The notes below the pieces were generated by a model. That model saw only the letters and a list, made by a program, of their open reading frames with translations, had not been told where the DNA came from and made no database searches. Made by a program: the position numbers and the translations under genes. A stretch of 64,000 bases of DNA from Geothrix limicola (GTDB lineage: Bacteria > Acidobacteriota > Holophagae > Holophagales > Holophagaceae): positions 186,001-250,000 of the forward strand of contig NZ_BSDE01000001.1 of NCBI RefSeq assembly GCF_030268085.1, in the 5' to 3' direction. Shown here piece after piece: positions 1-64,000 of the stretch (position 1 is its first letter; each line of letters starts with the position of its first letter).

Positions 1-237
1 GGGGAAGCGCCCATCGGTGGCATGATGGGCATGGAAGGGCCGGAATGGGAGGGCGTGCCCAGCGCCTGGATGCCCTACATCGCGGTCAAGGATGCCGATG
101 AAGCGGCGGCCGCGTTGGCCCGGATGGGAGGCGTCTGCCTGGTGCCGCCCAAGGACATCCCCACCGTCGGGCGTTTCGGCGTCGCCAAGGATCCCCAGGG
201 CGCCGTGATCGCCTTCATCAAGCTTCTGGAACGCTGA
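1..237 (+). CDS. VOC (glyoxalase/bleomycin-resistance) family protein, C-terminal part only
   Basis: The frame is open from the first base and ends at TGA 235-237, so the 5' part lies outside the window. The visible 78 residues carry a VOC-like C-terminal half: a PYIAVKDADEAAAALARMGG stretch (strand then helix of the beta-alpha-beta-beta-beta unit), then VGRFGVAKDPQGAVIAF, which matches the typical 'D-P-x-G' strand of these metal-binding folds. The likely role is a small-molecule lyase, isomerase or resistance-type protein, but the substrate cannot be read from this fragment. An internal ATG at 22 should not be used as the start because the reading frame continues upstream with VOC-like sequence. 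Confidence 0.75.
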   Translation, partial: GEAPIGGMMGMEGPEWEGVPSAWMPYIAVKDADEAAAALARMGGVCLVPPKDIPTVGRFGVAKDPQGAVIAFIKLLER

Positions 238-345
238 GTCCCGGATCCGGAGTGCATCCTCCGGTGGAAGGTCCGTGACGGGCAAAAAAATGGGCCACTT
301 CCATCGGAGCGCCCCATACTACGAGGGCCCAAGTCGAGGTGCACC

Positions 346-732
346 ATGACCATGGCGCTTCAGATCATCCTTGGATTGGCCATTCTGGCGGTCGTCGCCT
401 TCCTGATTCCCTTCCTCTTCCAGGCGCGCCGGACCGCCCTGGCCCTGGAGCGGCTGGCGGAGCGCTCCTCCCAGGATCTGGACCGCATCGCGGAGGATAT
501 CCACGCCGTGCGCACGGAGGTGGAAGGCCTGACCCAGCGCGTCGCCCACAACCTGGATCATCCTTCCGGACTAGCGCAGATCGTCATCAGTCTGATGCAG
601 GTTTCATCCGCTCTGACTGGGGGCCACGAAAGGAGGCCAAATATCCTCGAGGCCCTCCTGACAGGCCTGCGAAGCGTCCTACATTTGTTCCGTCGGCAGA
701 GAGCCGCTGCAAAGGAGGGACCACATGAGTGA
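346..732 (+). CDS. DUF948-like membrane-anchored coiled-coil protein
   Basis: This 128-residue protein begins with one hydrophobic helix (about residues 4-25, ALQIILGLAILAVVAFLIPF). A charged helical segment follows (residues 28-75) with heptad-like spacing, and the C-terminus is basic. This layout is that of DUF948 proteins, which are small general-stress or envelope proteins often encoded beside YtxH genes, as here. A GAGGTG ribosome site lies four bases before ATG 346. The stop overlaps the start of the next gene by 8 bases, so the two are translationally coupled. The molecular function is unknown; the family call rests on layout and neighbour rather than a sharp motif. Confidence 0.65.
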   Translation: MTMALQIILGLAILAVVAFLIPFLFQARRTALALERLAERSSQDLDRIAEDIHAVRTEVEGLTQRVAHNLDHPSGLAQIVISLMQVSSALTGGHERRPNILEALLTGLRSVLHLFRRQRAAAKEGPHE

Positions 733-922
733 TGAACGTGGCATGGCGAGTACCTCGATGATCGTTTTCCTGGCGGGGGCCGCCCTCGGGGCCCTGGTCG
801 TCGCCCTCACCACACCAAAGACTGGGCCGCAACTCCGGGGCGATTTGAAAGACCTCGGGATCCGGATGAAGGATCGGCTCGGGAAGCTCAGGGACCACGA
901 TCGAAACACCGTGGAAGTCTGA
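725..922 (+). CDS. YtxH domain-containing small membrane protein
   Basis: The protein has 65 residues with one N-terminal membrane helix (SMIVFLAGAALGALVVALTT), immediately followed by a P-K-T-G-x-Q-L-R motif and a short amphipathic helix. Helix plus the 'tP-ktGk-lR' signature is the hallmark of YtxH proteins, which are associated with envelope stress in Firmicutes and widespread in Gram-negatives. An AAAGGAGG ribosome site (711-718) precedes ATG 725. The start lies inside the end of the DUF948-like gene, so the two proteins are probably made in fixed ratio. The function is not established. Confidence 0.75.
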   Translation: MSDERGMASTSMIVFLAGAALGALVVALTTPKTGPQLRGDLKDLGIRMKDRLGKLRDHDRNTVEV

Positions 923-954
923 GTCTCGGACAGGCGCATAAAGGTTTTGTGCTT

Positions 955-970
955 GGCCTCGCAGGAGGCC
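955..970. terminator. Short hairpin after the YtxH gene
   Basis: GGCCTC (955-960) pairs perfectly with GAGGCC (965-970) around a GCAG loop, 33 bases after the YtxH stop codon. There is no T-run on either side, so it may be a weak terminator, an mRNA 3' stabiliser or chance. Confidence 0.3.
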
Positions 971-1052
971 GGGACCGGTTGGGGAGGTGATCCCTTCCAG
1001 GTATCCTGGGCCTTGGCTTTGAGTCCCGTGGACTCCTTCCGCCGAGGCGACC

Positions 1053-2696
1053 ATGCGCTACCTGCTTTCCAATCTGCCGCTGAACCTGGGCGAGGAGGCG
1101 CTGGATCTGGCGAAGCCGCTGGCCCATGCCCTGGGCGGCGCGCCGAAGGACTACCGCGACGTCAGGCTGGAGCGCCGCAGCCTGGATGCCCGCCACAAGG
1201 GGGCCATCCGGTTCCTGACCACCCTCAGCTTCGACACGGACCGGAATCTCGTAATCGGCCCCCTCCCGGGGGGATTGAAGGTTGATCCGGCGCCGGCCCC
1301 GACGCCCTATGCCGTGGCGCCGCCTCCGCGCCGGCCCCGCGTGGTGGTCGTGGGCAGCGGGCCCGCGGGCACCTTCTGCGCCCTGCGCCTGCTGGACTAC
1401 GGCATCGAGCCCATCGTGCTGGAGCGCGGGCCCGCCATGGGCGAGCGCGTGAAGGCCATCTCGACATTGTGGAAGGATGCGGTGCTGGATCCCGAGGCCA
1501 ACGCCCAGTTCGGCGAGGGCGGGGCGGGCACCTTCAGCGACGGCAAGCTCACCACGCGCATCGGCCATCCCGCCACGCGCTACGTGCTGGAGGCCTTCGT
1601 GCGCTTCGGCGCGAACCCGCGGATCCTCTACCTGGCCAAGCCCCACGTGGGCACCGACGTGATCCGCCGCTGCGCGGTGCTCATCCGCAAGGAAGCCGAG
1701 AGCCGCGGTGCCCAGTACCGGTTCCGCGCCAGGCTGACCGACGTACGCTTCGACGCGGAAGGCCGTGTTCGCGCCGCCGTGCTCGACACCGGCGAGGAGC
1801 TCCCCTGCGAGGCCCTGGTGCTGGCCCCGGGCCACAGCGCCCGCGATACCTTCGAGATGCTGCACCGCCACGGCGTCGCCATGCGCCAGAAGCCCTTCGC
1901 CATGGGCGTGCGCGTCGAGCATCCGCAGGATCTCATCGACCGCTCCCAGTACGGTCCCAGCGCCGGCCATCCCGCGCTGCCCGCCGCGGATTACAAGCTG
2001 GTCTGCAACTTCGGTCTGAACCGCGCGGCCTACAGCTTCTGCATGTGCCCAGGCGGCGAGGTGATCCAGTGCAGCAGCGAGGAAGGCGGCGTCGTGGTGA
2101 ACGGCATGAGCAACGAGAAGCGGGATTCGGGCTTCGCCAACTCGGGGCTCGTGGCCAAGGTCAACACGGCGGATTTCGGCAGCGACCACCTGCTGGCGGG
2201 CATGTACTTCCAGCGCAAATGGGAGCAGGCGGCCTTCCGCGCGGCGGGCGAGACCTACGGCGCCCCGGCCATGGCCGTGCAGGATTTCCTGAAGGGCCGG
2301 GCCACGGGTCGACTGCCCCGCACCAGCTTCCGCCCCTTCGCGGTGGCGTCGGACCTCAGCACCTGTCTGCCGGACTTCGTGCAGGAACAGCTGGCGGGCG
2401 CGCTGCCCACCTTCGATAAGAAGATCCATGGATTTGCCAGCCGCGAGGCCATCCTGCTGGCCATCGAAAGCCGCACCAGCAGCCCCATCCAGCTGCTGCG
2501 GGGCGAGGATGGACAATCCGTGTCCCATCGCGGTCTCTACCCCTGCGGTGAGGGCGCGGGCTTCGCGGGTGGCATCACCTCCGCGGCGGTGGATGGCATC
2601 CGCGTGGCCGAATGGATCGCCCAGACTGCGGGAGCTCCCGTCTTCCAGCCCTTCGAAAAGCAGGTGCGGGCGGGCGATCTGGCGAATGAATACTAG
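1053..2696 (+). CDS. FAD-dependent dehydrogenase (COG2509-type)
   Basis: This 547-residue cytosolic flavoprotein has a Rossmann dinucleotide-binding motif VVVVGSGPAGTFCALRLLD near residues 96-114, followed by the acidic strand end VLERG expected for FAD binding. A GEGGAGTFSDGKLTTRI segment and the C-terminal GEGAGFAGGITSAAVDGIR (second FAD-contacting loop) match the uncharacterised COG2509 dehydrogenase group, whose members are about 530-550 residues. The first 90 residues form a separate alpha/beta domain ending in a proline-rich linker. The physiological substrate of this family is unknown. A GAGGCG site precedes ATG 1053. The stop overlaps that of the convergent membrane gene at 2693, leaving no room for a terminator. 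Confidence 0.85.
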   Translation: MRYLLSNLPLNLGEEALDLAKPLAHALGGAPKDYRDVRLERRSLDARHKGAIRFLTTLSFDTDRNLVIGPLPGGLKVDPAPAPTPYAVAPPPRRPRVVVVGSGPAGTFCALRLLDYGIEPIVLERGPAMGERVKAISTLWKDAVLDPEANAQFGEGGAGTFSDGKLTTRIGHPATRYVLEAFVRFGANPRILYLAKPHVGTDVIRRCAVLIRKEAESRGAQYRFRARLTDVRFDAEGRVRAAVLDTGEELPCEALVLAPGHSARDTFEMLHRHGVAMRQKPFAMGVRVEHPQDLIDRSQYGPSAGHPALPAADYKLVCNFGLNRAAYSFCMCPGGEVIQCSSEEGGVVVNGMSNEKRDSGFANSGLVAKVNTADFGSDHLLAGMYFQRKWEQAAFRAAGETYGAPAMAVQDFLKGRATGRLPRTSFRPFAVASDLSTCLPDFVQEQLAGALPTFDKKIHGFASREAILLAIESRTSSPIQLLRGEDGQSVSHRGLYPCGEGAGFAGGITSAAVDGIRVAEWIAQTAGAPVFQPFEKQVRAGDLANEY

Positions 2697-3601
2697 ATCT
2701 GAGGTTCGGTGGTTTCGATGATGCGCCAATCGTCGCCGAACTGCTCCAGGAAGCCGAGGGAGTAGCAGCGGAAGAAGACGAAGAGGGGCAGGCAGACCAC
2801 GGAGCTGAGGTAGGGCAGCAGGGCCACGCAGCAGGTGAGACAGCAGGCCACCAGGATCAGCAGCGAGGCGGGGATCCAGAGCAGCAGGGTCATCAGGTAG
2901 AAGCCCACGAAGTGCCACGTGTGGCCCGGCAGCAGTTCCTCCCTCAGCACCGCCCAGGCCGCGGAGGTGTCCAGGCCGCGGCGGTACATGATCGGCACGA
3001 CGAAATCCCGGAGCAGCAGGCTGAGGACTCCGAGGGCCAGGCTGCCGAGCACCAGCAGCCCTCCGGCGCCCACAAGGGCTGTGAGGGCCGAACTCCCGAA
3101 GGTGCGGGCGTGGATGTCGGGCAGGGCGATGAGCACGCCGAGGCCGCCGCAGACGAGAAAGAGCGCGAGGCCCACCAGCATGAGCATGAGGCGGAACCGG
3201 AAGACCTGGTTGCCGGGCGTCCTGAAGCGCGTCCAGGGTTCCGCGATCTCGGCGCGATCGTGCGCCACGCCATCCAGGAACATGAACTGGCCCCGGCTGC
3301 TCAGCCACTGGAACAGCACCGTCAGGGCCAGGATGACCACGAAGAGCAGGATGCCTAGGGCGATGACCAGGGGCAGGTGCTCGCCGATCCAGGAGGTCAC
3401 CGCTTGGAAGTCTGGCCGGGCGCCCCGGTTCGTCCGGTCGAAGGGGTTGCCGTTGTAGTTGTAGGATCCACCCCCGCTGCCTAGGTTGGCGAGAAAGGCG
3501 CAGAAGCCCAGCACGAACCATTTCCGCAGGTCGAAAGGCTCGAACAGGATCCGCTTCGCATGGGCGATGGCCGGTGAGATGGGATCGGTGATGGAAACCA
3601 T
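2693..3601 (-). CDS. Multi-pass membrane protein, function unknown
   Basis: The protein has 302 residues and about six hydrophobic segments: FVLGFCAFLANLG, LVIALGILLFVVILALTVLF, LMLVGLALFLVCGGLGVLIAL, ALVGAGGLLVLGSLALGVLSLLL, FYLMTLLLWIPASLLILVACC and LLPYLSSVVCLPLFVFF. A conserved-looking N-terminus (ITDPISPAIAHAKRILFEPF) and a Gly/Asn-rich loop (GSGGGSYNYNG) follow the pattern of an uncharacterised bacterial membrane family. No catalytic motif is evident. The start codon is ATG at 3601 with only a poor ribosome site. The gene is convergent with, and overlaps by three bases, the FAD dehydrogenase. Confidence 0.7.
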   Translation of the reverse strand: MVSITDPISPAIAHAKRILFEPFDLRKWFVLGFCAFLANLGSGGGSYNYNGNPFDRTNRGARPDFQAVTSWIGEHLPLVIALGILLFVVILALTVLFQWLSSRGQFMFLDGVAHDRAEIAEPWTRFRTPGNQVFRFRLMLMLVGLALFLVCGGLGVLIALPDIHARTFGSSALTALVGAGGLLVLGSLALGVLSLLLRDFVVPIMYRRGLDTSAAWAVLREELLPGHTWHFVGFYLMTLLLWIPASLLILVACCLTCCVALLPYLSSVVCLPLFVFFRCYSLGFLEQFGDDWRIIETTEPQI

Positions 3602-3698
3602 GGCCCCATCATTTCACGGGCATTCCACGGGCGGGGTTCTGGAAATCAGCTATCGTGGCTTTCCCGCCGAAAGAAAAGGCATCCGGCCCGGAGGAACC

Positions 3699-5171
3699 AT
3701 GTTCGAATCCGCGGAACTCGGCCACAAGGTCTCCAAGGAGGTCTGGGACAAGGAGATCCCGGCGCTTCGCGAGGCGCTGCTGGACGCGCAGTACGACCTC
3801 GCCGCCGCGAAGTTCCCCGTGGTCATCCTCGTAGCGGGCGTGGACGGGTCGGGCAAGAGCGAGACCGTGAACACCCTGAACGAATGGATGGACCCCCGCC
3901 ACATCCAGACCCACGGCCTCGATGAACCCACCGATGAGGAGCGGGAACGGCCCCACATGTGGCGCTACTGGCGCATGCTGCCGCCCAAGGGCAAGATCGG
4001 GATCTTCGATGGCTCCTGGTATTCCTGGCCCATCCTCGAGCGGGCCCACGGCCGCATCAAGACCTCGGACCTGGATCAGGACATGGGCCGCATCGCCCGC
4101 TTCGAGCAGATGCTCATCCACGAGGGGGCCCTGGTTCTGAAATTCTGGATGCACCTCAGCAAGGAGACCCAGAAGAAACGGCTGAAGGGGCTGGAGAAGG
4201 ATCCCAAGACCCGCTGGCGCGTGACGCCGCGGGACTGGAAGCATTTCGAGATGTACGACACCTTCCGTCAGGTCGCCGAGCGGGCCCTGCGCTCCACGAG
4301 CAGCGCCGACGCGCCATGGATCGTGGTGGAGGCCACGGATCCCCGCTACCAGAAACTCACCGTGGGGAAGCTCGTCCTGGAGAAGATCCGGGCCCGCTTG
4401 GACCATCCCGAGCCCCGCCCCGCGCCCCTCGTGCTGCCGCCGCCGGCGGCCCTGGACGGCCTGAACATCCTGCGGGCCCTGGACCTTTCGAAGCGGATGG
4501 ACAAAAAGGACTACGAGGAGGAACTGCTCACGCTGCAGGGCCGGCTGAACCTGCTGACGCGGCACCGCAATTTCAAGAAGCACTCGGTGGTGCTGGTCTT
4601 CGAAGGCGTGGACGCGGCGGGGAAGGGCGGCGGCATCCGGCGCATCACTCAGGCCCTGGACGCGCGGACCTACCGCATCCATCCCGTGGCGGCGCCCACC
4701 GAGGAGGAGCGTGCCCAGCCCTACCTCTGGCGCTTCTGGCGGAACCTGCCGCGGCGCGGGAAGGTGGCCATCTTCGATCGCAGCTGGTACGGCCGTGTGC
4801 TGGTGGAGCGTGTGGAGGGCTTCTGCTCCGAAGCCGATTGGCAGCGTGCCTACAGCGAGATCAACGATTTCGAGGACCAGCTGGCGCGCAACGGCACCAT
4901 CCAGCAGAAGTTCTGGTTGTCCATCAGCCAGGAGGAGCAGTTGCGCCGCTTCGAGGAGCGGCAGACCACGCCCTTCAAGCGCTTCAAGATCACCGAAGAG
5001 GATTGGCGCAACCGCGAGAAGTGGCCCGCCTACGAATCCGCCATCTGCGACATGCTGGACCGCACCAGCACCGAGATCGCGCCCTGGACCCTGGTGGAAA
5101 GCGAGAACAAGTACTACGGGCGGATCAAGATCCTCAGGACGCTTGTGCAGCGGCTGGAGGATGCGCTCTAG
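3699..5171 (+). CDS. pap: Polyphosphate:AMP phosphotransferase (two-domain PPK2)
   Basis: This 490-residue cytosolic enzyme transfers phosphate from polyphosphate to AMP to make ADP. It contains two tandem PPK2 domains. The first has a Walker A-like ILVAGVDGSGKSET (residues about 45-58) and a lid FDGSWYSWPILER. The second has VLVFEGVDAAGKGGGIRR and the lid FDRSWYGRVLVER. Two fused domains of this size are typical of Pap (class II PPK2) rather than single-domain PPK2 kinases. The second domain keeps the GVDAAGKGG and D-R-S-W-Y-G residues, while the first has diverged (DGSWYSWP), as is usual in Pap. I chose ATG 3699 over the in-frame ATG 3486 because GGAGG lies five bases upstream and the domain begins directly after it. 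Confidence 0.9.
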   Translation: MFESAELGHKVSKEVWDKEIPALREALLDAQYDLAAAKFPVVILVAGVDGSGKSETVNTLNEWMDPRHIQTHGLDEPTDEERERPHMWRYWRMLPPKGKIGIFDGSWYSWPILERAHGRIKTSDLDQDMGRIARFEQMLIHEGALVLKFWMHLSKETQKKRLKGLEKDPKTRWRVTPRDWKHFEMYDTFRQVAERALRSTSSADAPWIVVEATDPRYQKLTVGKLVLEKIRARLDHPEPRPAPLVLPPPAALDGLNILRALDLSKRMDKKDYEEELLTLQGRLNLLTRHRNFKKHSVVLVFEGVDAAGKGGGIRRITQALDARTYRIHPVAAPTEEERAQPYLWRFWRNLPRRGKVAIFDRSWYGRVLVERVEGFCSEADWQRAYSEINDFEDQLARNGTIQQKFWLSISQEEQLRRFEERQTTPFKRFKITEEDWRNREKWPAYESAICDMLDRTSTEIAPWTLVESENKYYGRIKILRTLVQRLEDAL

Positions 5172-5222
5172 GCTTGCGCCGAAGGCCCTTGTCGGGGCGG
5201 TCGAGGAGGGGGCGTTGACGAA

Positions 5223-5257
5223 TTGAATTAAATGATTACCATGATAACTATATTCAA
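5223..5257. promoter_or_regulatory. AT-rich imperfect palindrome, probable MarR-family operator
   Basis: TTGAAT (5223-5228) and ATTCAA (5252-5257) are perfect inverted arms around a 23-base AT-rich centre. Eleven of the 17 positions in each half are symmetric, centred on a CATG at about 5240. The site lies directly before the ribosome site of the isochorismatase-like gene, whose partner encodes a MarR regulator. MarR proteins bind such dyads and repress their own operon, so autoregulation is the natural inference. It is the only clearly AT-rich stretch in the first 10 kb. Confidence 0.5.
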
Positions 5258-5267
5258 GGAGCACCCG

Positions 5268-5906
5268 ATGACGCACCCCCTCACGACGTTCGACAAGAAA
5301 CGCACGGCGCTCGTCTTCATCGAGTTCCAGGCCGAGTGGATCGGAGGCCGGGGGGTGCTGTACGAGCGTCTCGTGGAGGACAAGGCCGCCTTCCGCGCGG
5401 CGGTGGATCGGGCCGCGGAAGTTTTGAATGTGGCCCGCCAGGGCGGCTGGCCCATCGTGCATGCCGGCCTCGATTTCCGCGGGGATCCGACCTACCGCCT
5501 GTTCGCGGGAGGGAAGGATGTGCTGGGGCTTCGCGCGGCCATCCCGAGGGCCGGCACCTGGACGGGCGCGGGCGCCGAGCACGTGGCGCCCTTCGAGCCC
5601 TTGCCGGGGGAATTCAGCACCCTCGGACGTTCGGGCGCGAGCGTGCTGAAGCATTCCAATCTCGACGCCTTCCTGCGAAACAACCGCATCGACACGCTGC
5701 TGCTTCTCGGTTTCGCGACCCACGTCTGTGTCGAATCCACGCTGCGAGAAGCCCACGATTTCGGCCTGAACGCCTGGGTGGTCGAGGACGGCTGCGCGGC
5801 CTTCACGCGGGCGCAACACGAGCATGTGCTGCGCGAGGTGGTGCATCATTTCGGGGGGCGGATCAGTTCGACGGACCTGATCGGCCAGCTGCATTCGGGG
5901 GCCTGA
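5268..5906 (+). CDS. Isochorismatase-family cysteine hydrolase
   Basis: This 212-residue alpha/beta hydrolase has the family layout: KRTALVFIEFQAEW (nucleophile-elbow strand; the usual catalytic Asp is replaced by Glu in FIEFQ), GGWPIVHAGLDF, a central Lys region (SVLKHSNLDAF) and the catalytic Cys in LLLLGFATHVCVESTLREA. Members hydrolyse amide or vinyl-ether substrates such as nicotinamide, ureidoacrylate or isochorismate; the specificity here is unknown. The Asp-to-Glu change at the first strand is unusual and could alter or abolish activity. ATG 5268 is preferred over ATG 5232 because AAGGAG (5256-5261) sits six bases upstream. Its TGA overlaps the ATG of the MarR gene, making a two-gene operon. 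Confidence 0.8.
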   Translation: MTHPLTTFDKKRTALVFIEFQAEWIGGRGVLYERLVEDKAAFRAAVDRAAEVLNVARQGGWPIVHAGLDFRGDPTYRLFAGGKDVLGLRAAIPRAGTWTGAGAEHVAPFEPLPGEFSTLGRSGASVLKHSNLDAFLRNNRIDTLLLLGFATHVCVESTLREAHDFGLNAWVVEDGCAAFTRAQHEHVLREVVHHFGGRISSTDLIGQLHSGA

Positions 5907-6349
5907 TGTTCTTTCTCAAAGACCTGCCCAGCCGCACGACCCTGGAAGCCTACCGCGAGCGTTTCACGGCCATGGACGTGGACAAGGTGGATGAGGCCCT
6001 TCACATGTTGCGGAAGGCCAGCCTCCTCATGCGCGAACTGGAGGAATATTTCGCGTCGCGGGGACTCTCCCAACTGCGGTATCTCATCCTGGTGGTGCTG
6101 GACCGCGAATTCGAACGGGATGGCCTCCTGGCGAGCGAGGTGGCCGAGCGGCTGGATGTGTCCCGTCCGGTCATGACGCGCACCCTCCAGGCGCTGGTGG
6201 AAGAAGGGTTGCTGACCCTGCAGACCCACGATCAGGATCTGCGGGCCAAGCAGGTCCGACTGACCAGGAAGGGGCGGGCCAAGCTCCACCAGGCGCTGCC
6301 CGGCTATTACCGTCTCATCCACGATTTCATGGATCGGGACACGAAATAG
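5906..6349 (+). CDS. MarR-family transcriptional regulator
   Basis: This 147-residue winged-helix regulator has an N-terminal dimerisation helix (residues about 20-50), then LRYLILVVLDRE, the helix-turn-helix SEVAERLDVSRPVMTRTLQA, and the wing (LQTHDQDLRAKQVRLTRKGR) with the D-x-R-x-K pattern of MarR proteins. A C-terminal helix closes the fold. It starts at the A of the previous TGA (TGATG), so it is translationally coupled to the cysteine hydrolase. The AT-rich dyad at 5223-5257 in front of the pair is its most likely target, with the hydrolase substrate or product as a possible ligand. Confidence 0.88.
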   Translation: MFFLKDLPSRTTLEAYRERFTAMDVDKVDEALHMLRKASLLMRELEEYFASRGLSQLRYLILVVLDREFERDGLLASEVAERLDVSRPVMTRTLQALVEEGLLTLQTHDQDLRAKQVRLTRKGRAKLHQALPGYYRLIHDFMDRDTK

Positions 6350-6444
6350 GAGCGGTGCCGAGGCAGCCTCGGGCCTCGGGCTTCAATTGGAGCTTGACCG
6401 GAAGGCGCCGGGGGCCGACCTTCCAGACCAGCGAGGAGGCCATG

Positions 6445-6654
6445 ATGAGACTGAGCGCGCGGAATATGCTCAAGGGCAAGGTGAAGGCCGTCACCCACGG
6501 GGTCGTGGAGTCCGAGGTGGTGCTGGAGCTTTCGCCCGGCGTGGAAATCGTCTCCACGATCACGAAGGGTTCGGCGGAGCACCTGGGGCTCAAGGTGGGC
6601 GACACGGCCTGGGCCGTCATCAAGGCCTCGAACGTCATCCTGGCCACCGAGTGA
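6445..6654 (+). CDS. Mop-type molybdate-binding protein (TOBE domain)
   Basis: The protein has 69 residues and consists of one TOBE/Mop domain: MRLSARNMLKGKVKAVTHG at the N-terminus, VVLELSPGVEIVSTITKGSAEHLGLKVGD in the middle and the C-terminal WAVIKASNVILAT. This matches the 68-70-residue molbindins, which assemble into hexamers and store or buffer molybdate or tungstate in the cytoplasm. Of two consecutive ATGs, the second (6445) has the better spacing (five bases) from AGGAGG 6434-6439. A short hairpin (CCGAGG-CAG-CCTCGG, 6358-6372) lies between the MarR gene and this one. The gene ends four bases from the convergent DUF299 gene. Confidence 0.88.
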   Translation: MRLSARNMLKGKVKAVTHGVVESEVVLELSPGVEIVSTITKGSAEHLGLKVGDTAWAVIKASNVILATE

Positions 6655-6658
6655 TGGC

Positions 6659-7486
6659 CTAGACCGCCCTTTCCTTGCCGAAGACGCGGTCCAGCACCAG
6701 GCCCGCGGTCTCCTCGATGCTGCGTCCCGTCACATCGAGCACGGGCCAGCGACGGTGCTGCTTGAAGACTCCGTCGGCGTAGCTCAATTCCTCGAGGATG
6801 TGTCCCATGTCGCTGTACGTGTCGGCGCTTCCCGAGGCGCCGAGGCGTTTCAGGCGGTAGGCACGGATCTCCTGCAGCCGGTCCGCCTGGATGGTGAGCC
6901 CCACGATGCGCCCCTGGGGGATGGTCTCGAGCTCGGGGGGCAGGGGCACGCCGGGCACGAGCGGCACGTTCATCACCTTGTAGCCTTCCATGGCCAGATA
7001 CATGGAGAGCGGGGTCTTGCTCGTGCGGCTGATGCCCACCAGCACGATGTCGGATTCGGGCAGCCCGCCCATGTCGATGCCGTCGTCGTATTTCAGGGCG
7101 AATTCGATGGCTTCGATGCGGCGGAAGTACTTGTCGCCCACCGCGTGGAAGCTGCCGGGCAGCTCCTCGGGGCGTTCCCGGAGGTAGAGGGCCAGGGTGT
7201 CGAGCAGGTTGCCGAAGAGGTCCACCTGGGTCAGGCGCAGCTCCGAGCAGCGCCGGTCGAGGTAGTCCCGCATCTCCCGCGAGACGGTGGTGTGGATGAT
7301 GACGGCCCGCTTCTCTGAAGCCGCGGAGAGCACCCGGTCCAGGTCCTCCTGGGACCGCACGTTCTGGAATCGGCGCACCAGGGCGGAGCTTTCGCCCTTG
7401 GCGAACTGAGTGAGGGCGGCCTGCACCATGCGGTGGGCGGTCTCCCCGGATCCTCCGGACACGATGTAGATGGGCTGCCTGTCCAT
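6659..7486 (-). CDS. ppsR: PEP synthase / pyruvate phosphate dikinase regulatory protein (DUF299)
   Basis: This 275-residue bifunctional kinase/pyrophosphorylase family member switches phosphoenolpyruvate synthase or PPDK off by ADP-dependent threonine phosphorylation and on by phosphorolysis. The diagnostic nucleotide-binding stretch is present: GIDMGGLPESDIVLVGISRT continuing SKTPLSMYLA, then YKVMNVPLVPGVPLPPEL and GRIVGLTIQADRLQEIR. The length fits the family (about 270-280). I take ATG 7486 (MDRQPIYIVSGG...) as the start; an in-frame ATG at 7498 is possible. Neither has a strong ribosome site. The gene is divergent from the histidine kinase with almost no spacer, and no target pps or ppdK gene is in the window. 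Which of the two targets it regulates cannot be decided from sequence alone. Confidence 0.88.
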   Translation of the reverse strand: MDRQPIYIVSGGSGETAHRMVQAALTQFAKGESSALVRRFQNVRSQEDLDRVLSAASEKRAVIIHTTVSREMRDYLDRRCSELRLTQVDLFGNLLDTLALYLRERPEELPGSFHAVGDKYFRRIEAIEFALKYDDGIDMGGLPESDIVLVGISRTSKTPLSMYLAMEGYKVMNVPLVPGVPLPPELETIPQGRIVGLTIQADRLQEIRAYRLKRLGASGSADTYSDMGHILEELSYADGVFKQHRRWPVLDVTGRSIEETAGLVLDRVFGKERAV

Positions 7487-7509
7487 GAAAACCAGCATAA
7501 CCTGAGGGG

Positions 7510-8646
7510 ATGTCACCCCACGTCTTCGCCTGGCTGATTCTGGCCCTCCCCGTCGGATCGGTGATCGGCGGCCTGCTGCTGATGCTGATCCGCTGGGCCC
7601 GGATCAAGCGCCGGACGCCGGCGGATCCCGATTCCCTGGTCCTGTCCGCCGTATCGGGCAGCCTGAGGGAACGCGGCGAACTGGCGGCCTCCCTGGGCGA
7701 ATTGAGGACGGTCCACGAGCGGCTTCTGGACGCCTTGCCCACGGGCCTGATCTGGGTGGACCAGCGGCAGCGCCTGGCCGCCATGAACCGGCGGGGTCAG
7801 GAGCTGCTCGGCGTGACCCCCGGCGTGATCGGCCTGCAGGCGGCGTTCGTGCTGGAACCCTTCCCCTGGCTGCATGAGGCCCTGGATCGGGAACCTGGAC
7901 CTGCCCACCGGGTGGAGGCCCTGGGACGGCGCTGGCGCGTCCAGCGCATCGAGGCGCCGGATCGCATCGGCGCCCTCATCCAGTTCGAGGACATCACTGA
8001 GGCCGAAGCCGAGGAACGGCGCCGCCAGCTGCGGGAGCGCTTCGCTGAGCTGGGCGAGATGACCGCCGGCGTGGCCCATCAGCTGAAGAATGGGCTGGCC
8101 GTGCTGAAGGGCCAGGGACAGCTGCTGAGGCGGGCGGGGCACGGCGATGCCGCCGAAGTGTTGCTGGAGGAGACGGACGATCTGGAGCGGCTGGTCCAGC
8201 GCTTCCTCCAATGGGCCAAGCCCCTCGAACCCATCGCCGAGGCGCTACGCCTGGAGGATGTGGCGGCCCAGGCGGTCTCGGAGTTGAAACGACGGCCCGT
8301 CAGCCAGGGAAAGACCTTGTTGTGCGAGGGCCGGGGCGGGGCCAAAGGCGATCCCGTGCTGCTGCACCAGGCCCTCGTGAACCTGCTGGAGAACGCGTGC
8401 GCGGCCGCCCCCTTCGGAAGCCGCGTGCTGGTGCGGATCGCCGAGGGACGGCTGGACATCCTGGATGAGGGGCCGGGCCTATCCGAGGACACGGCCATTC
8501 GCATGCTGCGTCCCTTCGAAAGCGGGCGCCCGGACGGCACGGGGCTGGGCCTTCCCCTGGCGCTGAAATGGCTCAACGCCCAGGGGGCGGACCTGCGCCT
8601 CACCATGCGTCCCGAAGGTGGCACCTGCGCGGAGATCCGCTGGTAG
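7510..8646 (+). CDS. PAS-domain sensor histidine kinase
   Basis: This 378-residue kinase has one N-terminal membrane helix (FAWLILALPVGSVIGGLLLMLI). A PAS-like domain covers residues about 75-165 (LDALPTGLIWVDQRQRLAAM through IGALIQFEDITEAE). The phosphoacceptor helix ELGEMTAGVAHQLKNGLAVL has His190. The HATPase domain follows with N-box NLLENACAAA, G1 ILDEGPGLS and G2 GTGLGLPLALKW. The H-box reads HQLKN rather than the commoner HEIRN, as in NtrB/ZraS-like kinases. No response regulator gene is adjacent, so its partner is elsewhere. The start ATG lies 24 bases from the divergent ppsR start. NadE follows after 20 bases, suggesting co-transcription. Confidence 0.9.
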   Translation: MSPHVFAWLILALPVGSVIGGLLLMLIRWARIKRRTPADPDSLVLSAVSGSLRERGELAASLGELRTVHERLLDALPTGLIWVDQRQRLAAMNRRGQELLGVTPGVIGLQAAFVLEPFPWLHEALDREPGPAHRVEALGRRWRVQRIEAPDRIGALIQFEDITEAEAEERRRQLRERFAELGEMTAGVAHQLKNGLAVLKGQGQLLRRAGHGDAAEVLLEETDDLERLVQRFLQWAKPLEPIAEALRLEDVAAQAVSELKRRPVSQGKTLLCEGRGGAKGDPVLLHQALVNLLENACAAAPFGSRVLVRIAEGRLDILDEGPGLSEDTAIRMLRPFESGRPDGTGLGLPLALKWLNAQGADLRLTMRPEGGTCAEIRW

Positions 8647-8666
8647 GAGGCTGGTAACGTGGTGGG

Positions 8667-10376
8667 ATGAAGATCGCGCTCCTTCAGCTCAACGCCCGCC
8701 TCGGTGATCCCGAAAGCAACGGCCGCAAGGTGGAGGCGGCCTACGCGGAAGCCGTCGCCGGCGGGGCCGACCTGGTGCTGGCGCCGGAACTGGCCATTCC
8801 TGGCTACCTGCTGGAAGACCGCCTCTGGGAGCCCGGCATGCGCCGGCGCATCGAGGCGGAATCCATGCGCCTGGCCGCGCTGGCGGGTCCAGTGCCGCTC
8901 GTATTCGGAACGGCCCATCCCGCGCCCTCGGGCCGTCTTTGGAACGAGCTCTGGTGGTGCGAGCGGGGCGCCCTGCGCCACTGCGCGCGCAAGCGCGTGC
9001 TGCCCAGCTATGACGTGTTCGACGAGCATCGCTACTTCGAGCCGGATCCGTCTCACCAGCCGCTTGTCGCCTTCGGCAACCACCGCATCGGGCTGTCCAT
9101 CTGCGAAGACCTCTGGGCCGATCCCTCGCTGGGTCAGGTGCCGGTGGAATACGGCGTGGATCCCATCGCGGATCTGGCCGCGGCCGGCGCCACGCTGATC
9201 CTCAACGCCAGCGCCAGTCCCAGCGCCCTGGGCAGCTGGCTGCCCGAGGGCCGCAGCGCGCCCTGGGCGATCCCCTCGAAGGATGCCCAGCGCCGCCGCC
9301 TTCTGCCGGGACTCGCGCAGAAGTACCGGATCCCCATCGCCTATGCCAGCCGTGTGGGCGCGGAAAGCTGGCTCCTCTTCGACGGCGGCTCCGGACTGGC
9401 CCTGCCCGACGGGCGCTGGCAGGGCGGGGAGGTGTTCCGGGAGGGCACCTTCATGGTCGATCCCGGCGCGCCGGGGGAGGCCTGGCGCGCCAAGGAGGAG
9501 GGCCCCTGGCTGCACAAGGCCCTGGTGACGGGCCTGCGGGACAACCTGGCGAAGCAGGGGCTCCAGGCCCTGGTGCTGGGCCTGTCCGGCGGCATCGACA
9601 GCGCCGTGGCCGCGGCCCTCGCCGTCGAGGCCCTCGGACCGGATCGGGTGCTCGGCGTGGCTCTGCCCACGCGGTTCAGCAGCGAGGAGAGCTCCGCCTT
9701 CGCCGAGCAGCAGGCGCGCCACCTGGGCATGGGCTTCCTGAAGCTGGATGCGGACGCGCCCTTCGCGGGCTTCGGTGCGGCGCTGGCGAAGGCTCTGCCA
9801 GGCCGCAGCTTCAGCCTGACGGACGAGAACCTGCAGAGCCGCAGCCGCGGCAGTCTGCTCATGGCCCTCACCACCGAACCGGAGATCCAGCAGCGCCTGG
9901 GATCCGAGCGGGTGGCGGTACTCAACACCGGCAACAAGAGCGAGGCCGCCACGGGGTACTTCACCCTCTACGGCGACGGTATCGGCGCCTTCGCACCCCT
10001 GGGGGACTGCCTCAAGGCCCGCGTCTACGCGCTGGCGCGGGATCTGGGCCCGGCCGTGCCTCGGGGTGTGATCGATCGTCCGCCCACGGCGGAATTGCGG
10101 CCCGGCCAGACCGATGAGGCCAGCCTGCTGCCCTACGCGCAGCTCGATGCCATCCTCGGCGCGGCCCTCGAAGCCCAGCGACCCGAAGAAAGCCTGGCGG
10201 ACGACCTCGCCCTGATGCTGGAAGGCGAGGCCCTGGCCCAGGCACGGGCGGCCCTGCCGCGCATCCTGGGCCTGCTGCGTCGCACCGAGTTCAAGCGGCG
10301 CCAGTTGCCCTTCGCGTTCAAGGTGAGCCCCAAGGCCTTCGGCGCCGGACGGCGCATTCCGCTCACGGCGCTTTGA
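8667..10376 (+). CDS. nadE: Glutamine-dependent NAD(+) synthetase
   Basis: This 569-residue two-domain enzyme carries out the last step of NAD synthesis: amidation of nicotinic acid adenine dinucleotide using glutamine-derived ammonia. The nitrilase-type amidase domain shows the Glu41 (APEL), Lys109 (CARKRVLPSYDVF) and Cys146 (SICEDLW) triad. The synthetase domain has the PP-loop LSGGIDSAVAAALA near residue 306, and the downstream LNTGNKSEAATGYFTLYGD and RPPTAELRPGQTDE segments that bind the dinucleotide. The C-terminal FKRRQLPFAFKVSPKAFG is characteristic. The length is normal for the two-domain form. It sits 20 bases after the histidine kinase. Confidence 0.95.
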   Translation: MKIALLQLNARLGDPESNGRKVEAAYAEAVAGGADLVLAPELAIPGYLLEDRLWEPGMRRRIEAESMRLAALAGPVPLVFGTAHPAPSGRLWNELWWCERGALRHCARKRVLPSYDVFDEHRYFEPDPSHQPLVAFGNHRIGLSICEDLWADPSLGQVPVEYGVDPIADLAAAGATLILNASASPSALGSWLPEGRSAPWAIPSKDAQRRRLLPGLAQKYRIPIAYASRVGAESWLLFDGGSGLALPDGRWQGGEVFREGTFMVDPGAPGEAWRAKEEGPWLHKALVTGLRDNLAKQGLQALVLGLSGGIDSAVAAALAVEALGPDRVLGVALPTRFSSEESSAFAEQQARHLGMGFLKLDADAPFAGFGAALAKALPGRSFSLTDENLQSRSRGSLLMALTTEPEIQQRLGSERVAVLNTGNKSEAATGYFTLYGDGIGAFAPLGDCLKARVYALARDLGPAVPRGVIDRPPTAELRPGQTDEASLLPYAQLDAILGAALEAQRPEESLADDLALMLEGEALAQARAALPRILGLLRRTEFKRRQLPFAFKVSPKAFGAGRRIPLTAL

Positions 10377-10410
10377 AAACCCGCGTCCCTGCGATATCCT
10401 GGCCCTCCTG

Positions 10411-10497
<87 letters not shown>

Positions 10498-10500
10498 ATC

Positions 10501-10521
10501 AAGGGCCCCGAAGGGGCCTTT
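10501..10521 (+). terminator. Rho-independent terminator of tRNA-Leu
   Basis: AAGGGCCCC (10501-10509), loop GAA and GGGGCCTTT (10513-10521) form a nine-pair stem with one G-T pair. It sits immediately after the tRNA CCA end and is followed by TCCTC. Confidence 0.8.
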
Positions 10522-10696
10522 CCTCGTGGTGGGAGGACTCGAAGTCGCGGATGAAACGTCTACCCGCAGGGCGAATTCACTTGATCACAAGGTCAATTGA
10601 AATTACCTTCAACTGGTGGCTTTGGCTGCCTGGGCGAGCATTTGTTCGACCATCCTGTATCTGTGAGACATTCAAGGACAAGGGAGCCCCGGGATC

Positions 10697-11101
10697 ATGG
10701 ACACCTCGTGGAACACGCGGTACGACACCGGCATCCGCATCATCGATGAGCAGCACCAGGAGCTGTTCCGGATTGTTGAGGCGCTTCGCCGGATGGTCCA
10801 GGACGGGACCAGGCGGACCGAGGTCGAGGCCCTCCTGGAGGACCTGGTGACGTGCTCCGAACGGCATTTCGCCACCGAGGAAGGCATCATGGCCCGGTAC
10901 GGCTACCCGGACCTCACGCAGCATGTGTCCGAACACGCCACGATGCTCACGAGCCTCCATGAACTGCTGGCCAAGTTTCAGGAGAGCGATCAGGCCATGG
11001 CGATGCTCGTCCCGACGTTCATGGAAGGCTGGCTGAAACATCACATCAGCGATGGCGACTTCGGATTCGTGACCTTTTTGAAGGCCCGGAACCTCGCCTG
11101 A
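10697..11101 (+). CDS. Bacteriohemerythrin
   Basis: This 134-residue four-helix protein holds an oxygen-binding di-iron site. All seven ligands expected for bacterial hemerythrin are visible: His20 (DEQHQELF), His57 and Glu61 (HFATEEGIM), His76 and His80 (QHVSEHATM), His116 and Asp121 (HHISDGD). Single-domain forms of this size act as cytosolic oxygen carriers, scavengers or sensors, and are common in microaerophilic and metal-reducing bacteria. About 200 bases separate it from the tRNA terminator, and this spacer should hold its promoter, though no convincing -35/-10 pair stands out. Confidence 0.93.
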   Translation: MDTSWNTRYDTGIRIIDEQHQELFRIVEALRRMVQDGTRRTEVEALLEDLVTCSERHFATEEGIMARYGYPDLTQHVSEHATMLTSLHELLAKFQESDQAMAMLVPTFMEGWLKHHISDGDFGFVTFLKARNLA

Positions 11102-11305
11102 GCTCCCAAGCGTTGAAAGCATTCCGAGTAACGAATGAATGTTGCTCGTTGAAAATCTTTGGGAACTTGTCGGGCGAAAAAGACACTTGAGCCGCCTGCC
11201 CGGGATCGGGAATGCTGGGGGTATTCCTCTGACCATGGATTACCCTCCCCCCAGAGTGCATCCGTGCAGATTGATCACGGCCCCTGCGGGCCCCAGGAGA
11301 CATGC

Positions 11306-14300
11306 ATGAATCGAAGACTGGCAACCCTGACTTTGACGGCGCTGGCCTGCACGATGGTCGCCTCGGCCCAGACCTCCTCCACCAGTGGCGCCGTCCGGGG
11401 CCAGATCAAGGACAAGGGCGGCAAGTCGGTGGCGGGCGCCTCGGTGCTGCTGCGCAACCGCGAGACCGGTTTCACGCGGACCGCGGTTTCCGATGTCCAG
11501 GGCGAGTACCACATCGGTCTCCTGCCCGTGGGCAACTACGAACTGACCGTGACCGCTTCGGGCATGCGCGCTCTGAAGGACACGAGCGTCCAGGTATCCC
11601 TGGGCCAGAACACCGTTGCGAACTTCAGCCTGGACAAGGCCGAAGCCTCCGCCACCGTGGAAATCGTCGCCTCCAGCCAGACCCTGGACACCACCCAGGT
11701 GAACAACGTCACCGCCGTCGACAGCAAGATGGTGGAATCCATTCCGCTCAATGGCCGCAACTTCACCGACCTGGTCAACCTGACGCCCATGTCCGCCCCC
11801 AACGATGACGGCACGCGGGTGTCCGTCGGCGGCGCCCGCGGCATCCAGAACAACCTGACCATCGACGGTGCCTCGTACCAGTCGAACTTCTTCGGCGAGC
11901 AGCGCGGCTCGACGCGCATTCCCTTCACCTTCGGCGCCGACACCATCAAGGAACTGCAGATCATCACCAACGCCTACGACGCCCAGTACGGCAACGCGGC
12001 GGGCGCGGTGATCAACGCCGTCTCGAAGACGGGCACCAACGAGTTCAGCGGTTCGGTGCTCTACCAGATCCGCCCCTCTTCGATGGTCTCGAAGATCCGC
12101 CCGGTCCCCTATGACCGCCTGGGGACGGTCAACACCCAGACTGCCCTGACCCGCGAGTTCAAGCAGGACATGATGAATTTCGTGTTCGGCGGTCCGATCA
12201 TCAAGGACAAGCTGCACTTCTTCATCGGCGTGGAAACCCTCCACTACACCGAGAACATGACGCCCAGCTTCGCGACTGCGTCCACCGGTTTCAACAGCGA
12301 TACCTACTTCCAGACCTTCCTGCCCACCTTTGGCAAGCTCGTCGTCGGTAACGACGGCCACACCCTGGCCTCGGAAAGCGGTAGCCCCTACACGTCGGAT
12401 CAGCGCAACACCACCTACTTCGGGCGCCTGGACTGGACCATCAACGAAAGCCACCGGGCCACCCTGCGTGTGAACGCCCAGGATCTGAAGTGGCTGAACG
12501 GCACCACCAGCCTCCAGTCCACCTTCGCGCCGACCACCGGCGTGTCCAACCAGGGCACCGAGAAGGACAGTGGCCTCTCCTGGGTTCTGGAACTGAACAG
12601 CAGTTTCGGCACGAATGTGGTGAACGAAGCACGTCTCCAGCGGGCGATCGAGCGCCGACCCCGCTACGCCAACACCACCGCCACGCCTGAAGTGCAGGTC
12701 TCCAGCGGCTTCACCTGGGGCCAGACCAACTTCCTGCCCAACGGCCTGGACGAGAAGACCTGGCAGTTCATCGACAACCTGACCTGGAACGAGGGTGACT
12801 GGACCCTGAAGGGCGGTATCGACTACCAGAAGTTCGATTTCGTGAACTCCTTCTACCGCTACCAGAACGGTGCTTACGCCTTCAGCAACTACCAGACCGC
12901 CAACCTCTGGGCTGTAGGAGGCTTTACTACGGCTAATTCGACTCCAGGTAATGCCAATTTTGTGGGTCGTCTCCAGTACACAGGATCGTACAGCGACTAC
13001 GACGGCACCATCTCCTACGGTTCCAAGCTGATCGCCTCTTACGTGCAGGCCCAGTACGCGGGTCTGCTGGACCGCCGCCTGAACCTCAGCCTGGGCCTCC
13101 GCGTCACCCAGGAGGACCAGCCCGCGAATCCCCGGCCCAATGCCAGCTTCCAGGGCCTGGACCAGGCCAACAGCACGACCGCGAAGGATCCCCGCTTCGG
13201 CTTCACCTATGACCTCGACGGCAAGGGCACCACGCTGCTGAAGGGCGGGTACGGGCACTTCTCGAGCCCCAATCCCTCCCTGACCGTTTCGAACACCATG
13301 AACAGCAATGGCAACACGACCAGCACCTTTGTGATCACCAGTTCGGGGGCCGCGGCGCCGCTGCTGGCGGCCTTCAATTCCGGCCTGCTCTCCTACGGGA
13401 CGCGGGTCACGAACGCGGGCACCGTCCTCACGGCCCTTCCGCAGGACGTGCTCAGGAACCCGGGGAGTTATGGACTGGCCTCGGCCTTTTCCGCCTCCAA
13501 GACCGGCCAGGTGTGGGATCCGAACAACCGGCTGGCGGTGGCCAAGCGCATGTCCCTGGGGCTGGAGCACCAGTACGCCAACGGCCTGAAGCTCGGCATC
13601 ATGGGCGTCTACACGATGCTGGAGAACCTCCAGTACTTCGTGAACATCAACGCGTGGCAGGCCAATGCCGACGGCACCTTCAATGCGAATGGCTGGTACC
13701 AGAATGGCTTCCAGACCCAGGTGAACCGCTTCACCACCACCGGGACCAACGGCCGCCCGAACAAGGCGATCGTCCGGGGCCACCTCCTCGACCTGACTGG
13801 CTTCGGCAATGTGGCGCTGTCCAAGAACGATGGCGAAGGCCGCTACCAGGCCCTGGCCCTCACGGCCTCCAAGTTCTCGGATTCGGGCTACGGGTTCCAG
13901 ACGGCCCTGACCTTCGCCCAGGACAAGGACAACAACAGCAACGAGCGCGACACCTTCGGGACCACCTCCGCCATCGCCACCCCGGCCAATCCCATGGATT
14001 CCTACGGGTACAGCGACAATGATCGCCGCATCCGGTTCACCTTCGCCGGCTACTTCCCCGTGATCTGGGGCATCCGCGGTTCCGTGAACTACAGCTACAG
14101 CAGCGGCCGGCCCTACAGTGCAAACTACTCCAACGATACCAATGGCGATACCTTCACCAACGATTTCGCGCTGGACAAGGGTTATGCCCGCAACGCCTTC
14201 CGCCAGCTCAGCATGAGGACCCTGGATGCCCGGTTCTCCAGGGATTTCGAGATCACCAAGCGCTTCCGCGTGGAGACCTTCGCTGACATCTTCAACGTGT

Positions 14301-14440
14301 TCAACTGGGCCAACCAGAGGACCACGAGCACCACTTACGCTTCCAGCCCCACGGGCACGCCGTTCTCCGACTTCGGCTACACCAATGTGCCGGACCGGAA
14401 GACTCGCGAGATCCAGTTCGGCGTCCGCGCCAAGTTCTAA
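11306..14440 (+). CDS. TonB-dependent receptor, Oar-type (receptor 1)
   Basis: This 1044-residue outer-membrane receptor has a signal peptide (residues 1-21, cut after ASAQ). A carboxypeptidase-regulatory-like beta-sandwich follows (about 25-105: GAVRGQIKDKGGKSVAGASV through YELTVTASGM), then a plug domain (SIPLNGRNFTDLVNLTP, TIDGASYQSNFF, AQYGNAAGAVINAVSKTG) and a beta-barrel ending in aromatic FGVRAKF. The Oar layout lacks a SusD-type partner. The ligand is unknown; such receptors import large molecules such as glycans or peptides using TonB energy. ATG 11306 has AGGAGA five bases upstream and begins the signal peptide; an upstream in-frame ATG (11159) adds a non-secretory leader. A 17-pair terminator follows. 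Confidence 0.9.
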   Translation: MNRRLATLTLTALACTMVASAQTSSTSGAVRGQIKDKGGKSVAGASVLLRNRETGFTRTAVSDVQGEYHIGLLPVGNYELTVTASGMRALKDTSVQVSLGQNTVANFSLDKAEASATVEIVASSQTLDTTQVNNVTAVDSKMVESIPLNGRNFTDLVNLTPMSAPNDDGTRVSVGGARGIQNNLTIDGASYQSNFFGEQRGSTRIPFTFGADTIKELQIITNAYDAQYGNAAGAVINAVSKTGTNEFSGSVLYQIRPSSMVSKIRPVPYDRLGTVNTQTALTREFKQDMMNFVFGGPIIKDKLHFFIGVETLHYTENMTPSFATASTGFNSDTYFQTFLPTFGKLVVGNDGHTLASESGSPYTSDQRNTTYFGRLDWTINESHRATLRVNAQDLKWLNGTTSLQSTFAPTTGVSNQGTEKDSGLSWVLELNSSFGTNVVNEARLQRAIERRPRYANTTATPEVQVSSGFTWGQTNFLPNGLDEKTWQFIDNLTWNEGDWTLKGGIDYQKFDFVNSFYRYQNGAYAFSNYQTANLWAVGGFTTANSTPGNANFVGRLQYTGSYSDYDGTISYGSKLIASYVQAQYAGLLDRRLNLSLGLRVTQEDQPANPRPNASFQGLDQANSTTAKDPRFGFTYDLDGKGTTLLKGGYGHFSSPNPSLTVSNTMNSNGNTTSTFVITSSGAAAPLLAAFNSGLLSYGTRVTNAGTVLTALPQDVLRNPGSYGLASAFSASKTGQVWDPNNRLAVAKRMSLGLEHQYANGLKLGIMGVYTMLENLQYFVNINAWQANADGTFNANGWYQNGFQTQVNRFTTTGTNGRPNKAIVRGHLLDLTGFGNVALSKNDGEGRYQALALTASKFSDSGYGFQTALTFAQDKDNNSNERDTFGTTSAIATPANPMDSYGYSDNDRRIRFTFAGYFPVIWGIRGSVNYSYSSGRPYSANYSNDTNGDTFTNDFALDKGYARNAFRQLSMRTLDARFSRDFEITKRFRVETFADIFNVFNWANQRTTSTTYASSPTGTPFSDFGYTNVPDRKTREIQFGVRAKF

Positions 14441-14450
14441 AGGCCCGCTC

Positions 14451-14488
14451 CAAAACAAAGGCCCCGCTTTCGCGGGGCCTTTGTTTTG
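14451..14488 (+). terminator. Strong bidirectional-looking terminator after receptor 1
   Basis: The arms 14451-14467 and 14472-14488 pair over 17 bases without mismatch around loop TTTC. The GC core is GGCCCCGC/GCGGGGCC, and outer A/T arms supply a T-run on each strand. It starts ten bases after the receptor stop codon. Confidence 0.92.
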
Positions 14489-14605
14489 TCTGCATGAGGG
14501 TCGCCGGCGGGTGGAGGTCTCCTACGCAAGGCTCGCGCAGGGAACCCTGCGGCCCACGCGATGGTGGCCATCACACCCCGGGAGCTCCCGATCTGGACAA
14601 GCACA

Positions 14606-14633
14606 AAAAGGCCCCGCAGATGCGGGGCCTTTT
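14606..14633 (-). terminator. Terminator of the chemotaxis receptor gene
   Basis: AAAAGGCCCCGC (14606-14617), loop AGAT and GCGGGGCCTTTT (14622-14633) form a perfect 12-pair stem, 18 bases beyond the stop of the minus-strand mcp gene. Its GC core is identical to that of the terminator at 14451, though the two serve convergent genes. Confidence 0.9.
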
Positions 14634-14651
14634 CAAGAGAAATGCGAAGGA

Positions 14652-16202
14652 TCAGATCCTGAACCGGGCCACCAGCGAATTGAGCTGCTCGGCCAGGTGG
14701 CTGAGTTCGTCGACGGTGCGGGTGGATTCCTTGATGGTGGCGGCCATCTGTTCCATGGCGGCGGCATTCTGCTCGGCGATGGCCGTGAGGTTGCCCATGG
14801 CGGCCACGACGGACTGGCTGTCGCGGCTCTGGGTCTCGCTCTGGGTGCCGATGGTCTTCATGCGCTCGGCGGAGTCGGTGATGGCGCTCTGGATGCTGTT
14901 CAGGGCCTCGCCGGCGGTGTTCACCATCTTGGTGCCATCGGTGATGGCGCGGTTGGAGGTCTGGATGAGGGCCGTGATCTCCTTGGCGGCCGTGGCGCTG
15001 CGTTCGGCCAGCTTGCGCACTTCCTCGGCGACCACCGCGAAGCCCTTGCCGTGCTCGCCGGCCTTGGCGGCCTCGATGGCGGCATTGAGGGAGAGCAGGT
15101 TGGTCTGGTTGGCGATCTCGGTGATCACCGTGAGGATGTTGCCGATCTGCTTGGAGTTCTGGTTGATGGCCTGCATGCCCGAAATGGCGCTGCCCACGGC
15201 CGTGCCGCCCTTGCCGGCGGCCTGCTGGGCCTGCTCGAACACGCCGAGGGCGTCGCCCACGTTGGAGTTGACCACCTGGGAGGCGCCGGCGATGCCCTGC
15301 ACGCTTTCGGTGGTGGTCGACACGCTGGATTTCTGGCTTTCGGCCGCGTGGGCGATGCTCTGGGCGGTGCTGTGCATTTCCGACATGCCGGCGGACATCT
15401 GCAGCGAGCCCGAGGCGATGTTCGTGGAGATGGCCATCACCTGCTGGACGATCTGGTGGATGTTGTCCACGAAGCGATTGAAGTGGCCGGCCAGGGCGGC
15501 GATTTCGTCGTTGCCGTGCACCTCCAGGCGGGCCGTGAGGTCGCCCTCGCCTTCGGAGATGTCGCGCATGCGCTTCTGGATGTTTTCGAGGGGCGTGACG
15601 ATGGCGTTGCCCAGGAGGAAGGCGGCAGCGACACCCGCGGCGATCATCAGGATTCCCAGAACCGCCATGCCCACGAATGCGGCCAACTGGTCCTTGTGGA
15701 GCCGGTCCCGGTTGACCAGCAGCATCAGGTAGGACTTCACGGGGGCGCCTTCGATCTTCACGAGGGCGCTGATCACCATGTACCCGTCCTTCTCGAAGGC
15801 GGGGCGCTCCTTGGAGGGATCCTTCGCGACTTCCTTCAGCATGGCGTCGGCGAAGGGCACCAGGTCCACCTGGGAGGCCTTGGCCTTGGACTTGGTGACG
15901 ACCTTGGTGGCGTGGGTGGCGGGATCCTGGCTGACGAGGGCGGCCTGGGTGACATCCGCATCGTCCTTCATGCCGTCGAGGCCGCGTTCGACCAGGCCCA
16001 TGTCCTCGAACTGCACACCGGACTGGATGCCGTCGGCCACGAGCACCGCGAGGCTTTCCCCCTTGAGTCTCAGTCCGTCATTCAGGGCCGAGTTGAGCCG
16101 CCATAGCGAGAAGGCCGTGGAAGCCAGTCCGAGCAAGACCGCGAGGGCCAGGATCGAATACAGCAGCTTCTTGCGGATGTTGAGGTTGTTCCAGAATTCC
16201 AT
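14652..16202 (-). CDS. Methyl-accepting chemotaxis protein
   Basis: This 516-residue inner-membrane chemoreceptor has TM1 at residues about 13-33 ([21 protein letters not shown]) and a periplasmic sensor of about 140 residues with an alpha-beta pattern ([20 protein letters not shown]). TM2 ([22 protein letters not shown]) is followed by a HAMP domain ([20 protein letters not shown]). A long helical hairpin carries the universal tip [20 protein letters not shown] and [16 protein letters not shown]. It should signal through CheA/CheW; no other che gene is in the window, so it is an orphan receptor. The single periplasmic module resembles small-ligand sensors. ATG 16202 follows an AGAGGCGG site. 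Confidence 0.93.
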
Positions 16203-16267
16203 GATCCGCCTCTGAACAGGTGTGACGTCCCATCGGCCCTTTGCCTGGGGAGTTGAATTTTGGGGGG

Positions 16268-18688
16268 TTAGCGGAGCGTGACCACCGTGGCGCCGGCGCC
16301 GCCCTGGGCCTGAGGCGCGTCTTCAATCCGGGAGATGCCGGGGTGTCCGCGCAGGGCTTCTCTGACCGCGGCTTTCAATTTTCCGGTGCCGTGGCCGTGG
16401 ACGATGCGGATGAAGCGGCGGCCTGCCGCCAGGGCCTCCTCCACGAAGCGGTAGATCTCGCTGTCGACATCGTCGCTGGCCCGGCCGATGAGGTTGATCT
16501 CGGAATCGACCTCCTGCACCTCGGCGCGTACGCGCACCTTGCCCGAGGCCCGGGGAGCGGCCTCCTTGGCGCCGATGGGTTCCAGTTCGCCCAGGCGGCA
16601 TTCCAGGCGGCGGCCCTGCTGGGTTTCCAGCGTGGCCCGATCGCCCTTCAGGGAGGCCACGCGGCCTTCGACACCCAGGCCGCGGTGCCGCGCGTAGCCG
16701 CCTTCGCGGACCTCCTTCGGCGGGGCGGATTTGGCAGGGCCCTTCGCGGGCAGCAGTTCGGCCTCGGCGAGGCGGGTGAGCTGCTTCACCCGTTCGTGGG
16801 CCTCGGTGCCCAGGCGATCCGCATTCACGGCCTGAGCCTTCTGCCGATCCTTCAATTCCCGGACGAGGCGCTTGCCCTCGTGATCGAGGAAGTCCAGCAC
16901 CCGCGCCACCTTCTCCTTGGATTCCCGCTGGAAGGTCTCGCGTTCGAGGCGGAGCTTCTCCTCCCGCTGGCGGAGGATCTCCCGGTCCTTGTCGGCGGCG
17001 GTCTGCTGCTGGCGGAGAAGCTCGGATTCCTCCATCAGCCGCATGCGCTCGGCCTCCAGCTCCCGCAGGAAATCGCGCCAGTCCTGTTCGCGCTTGCCCA
17101 GCACCTTGTCGGCGTGATCGAGCACGGGACGGGGCAGGCCCAACCGCGCCGCGATGGTGAGGGCTCGGCTCTGCCCGGGCTGCCCCACCAGCAGGCGGTA
17201 CGTGGGCGCCAGGCGCTCCTCGTCGAACTGGACGGAGGCGTTTTGGAAGCGCGTGTGGCGTAACGCCCACTGGCTGATCTCGCCGAGGTGGGTGGAGCAG
17301 AGGATCCAGCAGTGGCGGCGTGATAGCGTCTGCAGCAGGGCGATGCCCAGGGCGGCGCCCTCTTTCGGATCCGTGCCCGTGCCGAGCTCGTCGAGCAGCA
17401 CCAGACCGCCGTCATGAACACTTTTCAGGATCTCCTTCAGATGCAAGATATGGCTGCTGAAGGTCGAGAGGCTTCCCGTGATCGTCTGGTGGTCGCCGAT
17501 GTCCGCGTGGAGGCTGGGCAGGGCGGGAAAGGCCGAGCCCTCCCGCGCGGGCACAGCGCAGCCGCAGGAGGCCAGGGCCGAGAGCAGGCCCACGGTCTTG
17601 AGGACCACGGTCTTCCCGCCTGTGTTCGAACCCGAAATGATGAGGCCCGGCTTCTGGGGTTCGAGCACCAGGTTGAGGGGCACCACCGGGTGGGGCAGGG
17701 GCTCCAGACCCATGGCTTCCCGCACGGCGGGCAGGAGCAGGGGATGGCGGGCCTCCAGCAGGCAGAGGCGGCCCTCCTTGGGATCCGTGGCGAGTTCCGG
17801 AAGGAGGCCATCACAGAGGGTGGCCCAGCGGAGGAGCGCGAGGCCCTGGTCGGCCTGGGCCTGCAGGTCGCGCCAGCGCACGAAGTCCTCCCGGCGGGCG
17901 CGCAGGTCCGCCAGCAGCTCCCGCAGGAAGGCCTGGACGGCCTGGGCGTAGTCGCGGTCGGCTTCGACGAAGGCGTTGTTGAGGGGCACGGCCTCCATGG
18001 GTTCGACGAACACCGTGGCGCCGCTGCCGCTGCGATCCAGCACCAGGCCCGGCATGAGGCCGCGCCGCTCCTGGCGCACGGGCAGGCAGAAGCGCCCGTT
18101 GCGCTCGACGATCATCGCCTCGTTGAAGGCGTCGGGCGCGGACCGGAGCAGCTTCTGTAGCTTGGCCTGCACGGCCTGGAAGGCTTCCTGGCGCACGCGG
18201 TGGAGGCTCGCCAGCGCGGGGATGCGCAGGGGATCGAGCTGGCCATCGGCATTGAAGCTCTTCGCCAGCCGCTCGGCGAGCGGGGCCGGATCAGGCAGCA
18301 GGGCGGCCGTCACCTGGAGCCGGTCAATGCCCAGGTGGGTGCCCGGCGGCGCGGGGCGGGATTCGGGCCAGGGCAGGGAGGCCAGGCTCTGCAGCAGGCG
18401 GGAGAGCGCCTTCAGCCCGTCCCGCAGTTGCCGCCAGTGCTCGGGCAGCAGCCAGCCCGCGGGATTCAGCAGCTCGTCCAGGCTCTCGTCCAGGGGCAGG
18501 ACGGGCAGCAGGTCCGGCGAGGCGGCCCAGAGATCCTGCAGCTCCATCTGGTGCAGGCGACGCAGCCCCGCCAGGCCGTCTCCAGGCTGCATGGCGCCCA
18601 GGGCTCGGCGCGCGAGGTCGGTCCGCGCACCCGACTGGACCAGGCGGACGGCTTCGGGAAATTCGAGGGCTTCGAGTTCGGGATTCAT
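16268..18688 (-). CDS. mutS2: Endonuclease MutS2
   Basis: This 806-residue ATPase of the MutS superfamily lacks the mismatch-recognition domain. The core domain and long clamp helices (residues 1-330) lead to Walker [16 protein letters not shown], followed by [20 protein letters not shown] and Walker [21 protein letters not shown] charged coiled coil (residues about 500-640) comes next, then a C-terminal Smr nuclease domain with [18 protein letters not shown]. MutS2 acts on recombination intermediates and, in Bacillus, on collided ribosomes. ATG 18688 is chosen; an in-frame TTG at 18709 is an alternative. The gene lies downstream of rpsU on the same strand but behind a terminator. Confidence 0.93.
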
Positions 18689-18722
18689 GGCCTGTCTTCG
18701 TTCATCCAACGTTCAGTAAAAC

Positions 18723-18748
18723 AAAAGGCCCGCGGATGCGGGCCTTTT
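18723..18748 (-). terminator. Terminator of rpsU
   Basis: AAAAGGCCCGC (18723-18733), loop GGAT and GCGGGCCTTTT (18738-18748) form a perfect 11-pair stem with a T-run when read on the minus strand. It lies between the rpsU stop (18776) and the mutS2 start (18688). Confidence 0.88.
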
Positions 18749-18775
18749 TCACGCGGTGCGGTGCACCGAGCCGTA

Positions 18776-18982
18776 TCAACCGATCATGCGACGCTCTTGC
18801 GCGAGGCGCTTCAGGGTCTTCTTACGGGCGGCAAGCATCTTCCGCTTGCGCTTGGCGCTGGGCTTCTCGTAGTGCTGGCGCTTCTTCAGCTCGCTGAGGA
18901 TGCCAGACTTCTCGCATTTCCGCTTGAAGCGGCGAAGGGCGAACTCGAACGTCTCGTCTTCTTTGACCTTGACCAAAGGCAT
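18776..18982 (-). CDS. rpsU: 30S ribosomal protein S21
   Basis: This small basic ribosomal protein of 68 residues has the S21 signature: [20 protein letters not shown] at the N-terminus, [20 protein letters not shown] in the middle and an Arg/Lys-rich tail. It helps the 30S subunit engage mRNA start regions. The start ATG 18982 is preceded on its strand by GGAGGTG, one of the strongest ribosome sites in the window, as suits a highly expressed gene. It is a single-gene unit with its own terminator and is divergent from the kinase gene. Confidence 0.97.
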
Positions 18983-19123
18983 AGTGGATGCACCTCCTTT
19001 CCCGTGGATTTCGACCGGAGCTGCCGGGCAGGACCGGGCCGAACGAGAAGTGTATCCCGAATTCGTGGTTATGGCGAGGTTGAATCCCTCCCGTTACCCT
19101 GGATGCTTCTTCTCCGGAGCTAC

Positions 19124-21142
19124 ATGTCCCGCCCCATGCTGCTGATCGTGGACGGCGAGTCCGTTCGGACTCCCGGCTTAGCCACCACCCTGGAGGGGGA
19201 TGGCTGGGATCTCCAGTGGCTCGGATCGGCGGATGCCCGGGCCTTTCTGGGCCGGGATCTGGTGCCGGATCTGCTGCTGCTGGATACCGTGCCCGGCGGC
19301 TCGGGCTACGCGGTGGCCGAGGCGCTTCGCAGGCGGAAACCCGGACTGCCCGTGCTCGTGCTCTCCGAAGCCTCGACGGCGGGATCGGCGCCCCTGGGAC
19401 AGCCCCTGGAGGTCCAGGCCTTCCTGGACCGGACGCTCTCTCCGGGTGACTTCGCCGAAACCCTGCGGAAGTACCGTCCCGAAGCGCCGAAACTCACCAG
19501 CGATGACATCTTCGGCGACCTGCTGGCCGATCTCGAAGGGGCCGAAGTCCCGGCACCGGCAGCGACCCCGGTGGTGGCCTTCAACGGCGTGCCCAGGGCC
19601 GCTCTGCCGGTTCCGGCATCTCGACCACCCATGAGCGCGGAGGAGATTTTCGGTCCCGTCATCGAGGAGGTCGAATCCCTGACCAACACCGAGCCCGAGC
19701 GCGGGAATCTGCCGGTTCCCTCCGTCAAGGTGGATGCGATCCGGGTGGCCGAACCCCAGCCCGTGGCGCCCGTCGAGACGGCGGAACCGCTGGGTCCGTC
19801 GGATTTCACGCTCAGCGGGATTTCCGGCGTGAACGATCCCTTCGAGTGGGCGGCCGCGAACCCGCCCACTGGACGTGAGGCTGCAGCGGCGCCGCCGCCT
19901 CCGGCTCCGCGGGCTGAGATCCCGGCCGGTTCCCAGGTCCTCGAGGAGTACGGAAATTATTTCCTGCTGGAAAAGATCGCCGTCGGCGGCATGGCCGAGC
20001 TCTTCAAGGCCCAGCAGCGCGGCGTCCAAGGCTTCCAGAAGATCGTGGCCATCAAGCGCATCCTGCCGCACTTCAGCGACAACGAGGACTTCGTCACGAT
20101 GTTCATCGACGAGGCCAAGCTGGCGGCCCAGCTCACCCATCCGAACATCGTGCAGATCTTCGATCTCGGAAAGGCCGGCAGCTCGTACTACATCGCCATG
20201 GAGTACGTGAACGGCCGCGACCTCCGCACCCTGCTGAAGAAGGTGCGCGAGTACGGCATGCCCATCCCCGAACAGGTGGCGGCCTTTGTCGTGATGAAGG
20301 TGGCCGCGGCCCTCGACTACGCCCACCGGAAGCGGGGCTTCGACGATCGGGAGCTGAAGCTGGTCCACCGCGACATCAGCCCCCAGAACGTCATCCTGTC
20401 GACCGAAGGCGCCGTCAAGCTGGTGGACTTCGGCATCGCCAAGGCCGCCAGCAAGGCCAGCCACACGGTGGCGGGCGCGCTGAAGGGCAAGCTGCTCTAC
20501 ATGAGCCCCGAGCAGGCCACGGGCCAGCCCCTGGACAACCGCTCGGACCTTTATTCCCTCGGTCTAGTCCTCTTCGAACTGCTTACGGGCGAGCGTTGCT
20601 TCCAGGCGGATTCAGAGCTGGGCGTGCTCGAAAAGGTGCGCCTGGGCCGCATCTCCGACCTGGCGACGACGAATCCGAACGTGTCGAAGGAGATCGCGGC
20701 CATCGTCAGCCGTGCCCTGCAGCGGGGCGTGGATCACCGCTATCCCTCCGCGCGGTTCATGGAGCGGGACCTGCGGGAGTACCTCCAGCGCCAGGGTACG
20801 CCCATCACCGAGCATGATGTGGCCGAGTACGTGAACACCCTGCTGAAGGGCACCCGGGAGCAGCTGGAGGCCCTGATCACGGCGAAGTTCCCGGCTCCAA
20901 CCACCCTCGTCAGCGGGACCCATCGGGTAATGGCGATGCCGGCTCCGGGCACCTCAGGTGGGAACGTGACGGTGACGGCGTCCCACCACGCGACCAGTTC
21001 GCGTCTGGAGACGAAGGTCGAACGCCCCCCGGCTCCGCTGCCCGACATGCGGGCACCCGCCCGCCCGCGGTGGCTGCTTCCCGTGATCCTGGGCATGGCT
21101 GTGATTCTCATCATCATGCTGATCGTGGCCACTTGGTCCTGA
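19124..21142 (+). CDS. Ser/Thr protein kinase with N-terminal receiver-like domain and C-terminal membrane anchor
   Basis: This 672-residue protein starts with a CheY-like domain (1-118) that keeps the phosphoacceptor Asp54 (LLLLDTVPGGSGY), Asp10 and Glu12, but has Arg103 where receivers have Lys. A Pro/Ala-rich linker holds two similar acidic motifs (SDDIFGDLLADLE and SAEEIFGPVIEEVE). The Hanks kinase domain (278-545) is complete: glycine loop AVGGMAEL, Lys311, Glu330, HRDISPQN (Asp417), DFG (435-437) and SPE. One TM helix (residues about 647-669) ends the protein, so its catalytic part should be cytoplasmic and tail-anchored. ATG 19124 follows GGAG by four bases; ATG 19103 is an alternative. 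The substrate is unknown. Confidence 0.9.
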   Translation: MSRPMLLIVDGESVRTPGLATTLEGDGWDLQWLGSADARAFLGRDLVPDLLLLDTVPGGSGYAVAEALRRRKPGLPVLVLSEASTAGSAPLGQPLEVQAFLDRTLSPGDFAETLRKYRPEAPKLTSDDIFGDLLADLEGAEVPAPAATPVVAFNGVPRAALPVPASRPPMSAEEIFGPVIEEVESLTNTEPERGNLPVPSVKVDAIRVAEPQPVAPVETAEPLGPSDFTLSGISGVNDPFEWAAANPPTGREAAAAPPPPAPRAEIPAGSQVLEEYGNYFLLEKIAVGGMAELFKAQQRGVQGFQKIVAIKRILPHFSDNEDFVTMFIDEAKLAAQLTHPNIVQIFDLGKAGSSYYIAMEYVNGRDLRTLLKKVREYGMPIPEQVAAFVVMKVAAALDYAHRKRGFDDRELKLVHRDISPQNVILSTEGAVKLVDFGIAKAASKASHTVAGALKGKLLYMSPEQATGQPLDNRSDLYSLGLVLFELLTGERCFQADSELGVLEKVRLGRISDLATTNPNVSKEIAAIVSRALQRGVDHRYPSARFMERDLREYLQRQGTPITEHDVAEYVNTLLKGTREQLEALITAKFPAPTTLVSGTHRVMAMPAPGTSGGNVTVTASHHATSSRLETKVERPPAPLPDMRAPARPRWLLPVILGMAVILIIMLIVATWS

Positions 21143-21196
21143 ACCGGTATAAACTCGATTTTATCTCCCCCATATTCCCACCCCCCGGAGTTCCCA

Positions 21197-21427
21197 ATGG
21201 ATCTGAGCCAGGACCAGAAAGCCTTTTACGAAACCACTCGGGAGCGCTGCCGCTCGGAGGTTTCGCAGATCAATAACACCATCGCTTCCGAAGTGCAGCG
21301 GGTGAAGGATCTCCTCACCAGCCTGAGCAACCGCAAGACCGCCGTGCTGCAGATGTACGGGGCCGCCTGCGAAGTGCTGGGCGAAGAGAACGACCTCGCC
21401 GAAGAATCCATCGACATCGAGTTTTAG
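21197..21427 (+). CDS. Small helical protein, function unknown
   Basis: This 76-residue acidic protein is almost entirely predicted helix. A coiled-coil-like segment (SQINNTIASEVQRVKDLLTS) is followed by LSNRKTAVLQMYGAACEVLG and the acidic tail EENDLAEESIDIEF. I see no signal peptide, membrane helix or catalytic motif. A CCCGGAG ribosome site sits before ATG 21197. It starts 54 bases after the kinase gene on the same strand and could be co-transcribed with it. I do not recognise a family; the codon use matches its neighbours, which supports it being a real gene. Confidence 0.7.
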   Translation: MDLSQDQKAFYETTRERCRSEVSQINNTIASEVQRVKDLLTSLSNRKTAVLQMYGAACEVLGEENDLAEESIDIEF

Positions 21428-21463
21428 GCTTCAGGCAACCCTGAACCGCTCATCCACCCGCAC

Positions 21464-21709
21464 CTAATCCACCCGCATCAATGGCGCCGCGCATTTCTGG
21501 CAGGTGTTCTGGTGCGGGGGATTCTTTTTTCCGCAGTGGCTGCAGTAGACGGCCTTGGCCTGCTTCCGCACCCAGATGCGGAGGTAGAGGATGCCCAAGA
21601 GCAGCACGAGCAGGCCGCCCTTCTGCCAGCTCTGGAGGTAGAAGCCGCTGGGCTTGGCCTCCTTGGCGGGCGCGGACTGGGATTCGAGGCTGAGCGAGGT
21701 CTGGTTCAT
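21464..21709 (-). CDS. Membrane-anchored zinc-ribbon protein
   Basis: The protein has 81 residues: a short polar N-terminus, one membrane helix (GGLLVLLLGILYLRIWV) and a C-terminal zinc ribbon with two Cys pairs, CSHCGKKNPPHQNTCQKC. It probably binds one zinc and sits on the inner membrane with the ribbon in the cytoplasm; its role is unknown. Its ATG overlaps the scpB stop (ATGA), so it is the last gene of the psd-scpB operon and depends on it for translation. Confidence 0.75.
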   Translation of the reverse strand: MNQTSLSLESQSAPAKEAKPSGFYLQSWQKGGLLVLLLGILYLRIWVRKQAKAVYCSHCGKKNPPHQNTCQKCAAPLMRVD

Positions 21710-22473
21710 GGTTCGGGGCTTTCGTCGGATTCGGGCCGTTCCCGTTCGTCAGGCGCGGATTCAGGCATGTCCTGGTCCGCCATTTCGGTTTCGAGCAGCT
21801 CGGGATCAATCATCTCGGGATCGATCTCCGGTTCCGTGATCATGGCGCCTTCGCCGAAGAGGCCGTCTTCGGGGAGGGGCGGCTCCAGGGCCGCCAGGGC
21901 TTCGGCTTCGAGGCGGCCTTCGCCGAAATCCTCGAGGCGCGGAAGGTCGTGCAGGCTCTTGAGGCCGAAGTGCAGCAGGAAGGCCTGGGTGGTGGCGTAG
22001 GTCATGGGCCGGCCCACCACGGGCTTGCGGCCTGCGGAGATGATGAGTTGGCGCTCCATGAGGCTCTTCACCTGGTTGGCGCTGCTGGTGACGCCGCGGA
22101 TGGCGTTCAGCTCGGTGATGGTGACGGGCTGGCGGTAGGCGATGATGGCCAGCGCCTCGATCTGCGCGGGCGTCAGCTTGCCGCTGCGGGTGGTCGTGAC
22201 GAGGCGCGAGACCATCTCCTTGTAGAGAGGGCTGGTGGCCATACGCCAACCGCCGCCCACCTCGATCAGGCGGAGGCCCGAGGCGCCCTGGAGCCGCTCC
22301 TGGAGCTTCTCGATGCCCTGCTGCAGCGCCCCGTCGCCCAGACCCGTCAGCTCGCGAAGCCGCGCCAGATCGAGCACTTCGCCCGCGGCGGTGAAGAGGG
22401 CTTCGAGGGCACCGGGCAGGTCGCCGCCCTCTTCCCAGAGGGGATCCTGATGGAAGATCTCGGAATCGTTCAC
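21706..22473 (-). CDS. scpB: Segregation and condensation protein B
   Basis: This 255-residue subunit of the SMC-ScpAB condensin organises and segregates the chromosome. It has two winged-helix domains: GALEALFTAAGEVLDLARLR near residues 20-40, and LTPAQIEALAIIAYRQPVTI followed by ELNAIRGVTSS. The second continues with RQLIISAGRKPVVGRPMTY, the most conserved ScpB stretch. The acidic Glu/Pro-rich tail (residues about 195-255) is longer than usual. Translation starts at GTG 22473, which overlaps the psd stop (GTGA) and has GGGAG upstream. No scpA or smc is in the window, so the complex is split across the genome. Confidence 0.92.
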   Translation of the reverse strand: MNDSEIFHQDPLWEEGGDLPGALEALFTAAGEVLDLARLRELTGLGDGALQQGIEKLQERLQGASGLRLIEVGGGWRMATSPLYKEMVSRLVTTTRSGKLTPAQIEALAIIAYRQPVTITELNAIRGVTSSANQVKSLMERQLIISAGRKPVVGRPMTYATTQAFLLHFGLKSLHDLPRLEDFGEGRLEAEALAALEPPLPEDGLFGEGAMITEPEIDPEMIDPELLETEMADQDMPESAPDERERPESDESPEP

Positions 22474-23402
22474 CGGTACGCTCCCAGCCGCTGTCCCATC
22501 TTCACGCTGCCTTCCGTGATCTGCGGTGACCAGTCCGCGGCCTTGGGTCCGCCGATCAGGAGCACCACCGTCGAGCCGAACTCGAAGGTGCCGAGATCCT
22601 CGCCCGCCGCACAGAGCAGGTGGTCCACGGGCAATCCTCCATCCTTCGGCAGGACGCGTCCGCCCAGCCAACGCGCGTCGATCACCACGCCGCCCACGTG
22701 GGTCGCGCCCACCAGCACGGCGGCCACTTCGAGACCTTCGCAGGGGCCCGTGCCCGTGGCGGTCCAGCTCGCCCGGCGGTTGCGTTCGTAGAGGCGCGGC
22801 ACGTTCCCCGTGCTCGCGTCGTTCACGGGCCAGAGCTCGCCTTCGACGTGGCTCAGGGCTGTGACCTGGCCCTCCAGCGGCACGTGGATGCGGTGGTAGT
22901 CCTTGGGCGAAAGGTAGAGGGTGAGGAAGTGGCCGCCCTCGAACCGCGCGGCGTTCGCATCGTGCTTGAGCAGTTCGGAGATGCGGTAGGGCAGGCCCTT
23001 GGCCTGGATGGCGGTATCGCGCTCGATGCGGCCGCTGGCGATGATGCGGCCATCCACGGGGCTGTTCACGAAGCCGGGCAGGGCCGCCTCCTGGGGCCGG
23101 AGACCGGGCTTCAGGCGGCGGGTGAAGAGGGCCTGCAGGCTGGGATAGTCCACCAGCGGATGTTCGGCTTCGGCCAGGTTGATGCCGAAGTGGTTCGCGA
23201 ATCGGCCCAGCAGGGGCTCGCGCCAGGAGGCGGGCAGGCGGCGGGTGGCGGCCCATCCCACCACACGTGAACCCAGCTTCTTCGGATAGAGGCCGAGGAG
23301 CCTGAGGGACAGGGGACCGGGCGTCCAAAGCAGCACGTAGGCCACCCAGAGCAGGGCGAGGACGAGCGCGAGTCGCGCAGGCGGGGGCCAGGACAGATGC
23401 AT
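22470..23402 (-). CDS. psd: Phosphatidylserine decarboxylase proenzyme
   Basis: This 310-residue inner-membrane enzyme makes phosphatidylethanolamine. It has an N-terminal hydrophobic segment (LALVLALLWVAYVLLWTPG) and core motifs FVNSPVDGRI, YLSPKDYHRIHVPL (with the essential His) and the self-cleavage site FEFGSTVVLLI. There the Gly-Ser-Thr generates the pyruvoyl group; the form FGST instead of LGST is a common variant. The length is typical of the proteobacterial-like class. ATG 23402 has GAAGG before it; an upstream in-frame ATG (23441) would overlap the divergent gene. It heads an overlapping operon with scpB and the zinc-ribbon gene. Confidence 0.93.
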   Translation of the reverse strand: MHLSWPPPARLALVLALLWVAYVLLWTPGPLSLRLLGLYPKKLGSRVVGWAATRRLPASWREPLLGRFANHFGINLAEAEHPLVDYPSLQALFTRRLKPGLRPQEAALPGFVNSPVDGRIIASGRIERDTAIQAKGLPYRISELLKHDANAARFEGGHFLTLYLSPKDYHRIHVPLEGQVTALSHVEGELWPVNDASTGNVPRLYERNRRASWTATGTGPCEGLEVAAVLVGATHVGGVVIDARWLGGRVLPKDGGLPVDHLLCAAGEDLGTFEFGSTVVLLIGGPKAADWSPQITEGSVKMGQRLGAYR

Positions 23403-23426
23403 GCCTTCAGGATATACGATGGACCC

Positions 23427-24020
23427 ATGGACTGGACGCACCTGAAGCCTGCCGATGGCCGCCTCATGCCCTGGAAGAACGGCGGGGGCACGACGCTGGA
23501 ACTGGCGGTGGATCCCCCCGGGGCCACCCTCGAGACCGGCTTCCGCTGGCGGATCAGCTCGGCGGAGGTGGGCGTGTCTGGGCCCTTTTCGGCCTTTCCG
23601 GGCCTGGAGCGCTGGCTGCTCCTGCTGGAGGGCCGGGGCTTCGAACTGGATTTCGGATCCCGGGGCCGCCGGGACCTCACGGTGCCGCTCTCAACCATCC
23701 GTTTTTGCGGGGATTGGCCCGCCTCGGCCACCCTGGTCGAAGGCCCGTGCACCGATTTCAACCTCATGGTCGATCCAAAGGCCTGCCAGGCGAACCTCCG
23801 CTGCCTCCGGCTGACCGCGTCCTGCCTGCTGCCCCTGCGGGCCGCCACGACCCTCCTCTTCGTCGCCCGGGGCACGGCGGCGGTCCCGCTTTGGGATCTG
23901 TACCTGGGCCAACGCCACACCCTGAGGGTGGAGGCCGGCGAAGGCAGCCTGCAGGTGGTGCCGGGGTATGGCGGCGCGGACCTGATCCTCGTGGAGCTGG
24001 ACGCGTCCCGGCTTTCCTGA
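23427..24020 (+). CDS. HutD/Ves-family cupin protein
   Basis: The protein has 197 residues with the HutD/Ves hallmark MPWKNGGGTTLELAV, then FRWRISSAEVGVSGPFSAFP and GLERWLLLLEG, which build a double-stranded beta-helix. E. coli Ves is cold-induced, and HutD proteins accompany histidine-use genes. No hut gene is nearby, so the role here is unclear. The start ATG 23427 lies only 24 bases from the divergent psd start and has no clear ribosome site. Its upstream in-frame ATG (23397) overlaps the psd leader. Confidence 0.82.
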   Translation: MDWTHLKPADGRLMPWKNGGGTTLELAVDPPGATLETGFRWRISSAEVGVSGPFSAFPGLERWLLLLEGRGFELDFGSRGRRDLTVPLSTIRFCGDWPASATLVEGPCTDFNLMVDPKACQANLRCLRLTASCLLPLRAATTLLFVARGTAAVPLWDLYLGQRHTLRVEAGEGSLQVVPGYGGADLILVELDASRLS

Positions 24021-24079
24021 GCCTCTTTCGGGGCCCGCCGGTCTTTTGAAGGGCAGAGGGGCCTGTCATCGTAGAGGGC

Positions 24080-24868
24080 ATGACCATCTGGCACGTCCTC
24101 ACCGTCATGGCCGCGGCCTTCCTCGCGGGCGCCATCAACGCCATCGCGGGAGGCGGCACCCTCGTCTCCTTCCCCTCGCTGCTGGGCATCGGCCTCACGG
24201 GCCAGCAGGCCAACGTCACGAGCACCCTGGCGCTGTGGCCGGGCTCCATCGGCGGCTTCTGGGGGCACCGCGAGGACTTGGCTGGCATCAAGGCCTTCGC
24301 CCTGCGCCTGATGCCGCCGTCCCTGCTGGGCGGAGGCCTGGGCGCCTGGCTCATGCTCGTCACGCCGCAGAAGGTCTTCGACCAGCTGGTGCCCTGGCTC
24401 ATCCTGGCGGCTACGGTGCTGCTGGCGGCCAATGATCCCGTCGGGCGGCTGCTGAGGAAGGTGCACGGCCACGAGCGGACCGCGGGCTGGTGGACCGCCG
24501 CCATCTGCTTCCAGTTCATCGTGGGCATCTACGGCGGCTACTTCGGCGCGGGCATCGGCATCCTCATGCTGGCGGCCCTGAGCCTGCTGGGGCTCACGGA
24601 CATCCACCAGATGAACGGCCTGAAGAACCTGCTGGCCCTCTGCATCAACGGCATCGCCATCTTCGCATTCATGGCCATGGAGTTCCTGCGGCACCCCGGC
24701 AACGTCAAGTGGATGCTGGTGCTCCCCATGGCCGTCGCCGCGGGGCTGGGCGGGCTGTTCGGATCCCACATGGCCCACCGCGTGGGGCGGACACCGGTCC
24801 GCTATGGCGTGGTCGGCATCGGCTTCATCCTGGCGGCTTGGTATTTCTACAAGACCTACGGGGTCTGA
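24080..24868 (+). CDS. TSUP-family (TauE/SafE) membrane transporter
   Basis: This 262-residue protein has about eight membrane helices. The family signature occurs twice, as expected for its internal repeat: AFLAGAINAIAGGGTLVSFP in the first half and GIYGGYFGAGIGILMLAAL in the second. LTGQQANVTSTLALWPGSIGG and MNGLKNLLALCINGIA are the usual following helices. TSUP proteins export or import sulfur compounds or organic anions such as sulfite, sulfonates or 2-hydroxy acids; the substrate cannot be told here. It is followed after 42 bases by guaC on the same strand, without functional link. Confidence 0.88.
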   Translation: MTIWHVLTVMAAAFLAGAINAIAGGGTLVSFPSLLGIGLTGQQANVTSTLALWPGSIGGFWGHREDLAGIKAFALRLMPPSLLGGGLGAWLMLVTPQKVFDQLVPWLILAATVLLAANDPVGRLLRKVHGHERTAGWWTAAICFQFIVGIYGGYFGAGIGILMLAALSLLGLTDIHQMNGLKNLLALCINGIAIFAFMAMEFLRHPGNVKWMLVLPMAVAAGLGGLFGSHMAHRVGRTPVRYGVVGIGFILAAWYFYKTYGV

Positions 24869-24910
24869 GCCGAAGAGGGGAACAGGCGCTGCCTGGCCCG
24901 AGGAGGCTGC

Positions 24911-25924
24911 ATGACCGAGACCGCCATCACCTTCGATGATGTCCTCCTGATTCCCGCCTACAATCACCACGAGTCGCGCCGGGTGGTCGACGTCGGCATG
25001 ACGGACAAGTCCGGCAAGCTGAAGCTGGAACTGCCCATCCTCACCGCCAACATGGACACGGTGACCGAAGACGCCATGGCCAACTTCGTGGGCGAGCGGG
25101 GCGGCATCGGCGTGCTGCACCGCTTCGTGTCGGTGGAGGAGAACGTGGCGATGTTCAAGCGCTGCCGCCATCCCGTCTTCGTGTCCGTCGGCACGGCGGA
25201 AACCGAGATGGAGCGCATCGAAGCGCTGAAGGATGCGGGCGCCCAGTATTTCTGCGTCGACGTGGCCCACGGCCACGCCAAGTACGTGGGCAAGATGATC
25301 AAGCGCATGCGCCAGATGCTGCCCAACGAATGCATCATGGCGGGCAACGTGGCCACCTACGCGGGAGCGGACTACCTGGCCTCGGTGCACGCCGACATCG
25401 TGAAAGTGGGCATCGGGCCCGGAAGCGTCTGCACCACCCGCATCAAGACGGGATTTGGCGTGCCCCAGCTCAGCGCCATCCAGGAATGCGCCCGGGCCGA
25501 TCGTTCCATCGTCGCCGACGGCGGCATCCGCACCCCGGGCGACATCGTGAAGGCCCTCGCCTTCGGTGCGGATTTCGTGATGATCGGCGGCATGCTCGCG
25601 GGCACCCGCCCCACGCCGGGAGCTCCCATCCTCGATGAGAAGACGGGCACTTCCCACAAGGTCTACCGCGGCATGGCCAGCAAGGAGGTGGCAGAGGACC
25701 ACCTGGGCGGCCTCACGGGCTGGAAGACGGCCGAAGGCATCGCCACCAAAGTCCCCTACCGCGAGGACGAGGAGGAGATTCTCGCCGACATCGTCGGGGG
25801 CCTGCGCTCCGGCCTTACCTACGCGGGCGCAAACACCATCCGCGAACTGCAGCGCAAGCTCAACTACGTGATGGTCTCTCCGGCGGGCCGCATCGAAAGC
25901 CTGCCCCACAAGCTGCTGGGCTGA
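24911..25924 (+). CDS. guaC: GMP reductase (IMPDH/GMPR family, no CBS domains)
   Basis: This 337-residue TIM-barrel enzyme reduces GMP to IMP with NADPH. It begins ITFDDVLLIPAYNHHESRR. The catalytic loop is GIGPGSVCTTRIKTGFGVPQ (catalytic Cys), followed by VADGGIRTPGDIVKALAFGA and the flap YRGMASKEV. The CBS pair that IMP dehydrogenases carry between strands is missing, and the length suits GMP reductase; GSVCTTR rather than GSICTTR also favours GMPR. A CBS-less IMP dehydrogenase is the alternative. AGGAGG lies four bases before ATG 24911. A terminator shared with the convergent receptor gene follows. Confidence 0.82.
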   Translation: MTETAITFDDVLLIPAYNHHESRRVVDVGMTDKSGKLKLELPILTANMDTVTEDAMANFVGERGGIGVLHRFVSVEENVAMFKRCRHPVFVSVGTAETEMERIEALKDAGAQYFCVDVAHGHAKYVGKMIKRMRQMLPNECIMAGNVATYAGADYLASVHADIVKVGIGPGSVCTTRIKTGFGVPQLSAIQECARADRSIVADGGIRTPGDIVKALAFGADFVMIGGMLAGTRPTPGAPILDEKTGTSHKVYRGMASKEVAEDHLGGLTGWKTAEGIATKVPYREDEEEILADIVGGLRSGLTYAGANTIRELQRKLNYVMVSPAGRIESLPHKLLG

Positions 25925-25939
25925 ATGGATGAACCTAAG

Positions 25940-25968
25940 AAAAGGGCCGCGAAATTCGCGGCCCTTTT
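25940..25968. terminator. Bidirectional terminator between guaC and receptor 2
   Basis: AAAAGGGCCGCG (25940-25951) pairs with CGCGGCCCTTTT (25957-25968) around AAATT, a 12-pair stem with T-runs on both strands. It lies between two convergent genes. Confidence 0.9.
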
Positions 25969-25986
25969 GGTGAAACGGATCGGGCG

Positions 25987-28900
25987 CTAGAAGCGTGCGC
26001 CGAGGCTGGCGAGCACGGTGCGCGGCGCGGTGAACTGGCGGTAGTCGCCGTTCGCGCCGGGTGCCCCGAAGTTCGCGGGCAGGTTGATGGTGGGCGCGGC
26101 CGAAGGATTGGTCGCGGAATAGACCGTGTTGAAGGACGTGTTGTAGCCCTTGTCGATGTGGTTGAAGAAGTTGCTGATGGTCACGTCGCCGAAGAGCTGG
26201 AGCTTCCAGACGTGAAGGGGCAGCTTGAAGGCGGCGCGGAAATCCACGCCGGCCAGGCCGTTCTGCTCGAAGGGCCGGCGGCCGCCGACGTAGCCGAGGA
26301 TGGTCCTCGACCCGGAGACGGTGGTGTTGTTCGCGCCCGCATGGATGTCGCTCAGGCCCCAGCCGCTCAGATCGATGCCCGAGCTGTTGCCGAAGTTGAC
26401 GGCGCCGTAAGGCTGGCCGGTGACGTAGTGGGCCATCCAGTTGAGGGTGACCTGGCCGCCCTTGCCGAAGGGAATGGTGGCCGTCGCGCCCACGCGGATG
26501 CGGTTGGTGAGGTCGTTGAGCAGGCGGCCGTCCGGCGCATAGACGCTGGTGGGAACGCCCTTGGAGTTCAGGAACTGCGAGTTGTAGAACAGCGGCGTGG
26601 GGTTGGTCTGCATGATGGTGGAGTTGCCCGTGGGGTCGTCTCCCTGCTCATCGTTGCCCGTCAGGCGGCTGTAGCTCCAGCTGCCGTTGAAGCTCCAGAT
26701 GCTCTTGGTCTTGATGTCCCAGGCCAGTTCCAGGCCGTTGTACTTGCGCTTCAGATCGCTGCTGTTGAAGAAGTGCTTCTGGATGCCGTAGCTGGCATCG
26801 GGGGTGATGGTCACCACCTGGTTCGGGGCGTAGTCGTAGCCGATGGCCCAGAGGTTGGACCAGCTGCGGTTCACGTAGGTGATGGAGACGCTGGAGCCGT
26901 CCAGGTAGGACTTGGAGAAGCCCAGGGTGAACTCGTCCATGCTGGGGGGCTTGAGCCCGGAATCCACGACATTGGTCTTGGAGTTGTCGAACTGGTTGAT
27001 GAGCACGCCGTAGTTGGCGGGATTCATGAGCGTGGCCCAGTCGACGAAGCGCACGCCGTAGTTGCCGCCGTCGGCCGGATCGCCGGGGGTGGGCAGGGGC
27101 GTGCCGTTGATGCTGCTGAAGCCCTTGTAGATGCCGCTGTTCTGGGGATGCGTGGCGAAGGCGGCGATGAAGGACTGGGGCAGGTCGCCCTGGAATCGCG
27201 CGGCCGTGAAGGTGATGAGGTTGCGGCTGTCGCCCTTGATGTCGTAGCGGACCTGCAGGCGGGGGCTCACGGTGTTCGACTTGATGAGCTCCGATCCGTT
27301 GCTGTCGTCGATCTTCTGGGATTCGAAGCGGAGGCCCATCATGATGTTCCAGTGGGAGTTGATGGTCCACTGGTCATTGGCGTAGAGCGCCTGCATGGTC
27401 GTGTCGATGGTGCCGCCGGCGGGGCCCGTGTACTGGATCATCGTCGGCGCCAGGCCCATGGTCCACTTGTTCCAGGCGGTTTCAGGCTGCCGGTTCAGGG
27501 CCGTTGGACCGGTGTAGGCGATGACGGGGAAGAGGAGATCCGTCGGATCCGTGGCCTTCTGGTAGTAGCCGCCGATGACGTACTGGCGGTTCAGGGAACC
27601 CAGGTCCGTCGTGTTGAAGTCGGCGTTGTTGTCGTACTTGGTGGTGTAGCCGTCGAAGCCGAAATCGATCTCGTGGGAGCCGATGCCGAATTCCTTGATC
27701 CACTTGAGGTCGATGTTGTACGAGGTGGATTTCTGCTTGGAGGGCTTGGGCGAGACCCAGGGGCCGAAGGGTTGGTAGCCGTAGGCGTTGGCGCCGGCGG
27801 CATCCTGGGCGGCGGTGGTGTAGGGCACGCCGCTCGTGATGCCCAGGCCGTGCTGAAACACGGCGGCCAGTCCGCCGGCGTACTTGGTGTCGCCCTGGGG
27901 CTTGGTGATCTTGTCCTCGTTGGCCGTGAAGCGGGCTTCCAGGAAGAGGCTGCTGGTCAGGGTGCCGCGGTAGGTCAGGCCGTCGATCTTGCGGTCGTCC
28001 TTGAGATCACCCAGGGACTGGACGCGCACGCTGTGCCACAGATCGTTGTTGGGGTCGGCGTTGGTGGTGGTCTTGCTGGAGCGCATGAACGCGTATTCCA
28101 GGATGTGATCCGGGCTGATGGCACCGGTGATCTTGGCTTCCACGTAGTTGCTGGTGGTGTTCTGGGTGAACTGGGCACCGGCCTGGGGGAAGCCGAAGAC
28201 ATATCCGCCGGGCACCTTGCTGCCAGCCAGGGGCACGCCCGTCGTCAGATCCGTGGCGGTCACGGCGTCGATGTTGGCATTCCGGGTGGGGTAGACGGCG
28301 CGGGGATCACGCCAGCCGATGCCGCCCCAGTTGAAGGACTGGCCGTTGGCGGACTTGGGGTTGAGGATGGACGCCACGTTGAACCACAGCTTGTCCTTGA
28401 CGATGGGGCCGGACACGACGAGATCCCAGGAGCGCTGCAGGCTGTCCGTGGCGGTCACGGGGAACAGCGCGCTGTTGGCGTTCCAGGACTGGCGGTTGAA
28501 GCTGGAGCGGAGGGAGCCGGAGAAATCGTTGCCGCCGGTCTTGGTGACGACGTTCACCGACCCGCCCGCGGCGCGGCCGTAGCGGGCGTTCAGGGGCGAG
28601 AGCACCACCTGCACGTCCTCGATGTTGTCCTGCACGTACCAGGCGTTCTCGACCTGGCCGCTGAGCTGGTTCTTGACGTCGGCGCCGTTCACCGTGAAGT
28701 TCGTGGCGTTGATGGTGCCGCCGCGGATGGTGGCGGTGTTGCCGTTGGGCGTTTCACTGACGACGCCGGGCGCCACGGAGAGGGCGCCAAGGAAGCCGCG
28801 GTCACCGCCCACGGTGGCGAGGGTCTGCAGGTTCTCGGCGCTGTAGTTCACGGCCGACTTGGTGTCGGACTTGTCCGCGGAGGAGGCCGAACCAAGCACC

Positions 28901-29256
28901 TCGACGACGGCGCCCTGCTCCTTGATGGGCGTCAGGCTGAGGTCCTGGCGCTGGTTTCCGGCGATGCCGATGCGGATGCCCTTGGCGGAGGAGGAAATGT
29001 AGCCGTCCACATTGGCGACGACGTCGTATTCGCCGATGGGCAGCAGGAAGGCGCGCCACTCACCCTTTTCGTCGGTGGTGACGGTCCTGGGGGTGAACAG
29101 GGCCTTGGAGCTGATGATCACGCGGGCGCCGGGAAGGGGCGCGCCCGCCTTGCTCTTGACAGAACCCGTAAGGGATCCGGCGGCGGTCTGGGCCATCAGC
29201 ACCGATCCCGCGGCCAGCCCGAGGACGATGGAAGTAAACCGAGTCGTGCTTCTCAT
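25987..29256 (-). CDS. TonB-dependent receptor, Oar-type (receptor 2)
   Basis: This 1089-residue outer-membrane receptor has a signal peptide ending VLMAQTAAG and a carboxypeptidase-regulatory-like domain (SLTGSVKSKAGAPLPGARVI). Its plug contains TIRGGTINATNFTVNGADVK and NARYGRAAGGSVNVVTKTGG, and the barrel ends in ASLGARF. It is encoded 22 bases downstream of a barrel protein on the same strand, forming an OMP-receptor pair. Its position beside the ROK-GH20 amino-sugar genes makes an amino-sugar oligomer or its parent polymer a plausible ligand, but that is inference. Its C-terminal two thirds are barrel with little motif content. Confidence 0.88.
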   Translation of the reverse strand: MRSTTRFTSIVLGLAAGSVLMAQTAAGSLTGSVKSKAGAPLPGARVIISSKALFTPRTVTTDEKGEWRAFLLPIGEYDVVANVDGYISSSAKGIRIGIAGNQRQDLSLTPIKEQGAVVEVLGSASSADKSDTKSAVNYSAENLQTLATVGGDRGFLGALSVAPGVVSETPNGNTATIRGGTINATNFTVNGADVKNQLSGQVENAWYVQDNIEDVQVVLSPLNARYGRAAGGSVNVVTKTGGNDFSGSLRSSFNRQSWNANSALFPVTATDSLQRSWDLVVSGPIVKDKLWFNVASILNPKSANGQSFNWGGIGWRDPRAVYPTRNANIDAVTATDLTTGVPLAGSKVPGGYVFGFPQAGAQFTQNTTSNYVEAKITGAISPDHILEYAFMRSSKTTTNADPNNDLWHSVRVQSLGDLKDDRKIDGLTYRGTLTSSLFLEARFTANEDKITKPQGDTKYAGGLAAVFQHGLGITSGVPYTTAAQDAAGANAYGYQPFGPWVSPKPSKQKSTSYNIDLKWIKEFGIGSHEIDFGFDGYTTKYDNNADFNTTDLGSLNRQYVIGGYYQKATDPTDLLFPVIAYTGPTALNRQPETAWNKWTMGLAPTMIQYTGPAGGTIDTTMQALYANDQWTINSHWNIMMGLRFESQKIDDSNGSELIKSNTVSPRLQVRYDIKGDSRNLITFTAARFQGDLPQSFIAAFATHPQNSGIYKGFSSINGTPLPTPGDPADGGNYGVRFVDWATLMNPANYGVLINQFDNSKTNVVDSGLKPPSMDEFTLGFSKSYLDGSSVSITYVNRSWSNLWAIGYDYAPNQVVTITPDASYGIQKHFFNSSDLKRKYNGLELAWDIKTKSIWSFNGSWSYSRLTGNDEQGDDPTGNSTIMQTNPTPLFYNSQFLNSKGVPTSVYAPDGRLLNDLTNRIRVGATATIPFGKGGQVTLNWMAHYVTGQPYGAVNFGNSSGIDLSGWGLSDIHAGANNTTVSGSRTILGYVGGRRPFEQNGLAGVDFRAAFKLPLHVWKLQLFGDVTISNFFNHIDKGYNTSFNTVYSATNPSAAPTINLPANFGAPGANGDYRQFTAPRTVLASLGARF

Positions 29257-29278
29257 GTCTGTGTCCTCCTGGATCGGG

Positions 29279-30007
29279 TTAGAAGCGGAACACGTAGGCG
29301 ATTTCCAGATTCGGAACGATGCGGTCGCTGGTGGTGACCGAGTCGAACTGGTTCTGGGTGTTGGCCACGTGCTGGTAGCTGAGGGAGGTGTAGGAGAGGA
29401 AGAGCACGCCGAATTCGAAGGAACTGGCCTCGTCGAACTTGTAGGTCAGGCCCGCGAAGGGGCTCGGGGTCGAGGCCGTCTTGGAACCTACGTAGAAGTA
29501 GGAATCCGAGAAGCTGCCCGCGGCGGAAGTGCCGTTGACGTTGCCGAGCACCTGATGGGTGAACTTGTTGCCGCCGAACTGGAGGCCCGCGCGCCAGGAG
29601 AGGCTGCCGGTCCAGGGGGCTTCGTAACCCAGGCGTAGGTGCAGGCCTTCGACCTTGTTCTTGCGCGAATCCACGGAATTGGCCGAATCGATGACGACGC
29701 CGGATCCGTAGGTGCGCATGTCTCCGGTGTTGCCCAGGAAGGCGTCGCCCGACTGGACGGTGTAGCCCAGTTCACCCGTGATCCGGCCGGGGCCGAGGGC
29801 ATAGCCGAGCTCGAGGCCGAAGCCGGCGCCCATGGCCAGGTTGTTGCCGAGCACGCCGTTCGACATGCCCTGGTCCGACGAGGTGGACGAGACCAGGCCC
29901 CGCAGCTTGAGGGAACAGGACAGGCCCGGATCCTCGGCCCTGAGGCTGGCGGTGCCGAGGATGAACACGGCCAAGCCCATGAGAGCTGAACCGAATCTTG
30001 GTTTCAT
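29279..30007 (-). CDS. Outer-membrane beta-barrel protein paired with receptor 2
   Basis: The protein has 242 residues with a signal peptide (ALMGLAVFILGTASLRA). Alternating hydrophobic strands follow (AGFGLELGYALGPGRITGEL, LHLRLGYEAPW), and the C-terminal strand LEIAYVFRF ends in Phe, the pattern of small OmpA/OmpW-like barrels. It shares DSRxxKxEG-x(12)-LSWxAGL with the truncated protein at 63371-64000, which also precedes a receptor gene. The start ATG 30007 has AAGGAG upstream. A short hairpin (30029-30043) separates it from the ROK gene. The role is unknown; a receptor-associated or surface role is inferred from linkage. Confidence 0.78.
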   Translation of the reverse strand: MKPRFGSALMGLAVFILGTASLRAEDPGLSCSLKLRGLVSSTSSDQGMSNGVLGNNLAMGAGFGLELGYALGPGRITGELGYTVQSGDAFLGNTGDMRTYGSGVVIDSANSVDSRKNKVEGLHLRLGYEAPWTGSLSWRAGLQFGGNKFTHQVLGNVNGTSAAGSFSDSYFYVGSKTASTPSPFAGLTYKFDEASSFEFGVLFLSYTSLSYQHVANTQNQFDSVTTSDRIVPNLEIAYVFRF

Positions 30008-30071
30008 GGTGTCTCCTTTGTGAGGTGAAGGCCCTCGGGGCCTCGAATGAAAAGGGGTGGGGGGAGAGTGT

Positions 30072-31256
30072 TCAGGGCAGGTTGAGTTCCTTGCGCAGCA
30101 CCAGGGCGCAGGCGCCCTGGATGACGATTTCCGAGCCGATGGCGGAGAAGCAGACCTGGGTTTCGCGCGCCATCTCGGGGAGCACCCGGGCGCGGATCTC
30201 CGTGCGCATGGCTTCCAGGAGCGGTTCGCCGAAGAGGGTGGGCATGCCGGAGAGCACGATCTTGTGGATGTTGAGCACACCGGCGAGGCTGGCGGCCACC
30301 ACGCCCAGGTGGGTGCCCAGGTCGTGGACCAGGGCGCGGGCCTGGGGATCGCCGCTTTCGTTGAATTCCCTCAGGAGTTCGAGCGAGGCGCCCCTGGCGG
30401 CCAGGGCCCGGCCGAAGGGTGAGTCCGGTGCGCGCTCGGCCTCGGCTCGGACGAGGCGGAGCAGGGAAGGGGTGCTGGCCACGGTCTCGAGGCAGCCGTG
30501 GTTGCCGCAGGTGCAGGGCAGGCCGCCGCGCTCCACGCAGAGGTGGCCGACTTCACCGGCGCTGAAGCCCTCGCCCGTGTGGAGGTTGCCGCCGAGCACG
30601 ATGCCCGAGCCGATGCCCTCGCCGACCTTGATGAGCACCAGGCTCGGCGTGCGTCCATGGCCGCCGTAGGCGCATTCCGCCAGGGCCGCCACGTGGCTGT
30701 CGTTGGCGATGTGGATGGGGACGTTGAAGCGGGCCCCGAAGATCTCCTTCAGGTCCAGGTTCGTCCAGTCGCGGTTCACGGCCTGACGGATGATGCCCTT
30801 GTCGGGATCCACCGGGCCCGGGGTGCCGATGCCGATGCCCAGGATGGGCGCGGTGACCTGGGCCCAGAGTCCCTCCACCAGCCGGTGGGCCAGTTGGAGG
30901 GCCGCTTCGCCCTTGCGATCGCCCAGGGGCAGGGAGTGGCGCTGGAGCACGTCCCCCCGCAGGTTGACCAGGGCGCCGTGGAACTCCTCCTCGCCCAAGT
31001 CCACGCAGATGAGCTGGCGGGCGCCGGCATCGAAATCCACGTGGATGGGCGGCTTTCCGATGGTGGCGGGACCGAAGCCCGTCTCCCGGACGAGGCCCAG
31101 GCCCATGAGCTCGGTGACGATCTCCGATACGGTGGTGCGGGTCAGGCTCGTCATGCGGGCGATGTCCGCCCGGCTGATCTGATCATTGTGGTAGATGGTC
31201 TTCAACACGAGGGTCGTGTTGTGTTCTTTGGTGGCTTGGTGGGTGGCTTTTTTCAT
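30072..31256 (-). CDS. ROK-family transcriptional repressor (NagC/XylR-like)
   Basis: This 394-residue regulator has an N-terminal winged helix (ISRADIARMTSLTRTTVSEI then VTELMGLGLVRETG) and a ROK sugar-binding domain. The domain carries ICVDLGEEEFHGALVNLRGD, GIGIGTPGPVDPDKG, GEVGHLCVERGG and the zinc motif CTCGNHGCLE. In the NagC and XylR relatives, binding of a sugar or sugar phosphate releases DNA. The first ATP-site strand reads DLGEEEF instead of DxGGTK, so kinase activity is unlikely, as usual for repressors. It is divergent from the GH20 gene, and the spacer contains a TTAGT/ACTAA dyad that it may bind, which would make it the controller of the amino-sugar locus. Confidence 0.9.
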   Translation of the reverse strand: MKKATHQATKEHNTTLVLKTIYHNDQISRADIARMTSLTRTTVSEIVTELMGLGLVRETGFGPATIGKPPIHVDFDAGARQLICVDLGEEEFHGALVNLRGDVLQRHSLPLGDRKGEAALQLAHRLVEGLWAQVTAPILGIGIGTPGPVDPDKGIIRQAVNRDWTNLDLKEIFGARFNVPIHIANDSHVAALAECAYGGHGRTPSLVLIKVGEGIGSGIVLGGNLHTGEGFSAGEVGHLCVERGGLPCTCGNHGCLETVASTPSLLRLVRAEAERAPDSPFGRALAARGASLELLREFNESGDPQARALVHDLGTHLGVVAASLAGVLNIHKIVLSGMPTLFGEPLLEAMRTEIRARVLPEMARETQVCFSAIGSEIVIQGACALVLRKELNLP

Positions 31257-31289
31257 GACGTCCTGGCGGCAAAAAATTTTCGAGTTTTG

Positions 31290-31310
31290 TTAGTGCATTG
31301 AACTTACTAA
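31290..31310. promoter_or_regulatory. Candidate ROK operator (TTAGT-N11-ACTAA)
   Basis: TTAGT (31290-31294) and ACTAA (31306-31310) form an inverted repeat separated by 11 bases, in the AT-rich 123-base spacer between the divergent ROK repressor and GH20 genes. ROK repressors commonly bind AT-rich dyads with TTxGT/ACxAA-like arms. TATAGA at 31340-31345 could be a -10 for the GH20 gene, but no good -35 is spaced to it. Confidence 0.45.
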
Positions 31311-31379
31311 TGGAGTAGATTTGAAAGTGAAAACAATCTTATAGACAGGAAGAGGCAAGTCAAACAAAAAAGGTGCCCC

Positions 31380-33158
31380 ATGAAAATTTTGTGGAACTTT
31401 TGGTCAACTAAATCTAAGCATAAGTTAATAAAGAATTTCGCTATTTCAATAATCACGGTTTTTTCTCTGACACCAGGGCTTCGGGCTCAGGCGATCCTCC
31501 CGATCCCCCGCGCGCTGACCCCCCTGGAGGGCACCTTCAGCCTGGGTCCGGGGACTCGTATTTCGGCCCGGGGTGAGGCCAAACCCCTGGGGGACCGCCT
31601 GAGGCAGTACCTCCGGCCGGCCACCGGGCTGGACCTTCCCCTGGTGGAGAAGGAAGGGCGGGGGGACATCGTCCTGGCCCTGGATCCCGCCCTCGGCGCC
31701 CTCGGTGCCGAAGGCTACCGGTTGGAGGTTCGCCCCGAGCGGGTGCGGATCCTGGCCCCCAAACCGGCCGGCCTCTTCTATGGCATCCAGAGCCTCCGCC
31801 AGCTGCTGCCGCCCCAGATCTTCCGGGAATCCGTGGTGCCGGGCCTGGCCTGGACGCTGCCCTGCGGGCTCATCGAAGACGGCCCCCGCTTCGCCTGGCG
31901 CGGCTCCCACATGGACGTCTCCCGCCACTTCATGCCGAAGGCCTTCGTCAAGAAGCACCTCGACCTGATGGCCCTGCACAAGCTCAACGTCTTCCACTGG
32001 CACCTCACCGATGACCAGGGCTGGCGCCTGGAGATCAAGAAATACCCCCGCCTGACGGAAGTTGGCGCCTGGCGCAAGGCCACGGTGATCCCCTGGGCCA
32101 ACCGGGACGACCACCAGACCCTGCTGCCCTACGACAACGTGCCCCACGGCGGCTTCTACACCCAGGACGACGTGCGCGAGATCGTGCGCTACGCCGCCGA
32201 CCGCTTCATCACCATCGTCCCCGAGATCGAGATGCCCGGCCACAGCAGCGCCGCCGTGGCAGCCTACCCGGAGCTGGGAAACTTCCCGGGCCAGAAGGTG
32301 GAAGTGGTGGGCAACTTCGGGGTCTTCCCCAGCACCTTCAACGTGAGCGACCGCACCCAGGCCTTCCTGCGGGATGTGCTGGACGAGGTGGTGGCCCTCT
32401 TCCCCTCGCACTACATCCACATCGGTGGCGACGAGTGCCCCAAGGGCGAGTGGGCCCGCAGCGAAGCCGCCCTGGCGCGGATGAAGGCCCTCGGCCTGGT
32501 GGACGCCAAGGCCACCCTGGCGGATCTGAAGCCGACCACCAACGAGAAAGGCGAATCGGTGGACCACCCCGCCCTGCTCAAGCTGCAGAGCTGGTTCATC
32601 CGCCAGGCCGCGCAGCACCTGGCTTCGAAGGGCCGCGCCATCATCGGTTGGGACGAGATCATGGAAGGCGGCATCGATCAGTCGGCGGCGATCATGGCCT
32701 GGAACCGCGGCGATATCGTCGCCCAGGCGGCGAAGGAGGGCCACGACGTGGTGGCCACGCCCATCGGCACCACCTACTTCGACCACTACCAGAGCAAGAA
32801 TCCCGAGCCATACACCATCGGCGGTCTGCTGACCCTGGAACAGGTCTACGCCTACGAGCCCATTCCGGCCGGCCTCGACGAAGCCGCGCGGCGGCACATC
32901 CTCGGCGCCCAGGCCCAAATCTGGACCGAGTACCAGCCCACGCCACGGCACGTGGAATACATGCTCTGGCCCCGCCTCGCGGCCCTGGCCGAAGTGCTGT
33001 GGTCCCCAAAGGAAGGCCGCGATACTGGGGCTTTCCTCTCGCGTCTCCGCGGTCACCTTCAGCGCCTGGATGTGCTGGACGTGAACTACCGCCCCCTGAA
33101 TGGTCCCAAGGGCTACGAGCTGCATGCCCAACCGGCGACCACCCCAACCGCCCAGTGA
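31380..33158 (+). CDS. Beta-N-acetylhexosaminidase (GH20), secreted
   Basis: This 592-residue exo-glycosidase removes terminal beta-GlcNAc or GalNAc from glycans and chito-oligosaccharides. It has a long Lys-rich signal peptide cut near LRAQA37, a GH20b-like N-terminal domain (40-165) and a TIM barrel. Catalytic motifs are FAWRGSHMDVSRHFM, HKLNVFHWHLTDDQGWRLEI, the substrate-assisted pair Asp351-Glu352 in HIGGDECPKGEW, and IIGWDEIMEGG. The first 30 codons are strikingly AT-rich compared with the rest. AAGGTG precedes ATG 31380. It is the first gene of a same-strand run ending with nagB. Confidence 0.93.
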   Translation: MKILWNFWSTKSKHKLIKNFAISIITVFSLTPGLRAQAILPIPRALTPLEGTFSLGPGTRISARGEAKPLGDRLRQYLRPATGLDLPLVEKEGRGDIVLALDPALGALGAEGYRLEVRPERVRILAPKPAGLFYGIQSLRQLLPPQIFRESVVPGLAWTLPCGLIEDGPRFAWRGSHMDVSRHFMPKAFVKKHLDLMALHKLNVFHWHLTDDQGWRLEIKKYPRLTEVGAWRKATVIPWANRDDHQTLLPYDNVPHGGFYTQDDVREIVRYAADRFITIVPEIEMPGHSSAAVAAYPELGNFPGQKVEVVGNFGVFPSTFNVSDRTQAFLRDVLDEVVALFPSHYIHIGGDECPKGEWARSEAALARMKALGLVDAKATLADLKPTTNEKGESVDHPALLKLQSWFIRQAAQHLASKGRAIIGWDEIMEGGIDQSAAIMAWNRGDIVAQAAKEGHDVVATPIGTTYFDHYQSKNPEPYTIGGLLTLEQVYAYEPIPAGLDEAARRHILGAQAQIWTEYQPTPRHVEYMLWPRLAALAEVLWSPKEGRDTGAFLSRLRGHLQRLDVLDVNYRPLNGPKGYELHAQPATTPTAQ

Positions 33159-33165
33159 GGTGAGC

Positions 33166-34581
33166 ATGTTCCACCACGAAACCTTTGCCAGCAGCCTTTT
33201 CAACGTTCCCCTGGACCAGCCGCTGGCGCTGGATCCGCAGTACCGCCCCCTCTCCCTGGGCGTCCGGAATTTCCGAAAGGCCCTGGAAGCCCACGGCAGC
33301 CACGAGACCGTGGTGGTGGGCCTGGAGCAGAACGCCGGGCCCGTGGCCCGCCTCGAACTGAAGGTCTTTCCCGCCGGTGCGGGGCGCGACGAGGACAACC
33401 TGCGCTACGTGTCGTGGATGCTGAACGGCCTCCTCTGGGTGTGCGGCGGATGGCGCGCCTCCGTGGGCGGACCCAAGGCCCTGTGCGAAGCCGTTGTCGC
33501 GGAGTACGGTGCCGACGGGCCCTGGAAATTCGAACGCGAGATCATGGGCCAGGCCTTCAACCGTCCCTTCGAAGTGGCGGTGATGGATCCTGCCGCCATT
33601 CCCCCCGCAGGCAAGGGCGCCCTGGCCCTGGGCGGAAACCTCACAGGCTGCCGCATCGGCTTCGATCTGGGTGCCAGCGACTACAAGGTGGCCGCGGTCA
33701 TCGATGGGGAGGTGGTCTTCAGCACCGAGATCCCCTGGACGCCCAAGACGGAAGCCGATCCTTCCTACCACTACAACTGCATCAACGAGGGCTTCAAGCT
33801 CGCGGCCTCACACCTGCCGCGCCTGGACGCCATCGGCGGTTCCTCCGCGGGCATCCTCGTGGACAACCAGGTGATGGTGGCCTCGCTCTTCCGCGCCGTG
33901 CCCAAGGAGCGGTTCGCCGCCGAGGTGAGCCCGATCTTTTTGAAGCTCCGAAAGGAATGGAACGTGCCGCTCGAAGTCATCAACGACGGCGACGTCACGG
34001 CCCTGGCCGGCGGCCTGTCGCTGGAGCAGAACGGCATCCTGGGCATCGCCCTGGGATCCAGCGAGGCCGTGGGTTTCCTCGATCGCAATGGGAAGATCAC
34101 CGGCTGGCTCAACGAGCTCGCCTTCAGCACCGTGGACGCCAATCCCACCGCGGGCACGGATGATTGGTCCGGCAATCCCGGCGTGGGCGCGGCCTACTTC
34201 TCCCAGCAGGCGGTGGACAAGCTGGCGGGCCCCGCGGGCCTCAGCTTCCCTTCGGACATGGGCCTGCCCGAGCGACTCAAGGAAGTGCAGGCGCTCATGG
34301 CCAAGGAAGATCCCGCGGCCCGCGCCATCTTCGAGACCATCGGCACCTACCTCGGCTACACGCTGCCCTGGTATGCCGAGTTCTACGACATGGAGCATGC
34401 CATGATCCTGGGCCGGGTGACCTCGGGCAAGGGCGGCGAGATCATCCTCGACAGGGCGAAGGCTGTCCTGGCGGCGGAATTCCCGGAACTCGCCAAGGCC
34501 ATCTCCATCTTCCTTCCCGACGAGAAGAGCCGCCGGGTGGGCCAGGCCGTGGCTGCGGCCAGCCTGCCCGCCCTCGGCTGA
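33166..34581 (+). CDS. ROK-family sugar kinase with N-terminal extension
   Basis: The protein has 471 residues: about 155 residues of unrecognised N-terminal alpha/beta sequence (LRYVSWMLNGLLWVCGGWRA, KFEREIMGQAF), then a ROK kinase fold. The ATP-site strand is RIGFDLGASDYKVAAVIDGE, followed by IGGSSAGILVDN, the Asp of VINDGDVTALAG, and ILGIALGSSEAVGFL. The zinc motif CxCGxxGCxE is absent. Position between GH20 and the exo-glucosaminidase suggests it phosphorylates GlcN or GlcNAc. GAGGTGA stands before ATG 33166, seven bases after the GH20 stop. Alternatively it could be a sugar-sensing, non-catalytic ROK protein. Confidence 0.75.
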   Translation: MFHHETFASSLFNVPLDQPLALDPQYRPLSLGVRNFRKALEAHGSHETVVVGLEQNAGPVARLELKVFPAGAGRDEDNLRYVSWMLNGLLWVCGGWRASVGGPKALCEAVVAEYGADGPWKFEREIMGQAFNRPFEVAVMDPAAIPPAGKGALALGGNLTGCRIGFDLGASDYKVAAVIDGEVVFSTEIPWTPKTEADPSYHYNCINEGFKLAASHLPRLDAIGGSSAGILVDNQVMVASLFRAVPKERFAAEVSPIFLKLRKEWNVPLEVINDGDVTALAGGLSLEQNGILGIALGSSEAVGFLDRNGKITGWLNELAFSTVDANPTAGTDDWSGNPGVGAAYFSQQAVDKLAGPAGLSFPSDMGLPERLKEVQALMAKEDPAARAIFETIGTYLGYTLPWYAEFYDMEHAMILGRVTSGKGGEIILDRAKAVLAAEFPELAKAISIFLPDEKSRRVGQAVAAASLPALG

Positions 34582-34607
34582 CCTCGACCGAATCCACGAG
34601 GAGACAC

Positions 34608-37202
34608 ATGTTCAAGACATGGATGGTGGTGGCGCTGGCGATGTTCGGGACGCTGCTCATGGGCGGCGCACCGGCCTCCGACACCACCGTCCTGGGCCGG
34701 GGTTGGGCCATCCGGGCCGCGTCCGTGGGGGGGGCGGCCCGGGATCTTTCGACTCCCGGCTTTGATACCAAGGCGTGGGTCCAGGCCCAGGTGCCCTGCA
34801 CGGTGCTGGGCGCGCTGGTGGACGCGGGTCGCTACAAGGATCCCTTTCTGGGGCAGAACCTGGACGCCATCTCCCCTGAGCCCTTTCAGGAAGCCTGGTG
34901 GTACCGCACGGAATTCCGGGTCAGCCCGACCCAGCTCAGGCAGCACACCCGCCTGCTGCTGGACGGCGTGAACTACCGGGCGGACGTGTGGCTGAACGGT
35001 AGGCAGATCGCCGGACAGGACGCGCTGACCGGTGCCTTCCGCACCTTCGATCTGGACATCACGAATCACCTGCAAGCAGGCGCCAACGCCCTCGCCATCC
35101 TCGTCCACCCGCCCCGCAAGGGCGACTTCACCATGGGCTTCGTGGACTGGAATCCCGAGCCGCCCGACCGCAACATGGGCCTCTTCCGGGAGGTGAAGCT
35201 GCGGCGATCTGGCGCCGTATCCCTCGAGAACGTCTACGTCCGCAGCGACGTGAACCTCCAGACCCTGAAGGAGGCCGCGCTCACCATCACGGCAGACCTC
35301 GTGAACCACGAGGGTCGGGTGGTTTCAGGCGAGGTCACCGGCGAGATCGAGACCCTTCATTTCAAGGTCGCCTACACGCTCCAGCCCCACGAGCGGAAAG
35401 CGCTCGTCTTCTCCCCGGAGCAGGTGCCGGGTCTGCGCATCCGGAATCCCCGACTCTGGTGGCCCGTGAACCTGGGCGAACCCGCGCTCTACACGCTGAA
35501 GCTCCGCGCGCGGGCAGGGCAGGGCGCGAGCGATGCCTTCAGCACGACCTTCGGCATCCGTCAGGTGGGCACCTATCTCAACGAACAGGGGCATCGCGGC
35601 TTCATCGTCAACGGGCGCAAGGTGCTCATCCGCGGTGGCGGCTGGGTGGACGACCTCTTCCTGCGCGAGGACCCTAGGAAGCTGGAAGCGCAGTTCCGAC
35701 GGATCAAGCACCTGAACCTGAACACTGTGCGTCTCGAGGGATTCTGGGGCAGCAGCCAGAAGCTGTACGAGCTCGCGGATCGCGCAGGCCTGCTGGTGAT
35801 GGTGGGCATCAGCTGCCAGTGGGAATGGGTCGAATACCTCGGCACGCCCCAGGATGACGAAACCTACGGTGCCGCGAAAACGCCGGCTGAGATCCAGCTG
35901 GTGGCCTCGTACCTGCGGGACCAGGTGCGCTGGCTGCGCAACCATCCGAGCATCCTCGTGTGGGTGCTGGGCAGCGACAAGCTGCCTTGGCCCGAGGCGG
36001 AAAAACAGTATGCCGCCGATCTGAAGGCGCTCGACCCGGCGCGCCCCTACCTGGCCGCCACCAAGGGCTGGACCAGCACCCTCAGCGGCCCCACGGGCGT
36101 GAAGATGCTCGGGCCCTACGATTACGTGACCCCCAACTACTGGTTCGAGGACACGAGCCACGGCGGCGCCTACGGCTTCAATACCGAAACGGGGCCCGGG
36201 CCGCAGATCCCACCCCTCTCCAGCCTCAAGAAGATGATTCCCGCAGCCGAGCTGTGGCCCATCAACAAGACCTGGGACTTCCACTGCGGGCGCCACGCCT
36301 TCAACACCCTCGATCGCTACCTGAACGCCTTCAACCAGCGCTACGGTGCGGCTTCCTCCGTGGAGGATTTCGCCTTCCGCGCCCAGGCCATGAACTACGA
36401 GGGTGTGCAGGCCATGTTCGAGGCCTTCGGCATCCGCCAACCCCAGGCCACGGGGGTGGTGCAGTGGATGCTCAACGCCTCCTGGCCCAAGCTCTACTGG
36501 CAGCTCTACGACTACGACCTGGTGCCCACCGGCGCCTACTACGGTGCCCGCAAGGGCTGCCAGCCGCGCACCGTGGCCTATGATCGGGCCGCGAAGACCG
36601 TGCACGTGGTGAACGACACGCGCGAGGCCCTGGAGAACGTCACTGTGAAAGCGCGGGTCTTTGACGCCGGCTCGGCCAAGGTCTTCGAGAAGGAGGTGCG
36701 AGTCTCCTGCCCCGCGGGCGCTTCTGCGTTGGCGCTGGACCTCAAGAGTTTGAAGCCCGCGACCTCGACGTACTTCCTCGACCTGCGCCTGAGCGGCAAG
36801 GGTGGGACCCTCGCGGACAACTTCTATTGGCTCTCCACCCAGCCGGAGACTTTGGACCAGGCCCATTCCAACTGGTTCATGACGCCCAACACCGCCTTCG
36901 CGGATCTTACGGGCCTGCGTTCGCTACCTCAGGCTCAGGTGAAGGTGACCTCCCGCTTTGAGAAGGGCGAAGGGATCATCACGTTGACCAATTCCTCGGA
37001 TCGCCTCGCCTTCTACCTGGACCTTGGGTTGGTCCGCGCCGGTTCCAAAAAACCGATCGCTTCGGCGCTCTGGGATGACAACGGCCTCTCCATCCCGCCC
37101 CACGAAACGCGCACCGTGCGGGTGCAGTTCGATCCCACAGACCTGCACGGCGAGCGGCCCCATCTCACCCTTCACGGCTGGAACGTGGTCCCCCGGGACT
37201 GA
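34608..37202 (+). CDS. Exo-beta-D-glucosaminidase (GH2, CsxA-like), secreted
   Basis: This 864-residue enzyme has a signal peptide ending GGAPAS. A GH2 sugar-binding domain (DLSTPGFDTKAWVQAQVPCT, WWYRTEFRV) and an Ig-like domain follow. The TIM barrel carries the family's general acid in VLGSDKLPW (Asp457) and the nucleophile in FNTETGPGPQIP (Glu527). Both motifs and their 70-residue spacing match chitosan-degrading exo-glucosaminidase rather than beta-galactosidase or beta-mannosidase. It should release GlcN from the non-reducing end of chitosan oligomers or GlcN-GlcNAc. GAGGAGA lies before ATG 34608. C-terminal beta-domains resemble those of CsxA. Confidence 0.87.
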   Translation: MFKTWMVVALAMFGTLLMGGAPASDTTVLGRGWAIRAASVGGAARDLSTPGFDTKAWVQAQVPCTVLGALVDAGRYKDPFLGQNLDAISPEPFQEAWWYRTEFRVSPTQLRQHTRLLLDGVNYRADVWLNGRQIAGQDALTGAFRTFDLDITNHLQAGANALAILVHPPRKGDFTMGFVDWNPEPPDRNMGLFREVKLRRSGAVSLENVYVRSDVNLQTLKEAALTITADLVNHEGRVVSGEVTGEIETLHFKVAYTLQPHERKALVFSPEQVPGLRIRNPRLWWPVNLGEPALYTLKLRARAGQGASDAFSTTFGIRQVGTYLNEQGHRGFIVNGRKVLIRGGGWVDDLFLREDPRKLEAQFRRIKHLNLNTVRLEGFWGSSQKLYELADRAGLLVMVGISCQWEWVEYLGTPQDDETYGAAKTPAEIQLVASYLRDQVRWLRNHPSILVWVLGSDKLPWPEAEKQYAADLKALDPARPYLAATKGWTSTLSGPTGVKMLGPYDYVTPNYWFEDTSHGGAYGFNTETGPGPQIPPLSSLKKMIPAAELWPINKTWDFHCGRHAFNTLDRYLNAFNQRYGAASSVEDFAFRAQAMNYEGVQAMFEAFGIRQPQATGVVQWMLNASWPKLYWQLYDYDLVPTGAYYGARKGCQPRTVAYDRAAKTVHVVNDTREALENVTVKARVFDAGSAKVFEKEVRVSCPAGASALALDLKSLKPATSTYFLDLRLSGKGGTLADNFYWLSTQPETLDQAHSNWFMTPNTAFADLTGLRSLPQAQVKVTSRFEKGEGIITLTNSSDRLAFYLDLGLVRAGSKKPIASALWDDNGLSIPPHETRTVRVQFDPTDLHGERPHLTLHGWNVVPRD

Positions 37203-37211
37203 GGAGCCTCC

Positions 37212-38477
37212 ATGCATCGCAGCCTCTTCAAGGTCGGCCTGATCATGCTGATCTTCGTCGTGATTTCTTTCGTGACGAACATCCTCGATCCCATGGGCAC
37301 GGACGTCCAGGCCTCCTTCCGCTTGACGGAAGCTCAGGTGGGCACACTGGCCTCGGCGCTCTTCCTCGCCTATGCGGTGATGTCCATTCCCGCAGGCCTG
37401 CTGGTGGAGCGCTTTTCGGCCAAGGCGGTCCTGATGGTGGCCTTCCTGCTGTCGGCGGCAGGCGCCCTGGCCTTCGCCGCGCGACCTTCGTACGCGGTGG
37501 CCCTTCCTTCGCTGTTCGTCATCGGGGTCGGCTTCGCCATGCTGCAGGTGGTCATCAACCCACTGCTGCGGATCTCGGGCGGCGAGGAGCACTACGCCTT
37601 CTTCGGCAACCTGTCCCAGATGATCTTCGCCCTGGGCTCCACCCTCAGCCCGCACCTCTACGTCTACCTCGTGAGCGGCATCAACGGGCGCCAGCAGGGC
37701 GGTCTCGTCGGCGTGCTCACACGGCTGGTGCCCGAGGGGCTGTCCTGGGTGGCCCTGTACTGGGTGTTCGCGGCGCTGCTCGCCGCCATGACGGTGGTGA
37801 TCGCCTGTGTGCGGCTGCCCAAGGTGGAACTGGTCGAGGACGAGAGGGTCGGCTCCTTCGAGACCATCCTCCTGCTCCTGAAGAACCGGACCGTCTGGCT
37901 CTACTTCGTCGGCATCGCCTGCTACGTGGGCACCGAGCAGGGGCTCGCCACCAAGATCAAGCCCTTCCTCATCAACTGCCACCAGGTGGATCCGGACCTG
38001 GCCAATCGCGTCGCGGTGTCGGGCTTCTGGGGCGCCATGACGCTGGGATGCGCCGTGGGACTGGTTCTCCTGAAGCTCTTCGACGCGAAGAAGATCCTCG
38101 TCGCCTTCATGGCGGGCGGCATGCTCACGCTGCTGGCGGCGCTCTTCGGCAACCGCCCGACGGCCCTGGTGGCCCTCCCCATGATGGGCTTCTGGTGCTC
38201 GGTGGGCTGGCCCCTGGTCTTCGCCCTGGCCCTGAACTCTCTGGACAGGCACCACGGCACCTTCGCGGGGATTCTCTGCACGGGTATCCTCGGCGGCGCC
38301 ATCCTGCCGCCTCTCATCGGCCTGATCGCGGACCATGCCGGGCCCATGGGGCTGCGCTACGGCCTGCTGGCGGTGCTGGGCACCTTCACCTACCTGCTCT
38401 TCATCGGCTTCTGGGCGAATCCCCTGACCAGCAACGCCACGCTGGGCAAGCAGGATGCCCAGCCCGAACGCGCGTGA
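37212..38477 (+). CDS. MFS sugar transporter of the FHS (FucP/NagP-like) type
   Basis: This 421-residue inner-membrane symporter has about 12 helices. FVVISFVTNILDPMGTDVQ near the N-terminus and FAMLQVVINPLLRISGGEEH in helix 4-5 correspond to the conserved N-P segment of fucose:H+ symporters, a subfamily that also contains the GlcNAc permease NagP. It should import a mono- or disaccharide released by the two neighbouring secreted glycosidases. It starts nine bases after the GH2 stop with GGAG upstream and is followed eight bases later by a second ROK kinase, so it belongs to the same operon. The substrate is inferred from context. Confidence 0.85.
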   Translation: MHRSLFKVGLIMLIFVVISFVTNILDPMGTDVQASFRLTEAQVGTLASALFLAYAVMSIPAGLLVERFSAKAVLMVAFLLSAAGALAFAARPSYAVALPSLFVIGVGFAMLQVVINPLLRISGGEEHYAFFGNLSQMIFALGSTLSPHLYVYLVSGINGRQQGGLVGVLTRLVPEGLSWVALYWVFAALLAAMTVVIACVRLPKVELVEDERVGSFETILLLLKNRTVWLYFVGIACYVGTEQGLATKIKPFLINCHQVDPDLANRVAVSGFWGAMTLGCAVGLVLLKLFDAKKILVAFMAGGMLTLLAALFGNRPTALVALPMMGFWCSVGWPLVFALALNSLDRHHGTFAGILCTGILGGAILPPLIGLIADHAGPMGLRYGLLAVLGTFTYLLFIGFWANPLTSNATLGKQDAQPERA

Positions 38478-38485
38478 GGTCGGAC

Positions 38486-39349
38486 ATGGCGAATCGAACC
38501 TTGATCGGTGTGGACCTGGGCGGCACGAACATCCGCGCGGGCCGGGTGGAGAACCACCGCATCGTGAAGCTGGCGGCCCGCCCCACACCGGCGAAGGCCG
38601 AGGCGGATGTGGTGGTGGCGGACCTCGTCCGCAGCATCGAAGACGTGCTGAGCCCCGAGGTGTCCGCCATCGGCATCGGCGTGCCCAGCGTGGTGGACGT
38701 GGAGCAGGGCATCGTCTACGACGTGGAGAACATCCCTTCCTGGCGGGAAGTGGCGCTCAAGCGGATCCTGGAAGACCGCTTCCAGTTACCCGTTCGCGTC
38801 AACAACGACGCCAACTGCTTCGCCCTCGGCGAGTACCACTTCGGCAAGGGGCGTGGATCCAAGAGCCTGGTGGGCCTCATCGTGGGCACGGGGTTGGGCG
38901 CCGGGCTCGTCCTCGACGGCCGCCTCTATTCGGGCGTGAACTGCGGGGCCGGCGAGATCGGCAGCCTCCCTTACCGGGATCACACCTACGAATACTACGT
39001 GAGCGGACCGCGCTTCCAGCGGGAGCACGGACGCAACGGGGGTCAGTTGTACGAGGCCGCGCTGCGCGGCGAGGCCGAGGCGCTTCAGATCTTCGAGGCC
39101 TTCGGGCGGGATCTGGGGAAGGCCATCGCCCTCGCAATCTACGCCTATGACCCGGACCGGATCCTCCTCGGCGGTTCGGTATCCAAGGCTTATCCCTTCT
39201 TCCGCGAGACGGTCTGGGCCGAGCTGCGGACCTTCGCCTTCCAGCAGTCCCTGAAGCGGCTCTCCATCGAGGTGAGCGAGGAACCCCAGATCGCCATCCT
39301 CGGCGCCGCGGCCCTTTGCCTGGACGTTCCTGCGGCCATATCGATATAA
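38486..39349 (+). CDS. ROK-family hexokinase (glucokinase/glucosamine-kinase-like)
   Basis: The protein has 287 residues. The ATP-binding strand LIGVDLGGTNIRAGRV, VSAIGIGVPSVVDVEQGIVY, catalytic Asp in RVNNDANCFALGEYHFGKGR and GLIVGTGLGAGLVLDG are all intact. The glutamate of GAGEIGSLPYRDHTYEYY is kept, but the cysteine zinc motif that normally follows is missing. In contrast to the longer ROK protein at 33166, this one looks fully active as a kinase. Encoded beside an importer and before nagB, it is the best candidate to make GlcN-6-phosphate; glucose is the alternative substrate. ATG 38486 has GAGGT upstream. Confidence 0.88.
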   Translation: MANRTLIGVDLGGTNIRAGRVENHRIVKLAARPTPAKAEADVVVADLVRSIEDVLSPEVSAIGIGVPSVVDVEQGIVYDVENIPSWREVALKRILEDRFQLPVRVNNDANCFALGEYHFGKGRGSKSLVGLIVGTGLGAGLVLDGRLYSGVNCGAGEIGSLPYRDHTYEYYVSGPRFQREHGRNGGQLYEAALRGEAEALQIFEAFGRDLGKAIALAIYAYDPDRILLGGSVSKAYPFFRETVWAELRTFAFQQSLKRLSIEVSEEPQIAILGAAALCLDVPAAISI

Positions 39350-39350
39350 T
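39321..39350 (+). promoter_or_regulatory. Possible internal promoter before the sugar porter
   Basis: TGGACG (39321-39326) and a perfect TATAAT (39345-39350) are separated by 18 bases, inside an abruptly AT-rich stretch covering the end of the ROK kinase gene and the 43-base spacer. It could give the porter and nagB separate expression from the upstream glycosidases. Confidence 0.4.
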
Positions 39351-39401
39351 ATTGATACATCATTAAAATTACTGGAACCTGACTGAACCGAGGTGATGCC
39401 C

Positions 39402-41192
39402 ATGACCACACCCGCCCCCGACGCCTCTCCGGCCCTGGTCCGGAACCTCCGCTACCTGCTGTTCATCGCGGGACTGGGAGGGCTCCTCTACGGCATCGAT
39501 GTCGGCATCATCGCGGGCGCGCTCCCGTACCTGGAGGCCACTTCGGGGCTCACGAGCAACCAGCTCTCGATCATCGTGGCGGCCGTGCTGCTGGGCAGCG
39601 TGATCTCAACACTTTTCGCCGGCATGCTGGCCGATCTCATGGGCCGGAAGAAGCTCATGATCCTCAGCGGCTTATGCTTCGTGCTGAGCATTCCCATGAT
39701 CGCGTTGGCGCATGGCTTCGGCCCGCTGGTGCTGGGCCGCCTCCTGCAGGGGGTGAGTGCGGGCCTGGTGGGCGTGGTGGTGCCGCTCTACCTGGCGGAA
39801 TGCCTGGATGCCTCCAACCGGGGCAGGGGAACCGGCGTCTTCCAGTGGCTGCTGACCCTCGGCATCTTCGCGGCGGCCCTCATCGCCTGGGGTTTCAGCT
39901 TCAAGGTGGAACACCTCGAGAAGGCCGGGAACGCCGAGGCCCTCTTCGCCTTCAAGGATCTGGCCTGGCGCAGCATCTTCTGGGTGAGCATCCTCCCGGG
40001 GCTGTTCTTCGTCATCGGGGCCTTCTTCGTCGCGGAGAGCCCCCGCTGGCTCCACCGTCGGGGCCGCAAGGAAGAAGCCCGCGCCGCGCTGCGCAAGACG
40101 CGGACCGAGGCAGTGACCGAGATCGAACTGAAGGAGATGGACGAAAGCGCCCGGGCTGCCGAGAAGAGCATGGGCGAGAAGGCGAAGGAAAGCCTCCTGA
40201 GCCGGATGTACGTCATCCCCTTCCTGCTGGCCTGCGTCATCCTCGCCTGCAACCAGGCCACGGGCATCAACAGCGTCATCGGCTACAACGCGACGATCCT
40301 CATCCAGGCGGGCCTCGGCGACAACGCGGCCCACCTGGGTTATGTGCTGCTCACCCTCGTCAACTTCCTCATGACCATGGTGGCGGTCGCCCTGGTGGAC
40401 AAGAAGGGACGCAAATTCCTGCTCAGCGTCGGCAGTGCCGGCATCATCGTGGCCCTGCTGGGAACGGGCCTCCTCTTCCGGCGCACGGAGCAGCACCGCG
40501 TGGATGTGGCTCCTGCCATCCAGGCCCTGGTGGACGGGGACCAGTCCGTGACCCTGAAATACACGCCGGAGGCTGCGGACCACCTGCTGGGAAGCGCAGG
40601 CGCGGCGGGCGCGAAGGTGGCGGGAAAGCCCTCCACGCTGATCGTCATCTACAGCTATGGCGATTTCCGGGCCGCCACCAAGGTGGTGCGCTCCACGGAC
40701 CTCAGCGCGGCCATCGCCATCACCCGCGAATCCTGCGTGCCCAAGGACAAGGCGGGCGCCCTGGCGGCGCGCATCACGAACCCCACGGCCGACGCCCAGG
40801 CGGCCCGCACGGCGCCGCTCAAGATCGAGGCGGCCCTCATCACGCCCGTGCCCAGCGCCGCCAACGGTTGGCTCGTCGCCCTGTTCACCTTCATCTTCAT
40901 CGCCTTCTTCGCCATGGGGCCGGGCGTGTGCGTCTGGCTGGCCCTGTCGGAGCTGATGCCCACGCGCATCCGCTCGAACGGCATGAGCATCGCGCTGCTC
41001 ATCAACCAGGCCGTGTCCACCACCATCGCCGCCGTCTTTCTCCCCACTGTGGGCAAGTACGGATACGGCACGATGTTCTTCCTCTTCGCCGGCTTCACGG
41101 TCGTCTACTTCATCACGGCCTTCTTCTTCCTCCCCGAGACCAAGGGCAAAACGCTGGAAGAGATCGAGGCCCACTTCGTCGGCAAGAAGTGA
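39402..41192 (+). CDS. MFS sugar porter with an extracytoplasmic insertion
   Basis: This 596-residue inner-membrane protein is of the sugar porter (XylE/GalP/GLUT) type: FIAGLGGLLYGIDVGIIAGA (helix 1), ADLMGRKKLMI, PLYLAECLDASNRGRGTG, NQATGINSVIGYN, SELMPTRIRSNGMSIA and the C-terminal PETKGKTLEEIE. The family is normally 450-500 residues. The excess is a block of about 127 residues (about 360-487) between helices 9 and 10, facing the periplasm and rich in Ala/Val with no recognised domain. ATG 39402 is preferred to GTG 39393 and ATG 39396 because of the spacing to GAGGTGA. The substrate is probably a hexose or hexosamine. Confidence 0.87.
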   Translation: MTTPAPDASPALVRNLRYLLFIAGLGGLLYGIDVGIIAGALPYLEATSGLTSNQLSIIVAAVLLGSVISTLFAGMLADLMGRKKLMILSGLCFVLSIPMIALAHGFGPLVLGRLLQGVSAGLVGVVVPLYLAECLDASNRGRGTGVFQWLLTLGIFAAALIAWGFSFKVEHLEKAGNAEALFAFKDLAWRSIFWVSILPGLFFVIGAFFVAESPRWLHRRGRKEEARAALRKTRTEAVTEIELKEMDESARAAEKSMGEKAKESLLSRMYVIPFLLACVILACNQATGINSVIGYNATILIQAGLGDNAAHLGYVLLTLVNFLMTMVAVALVDKKGRKFLLSVGSAGIIVALLGTGLLFRRTEQHRVDVAPAIQALVDGDQSVTLKYTPEAADHLLGSAGAAGAKVAGKPSTLIVIYSYGDFRAATKVVRSTDLSAAIAITRESCVPKDKAGALAARITNPTADAQAARTAPLKIEAALITPVPSAANGWLVALFTFIFIAFFAMGPGVCVWLALSELMPTRIRSNGMSIALLINQAVSTTIAAVFLPTVGKYGYGTMFFLFAGFTVVYFITAFFFLPETKGKTLEEIEAHFVGKK

Positions 41193-41229
41193 AGGCCCAG
41201 GTTCTGCCGTCCGTCCCTAAGGAACCCTC

Positions 41230-42027
41230 ATGGAAGTGATCATTCTCCCGAACCAGCAGAAGGCCGCCTACCTCGTGGCACAAATTCTCGCGAAGGAGCT
41301 GAAGGCCCATCCCAGGCTGGTGCTGGGCATGGCCACAGGCCGGACGATGGAGCCTGTCTACCGCCTGCTGGTGGACATGCATCAGAAGGAAGGCCTGGAT
41401 TTCTCGCTCTGCTCGACGTTCAACCTGGATGAATACATCGGCATCCCGGCCGATCATCCCTGTTCGTACCGGCACTACATGAACGAACTCCTCTTCGACC
41501 GCGTCAACATCGCCAAGGCGAACACCCACCTTCCCGATGGCATGGCATCCGATCTCGGGGCCGAGTGCCTGCGGTACGAGGCCGCCATCACCCAGGCCGG
41601 CGGCATTGATCTTCAGCTGGTGGGCATCGGCAGCGATGGCCACATCGGGTTCAACGAACCCCTGTCCTCGCTGCGTTCGCGCACGCGCGAAAAGGCGCTC
41701 ACACCGGCCACCCGCGAGCAGAATGCGCCCATGTTCGGGGGTGATCCCGCCAACGTGCCGCGTCGTGCCATCACCATGGGGGTGGGGACCATTCTCGATT
41801 CGCGCCGCTGCCTCATGCTCGTCACGGGCAAATCCAAGGCCACCATTCTGGCCAAAGCGGTCGAGGGTCCCATCTCCGCGATGGTGACGGCCTCAGCCCT
41901 GCAGCTGCACCCCCGCTGCCAGGTGGTGGTGGATGAGGAAGCCGCCTCGGAACTGAAGGAGATCGAGTACCACCGCTGGGTCTTCGCCAATGAGCCTGAG
42001 TGGGCGGAATTCCAGAACCTGGTTTGA
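41230..42027 (+). CDS. nagB: Glucosamine-6-phosphate deaminase
   Basis: This 265-residue cytosolic aldose-ketose isomerase/deaminase converts GlcN-6-phosphate to fructose-6-phosphate and ammonia, the entry into glycolysis. Landmarks are LVLGMATGRTMEPVYR (phosphate loop), CSTFNLDEYIGI with the catalytic Asp67/Glu68, and GIGSDGHIGFNEP with Asp136 and the ring-opening His138. TMGVGTILDSRRCLMLVTGK follows near the C-terminus. The length is standard. It closes the amino-sugar run and is followed by a strong terminator. No nagA gene accompanies it in this window, which is unusual for a NagB locus. Confidence 0.96.
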   Translation: MEVIILPNQQKAAYLVAQILAKELKAHPRLVLGMATGRTMEPVYRLLVDMHQKEGLDFSLCSTFNLDEYIGIPADHPCSYRHYMNELLFDRVNIAKANTHLPDGMASDLGAECLRYEAAITQAGGIDLQLVGIGSDGHIGFNEPLSSLRSRTREKALTPATREQNAPMFGGDPANVPRRAITMGVGTILDSRRCLMLVTGKSKATILAKAVEGPISAMVTASALQLHPRCQVVVDEEAASELKEIEYHRWVFANEPEWAEFQNLV

Positions 42028-42052
42028 GATCCCAGGAAGGTCCAAAAGAAAG

Positions 42053-42080
42053 AGGCGCTGATCTCCGCAGATCAGCGCCT
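42053..42080. terminator. Bidirectional terminator between nagB and the PIG-L gene
   Basis: AGGCGCTGATCT (42053-42064) pairs perfectly with AGATCAGCGCCT (42069-42080) around CCGC. A run of T follows on the plus strand, and an A-rich stretch precedes it, giving a U-rich tail for the minus-strand transcript. Confidence 0.92.
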
Positions 42081-42106
42081 TTTTCACTGGGGGTTGAGAT
42101 TCTGGA

Positions 42107-42967
42107 TTACTTGAAGAGTCCCGCGAGATCACCGTCCCTGGCGATGACCTGACCGGCGCGCGGAGCGGTATCGAAGGCGCCCATCAGCCAGTCGCGAACC
42201 CGATAAAGGGTGGCGAAGGGGAAGGTCGGTGCCGCCCCGCCCTGGCCACCCACGATCTCTCCGCCTCGGCGCACATTGTCCGCCATCCAGGCGGGCAGGG
42301 TGAGGTGGTACGGGTTGCGTACCACTTCGCCTTTGTGGAAGGAAATGGCGGCGACCAGATCCGCCACTTCTTCGGGGGTGGATTCGATGACCAGGTTGGG
42401 TTCCGCCATGGCGCGCCAGAATTCGGTTTCGACGATCCGGCACTTGAAGCTGGGGCCAAGGGTCTTCAGGGCATCGGTGACGAGGAAATGGGTGCCGATG
42501 TGGGTGCTGTTCCAATCCTGGTCATGGGGCATGAACAAGACGCTTGGCTGGTGATCGATGAGGATCTTGGCGATGATGCCGACTGCCGCGGCCCACTCCG
42601 CGGGATTACCATTCCGCGTTTTGGGGTTGATGTTGAGCAGGCCATTGGGGCAGGTGGGAACGAGCTTGAATCCCAAATAATTGCATGCGCCCTGCATTTC
42701 TTCGAAACGCGCAGCCTGGCGGTCCGCGCGGCTTCCTTGAGTCACGGCCACGACGCGCACGTCGTAACCGAGTTCGCGTCGCAGGCGGAGGGGCAGCGCT
42801 CCGATGATGGATTCGTCGTCGGGATGGGGGGAGAACACGAGTGCCCTCGGTGCATCTTCGCGGAGCACCGGCGCCGCAGCGGGCGGAATATCACCGAGAG
42901 GCACCGATCGTGCCTCTTCCATCAATTGCGCAATGCCGGTGACGTACGATGTGAAGGGTTGGCTCAT
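42107..42967 (-). CDS. PIG-L family sugar deacetylase
   Basis: This 286-residue zinc hydrolase is of the LmbE/PIG-L type, which removes N-acetyl groups from GlcNAc-containing sugars. The zinc motif FSPHPDDESIIGALPLRL has His48, Asp50 and Asp51. The second motif MPHDQDWNSTHIGTH supplies His156 and His160. No signal peptide is seen, so it should act in the cytoplasm. Linkage to nagB, two ROK kinases and exo-glucosaminidase suggests free GlcNAc or diacetylchitobiose as substrate, as for archaeal Dac. Other PIG-L substrates (GlcNAc-malate, mycothiol-like conjugates) are possible. It converges on nagB with only a terminator between. Confidence 0.88.
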   Translation of the reverse strand: MSQPFTSYVTGIAQLMEEARSVPLGDIPPAAAPVLREDAPRALVFSPHPDDESIIGALPLRLRRELGYDVRVVAVTQGSRADRQAARFEEMQGACNYLGFKLVPTCPNGLLNINPKTRNGNPAEWAAAVGIIAKILIDHQPSVLFMPHDQDWNSTHIGTHFLVTDALKTLGPSFKCRIVETEFWRAMAEPNLVIESTPEEVADLVAAISFHKGEVVRNPYHLTLPAWMADNVRRGGEIVGGQGGAAPTFPFATLYRVRDWLMGAFDTAPRAGQVIARDGDLAGLFK

Positions 42968-43050
42968 GGGATCTGCTCCTCAATGCGCGTGGCCGATTCC
43001 GGTCGCTAGATGGCCACTGAACATCACACTCAAATTTATCACTTTTCTAC

Positions 43051-43066
43051 CTGCCACGAGTGGCAG
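43051..43066. promoter_or_regulatory. Perfect short palindrome upstream of the PIG-L gene
   Basis: CTGCCAC (43051-43057) and GTGGCAG (43060-43066) are perfect inverted arms around GA, set in AT-rich sequence 84 bases before the PIG-L start. The shape and position suit a repressor operator; no regulator can be assigned. Confidence 0.35.
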
Positions 43067-43583
43067 ATCAGTCCAAAAAAATGAGAATGGAAGAGGTCGA
43101 GTGAATGAGGCTCAAATGCATGCAGAGACGCATTTTGAAACATACACATCATTAGTGCTTGTAAATGAAACAATGATTTTTCGAGAAACAAAAAATAGTG
43201 ACATGCTTTTCAGATGACTGTGGAATGTTGAAATCGGGCGCCGTGAAACCTTCGAGGCCATGGCGCGATTCCTGAACTCAGATCCACCCTTTATCCGATG
43301 GGAATTTGCTGAAGGTGCTCTTCCTGGGGTGGGTGACGGGTACACCGCGGTCTGAGGGCGAGCGCAGGAGGTCTGGAAGGGAGCTCGAGGTTCTTCGGAC
43401 AAGTTGTGACGAAGGCCCTCATTGACACCTGAAGGGCGGTGCAGAGACCTTTCGCCGGATTTAAGTGGGTGGTCCCGAAGCCGACGACCTCTTGAATGGC
43501 CAATGGGTGGTGACGGGTCTTGTTAAAACCATAGAAGTCAATGTTGGTGGAGGCGGCTTAGTGTTCGAGGGGCCACCCGAGGT

Positions 43584-43734
43584 GTGACCCGATTTCTACA
43601 AACTTTGACCTGTCTCCTTTCTTGTTCCTCAGGGGGCTGAGCGTAATTTATTGAGAGTCCTTCGTTGAATCGGGTCTTGTTTTGTGGAACGGATTCGCCG
43701 CGCGGGATTTCAAGGGTGACCCGATTCCTACAAA
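43584..43734. repeat. Degenerate 19-base repeat pair with an inverted partner
   Basis: GTGACCCGATTTCTACAAA (43584-43602) recurs as GTGACCCGATTCCTACAAA (43716-43734), with one mismatch. Between them GAATCGGGTC (43667-43676) is the exact inverse of GACCCGATTC (43718-43727). A further CGGGTCTTGTT is shared by 43514-43524 and 43671-43681. The mix of direct and inverted copies looks like decayed ends of a transposable element or a MITE-like cluster. Confidence 0.55.
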
Positions 43735-43832
43735 AAGTTATCGGAACACCCTTGGTTAATTCGAATATAGAGCGTAGTGTTGTATGTGATATTTCAGAAT
43801 GTGTGTTTCCTAAGAGTCGTTCCGGAGGGGTC

Positions 43833-45575
43833 ATGCCCAGCTTCACCCGCATTCATCTGGGAGTCGCCGATTGGCTGATTCTCATCCTCTACTTCTCATT
43901 CGTGGTGGGGATCGGAGTCGCCCTCAAGCGGCGCATGCGGAATTCGACGGATTTCTTCCTGTCGGGTCATGCGATCCCCGCCTGGATCGCGGGCCTGGCC
44001 TTCCTGAGCGCGAACCTGGGCGCGCAGGAGGTCATGGGCATGGCGGCCTCGGGCGCGAAATACGGCATGATGACCGCCCACTTTTACTGGGTGGGCGCCG
44101 TGCCGGCCATGGTCTTCGTCGGCGTCTTCATGATGCCCTTCTACTACGGATCGAAGGCCCGCAGCGTGCCGGAATACCTGAAGCTGCGCTACGACGAGAA
44201 GACGCGCACCTTCAACGCCTTCAGCTTCGCCATCATGACGGTCTTTTCCAGCGGCATCTCGATGTACGCCATGGCCAAGCTGTTGAACCTGCTCCTGGGC
44301 TGGAACTTCAACGTCTCGCTCTGGATCAGCGCGGCCATCGTGCTGGCCTACATCTTCCTCGGCGGCCTGACGTCGGCCATCTACAACGAGGTGATGCAGT
44401 TCTTCCTCATCGTGCTGGGCTTTGCGCCGCTCGTCTTCCTCGGCCTGAAGGACTGCGGTGGATGGGCGGGGCTCGTGCAGCGCCTCAACCTCGTCGCGGG
44501 GCAGAGCCACAACCTGCAGGGCCAGGCCTACGCGGGCGGCGCCTGGGTGAGCACCTGGCGGCACATGGGCACGCCCGGCGCGAACCCCATGGGCGTCGAG
44601 TGGTTCGGCATGGCCATGGGCCTGGGCTTCGTGCTGTCCTTCGGCTACTGGTGCACGGATTTCCTCGTCGTGCAGCGGGCCATGGTGGCCGAGAACGAAA
44701 CGGCGGCGCGCAAGGTGCCGCTCATCGCCGCCGTGCCCAAGATGCTTTTCCCCTTCCTCGTCATCCTGCCGGGCATGATCGCCATCGGCCTCACCTACAA
44801 GAGCGGCCAGACGGGCTTCGCGCTGCCGGTGAAGGGCGCGTCCTACGACTACGACATGACGATCCCGCTCATGCTCAAGCACTACTTCCCCACGGGGCTG
44901 CTGGGCCTGGGCCTGACGGCGCTGATGGCCAGCTTCATGAGCGGCATGGCGGGCAACGTGACGGCCTTCAACACGGTGTGGACCTACGACATCTACCAGA
45001 ACCACATCGCGAAGGACAAGAGCGACAGCCACTACCTCTGGATGGGCCGCATGGCGACGGTGGGCGGCATCCTGCTGTCGATTCTCACGGCCTACATGGC
45101 GGTGCACTTCAACAACATCATGGACATGCTGCAGCTGATCTTCGCGTTCGTGAACGCGCCGCTCTTCGCGACCTTCCTGCTGGGCATGTTCTGGAAGCGG
45201 ACGACGGGCCACGGCGCCTTCTTCGGCCTGCTCTCGGGCACGGCGGCGGCGGCGCTCCACCACGGACTGACCGTTCCCATCGGCGCCGAGAGCCTCTTCA
45301 AGGGCGGCTGGATCGGCCATGTGCTGCACGTCTACCCGAGCGAAATGGCGCAGAACTTCTGGACGGCCATCTGGTCCTGGAGCACCTGCTTCATCGTCAC
45401 GATTCTGATCAGCCTCGCGACCCGCCGCACGAAGAGCGACGAGGAGCTGCGCGGCCTCGTCTACAGCCTCACCGAGCGGCACGCCGAAGGGCACCTGCCC
45501 TGGTACAAGCGGCCGCTGTACCTGGGCCTCGTCATCCTCGCCATCGCCGTGGTTCTGAACATCCTCTTCGCCTAA
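43833..45575 (+). CDS. Sodium/solute symporter (SSS family), probably galactose
   Basis: This 580-residue inner-membrane protein has about 14 helices and the SSS layout: FVVGIGVALKRRMRNSTDFF then LSGHAIPAWIAGLAFLSANL near the start, SVPEYLKLRYDEKTRTFNAF, IVLAYIFLGGLTSAIYNEVM, ALMASFMSGMAGNVTAFNTV (the sodium-site helix) and FLLGMFWKRTTGHGAFFGLL. The family includes the Vibrio Na+/galactose symporter, and the next enzymes are galK and galT, so galactose uptake is the best inference. ATG 43833 with GGAGG upstream is chosen; an in-frame ATG at 43665 would add a leader read from the repeat-bearing spacer. Confidence 0.9.
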   Translation: MPSFTRIHLGVADWLILILYFSFVVGIGVALKRRMRNSTDFFLSGHAIPAWIAGLAFLSANLGAQEVMGMAASGAKYGMMTAHFYWVGAVPAMVFVGVFMMPFYYGSKARSVPEYLKLRYDEKTRTFNAFSFAIMTVFSSGISMYAMAKLLNLLLGWNFNVSLWISAAIVLAYIFLGGLTSAIYNEVMQFFLIVLGFAPLVFLGLKDCGGWAGLVQRLNLVAGQSHNLQGQAYAGGAWVSTWRHMGTPGANPMGVEWFGMAMGLGFVLSFGYWCTDFLVVQRAMVAENETAARKVPLIAAVPKMLFPFLVILPGMIAIGLTYKSGQTGFALPVKGASYDYDMTIPLMLKHYFPTGLLGLGLTALMASFMSGMAGNVTAFNTVWTYDIYQNHIAKDKSDSHYLWMGRMATVGGILLSILTAYMAVHFNNIMDMLQLIFAFVNAPLFATFLLGMFWKRTTGHGAFFGLLSGTAAAALHHGLTVPIGAESLFKGGWIGHVLHVYPSEMAQNFWTAIWSWSTCFIVTILISLATRRTKSDEELRGLVYSLTERHAEGHLPWYKRPLYLGLVILAIAVVLNILFA

Positions 45576-45583
45576 GGTGACGC

Positions 45584-45790
45584 ATGAACTTCGACCTTCG
45601 TGTTCCCATTGGAATCCTCTTCACCCTCTTCGGAACCATCCTCGTGGTTCTGGGGCTCACCACCTCCCAGGAGCTGTACCAGGCCTCGCTGGGCATTAAC
45701 GTGAACCTGGACTGGGGCCTCGCACTGCTCGTCTTTGGACTGGTGATGCTGGGCTTCGTATTCCGCTCCAACCGAAAGGCACATCGATGA
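45584..45790 (+). CDS. Two-helix small membrane protein in the gal operon
   Basis: The protein has 68 residues and two hydrophobic helices (VPIGILFTLFGTILVVLGL and WGLALLVFGLVMLGFVF) joined by a short loop (TTSQELYQASLGINVNLD), ending in a basic tail. It starts eight bases after the symporter stop, and its TGA overlaps the galK ATG (ATGA). This fixed position suggests a symporter accessory subunit or scaffold, but no family is recognised, and the idea rests on linkage and membrane topology only. Confidence 0.8.
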   Translation: MNFDLRVPIGILFTLFGTILVVLGLTTSQELYQASLGINVNLDWGLALLVFGLVMLGFVFRSNRKAHR

Positions 45791-46959
45791 TGACGACCAT
45801 GGCTAAGGTCGGCGCTGCGCGCATCCGCGAATCCTTCCTCGAACATTTCGGTGAGCCGGAGCTCATCGTGCGGGGGCCGGGGCGGGTGAACCTCATCGGT
45901 GAGCACACCGACTACAACCTGGGTTTCGTCCTGCCCGCCGCCGTGGACAAGGCCATCTGGCTGGCCATGAGCCCGCGCGCGGACGGTCGCTGCCGCTTCC
46001 ACAGCGTGGACCTCAATGAATCCTGCGAGGTGGACCTGAAGGATCTGGCCCGCTCCGAACACCATTGGGCCAACTACCTTCTGGGGGTGATCACCGAATT
46101 CCTGGCGGATGGGCGTTCGTTGGGTGGCGTGGACTGCGCGTTCGGCGGAGATGTGCCCATCGGCAGCGGGATGTCCTCCTCGGCGGCGCTGGAATGCGGC
46201 TTCGCCTTCGGCCTCAACGAACTCTTCGATCTGGGGTATGACCGTCTGGCCCTGGCGCGGCTGGGGCAGCGGGCCGAGAACCGCTACGTGGGTGTGGCCT
46301 GTGGAATCATGGACCAGTTCGCCTCGCTGCTGGGACGGGAAGGGCGCCTGATCCGACTGGACTGCCGGGATCTCTCCTTCGAATACGCGCCCTTCGAGCG
46401 GTCGGATCTGCGGGTCGTGCTATGCGATTCCCGGGTCCGTCGCACCTTGGCGGGCAGCGAATACAACGTGCGCCGAACCCAGTGCGAAACCGGCGTCGCG
46501 CTCCTCGCAGGCCAGTATCCGGGCGTGAAGAGCCTCCGGGATGTGACGCCCGCCATGCTTCAGGCCCACCGGAAGGAGCTGAATCCCGTGGTCTTCCGCC
46601 GCTGCGATTATGTCGTGCGCGAAAACGGCCGCGTGCTCGAGGCATGCGAGGCCCTGGGACGATCCGATTTCGAAGCATTCGGAGCCCTCATGAACGCCAG
46701 CCACGACGGGCTTCGGGACGACTATGAAGTCTCCTGCGCGGAGCTGGACATCCTCGTGAATGGGGCCCGGACCATTCCGGGCGTGCTGGGCAGCCGCATG
46801 ATGGGCGCCGGATTCGGGGGGTGCACGATCAGCCTGGTGGAGGAGGGCGCCCTCACCGACTTCTCCGTGTGCATGGCCGACATCTACCGGAAGGGCCTCG
46901 GCACGGAACCGAGGATCCATGAGTGCCGCCTCACGGGCGGAACGGCTTCGGTCGAATGA
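45787..46959 (+). CDS. galK: Galactokinase
   Basis: This 390-residue GHMP kinase phosphorylates galactose at C1, the first Leloir step. The galactose-binding signature [20 protein letters not shown], the ATP loop [20 protein letters not shown] and the C-terminal [17 protein letters not shown] are all present and unbroken. Catalytic Asp lies in [11 protein letters not shown]. The start ATG 45787 overlaps the small membrane protein stop. Two in-frame Met residues follow closely, so the exact first residue is uncertain by a few codons. GalT follows. Confidence 0.95.
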
Positions 46960-47000
46960 GCACGGCCCCGGTGACGTCCCCAGGCACGGAGGAGCAAGGC

Positions 47001-48047
47001 ATGTTTTCGCGTTCCCATCGGAGGTTGAACCTGCTCACGGGAGAGCATGTGCTGGTGAGCCCGCAGCGCACCCAGCGGCCCTGGCAAGGCAAGGTGGAAG
47101 CCCGGCCATCGGATACGCGTCCCGCCTATGACCCGGCTTGCTACCTCTGTGCAGGGAACGCGCGGGCAGGGGGGCACCGGAACCCCGACTACGTCTCGAC
47201 GTTCGTCTTCACCAATGACTTCGCAGCCCTATCGCCCCACGGGGCGAGCGCCGAGGCGCATTCGGAAAACGAACTGCTGGTCGCTGACTCTGAAAGCGGC
47301 ACCTGCAGGGTGGTCTGCTTCTCGCCCCGCCACGATCTGAGCCTTCCGGAATTCAGCGTGTCCGAAATCGATGCGGTGCTGCGCACCTGGACCGAGGAGA
47401 CCCGCAGCCTCGGCGCGGATCCGGGGATCCGCTCAGTGCTTGTGTTCGAGAACAAGGGCGAGCTGATGGGCTGTTCCAATCCCCATCCGCACAGCCAAAT
47501 CTGGGCCAACGAGCATCTCCCCACCGAGATGGTCAAGGAACTCGGTCGTCAGGAGGCCTATTTCGCCAAGCATGGCCGTCCCCTCTTGATGGATTACCTG
47601 GCTCAGGAACGGGAGAAGGGCGATCGAATCGTCCTCGAGAACGACGCCTGGGTGGCCCTTGTGCCCTTCTGGGCCATGTGGCCCTACGAAACCCTGGTGC
47701 TTCCCAAGCGCCCCGTGCGAACCCTCCTCGACCTTGATGACGCGATGCGGCTCGCCCTGGCGGACCTCCTCAAGCGCCTCACGACCCGGTACGACAACCT
47801 CTTCGGGGTGAGCTTCCCCTACAGCATGGGTTTCCATCAGGCCCCCTTCGACGACGGGGACCATCCGGAATGGGTGCTGCACCTGCACTTCTATCCGCCC
47901 CTGCTGCGGGGCGCGACGGTGAAGAAGTTCATGGTGGGCTATGAAATGCTCGGCATGCCCGGCCGGGACATCACGCCCGAAACCGCTGCGGCGGCCCTTC
48001 GGGAGCTTCCCGACCTTCACTACAAGCAGTGGCAGCCCCAGGGCTGA
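47001..48047 (+). CDS. galT: Galactose-1-phosphate uridylyltransferase
   Basis: This 348-residue enzyme exchanges galactose-1-phosphate with UDP-glucose. It has the N-terminal [20 protein letters not shown] segment, the CYLCAGN zinc cysteines and the catalytic histidine triad in [40 protein letters not shown] lies near the C-terminus. ATG 47001 is favoured because GGAGGAG lies seven bases upstream and the resulting length equals that of the E. coli enzyme. An earlier ATG (46956) overlaps the galK stop and would add 15 residues. No galE is in the operon, so the epimerase must be elsewhere. Confidence 0.94.
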
Positions 48048-48073
48048 TCCGTTCTTTGCCACCAGGAGCGTTC

Positions 48074-50353
48074 ATGGCAATCCCTTCTTCATGCATGGCC
48101 CTTGTGGCGGCCCTGCTCATCGCACCCTCCCTCTCCGCACAGGCAGTCATCGACCTGCAGAGGCCGTGGAAGTTCATTCCGGGCGACAACGCCGCCTACC
48201 GCCAGCCGGACTTCGACGATTCAGCCTGGGTGTCGCTGAAGGTGGACCGGGTCTGGGAGGAGCAGGGCTACGAGAAGCTGGATGGCTACGCCTGGTACCG
48301 CGTCCGCTTCGTCCTGCCTGAAAAGATGCGGCAGGACGACACACTGAAGGCCGGCGTCCGCTTCGATCTGGGCAAGGTGAACAACTTCGATCAGAGCTAC
48401 CTCAACGGGCAGCTGCTGGGCTGCAACACCAAGGTGGCGGCCCTGAACGAAGCGCCAGATCCGGACTACATCAAGGCGCCAAGCACCCTCCTGAACGAGG
48501 AACGTCTCTACGTGATCCCGGTGGATGATCCACGCCTGAAATGGGGCGCGGAAAACGTGCTGGCCATCCGCGTCTACGACGAGGGCGGGTTGGGCGGCAT
48601 GTTCAACGGCGGTCAGAACGTGCGCATGATCCGCCTGTCCGATTCCGTGGAAATGGAGCCCCGGACTTCTGCCTTCGAGTTCTCGGCCAAGGGGTTGAAG
48701 AAAACCCTGCGCGTGAGCAACACCTCACAGGAGCGGAGGCTGAAGGGCACGTTCACGGTGGATGCCAAGGGCGTGTTGTCGGGCGCGGCCGTGCTTCACA
48801 AGGCCTTTCCGCTGGAACTGGCGCCGGGCGCGTTCATGGAGGTGCCCGTCGTCCTCGGGAACCAGGAGCAGTCCTGCCTGGTGACCTACACCTACGACCT
48901 GGGCGGAGACCGGGCCGTGCGCTCGGAGACGTCGCCCTACCTCCTCACACCCAAGGTTTCGGCGGCGCCGCGCATCAACGGTCCCGCCGTCGTGGGCGCC
49001 CGCCCGGGTCGCGACTTCATCTTCACGGTTCCCGTGAGCGGAGAACGCCCGATCCGCATCCAGGCCAAGGGGCTTCCGGCGGGATTGAAGCTCGATGAGG
49101 CTACGGGCATTCTCCGCGGAACCACACCCGCGGCCGGAACCTACAAGGTGACCTTCACTGCCCGCAACGCGAAGGGAAGTGCTGTCCGCGAATTGGAGTT
49201 TGCCATCGGGGATCGCCTGGCCCTCACGCCGCCCATGGGCTGGAATAGCTGGAACGCCTGGGGCCTGGCGGTGGACGAGGAAAAGGTGGTGGCCAGCGCC
49301 AAGACCTTCGTGGCCAAGGGCCTTCGAGACCACGGCTGGGGCTACGTGAACATCGATGACGGCTGGGAGATCAAGGGGAGTTCCCCTGAACCCAAACGTC
49401 TTCCCGACGGCACCATCCGCGTGAATGAGAAGTTTCCCAATATGGCCCGGCTCGGGGACCGGCTCCACGACCTGGGCCTGAAATTCGGCATCTACAGCTC
49501 GCCGGGGCCGCTCACTTGCGGCCAGTACACAGCCAGCTACCAGCACGAGGTCCAGGATGCCCGGTCCTTCGCGAGCTGGGGGGTGGACTACCTGAAATAC
49601 GACTGGTGCTCGTACGATCAGATCGCCAAGGACCAGTCCAAGGCCGAGCTGATGAAGCCCTACCAGATCATGCACGAGGCCCTCGCGAAGACGGACCGCG
49701 ACATCGTCTACAGCCTGTGCCAGTACGGCATGGGCAAGGTCTGGGAATGGGGCGATCAGGTGGGCGGCCAGCTCTGGCGCACGACGGAAGACATCGAGGA
49801 CACCTGGAAGAGCATGAGCGACATCGGCTTCGCCCAGGCGGTGAGTTCGCCCTTCGCCAAGCCCGGCAACTGGAATGATCCGGACATGCTCGTGGTGGGC
49901 TGGGTGGGCTGGGGCCCGAGCCTTCACATGTCGCGCCTCACGGCCGACGAGCAGTACACGCACCTCAGCCTCTGGTCTCTGCTTTCAGCGCCCCTGCTCA
50001 TCGGCTGCGACATGACGCGCCTGGATGACTTCACCCTCAACCTGCTCACCAATGACGAGGTGCTCGCGGTGGATCAGGATCGTCTGGGCCGCCAGGCGGT
50101 TCCAGTCCTCATGGAGGGGGAGATCCAGGTCTGGGTGAAGGAACTGGCCGACGGCGGCCGGGCTTTCGGGATCTTCAACCTCGGGAACACGCCCGCGGAT
50201 TACACGGTGGATCTGGCGAAGCTGGGACTGAAGGGCCGGCAGCAAGTCCGCGACCTCTGGCGGCAGAAGGCGCTGGGCGCGGCTTCCGGGCGCCTTCCCA
50301 CGCGGGTCGCACCCCATGGAGTGGTGCTCCTGAAAGCCAGCGCCGCCAAGTGA
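48074..50353 (+). CDS. Alpha-galactosidase (GH27), secreted, multi-domain
   Basis: This 759-residue enzyme has a signal peptide ending PSLSAQ. An N-terminal beta-sandwich like GH2 sugar-binding domains follows (residues 25-190, QPDFDDSAWVSLKVDRVWEE), then a putative Ig-like domain (PIRIQAKGLPAGLKLDEATG). The GH27 barrel begins ALTPPMGWNSWNAWGLAVDE. Nucleophile Asp510 lies in YLKYDWC and acid/base Asp604 in NWNDPDMLVVG. It releases alpha-linked galactose (or GalNAc in sister enzymes) outside the inner membrane, feeding the symporter and galK/galT. AGGAG precedes ATG 48074. Confidence 0.92.
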   Translation: MAIPSSCMALVAALLIAPSLSAQAVIDLQRPWKFIPGDNAAYRQPDFDDSAWVSLKVDRVWEEQGYEKLDGYAWYRVRFVLPEKMRQDDTLKAGVRFDLGKVNNFDQSYLNGQLLGCNTKVAALNEAPDPDYIKAPSTLLNEERLYVIPVDDPRLKWGAENVLAIRVYDEGGLGGMFNGGQNVRMIRLSDSVEMEPRTSAFEFSAKGLKKTLRVSNTSQERRLKGTFTVDAKGVLSGAAVLHKAFPLELAPGAFMEVPVVLGNQEQSCLVTYTYDLGGDRAVRSETSPYLLTPKVSAAPRINGPAVVGARPGRDFIFTVPVSGERPIRIQAKGLPAGLKLDEATGILRGTTPAAGTYKVTFTARNAKGSAVRELEFAIGDRLALTPPMGWNSWNAWGLAVDEEKVVASAKTFVAKGLRDHGWGYVNIDDGWEIKGSSPEPKRLPDGTIRVNEKFPNMARLGDRLHDLGLKFGIYSSPGPLTCGQYTASYQHEVQDARSFASWGVDYLKYDWCSYDQIAKDQSKAELMKPYQIMHEALAKTDRDIVYSLCQYGMGKVWEWGDQVGGQLWRTTEDIEDTWKSMSDIGFAQAVSSPFAKPGNWNDPDMLVVGWVGWGPSLHMSRLTADEQYTHLSLWSLLSAPLLIGCDMTRLDDFTLNLLTNDEVLAVDQDRLGRQAVPVLMEGEIQVWVKELADGGRAFGIFNLGNTPADYTVDLAKLGLKGRQQVRDLWRQKALGAASGRLPTRVAPHGVVLLKASAAK

Positions 50354-50400
50354 CTTCGATGCCCCTGCAGAAACCCCAACGAACGCCTACCCGGAAGACC

Positions 50401-51504
50401 ATGAACAAATCCTGTATTGCCGCGCCCGTGCCGATGTTCTCGAGGAGCGCCTTCGGGTGCACCGCCGAGGGCCGCATCGTCGAATTATTCACCCTGCGGA
50501 ACGCCCGGGGCGTGGAAGCGCGCCTCACGAATTTCGGCGGAAAACTCGTCTCCCTCAGGGTTCCGGACCGGCAGGGCCACGTGGCGGACATCGTGCTGGG
50601 GTACGGCACCTACGCGGCTTATGTCCATGGCAACCCCTACTTCGGCGCCATCGTCGGCCGCTACGCCAACCGCATCGCCCACGGCCGGTTCAGTCTGGAT
50701 GGTCGGGAATACCAGCTTGCGACGAACAACGGCCCACACGCGCTGCACGGCGGCCCTGCCAAGGGTTTCCACAACGTGCTTTGGGATGCCGTGGAGCATT
50801 GCGGGGAGGATTTCGCAGGGATCGAGCTCGCCTACACCGCCGAGGATGGCGAGGAAGGCTACCCAGGCCGCCTGGAATGCCGCGTGACCTACACGCTGAA
50901 TGATCAGAACGAACTGGAGATCGGCTACCGCGCCTGGACCACCCGGCCTACGCCCATCAACCTCACGCACCACAGTTTCTTCAACCTGCGCGGGGCGGGC
51001 CGGGGGGACATCCTGGACCACCGCTTGGCCATCTTCGCGGAACGCTTCACGCCCGTGGACGCCACGCTCATCCCCACGGGCGAACTCCGCGCCGTGGCGG
51101 GAAGTCCCTTCGATTTCCGCACCCCCTGCGCCATCGGGGCCCGCATCGGGGATGACGATCCCCAGCTGAAACATGGCCGTGGCTATGACCACAACTACGT
51201 GCTGGACGCCGGCCTCGCGGCGGAACCCCAGCTGGCGGCCACGGTGGTCGATCCCGCGAGCGGTCGCCGCATGGACCTCTACACCACCGAACCCGGCCTC
51301 CAGTTCTACTCGGGCAACTTCCTGGATGGCCCGGACCGGGGCCGGCGGGCGGCCCACCGTTTCCGCAGCGCCTTCTGCCTGGAGCCGCAGCATTTTCCCG
51401 ACAGCCCCAACCAGCCGGCCTTCCCGGACACCATCCTCCGGCCCGGTGTGGAGTGGACGAGCCGTACCCGCTACCGTTTCAGCCTCGAAGAGGAGCAGCC
51501 ATGA
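50401..51504 (+). CDS. galM: Aldose 1-epimerase (mutarotase)
   Basis: This 367-residue beta-sandwich enzyme interconverts alpha and beta anomers of galactose for galK. Motifs are NPYFGAIVGRYANRIAHGRF, NNGPHALHGGPAKGF (His), INLTHHSFFNLRGAG (catalytic His), GYDHNYVLD and the catalytic Glu in FCLEPQHFPDSPNQPAFP. ATG 50401 has GGAAGA upstream. ATG 50359 and GTG 50350 are in frame but lack ribosome sites. No signal peptide is evident with this start. Its TGA overlaps the next ATG, continuing the gal operon. Confidence 0.92.
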   Translation: MNKSCIAAPVPMFSRSAFGCTAEGRIVELFTLRNARGVEARLTNFGGKLVSLRVPDRQGHVADIVLGYGTYAAYVHGNPYFGAIVGRYANRIAHGRFSLDGREYQLATNNGPHALHGGPAKGFHNVLWDAVEHCGEDFAGIELAYTAEDGEEGYPGRLECRVTYTLNDQNELEIGYRAWTTRPTPINLTHHSFFNLRGAGRGDILDHRLAIFAERFTPVDATLIPTGELRAVAGSPFDFRTPCAIGARIGDDDPQLKHGRGYDHNYVLDAGLAAEPQLAATVVDPASGRRMDLYTTEPGLQFYSGNFLDGPDRGRRAAHRFRSAFCLEPQHFPDSPNQPAFPDTILRPGVEWTSRTRYRFSLEEEQP

Positions 51505-53618
51505 GCCTCCTGCCCGTCAAGATCCTCGGCCTGCTGGCCAGCCTGACTCTGGCCGCCCAGGGACCCGCGGCCCCCGACCGCTGGAAGCTGGATGCCGCGG
51601 AGCGCCGCGTCAGCTGGGATGTCGCCGCCGATCAGCGTCTGCCCCACTCGGATCGCATCGAGATGGCGGGGCGGCGGGTGGCGGGGATCGTCTCGTACGG
51701 GGCGGACGCCGAACGCAACCTCCTGCTCGAGCGCACCTGCGTCTGGCCGACGCTGCGCGTGGCACCCAACGACACCCACGCCTCTCTCATGGTTCGGTTC
51801 CGCCGGGACCAGGCTCCACTCTGGCTGAATGGCCGCAACCAGGCCCTTCCAGTGTCCGGTGTTACGCGCTTCGAGCCCCGGGTGCACGTGGAAGGCCCCG
51901 TGCCGCCCCGGGAGCGGCTGGTCCGTGCGGCGCACCAGAACGGCATCCTGAGACTGGAAACGGATCTGAACGGTGGCCTGAGCCTGGTGCGGGAAATCTT
52001 TCCCAGTGGGGAAGGCACGGCCCTTCTCGAACGGTGGACCCTCTGCAACCCGGGGAAAGAGCCCCGCGTGGCGGGCGTCGAGAGCCTTCACGTCGTGACC
52101 AGCCTGCCGTTCTCGTTCGTCGACAAGGGCCTTCAGATGGCGGGTCAGCCCGCGCCGGCGCCGATCACACGCGAAGGCAGCTACCGCATTTCCATCGACT
52201 GCGAGGGGATTCCGGATCGCCCGATCCGGCCGGGTGAATCCGTGTCGGTGGGGCTGGCCTTCCGTGCGCAGCGCGCGGACGAGCCCGTGCTCCCCGTCGC
52301 CTTCGACCGCGAGCGCGAAGCGCGCATCGCCTTGGTGCAGGGCCTGCGGGACGCGCTCCGGCTGGAATGTCCGGATCCCGTCCTGGAATCGCTCTTCGAC
52401 TATTCGAAGCTGCGGGCCTGCGAAAGCATCGTGGAAACGAAGCACGGCCCCCTGCACGCGCCGGGGGGTGGCAGCTACTACGCCGCCATCTGGGCCAACG
52501 ACACCATCGAGTACGTGGCGCCCTTCTACCCCTTCACGGGCTATGCCTACGGCAATGCGGCGTCGCTCAACGCCATCTCCCATTTCGCGCGCTACATGAA
52601 CCCCGGATTCCAGCCCATTCCCAGCTCCATCGTGGCCGAGGGCACGGACTTCTGGAATGGCGCGGGCGACCGCGGTGACCAGGCCATGTTCGCCTTCGGC
52701 GTCTCGCGCTTCCTGCTGGCCCTCGGTGATCGCGCCGAGGCGAAGACGCACTGGCCCCTGGTGAAGTGGAGCCTGGAATACTGCGAGCGGAAGAAGACGA
52801 AGGACGGCGTCATCGCCTCGGACGCGGATGAGCTGGAGCACCGGTTCTCCAGCGGTACCGTCAACCTCAATACGAACATGCTCACCTACGGGGGCCTCCG
52901 TTCTGCGGCGGACCTCGCCCACGAGCTAGGAGAAGAAGATCTTGCCGCGACCTATCGAAAGCGGTCCGAGGCGCTCCGCGAAGCCATGGAGCGGTATTTC
53001 GGAGCCGAGGTCCGGGGCTTCCACACCTACCGCTACCACGACGGCCTGGACGAGCTGCGCGCCTGGATCTGCATCCCTCTGACCATGGGCATCGACACGC
53101 GGAAGCAGGGCACCATCGAGGCCCTGTTCTCGCCCCGCCTGTGGACGCCCGACGGCCTGCTGACGGCGGAAGGTTCCACCACGTTCTGGGATCGGTCCAC
53201 CCTCTACGCCCTGCGCGGGATCTTCTACGCCAACGAACCGGACCGGGCCCTGCCGGCCTTCAGGGCGCTTTCGCGTCGCCGCCTCCTGGGCGACCACGTG
53301 CCCTACGTGGTGGAAGCCTATCCCGAGGGCAACGGGCGCCACCTCTCGGCTGAGAGCGCGCTCTACGTGCGGGTGGTGACCGAGGGGCTCTTCGGGATCA
53401 CGCCTCGCGGATTCCGAAGCTTTGAACTCAAGCCCAGCCTACCCGCCAGCTGGGACCACATGGCCCTCCGGAATGTGCGGGCCTTCGGATCGGCCTTCGA
53501 TCTTGAGGTGCGGCGCGCGGCCAAGGACCGCCTCTCGGTTCGGGTCATGCAGAAGGGTCGGGCCATCCTCGACCAGACGCTTCCCGCGGGGGAGAGCCTG
53601 CAGGTCAAGCTTCCCTGA
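51501..53618 (+). CDS. Secreted (alpha/alpha)6-barrel glycosidase, family not assigned
   Basis: The protein has 705 residues with a signal peptide (ILGLLASLTLAAQG). A beta-rich N-terminal domain covers about 25-280. A six-hairpin helical domain follows, with YYAAIWANDTIEYVAPFYPF, SSIVAEGTDFWNGAGDRGDQ, LNTNMLTYGGLRSAADLAHE, FWDRSTLYALRGIF and PYVVEAYPEGNGRHLSAESA. Acidic residues in the last three segments are likely catalytic. The layout is that of helical-barrel clans holding GH63/GH78/GH95-like enzymes, but I cannot place it in a family. ATG 51501 overlaps the galM stop and has AGGAG upstream. It closes the gal operon, so a galactose-containing oligosaccharide is a likely target. Confidence 0.75.
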   Translation: MSLLPVKILGLLASLTLAAQGPAAPDRWKLDAAERRVSWDVAADQRLPHSDRIEMAGRRVAGIVSYGADAERNLLLERTCVWPTLRVAPNDTHASLMVRFRRDQAPLWLNGRNQALPVSGVTRFEPRVHVEGPVPPRERLVRAAHQNGILRLETDLNGGLSLVREIFPSGEGTALLERWTLCNPGKEPRVAGVESLHVVTSLPFSFVDKGLQMAGQPAPAPITREGSYRISIDCEGIPDRPIRPGESVSVGLAFRAQRADEPVLPVAFDREREARIALVQGLRDALRLECPDPVLESLFDYSKLRACESIVETKHGPLHAPGGGSYYAAIWANDTIEYVAPFYPFTGYAYGNAASLNAISHFARYMNPGFQPIPSSIVAEGTDFWNGAGDRGDQAMFAFGVSRFLLALGDRAEAKTHWPLVKWSLEYCERKKTKDGVIASDADELEHRFSSGTVNLNTNMLTYGGLRSAADLAHELGEEDLAATYRKRSEALREAMERYFGAEVRGFHTYRYHDGLDELRAWICIPLTMGIDTRKQGTIEALFSPRLWTPDGLLTAEGSTTFWDRSTLYALRGIFYANEPDRALPAFRALSRRRLLGDHVPYVVEAYPEGNGRHLSAESALYVRVVTEGLFGITPRGFRSFELKPSLPASWDHMALRNVRAFGSAFDLEVRRAAKDRLSVRVMQKGRAILDQTLPAGESLQVKLP

Positions 53619-53639
53619 TCGGAAGGATGCCGCGATAAA

Positions 53640-53674
53640 AGAATCCCCCTGGCGTGGCCGCTCAGGGGGATTCT
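53640..53674. terminator. Bidirectional terminator at the end of the gal operon
   Basis: AGAATCCCCCTG (53640-53651) pairs with CAGGGGGATTCT (53663-53674) across an 11-base loop, between two convergent glycosidase genes. It has an A-run at left and TTCTCG at right, so it works best for the minus-strand gene. Confidence 0.82.
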
Positions 53675-53685
53675 CGCATTCAGGT

Positions 53686-54990
53686 TCAGAAGGGCAGACG
53701 GTTGGAGCCCAGGGTGCGGTAGAGGCTGGCGGAAGGGGCGTGATGGCTCTGGAACAGCCAGGTCAGGTTGTCGTTATCCCAGTCGAGGATGAAGGAGATG
53801 GTGAAGGCTGCGGACCATCCGAAGGACTTGGCGGCGAGGCCCTGGCCGGTCTTGGGCTCGTAGTACTCGTAGATGGAATCGGCGTTCTTGGAAACCCAGC
53901 CGAGCAGGGTCCTCCGCATCTGTTCGGAGACGCCGGTGTGACCGTAGTCCTTCAGTCCCTTCAGGGCAAAGTACGAGGTGTTGAGCCAGGCCGGCCCGCG
54001 CCACATGGCCCTGGGGTCGAAGCCGGGCGTGTCGTAGGCCGCGGTGGGCATGCCCGGGAAGAACTTCTTGGGATCGGCGGCGAGGGTGGCCAGTTTGGCG
54101 GCCCGGTCGGGCGGGGCGATCTGGACGAAGAGGGGCATGAAGGAGGCCGGCGAAAGCACGGCACTGGGTTTTCCGGTCCGGCGGTCCACGTCGACGTAGC
54201 ATCCCCGGGCTTCATCCCATAGTTTCTGATTGATGCGGAGGGCGAGCTGGTCGGCCTCCGAGATCCACCGTTTCTGCTCCTTGGTGAGGCCCAGGCGACC
54301 CGCAAGGTAGGCCATGGCACGGTAGTGCGACACCATGTAGCAGTTGAGATCGATGGTCCAGAGTCGCTGGTCGTCACTGCGGGACTTCTGATAACCGCCA
54401 TCCCAGCGGATGGCATTGTCCCAGCCCGATTCGTTGCCCGCGTGCGTGCCCGCGTAGAAGAAGAGGCCGTCCTTTGCGCCACCCCGCTCCTTCACCCAGA
54501 AGTCGCCGAGCTTTTCCAGTTTGGGGTAGATGCCGCGCAGGAAATCCAGGTCTGGAGCGCGGCGGTCTACCACGGCCACAGCCCAGGCCATCACGGGCGG
54601 TTTGGTGAAGTCGATCACCATGGAGCCGTCTTCCCAGATGACGTCGGGAAGCATGCCGTTGGGCTGCTGCTTGTCGAAGAGGATGTTGAACTGCTCGCGG
54701 GCGAAGGGCGCGTCCCACTTGGCGAGCGCTACGGCGTGGAAGGCGGAATCCCAGTTCCAGACGCCCCGGTAGGTTCCGAGGGAAGGCATGATCCCTCGGT
54801 AAGGCTTCCAGGCCTCGCAGCGCACGATGTTGCCCATCAGCGTCGCCTGCGAGCGCTTGAGCAGGAGCGCCTGCTCGGGCGATACCGTCGATGACGCCGA
54901 GGCCAGCCAGGCCTCTGCCCGGTCGCCGGTTTCCGCCGTGAGGTGGAGCGGGCAGGAGAGAACCGCTGCCGCCAGGAGAACGCGCTTCAT
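53686..54990 (-). CDS. GH63/GH37-like (alpha/alpha)6 glycosidase, secreted
   Basis: The protein has 434 residues with a signal peptide (LLAAAVLSCPLHLTAE) and the helical-barrel motifs seen in GH63 and trehalase-like enzymes: GTYRGVWNWDSAFHAVALAK, NILFDKQQPNGMLPDVIWED, GTHAGNESGWDNAIRWD, and MWRGPAWLNTSYFALKGLKDY near the C-terminus. NESGWDN supplies a probable catalytic Asp, and the terminal EYYEPKTGQG carries the other candidate acid. Substrates in this clan are alpha-glucosides or alpha-mannosyl-glycerate-type sugars; the exact one is unknown. The start ATG 54990 has GGAG eight bases upstream and begins the signal peptide. Confidence 0.78.
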   Translation of the reverse strand: MKRVLLAAAVLSCPLHLTAETGDRAEAWLASASSTVSPEQALLLKRSQATLMGNIVRCEAWKPYRGIMPSLGTYRGVWNWDSAFHAVALAKWDAPFAREQFNILFDKQQPNGMLPDVIWEDGSMVIDFTKPPVMAWAVAVVDRRAPDLDFLRGIYPKLEKLGDFWVKERGGAKDGLFFYAGTHAGNESGWDNAIRWDGGYQKSRSDDQRLWTIDLNCYMVSHYRAMAYLAGRLGLTKEQKRWISEADQLALRINQKLWDEARGCYVDVDRRTGKPSAVLSPASFMPLFVQIAPPDRAAKLATLAADPKKFFPGMPTAAYDTPGFDPRAMWRGPAWLNTSYFALKGLKDYGHTGVSEQMRRTLLGWVSKNADSIYEYYEPKTGQGLAAKSFGWSAAFTISFILDWDNDNLTWLFQSHHAPSASLYRTLGSNRLPF

Positions 54991-55142
54991 GGGAAGACTC
55001 CGTAAGGGTGGTCGAGAAAAGGAGAGATGGGGCTTTCGAGGGGCCCATCCAATCCGAATTGTGGGCCGAGGTGGCATCGCCAGGTGGTGGCTTGACAGAC
55101 ATTGCAGAGCCCGCCGCAGAGGCTCGGTGAATGATCGAGAAG

Positions 55143-55181
55143 GAAGCCAATGGTCGGAGGCGGGCCCCGACCATTGGCTTC
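55143..55181 (-). terminator. Terminator of receptor 3
   Basis: The arms 55143-55157 and 55167-55181 pair perfectly over 15 bases around a nine-base GC-rich loop. The hairpin lies 24 bases past the minus-strand stop of receptor 3. The tail is only CT-rich, so termination may be partial and allow read-through into the glycosidase gene. Confidence 0.75.
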
Positions 55182-55204
55182 AAGACGCAACCCTTCCTGT
55201 TAAA

Positions 55205-58114
55205 TCAGAACCTGAGCTTCACGCCGGCACGCACGGAGCGCCCGAACTGGTAACCGCTGGGCTTGCCCCAGGAATCCAGGATCACGCCATCCCCGATGTA
55301 GGCGCTCCGGAGCCCCGTTTCCACGCGTTCGTTCAGAGCATTGAAAATATCCAGACTTGGGACCACCTGCATGCCTGCGGCCTTGAAGGCGTAGTCGATG
55401 TGCAGATCAAGCTTGTTGGTGAACGCGGAGCGGCCGAACTGGCCCACGCGGAAGTCGGTGGGGATGGCGGCACCGTAGTAGGTGTAATCCAGCGGGGCAG
55501 GCTTGGTCCAGTTGCCCACTGCGGGCCCACCGGAGAAGGTGGGATCGCCCGTGTACTGGCTCAGCGGCAGGCCGGACTGGAAGGACCAGTTGTAGCCGAG
55601 GGTGAGCAGCCCGTTGCCAAGGGAGAATCCGTGAGACCCGAGGAGGCGCACGACGTGGGTGCGGTCGGTGGAAAGCAGTCCCTCGCCCACGAGGAGGGGA
55701 TAGTCAAAGGCGGCCGTGCCATTGGTATCAATCTGACCGTTGCTGGCGCTGACGACCCCCTCGTAGTTGCCGTAGAGGCGGCTCCAGGTGTAGCTCAGGC
55801 GCAGGTAGTGGTTCGAGTTCTTCCACTCGATGGAGGCATCGGCCGAGCGGTAGATGTTGTAGGCCGCGGGGAATGAGCTGTCCCAGGTGATCAGCTGGCC
55901 CGGCGTGGTCTGGCTGTTGGCATTGGCTGTCCAGCGCCAGACACCGGGCCGGGGATTGCCGAGAACGGCCTGGCCTCCACCGGTGCTGCCTCCATCAATG
56001 GGGGCGCCGGTGCTGTCCACGGGAGTCATGTCCTCCACAGCGTTGGTCAACTTGCGGTAGGTGCCGTGAGCGGTCAAGGTCCAGTGCTGTCCGATGGCGC
56101 GTTCAAAACCGAGCACCCACTCGGTCCGCTTTGGAGGCTTCACGCCCTGTTGCACCGGCGGGTCGTTGTAGGGAGACGAATAATCCGCACTGAAGCCCAG
56201 CGCGCTGCGATCGAAGCTGTACGCGCCGGTGGAATCGTCGTAAGTCGTTCCGGGTGCGCCTGCGGGTACGCCTGCCCGCTTGTAGAGATACCGACCCCCG
56301 CGGTAGCGAAGCGCGTAACGGAGGGGGAAGACTTCGTTGTACTGCGCGTAATTGGCCGTCAGCTTGGATCGGCCGTCATTGTTCAGGTCCCAGATCAGGC
56401 CGAGGCGGGGCTGAAGTTCATCCTGGAATCCGAACTTGAGGAAGGTGATGCCGTTGGCATCCGTCAGCTCCTGGTTCTCAGCGCGAACGCCATACGAAGC
56501 CTTGATGCCATTCATGAAGTCCCAGGTGTCCTGGACAAAGAAGGCCTCCACTTTGGATTTGGATTCGGCATTGAAGAAGGCTTCCTGGAGGGTGCGGATG
56601 CCTGGGGCAGTCGTGGCACTTCCATTGGCCCGGATGATCACGTAGCCGCCCATGCCAGCGTAGGTATCGGCTACCGGCTGATCCCCGATCCAGGAATTCT
56701 GCTTGAAGGTGGAGCTGACACTCGAAAGGCCCGCCTTCAGCTGGTGGGAATTGAGGAACCACGTGAAGTCCAGCCGAGCCTGGTTGCTCTTGGCGTCGGA
56801 ACTCTCGTTGTAGCCACCGCCACCTCGGCGGTAAGCCGTACCTGAGGGCACGGTGGCCCCTTTGCCGGGACCATAGACGTACCAGCGGAAATCATCCACC
56901 CGCAGCCGGGGATCCACGGGCGAAGTGTCCACGGTGTTGCCGCTTTGACCCAGTTTGGCGCTGAGGATCATGTCGGATCGCAGGTTCCAGTCCATCGAAA
57001 GGCTGAAGGCCGTGTTCCCGTTCTTCTGCCGGTAGGCCGTGTTGGCGTCGCCATAGGTCGGCACGTCGCGATCATTGTCGTGCTTGTAAGGGTTGGACGT
57101 GAGGAAGAAGGTGAATTGGAGGTCTTGGGTGGCGAACCAGTTCATCTTCCCGAAGAACTGGAGCTGGGTGTTGCGGACCGATGTGCCCGAGAGCCCGTCG
57201 AAGTTGGTGTTGACCTCGGGATTGGTGGTAATGGCGCTGTCGAAGCCCACTTCATAGAACAGTTTGTTCTTGATGATGGCGCCACCGACTTCTGCACCGA
57301 CATCGTAGCGACCCAGGGGGTTCGCTTGCGTCGCCCATTCCGTCTTCTTGGCGGCGGCGACCATGCCCCGAGGATCCCAGGTCGCCCAGGCGGAGCCCTT
57401 GAAGTCATTGGTGCCACTCTTCGTGACGACGTTGATCACACCGCCCAGGGCGTTGTATTCCGGCTTGAACCCACCAGTCTGAACCTCTACCTGGTCGATG
57501 AAGTCCGTCACGAGACTGGTGCCGCTGCCGCCATAGCGGCTATCCGTGGTGTTCACGCCATCGATGTAGTAGGCATTCTCTGCGCCAGATGCACCGCTGA
57601 TCGAGGAACCGAATAATCCACCCATGCCACTGTCCACGACCCCAGGGGCCAGCAGCGCGATGGATTCCATGGAACGTCCTGTGGGGATTTTCGCAATGGT
57701 ATCCATGGAAAAGGCCGTGCCGACCTGGGATGAGGTCGTGTCGACGGTCTGGGAGGCAGCGACGACTTCAACGATCGTCTCCTGCACTTTGGCCAACTTG
57801 AAATACGGTGTGGCGACTTCATTGAGATTGACTTGAATCGTCTGCCGATCGAGGGTCTGGTACCCGTTTAAAGACACCGCGATTTGGAAGGCTCCGGGGT
57901 TCAACAAGGAAATACGGAACGCGCCGTTCGCGTCGGTGGTCGCCGAGCGGGTGACCTGGTTGGAGATGGCCCTCACAAGGGCGCCGGCTAAAGGCGCTCC
58001 CGTCTTATCGGTCACCTTTCCGATGATGGCGCCGGTCGTTGTGGTCTGGGTGTAGGCCATTGATCCGCTCGCGAGGGCGAGGGTCAACAACCCGAGATGA
58101 GGCAGGGATTTCAT
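55205..58114 (-). CDS. TonB-dependent receptor, Oar-type (receptor 3)
   Basis: This 969-residue outer-membrane receptor has a signal peptide ending GSMAYTQ. A regulatory-like domain (GAIIGKVTDKTGAPLAGALV) and a plug follow, with IPTGRSMESIALLAPGVVDS, NAYYIDGVNTTDSRYGGSG and EYNALGGVINVVTKSGTNDF. The barrel ends VRAGVKLRF. It is divergent from the GntR regulator gene. Its AAAGGAG ribosome site precedes ATG 58114. A candidate promoter about 80-107 bases upstream is overlaid by TTAG/CTAA dyads, suggesting GntR control. The ligand is unknown; the glycosidase encoded just downstream on the same strand hints at an oligosaccharide. Confidence 0.9.
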   Translation of the reverse strand: MKSLPHLGLLTLALASGSMAYTQTTTTGAIIGKVTDKTGAPLAGALVRAISNQVTRSATTDANGAFRISLLNPGAFQIAVSLNGYQTLDRQTIQVNLNEVATPYFKLAKVQETIVEVVAASQTVDTTSSQVGTAFSMDTIAKIPTGRSMESIALLAPGVVDSGMGGLFGSSISGASGAENAYYIDGVNTTDSRYGGSGTSLVTDFIDQVEVQTGGFKPEYNALGGVINVVTKSGTNDFKGSAWATWDPRGMVAAAKKTEWATQANPLGRYDVGAEVGGAIIKNKLFYEVGFDSAITTNPEVNTNFDGLSGTSVRNTQLQFFGKMNWFATQDLQFTFFLTSNPYKHDNDRDVPTYGDANTAYRQKNGNTAFSLSMDWNLRSDMILSAKLGQSGNTVDTSPVDPRLRVDDFRWYVYGPGKGATVPSGTAYRRGGGGYNESSDAKSNQARLDFTWFLNSHQLKAGLSSVSSTFKQNSWIGDQPVADTYAGMGGYVIIRANGSATTAPGIRTLQEAFFNAESKSKVEAFFVQDTWDFMNGIKASYGVRAENQELTDANGITFLKFGFQDELQPRLGLIWDLNNDGRSKLTANYAQYNEVFPLRYALRYRGGRYLYKRAGVPAGAPGTTYDDSTGAYSFDRSALGFSADYSSPYNDPPVQQGVKPPKRTEWVLGFERAIGQHWTLTAHGTYRKLTNAVEDMTPVDSTGAPIDGGSTGGGQAVLGNPRPGVWRWTANANSQTTPGQLITWDSSFPAAYNIYRSADASIEWKNSNHYLRLSYTWSRLYGNYEGVVSASNGQIDTNGTAAFDYPLLVGEGLLSTDRTHVVRLLGSHGFSLGNGLLTLGYNWSFQSGLPLSQYTGDPTFSGGPAVGNWTKPAPLDYTYYGAAIPTDFRVGQFGRSAFTNKLDLHIDYAFKAAGMQVVPSLDIFNALNERVETGLRSAYIGDGVILDSWGKPSGYQFGRSVRAGVKLRF

Positions 58115-58183
58115 GGGATCTCCTTTGGTGGAATGCAGGCCGAAAGGGCTGGAAGGTGCGGGATGTGGTGAAATTTGGATGGG

Positions 58184-58221
58184 TTAGCTTTAAATCTAAA
58201 ATTAGAAATCTAATACATCAA
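58184..58221 (-). promoter_or_regulatory. Receptor 3 promoter overlapped by tandem TTAG/CTAA dyads
   Basis: On the minus strand, TTGATG (58221-58216) and TAGATT (58198-58193) are spaced by exactly 17 bases, a fair sigma-70 promoter leaving a leader of about 70 bases. TTAG at 58184 and 58202 and CTAA at 58196 and 58210 form two adjacent dyads (58184-58199 and 58202-58213) across the spacer and -10, where a bound regulator would block RNA polymerase. Confidence 0.5.
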
Positions 58222-58343
58222 TGAATTCAAAAAAATTACCAACCATGCCAGAGATGGACAGCTGGCTGCGCCGATGATGCCCGGGGGTTCAAGAAGAGCC
58301 GTGACTCAAGAGTGAAGGCTGACATTTTTCAAGGTGATTCGAT

Positions 58344-58361
58344 AGAAATCTAATGTATCAA
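58344..58361. promoter_or_regulatory. Second copy of the receptor 3 operator-like motif
   Basis: AGAAATCTAATGTATCAA repeats the sequence at 58204-58221 with one difference (G for A), exactly 140 bases away. Being between the two divergent genes, it may be an auxiliary operator for looping or the autoregulatory site of the GntR gene. Confidence 0.5.
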
Positions 58362-58542
58362 GACTGATGTGTCAAGTGCTTTATGGGAAACTTTTTCCAG
58401 GTCTTCGGCATCCGGGACGGACTCACGAGCGGTGTAGTCGTGGTATCCCTTGCTTTTTCAGTTAGGTTGAACCGGCATGACGGTGGTCGTCCGACGGTCT
58501 TTGGCCCTTGGTTCTCTTGGGTTCCACGGCGAATGAGCGAAG

Positions 58543-58554
58543 ATTAGGCCTAAT
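58543..58554. promoter_or_regulatory. Perfect 12-base palindrome upstream of GntR
   Basis: ATTAGGCCTAAT is fully self-complementary, lies 89 bases before the GntR start and contains the same TTAG/CTAA half-sites as the receptor-proximal dyads. It may be an operator for autoregulation. Confidence 0.4.
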
Positions 58555-58643
58555 GCCCAAATGCGATGGAGTACCCTGGTTTCTAGCGGAATCAAAATCC
58601 AAGCGAACCATTCTTCGCCCCACCTCATGAGGTCAAGCGCCCG

Positions 58644-59366
58644 ATGCCTACCAAACGCCCCACCTCTGCTACTGCCACACGATCGGGTTCTGAGACCCCC
58701 CTTCTCCAAACCCGCTCCTTGCGGGAACAGGTCTACGAGTTTCTCCGCACGGAGATGAACACGGGCGGGTTGAGGCCCGGGTCATTCCTGGATCTCAACG
58801 CCTTAAGCGAACGCCTTGGCGTTAGTCGCACCCCTTTGCGTGACGCGCTGTTGCAGTTGGAGGTTGGAGGACTGGTGGAGATCCTCCCCCGTCGCGGCTT
58901 CAGGGTGAAGCCTCTGACCATGGACGAGATCCGCAACATCTACCAGATTGTCGGCGCCCTCGAATCCGCTGCCGTGGCTACCACGGGGCCGAAACTCGGA
59001 AAGCAGGACCTGGCCAAGATGAAAGCGGCCAACAAGGCCATGCTACAGGCCATCAAGGCCGAAGATTACGAACTCTACTACTCGTACAACACGGCCTTTC
59101 ACCAGGTGTTCATCGATGGATGCGACAACCCTCAGATGGTGACCCTGCTCCAATCCCTGAAACACCGGCTGTACGACTGGCCGATGCGGAAGGTCTTTCT
59201 CAAGGCCTGGGAAGAGCGGTCCGTGAAGGAGCACACCCACCTCGTGACGCTTCTTGAAGCAGGCCGGTTCGACGAAGCCGCGGCTTTTCATCGGGATGTG
59301 CACTGGTCTTTCGAGACGCAGGAATCCTTCATCCGCATCTACTACTTGTCGGATAGCCCGGAGTAG
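58644..59366 (+). CDS. GntR-family regulator (FadR subfamily, FCD domain)
   Basis: This 240-residue protein has an N-terminal winged helix (SLREQVYEFLRTEMNTGGLR, LSERLGVSRTPLRDALLQLE, VEILPRRGFRVKPL). An all-helical FCD ligand domain follows, with IYQIVGALESAAVA, YNTAFHQVFIDGCDNPQM and HTHLVTLLEAGRFDEAAAFH, whose Asp/His residues usually bind a metal. FCD regulators sense organic acids or sugar acids. Divergence from receptor 3 and the repeated dyads between them point to local control. The ribosome site before ATG 58644 is weak. A strong terminator follows. Confidence 0.9.
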   Translation: MPTKRPTSATATRSGSETPLLQTRSLREQVYEFLRTEMNTGGLRPGSFLDLNALSERLGVSRTPLRDALLQLEVGGLVEILPRRGFRVKPLTMDEIRNIYQIVGALESAAVATTGPKLGKQDLAKMKAANKAMLQAIKAEDYELYYSYNTAFHQVFIDGCDNPQMVTLLQSLKHRLYDWPMRKVFLKAWEERSVKEHTHLVTLLEAGRFDEAAAFHRDVHWSFETQESFIRIYYLSDSPE

Positions 59367-59437
59367 GGTCAACCGTGTTCGGCGCTCTCCAGCTTCAGAT
59401 GCATTGAATGATTCAGCGACAGTTTCATTTCCAAAAA

Positions 59438-59470
59438 AGAAGGGGTGAATCCACTGGATTCACCCCTTCT
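59438..59470. terminator. Bidirectional terminator between GntR and an outer-membrane gene
   Basis: AGAAGGGGTGAATCC (59438-59452) pairs perfectly with GGATTCACCCCTTCT (59456-59470) around ACT, a 15-pair stem with an A-run on its left side. It therefore gives a good U-run for the minus-strand transcript. Confidence 0.9.
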
Positions 59471-59485
59471 CGTGTGGTTCTACAA

Positions 59486-60118
59486 CTAGAAGTGATAGCT
59501 GGCGTAGACCGTAAAGTAGGCCGGCTTGCTGGGGTTGACCCCGTCAATCCCAGTCGGGGTCGCGTTGTCACTGATGTAGCCCGCCCACTTTTTGGCTTCG
59601 GCGCGGTTGCTGGCCCATTCCGTGAGGGTGTAGTTCACGCCCACGTTCACGAGTTTGGTGACAGGGTATTCGGCTCCCAGGCGCCATCCGGCACGCCAGT
59701 TGGCCTCGCCCATGCGGGGATTAACGCCGTCCACGCGCCTGACCTGCCATAGATGGGCTGAAGGGCCAGTGATGACTTTCAGCGCCTGGCCATCGAAGGG
59801 GGTGAAAATGAAATCACACCCGACCTTCCAGAAATTCAGCTGGTAGGAATTCGGGCCCCAGACAGAGAGTGTGTTCCGATCCGGGACATTCTGATTTCCG
59901 GGCAGATTACCCCAACCCAGGTTAGGGCGGATGGAAATGCCATAGCCCTCTGGAGTGACCTGATATCCGAGCTCGAAGGTGTGCCCACCCCAGATTTTTC
60001 GGGTCATGGTGGACGTATCACCCTGGGACGCGAGCAGCCCAAAGGTGAGCTGGGGGCCATCTTGGGCGAAGGCGAGGCTGGTGGCGAGGCCGACCAGCAG
60101 AAGCGTAAGTTTCTTCAT
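59486..60118 (-). CDS. Outer-membrane beta-barrel protein downstream of receptor 4
   Basis: The protein has 210 residues with a signal peptide (LTLLLVGLATSLAFAQ). Amphipathic strands follow (HTFELGYQVTPEGYGISIRP, NWRAGWRLGAEYPVTKLVNV), and the last strand FTVYASYHF ends in Phe. The overall size and the aromatic-ended strands match the barrel proteins at 29279 and 63371, to which it appears distantly related. It starts 18 bases after receptor 4 on the same strand and is presumably its operon partner. The function is unknown. Confidence 0.72.
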   Translation of the reverse strand: MKKLTLLLVGLATSLAFAQDGPQLTFGLLASQGDTSTMTRKIWGGHTFELGYQVTPEGYGISIRPNLGWGNLPGNQNVPDRNTLSVWGPNSYQLNFWKVGCDFIFTPFDGQALKVITGPSAHLWQVRRVDGVNPRMGEANWRAGWRLGAEYPVTKLVNVGVNYTLTEWASNRAEAKKWAGYISDNATPTGIDGVNPSKPAYFTVYASYHF

Positions 60119-60136
60119 GTCAAATCCTCCTGAACC

Positions 60137-63100
60137 CTAGAAGCGGAAGCCAGATTCAATGCTCATGGAGCGGAAGCCCGACTTGCTGGCAGCGCCGGTG
60201 GTGTCGCCGACGCGCCAACCGCCGACATAGGGCGATACAGCGCCAGTTGGGTTCCACGTCGGCGGGTAGTCGTAGTAGTTGCCAGGGGTGTAGCCGTTGG
60301 TGACGATATGCTGGAAGACGTTGCCAATATCGCCGTTGAAGAACCACACCAAACTGCGGTGGACGGGCACCTCGAGGGCGTAATGGAGGTTGAATCCGTA
60401 CGAGCCCTGGTAGGTGAACTGGTTGTTGCCGCCGATCGGTAGATACATTCTGTTGCTGGGGAGGCGGTTGCCATCGTAGCCGCTCACAGGTGTCACCCCT
60501 CCCGGCGTCGGCGTGTCGTTGATGCCGGGAATCGCGTAGGCCTGGGTGGGTGAGAAGGGCGAACCACTGGTGTAGTTGAAGCGGAGGGTGACGGACTGTT
60601 TGACTTTCGCGGTTCCGCAATCGAAGACGAACCAACCGTTCAGATGGTGCACTGAGCGGCGGAGCTGATCGGGATTCGGAACGGCTCCGGCCTGGGCGTA
60701 GTAGTAGTTGTAGTAGAGGCTGTTCCAGTTCGATTGTTCTGAAGGATCGTACCGGACGCTCGAGTCGGGGTTGCTGGTGAGGTTCTCGTTGTCGTTCCCC
60801 GTGAATCTGGCATAGGAGTAGTTGCCCCCATAGGTCAGACGATGGGCAAGGGGAAGGTTCCATTCCAGTTCCAGGGCCTTGTAGCGGCGGTGGGCATTGG
60901 AATCAATGGCCAGAGTGCGTCGGAGTGCGGTGAACTGGGCATTCGGATCGTTGGGGTTCGATGGATCCTGGAAGACCGTGCCCTTTGTGTCGGGGAACCA
61001 GTCATAGAGATTCTCCCAATTGCGATTGATATAGGTGATGCGGATCGAACCACCGTTATCGAAATTGCGCCGGTACCCAACGGTCCATTCGGTGTCGGTC
61101 ATGCCTTTCACCTTGGGATCGATTTGATCAACCCCAGGTGCGGAGTAGTAAGCCAGGTGGGTGTAATTGGCGGGGTTGGTGAGCTGCGCCAAGCTAACGA
61201 GATAGGGCGCGTTCGGGTTGGCGGCGTTGGGGCTGGGGTCCGCCGCGCCTGTCCAGTAGTAGCCGCGCTGGTAGGCCTTCCGGGATTCGATGAAAGGCAG
61301 AATGACGCCGCCATTCAGGGGCTGGTGGAATTTCGCATACGAAACGTTGATCACCCGCTTCTGGTCGCCGCCGATGTCGAATTTGTATTCGAAGCGGGGC
61401 GTAAACTGGGTGTAACTAATTACGGTGTGCTTGACGTCCGAGCCCTTGAGCTTGTCCTGGCGAAGACCGAGCATCACACTGTGATTGTTGTTGATGGACC
61501 ACAGGTCATTCACGTACACGGAATCCGTGTCCACCTGGTACCAGCCGTGGGCGAGGCCAGAAGCGATGAAGTGTTCAGGAATGATCGGAGAATTGTAAGG
61601 ATCCGTCCAAATCTGCGCGTTTCCAGCACCTGGCCAGATGTCATTGAGGGTCGCCGTGTAGGGGAACACGATGAATTTCCCAGCGAGATTGGGGTCCGGG
61701 TAGGTTTTAGAGATTGAACCGGGGGTCTGGAACTGGTCGGGAGCACGGTATCCGTGGGGCGATGGCGTATCCCATTCAAACCTGTGATGGGTGAAACCCA
61801 CATCGATGATGTGGCTCCCATGACTGGTCTGGAGGATGTGCTGGTAGTTCAGGTCCGTCGTGGTGTCCCACTGACCGTCGAAGGGATCTGTCGGCGCCCC
61901 GCTCACGTTGATGAAGGGCGTGTAGATGGGTTCATTCCAAACCTGCAGGACGTTGGAAGGATTGACCCAACCGCTGCCGGTATTAATCTGCTGGCCGACC
62001 ATGGCCGTGACGTTCGGATCGGAACTCACGGGGTAGCTCCAGGTGCGCTTGGTCTGGCCGTAGCGCGCATCGAGGACCCCAGAGCTGCCAATGATGCCCT
62101 TGTAACCGATGCTCAGGAAACTGGTCCAGTACCGGTCGGTGCCAGTGCCACCGGGTGTGTCACTTCGGTAGTCCGTGTAGCGCTGGTTATCCTGCGTGTA
62201 GCTGAAATCGACCTGGTGGTTTTCATTGAGCTGGGCGAACAAAACGTACTGGTTCCAACTTCTGGTGCCTTGGTAGGGAAGCGTCTTGCCATCAAAGTCC
62301 CCGAGGTTGGCATTGCCGATGGTCGTCGTCGTGCCGGGGATCGTGAAGCCGGTGTAGTGGAGATCCGTGGGGCTGTTCGGGTAATAGTTGCGGGAAATGG
62401 GCGTGTTGTTGTCGGGAAAGATGCGAGTCGCGTAGGCGAAGGTGATGTGATCCTTCCAGATGGGGCCGCGGAGGGTGGCCTGCCATTCGCCGTTTTGCTG
62501 GCCCTCAGGAGCCTGAGGTTTGGCGTAAACGTTTCCTAGACGGTCCGGATTGGTGTACAGGTTGGCACCATTCCAATAGTTTCGGCTGTAGCTGCGACGG
62601 AGGGTGCCTGCGAATTCGTTGCTGCCGCGGGTGGTCACCCAGCTCATGATGCCGCTGTCCGTGCCGCCGTACCTGGCGTTCAGAGGTGACTGAATCACGG
62701 CCATGGATTCGAGCATGTCCGGAATCGTGGGGTTGACGGTCCAATTGGCGAAGGCGCCGTCGTTCACCTGGGAGCCGTTGAGCAGGATCTTGGTGCCCAC
62801 GTTGGAGCCGCCCCGAATACTGGGTGAATTGATGTTCTTCCCGTCTGCGGTCACGCCGGGGGCGAGGTAGGCCAGGGCGAAAATATCCGTCTGAGTGATT
62901 TTCATCATCTCTTCTTCAGAGAAGATGCTCTGGGTGACGGTTTCGGTCTTGTCCCGCTGGCCCATGGTGCTTTCCACCACCACCACAGCAGCCTGCTCCT
63001 TTGCGACTTCATTCATGGGCGTCAGAACGCCGTCCTCGTGAGAGGTCTGGCCCGCGACAACTCGGAAGTTCCCCTTGGAAGTCGCGAAGTCCTTCATGGT

Positions 63101-63340
63101 AATCGTGACGGTGAATTCGCCGCCGGGAAGCAGGGGAATGCGGTAGCCACCTTTGGCATCGGTGATGGCCGTTCGCTCGCCCAACAGTGCGGGCGAGCTC
63201 AGGCGCACCACGGCGCCTTGAAGCGGGGCTCCAGCCTTGGAGGTGACCCGGCCGGTCACGGTACCGGTGGTCTCCTGGCCCATGAGGGCACTGGCGGCAA
63301 TGAGCAGCGCCAGGGGTGTCATTCTTCGTGTCATGTTCAT
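60137..63340 (-). CDS. TonB-dependent receptor, Oar-type (receptor 4)
   Basis: This 1067-residue outer-membrane receptor has a signal peptide ending ASALMGQ and a regulatory-like domain (GTVTGRVTSKAGAPLQGAVV). Its plug contains SIRGGSNVGTKILLNGSQVN and NARYGGTDSGIMSWVTTRGS, and the barrel ends MSIESGFRF. It lies between two barrel-protein genes, all on the minus strand with 18-30-base gaps, so the three form a transcription unit. Its plug resembles that of receptor 2 (RGG-x-N-x-T/K pattern), and both are preceded by the same type of barrel gene. ATG 63340 has AGGAG upstream; ATG 63334 and 63364 are alternatives. Confidence 0.88.
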   Translation of the reverse strand: MNMTRRMTPLALLIAASALMGQETTGTVTGRVTSKAGAPLQGAVVRLSSPALLGERTAITDAKGGYRIPLLPGGEFTVTITMKDFATSKGNFRVVAGQTSHEDGVLTPMNEVAKEQAAVVVVESTMGQRDKTETVTQSIFSEEEMMKITQTDIFALAYLAPGVTADGKNINSPSIRGGSNVGTKILLNGSQVNDGAFANWTVNPTIPDMLESMAVIQSPLNARYGGTDSGIMSWVTTRGSNEFAGTLRRSYSRNYWNGANLYTNPDRLGNVYAKPQAPEGQQNGEWQATLRGPIWKDHITFAYATRIFPDNNTPISRNYYPNSPTDLHYTGFTIPGTTTTIGNANLGDFDGKTLPYQGTRSWNQYVLFAQLNENHQVDFSYTQDNQRYTDYRSDTPGGTGTDRYWTSFLSIGYKGIIGSSGVLDARYGQTKRTWSYPVSSDPNVTAMVGQQINTGSGWVNPSNVLQVWNEPIYTPFINVSGAPTDPFDGQWDTTTDLNYQHILQTSHGSHIIDVGFTHHRFEWDTPSPHGYRAPDQFQTPGSISKTYPDPNLAGKFIVFPYTATLNDIWPGAGNAQIWTDPYNSPIIPEHFIASGLAHGWYQVDTDSVYVNDLWSINNNHSVMLGLRQDKLKGSDVKHTVISYTQFTPRFEYKFDIGGDQKRVINVSYAKFHQPLNGGVILPFIESRKAYQRGYYWTGAADPSPNAANPNAPYLVSLAQLTNPANYTHLAYYSAPGVDQIDPKVKGMTDTEWTVGYRRNFDNGGSIRITYINRNWENLYDWFPDTKGTVFQDPSNPNDPNAQFTALRRTLAIDSNAHRRYKALELEWNLPLAHRLTYGGNYSYARFTGNDNENLTSNPDSSVRYDPSEQSNWNSLYYNYYYAQAGAVPNPDQLRRSVHHLNGWFVFDCGTAKVKQSVTLRFNYTSGSPFSPTQAYAIPGINDTPTPGGVTPVSGYDGNRLPSNRMYLPIGGNNQFTYQGSYGFNLHYALEVPVHRSLVWFFNGDIGNVFQHIVTNGYTPGNYYDYPPTWNPTGAVSPYVGGWRVGDTTGAASKSGFRSMSIESGFRF

Positions 63341-63370
63341 CAGAAGGCTCCTGTCTAGAATCAATGGGGG

Positions 63371-64000
63371 TTAAAGCTTCATGGACAGGCCGATCTCGAA
63401 TACGAAACCTCGGCCGTTCTTGTTGCTCAGAGTTCCGGGCTGGCCAGAGTAGGCGAGGGGGGTGTAGTCCTTGATGCCGTAGCCGATGTTCCGGAGGTTG
63501 CCTTCGAGCTTGAATTCCTTGGAGAACTGGTAAGCCAGACCTACGTGGGCGCCAATGCCAACCACAGTTCGATTGCTTTGGCCCGCGTAGCCCTCGTGAG
63601 CAGTGACGAAGTTTCCATTCGCATCACGAGGGAAGTACCTGCTCATCGAATGCCAGTTGCCATTCGCATCGAACCAGACGGCCCGCAGGTCAATCAGGAA
63701 CTCATTACTGGACTTGTAGGCGTCGAGACTCAGGCCTGCCTGCCAGGAGAGTCCCTCGATGCCGGGAATGGGGCTCAGATATGAGGTGCGTACTCCGAAT
63801 CCTTCCATCTTGTGGGCGCGAGAATCCGTGGAATTGATGGGACTGATCACCAGCGGATTTTGGGTGCTCGGGTCCTTGGTGACGATGCCGTAACCAGGAA
63901 CGTCGGCATACACGGTGCTGGGGGACTGCATCCGATCTCGCGTGTTCCCGGGGAAGAAGTCGTAGCACAGTTCGACACTGATGCCCCTGCCGCCGCCCAA
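63371..64000 (-). CDS. Outer-membrane beta-barrel protein, N-terminus outside the window
   Basis: The frame is open to the last base, so the signal peptide and first strands are missing; 209 residues are visible. They show DSRAHKMEGFGVRTSYLSPI and GLSWQAGLSLDAYKSSNEF, clearly parallel to DSRKNKVEGLHLRLGY and SLSWRAGLQFG in the protein at 29279. The C-terminal strand FVFEIGLSMKL ends in Leu rather than Phe. It lies upstream of receptor 4 on the same strand, repeating the arrangement at receptor 2. Confidence 0.78.
   Translation of the reverse strand: MGGGRGISVELCYDFFPGNTRDRMQSPSTVYADVPGYGIVTKDPSTQNPLVISPINSTDSRAHKMEGFGVRTSYLSPIPGIEGLSWQAGLSLDAYKSSNEFLIDLRAVWFDANGNWHSMSRYFPRDANGNFVTAHEGYAGQSNRTVVGIGAHVGLAYQFSKEFKLEGNLRNIGYGIKDYTPLAYSGQPGTLSNKNGRGFVFEIGLSMKL

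Follow-up and report, generated by a model that had tools for sequence, protein, structure and literature searches.

The deacetylase of the canonical NagK-NagA-NagB route, NagA, acts on N-acetylglucosamine-6-phosphate (GlcNAc-6-phosphate). It is the textbook second step of N-acetylglucosamine (GlcNAc) use, and a genome that has no NagA is taken to be unable to use GlcNAc. A different arrangement is found in Thermococcus where, as set out in part of PMC6566704, the deacetylase Dac first deacetylates diacetylchitobiose and the exo-glucosaminidase GlmA then cuts. Dac has the PIG-L fold, and the PIG-L/LmbE superfamily is defined by a metal motif made up of HxDD together with a further histidine, according to the portion of PMC4101496 that deals with its definition. 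A literature search of open-licence PMC papers found none that joined nagB or glucosamine-6-phosphate deaminase with PIG-L/LmbE, and none that described a replacement of NagA.

The locus considered here is in Geothrix limicola, within a 64,000-nucleotide stretch (G000:C1:186001-250000, hereafter the window) of a 4.23-Mb genome that is 97.11% complete. On the plus strand of the interval 31380-42967 it has, all in open frames, genes for a GH20 enzyme, a protein that we term KinX, a GH2 enzyme, an MFS carrier, a ROK protein, a sugar porter and nagB. The GH20 beta-N-acetylhexosaminidase (31380..33158; PF00728, 378.7 bits; also PF02838) is followed by KinX (33166..34581), a predicted GlcNAc kinase, and by a GH2 exo-beta-D-glucosaminidase of the CsxA type (34608..37202) that contains an Ig_GlcNase domain. 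The preliminary description of the window had called this last protein CsxA-like, which agrees with its 529-bit match to the exo-beta-D-glucosaminidase 2VZS; its GSD and ET residues align with catalytic-site stretches of 2VZS, which we take to contain the catalytic D469/E541. Both glycosidases have N-termini that by eye resemble signal peptides and are probably exported. Two importers are encoded further downstream, a FucP/GluP/NagP-like MFS protein (37212..38477; PF07690, 80 bits; TIGR01272, TIGR00885 and NagP models all below their cut-offs) and a sugar porter of the MFS type (39393..41192; PF00083, 298.6 bits; TIGR00879 over cut-off), relatives of which adjoin KinX and PIG-L genes in four other loci (L021, L039, L071 and L089). 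Between them lies the second ROK protein (38486..39349; PF00480, 154.5 bits), a predicted sugar kinase that does not have the ROK zinc motif and whose best solved relative is the GlcNAc kinase 7p7i (E 1.4e-27). The run ends with nagB, glucosamine-6-phosphate deaminase (41230..42027; TIGR00502, 281.1 bits against a cut-off of 236.9; 210 bits to 2bkv, with the DGHIGFNEP stretch aligned). Facing it on the minus strand, 7.5 kb from KinX, is the gene for a PIG-L/LmbE deacetylase (42107..42967; PF02585, 50.8 bits against a cut-off of 28.2), the predicted stand-in for NagA, which by eye has no signal-like N-terminus and is presumably cytoplasmic. Upstream of GH20 and pointing away from it are a ROK-family transcriptional regulator with a winged helix (30072..31256, minus strand; PF00480, 177.8 bits, with MarR/HTH_24 domains) and a probable TonB-dependent-receptor-like outer membrane protein (25987..29256, minus strand; an open frame of 1089 aa). 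The latter has a tblastn resemblance of 26% to positions 13756-16302 of locus L023, where the frame has a CarboxypepD_reg domain. The GH20, GH2, importer, nagB and PIG-L genes that had been named beforehand are therefore all present with family matches, GH20 alone lying just outside the start given for the locus, position 33166.

The window had also been said to encode two ROK proteins in this run. By fold this is correct for both, but the Pfam ROK model misses KinX, which is nevertheless the partner of PIG-L. Scans of KinX against Pfam (including PF00480) and NCBIfam gave no match at E<=0.001, and a single-sequence search of the PDB returned only hits at E 0.016 and 0.24. Its AlphaFold model (pLDDT 87.9), on the other hand, is matched by Foldseek to ROK glucokinases, GlcNAc kinases and ManNAc kinases, with a best E of 1.2e-17 and a TM-score by target of up to 0.78. 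Profile comparison with ROK (prob 89) places N273-D274 on the ROK Asn-Asp pair and E317 on the Glu of ExGH, with a Phe in place of the ExGH His; the structural zinc motif CxCGxxGC is absent, the aligned stretch being DWSGNPGV. In PsNagK the residues N104, D105 and E154 bind GlcNAc or serve as base (as described in part of PMC10031466), and the equivalents of all three are present in KinX as N273, D274 and E317. Across KinX sequences partnered by PIG-L, nagA or nagB (52, 14 and 17 rows, respectively) 82 positions are near-invariant, including D167, N273-D274 and E317. The PIG-L and nagA groups differ at positions 16, 236, 286, 367, 396 and 463, of which position 236 is located four residues before the invariant S240, near the probable sugar site.

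The PIG-L protein has the metal motif H48-x-D50-D51 plus H156, which is invariant in 33/33 aligned sequences. Six arginines (R61, R83, R87, R118, R217 and R256) are also invariant. A single-sequence search of the PDB gave no match at E<=0.01, and the protein is 15-21% identical to Dac structures. Its model (pLDDT 93.1) matches Dac, BshB, MshB and teicoplanin deacetylase in Foldseek and VIA-align. The top Foldseek match is the Pyrococcus diacetylchitobiose deacetylase (E 8.6e-11), while VIA-align places BshB first (Z 21.8, 2.7 A over 202 residues) and Dac behind it (Z 20.6, 3.0 A over 204). Because BshB matches as well as or better than Dac in VIA-align, the fold does not choose the substrate. 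Assignment as a bacillithiol deacetylase was rejected, the score against TIGR04001 (BshB1) being 28.5 bits where the cut-off is 182.5. Four further PIG-L genes are found in the same genome.

A whole-genome search for nagA, which the preliminary description had proposed as a check, found no TIGR00221 match that reached the cut-off of 225.65 bits. The three weak matches (21.5-26 bits) are by eye an imidazolonepropionase-like exported amidohydrolase, an isoaspartyl-dipeptidase-like protein and a YtcJ-like amidohydrolase, and were set aside as candidates for a hidden nagA; as the genome is 97.11% complete, there is a slight chance that one was missed. The search works in this phylum, since 96/297 Acidobacteriota genomes carry nagA over the cut-off. 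Within the genus, PIG-L proteins of this subfamily are found in two of the 21 genomes listed, nagB in three and nagA in three, which makes this an accessory trait. Absence of nagA by itself says little, because ten of the 13 Acidobacteriota genomes that are nagB-positive and nagA-negative also have no such PIG-L. Put differently, nagA is missing from 3/5 nagB-bearing genomes with this PIG-L and from 10/39 without it (p 0.14, kinship ignored).

The same neighbourhood was sought in related genomes, as had been suggested, and PIG-L was found next to nagB in the same genus, in the family and in several other lineages. The subfamily is rare in Acidobacteriota (5/297 genomes at E<=1e-20), and all five of these genomes have nagB over the cut-off compared with 39/292 of the others (p 5.8e-5, kinship ignored). 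The locus recurs in a congeneric genome (G244). In G097 KinX, PIG-L and nagB lie on one strand, and the KinX-PIG-L pair is also present in G125, in G175 and in a second locus of the Geothrix limicola genome (9-bp spacing). When genome contigs were searched for PIG-L loci the best 80 of at least 321 relatives were kept, and these are mainly from Verrucomicrobiota and to a lesser extent from Kiritimatiellota, Lentisphaerota, Myxococcota, Armatimonadota, Cyanobacteria and Paracoccus (labels from the sequence records). KinX is found in 42 of these best 80 loci, and in 37 it is directly upstream of PIG-L on the same strand. Among the 38 without KinX, seven have less than 1.5 kb of upstream sequence; where neighbours of KinX-less loci were scanned by Pfam they were unrelated to amino sugars (e.g., MnmE, asparagine synthase, ADP-ribosylglycohydrolase, acyltransferase). 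nagB is present in eight of the best 80 loci, one of them with a match of 29% identity. Three loci of Limisphaerales type (L039, L071, L089) combine nagB, GH20, KinX, PIG-L and the sugar porter, though arranged differently, and in two more (L047, from the isolate Paracoccus onubensis, and L103) PIG-L is followed by nagB.

A survey of 194 Verrucomicrobiota genomes, with PIG-L in 30, KinX in 131, over-cut-off nagB in 152 and over-cut-off nagA in 90, shows that PIG-L and nagA alternate behind KinX. Directly downstream of the 135 KinX genes, on the same strand, lies PIG-L in 12 cases (gap -21 to 216 bp) and nagA in 13 (gap 15 to 87 bp), and at none of the 135 do PIG-L and nagA occur together within 20 kb. 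Seven of the 12 KinX-PIG-L pairs run on into nagB. Of the 30 PIG-L genes, 14 have a same-strand nagB no more than 1 kb away; none of the 150 nagA genes listed has one. Similarly, among 78 nagB genes in the 297 Acidobacteriota genomes, nagA is within 15 kb of 18, this PIG-L of three and both of none. In an unrooted tree of 89 KinX rows a single change separates PIG-L-linked from nagA-linked rows: all 14 nagA rows, one of which comes from a partial 30% match (L148), fall inside a clade of 33 rows that also holds five PIG-L rows (support 99/97). As the tree is unrooted, it leaves the direction of displacement undecided.

At the level of whole genomes, over-cut-off nagA is found in 1/22 nagB-bearing Verrucomicrobiota with PIG-L as against 84/131 without it (Fisher 7.8e-8, kinship ignored). 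This complementarity is weaker when looser nagA-like matches (E<=1e-40) are counted across the 194 genomes, which gives 11/30 with PIG-L and 124/164 for the others (p 5.6e-5, kinship ignored). In 50 of the 80 PIG-L-locus genomes that were checked, nagA is over the cut-off in one and detected at E<=1e-25 in 30, and nagB is over the cut-off in 31. KinX genomes are enriched in nagB (123/131 against 30/63 of the others; p 8e-13, kinship ignored), while across Verrucomicrobiota genomes the presence of PIG-L is not correlated with that of KinX (18/30 against 113/164, p 0.40) or of nagB (22/30 against 131/164, p 0.47).

That PIG-L replaces NagA, as originally proposed, is well supported by this context, namely the lack of an over-cut-off nagA genome-wide, the adjacency of PIG-L and nagB, and the slot behind KinX that PIG-L and nagA share. 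The locus probably serves the use of beta-linked GlcNAc and glucosamine (GlcN), with KinX making GlcNAc-6-phosphate, PIG-L rather than NagA deacetylating it and NagB acting as deaminase. In terms of the activities, substrates, order and localisation that we infer for its proteins, the exported GH20 and GH2 enzymes would release GlcNAc and GlcN from chitin, whether or not partly deacetylated, or from glycans of a similar kind, and the two MFS carriers would take them up. KinX would then convert GlcNAc to GlcNAc-6-phosphate, PIG-L would convert this to GlcN-6-phosphate in NagA's place and NagB would yield fructose-6-phosphate; the second ROK kinase may handle imported GlcN or work in parallel. 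PIG-L most likely uses GlcNAc-6-phosphate because a kinase family that precedes either NagA or PIG-L most simply makes the same product for both. The simplest reading is of the ordinary NagK-NagA-NagB order, an unrelated metal hydrolase having taken the place of NagA.

The preliminary description had favoured the opposite order, deacetylation before phosphorylation as in Thermococcus. PIG-L would here act, like Dac, on free GlcNAc or imported chitobiose, and KinX, the ROK kinase or both would make GlcN-6-phosphate for NagB. The top Foldseek match speaks for such an order, as does the presence of two kinases and an exo-glucosaminidase in the locus, and in the text available from PMC4101496 no PIG-L/LmbE enzyme is described as acting on GlcNAc-6-phosphate. 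In VIA-align, however, BshB scores above Dac. The GH2 exo-glucosaminidase moreover looks exported and PIG-L does not, so that, to judge the N-termini by eye, PIG-L could not feed it. PIG-L also trades places with NagA, a GlcNAc-6-phosphate enzyme, behind a kinase whose motifs are common to both groups, which favours phosphorylation first. Deacetylation first would be restored if the specificity of the kinase had changed together with its partner, but on this comparative evidence the Thermococcus-like order appears unlikely. Even less probable is that PIG-L is a thiol-cofactor (BshB/MshB-like) or other biosynthetic deacetylase outside the pathway, with NagB serving only GlcN released by GH2 and imported: this would suit the convergent orientation of PIG-L and nagB in the window, the ten nagB-positive genomes with neither nagA nor this PIG-L, the four other PIG-L genes and the unrelated neighbours of KinX-less loci, but it is at odds with the BshB1 score, with the recurrence of KinX-PIG-L-nagB operons and cassettes across several phyla, and with the co-occurrence of PIG-L and nagB in Acidobacteriota.

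Phosphorylation followed by PIG-L deacetylation may extend beyond GlcNAc. The second locus in the same genome (C8) comprises a GH109-type protein, DUF3472, KinX, PIG-L, GH101, a sugar porter, a lacto-/galacto-N-biose phosphorylase and a ROK regulator, and its KinX and PIG-L are 69% and 60% identical, respectively, to the window copies. As this is a mucin-type Gal-GalNAc set, the C8 copy probably serves GalNAc. There is about an even chance that KinX and PIG-L form an unrecognised N-acetylhexosamine module in which PIG-L acts on the sugar 6-phosphate and is interchangeable with NagA, the window copy being for GlcNAc and the C8 copy for GalNAc. If a PIG-L enzyme does take the NagA step, pathway predictions would be wrong, correctably, for many Verrucomicrobiota and Acidobacteriota, which are prominent in soils, sediments and water. 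KinX and this PIG-L subfamily would acquire testable functions, and a sugar-phosphate substrate would be added to a superfamily described so far for conjugates and oligosaccharides, at least in the material drawn on here.

How, then, does the locus stand beside the known systems? With the canonical NagK-NagA-NagB route it shares a kinase, a deacetylase and an ordinary NagB, accompanied by importers and a ROK regulator. It differs in that NagA, a CE9 amidohydrolase, is absent and the deacetylase has the PIG-L fold, and in that KinX falls outside the Pfam ROK family and has no ROK zinc motif. With the ChiA/Dac/GlmA system of Thermococcus it has in common a PIG-L-fold deacetylase and an exo-glucosaminidase; the latter is a GH2 protein that looks exported, whereas GlmA, in the part of PMC6566704 concerned, is a GH35 enzyme that acts after Dac, and the window additionally has GH20 and a PIG-L that swaps with NagA. 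BshB and MshB share the fold and the HxDD plus His metal motif with the window PIG-L, which is instead linked to sugar catabolism and far below the BshB1 cut-off. A NagB and a PIG-L domain are also joined in the NF002557/PRK02122 fusion ('glucosamine-6-phosphate deaminase-like protein'), and such fusions adjoin KinX in eight loci. Within the fusion the PIG-L domain is a distant one: it matches the profile of the separate family weakly and in 7/8 of these fusions does not have the HPDD motif. In the window, by contrast, the two genes are separate, nagB scoring 245.9 bits and PIG-L 18.1 bits against the fusion cut-off of 384.

The pairing of KinX, the putative ROK-fold kinase, with PIG-L, the predicted cytoplasmic deacetylase, occurs a second time in the Geothrix limicola genome, at L021 (G000:C8:1-19999, region 3467-18970). 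Here the two genes are accompanied by GH109-type and GH101 proteins, a galacto/lacto-N-biose phosphorylase, a DUF3472 protein, a sugar porter and a ROK regulator, and the region is probably a locus for core-1 O-glycan (Gal-GalNAc). Relatives of the sugar porter in the window (39393-41192), of similar length to it, are found with KinX-PIG-L in L021 and in three further loci (L039, L071 and L089); the window protein carries approximately 130 extra residues (about 363-490) that separate its two Pfam-matched parts. Beyond the amino-sugar locus, the window continues with a sodium:solute symporter, assigned by Pfam, and a galactokinase-like frame, recognised by eye (43665-46959).

In genome G097, KinX lies directly 5' of a second nagB (L027, 9744-11967) without PIG-L, and the other PIG-L of this genome occupies a separate site (L022) adjoining a carboxyl transferase gene. 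In eight Verrucomicrobiota loci (L153-L156, L158, L160, L163 and L165), KinX is adjoined by NagB-PIG-L fusions of about 640-750 aa, seven of which lack the HPDD metal motif in their PIG-L part, as do 12 of all 17 NagB-PIG-L fusions checked.

Five loci (L038, L045, L054, L061 and L079) have a cytidine/guanine-deaminase-type gene just 3' of PIG-L (family scanned in L045). In L036, L037 and L041, further plus-strand genes follow KinX-PIG-L at positions that match among the loci. In L036, the one of these three scanned for families, they encode an aminotransferase of the DegT type and an oxidoreductase of the GFO/IDH family, which suggests that the amino sugar has a different fate there.
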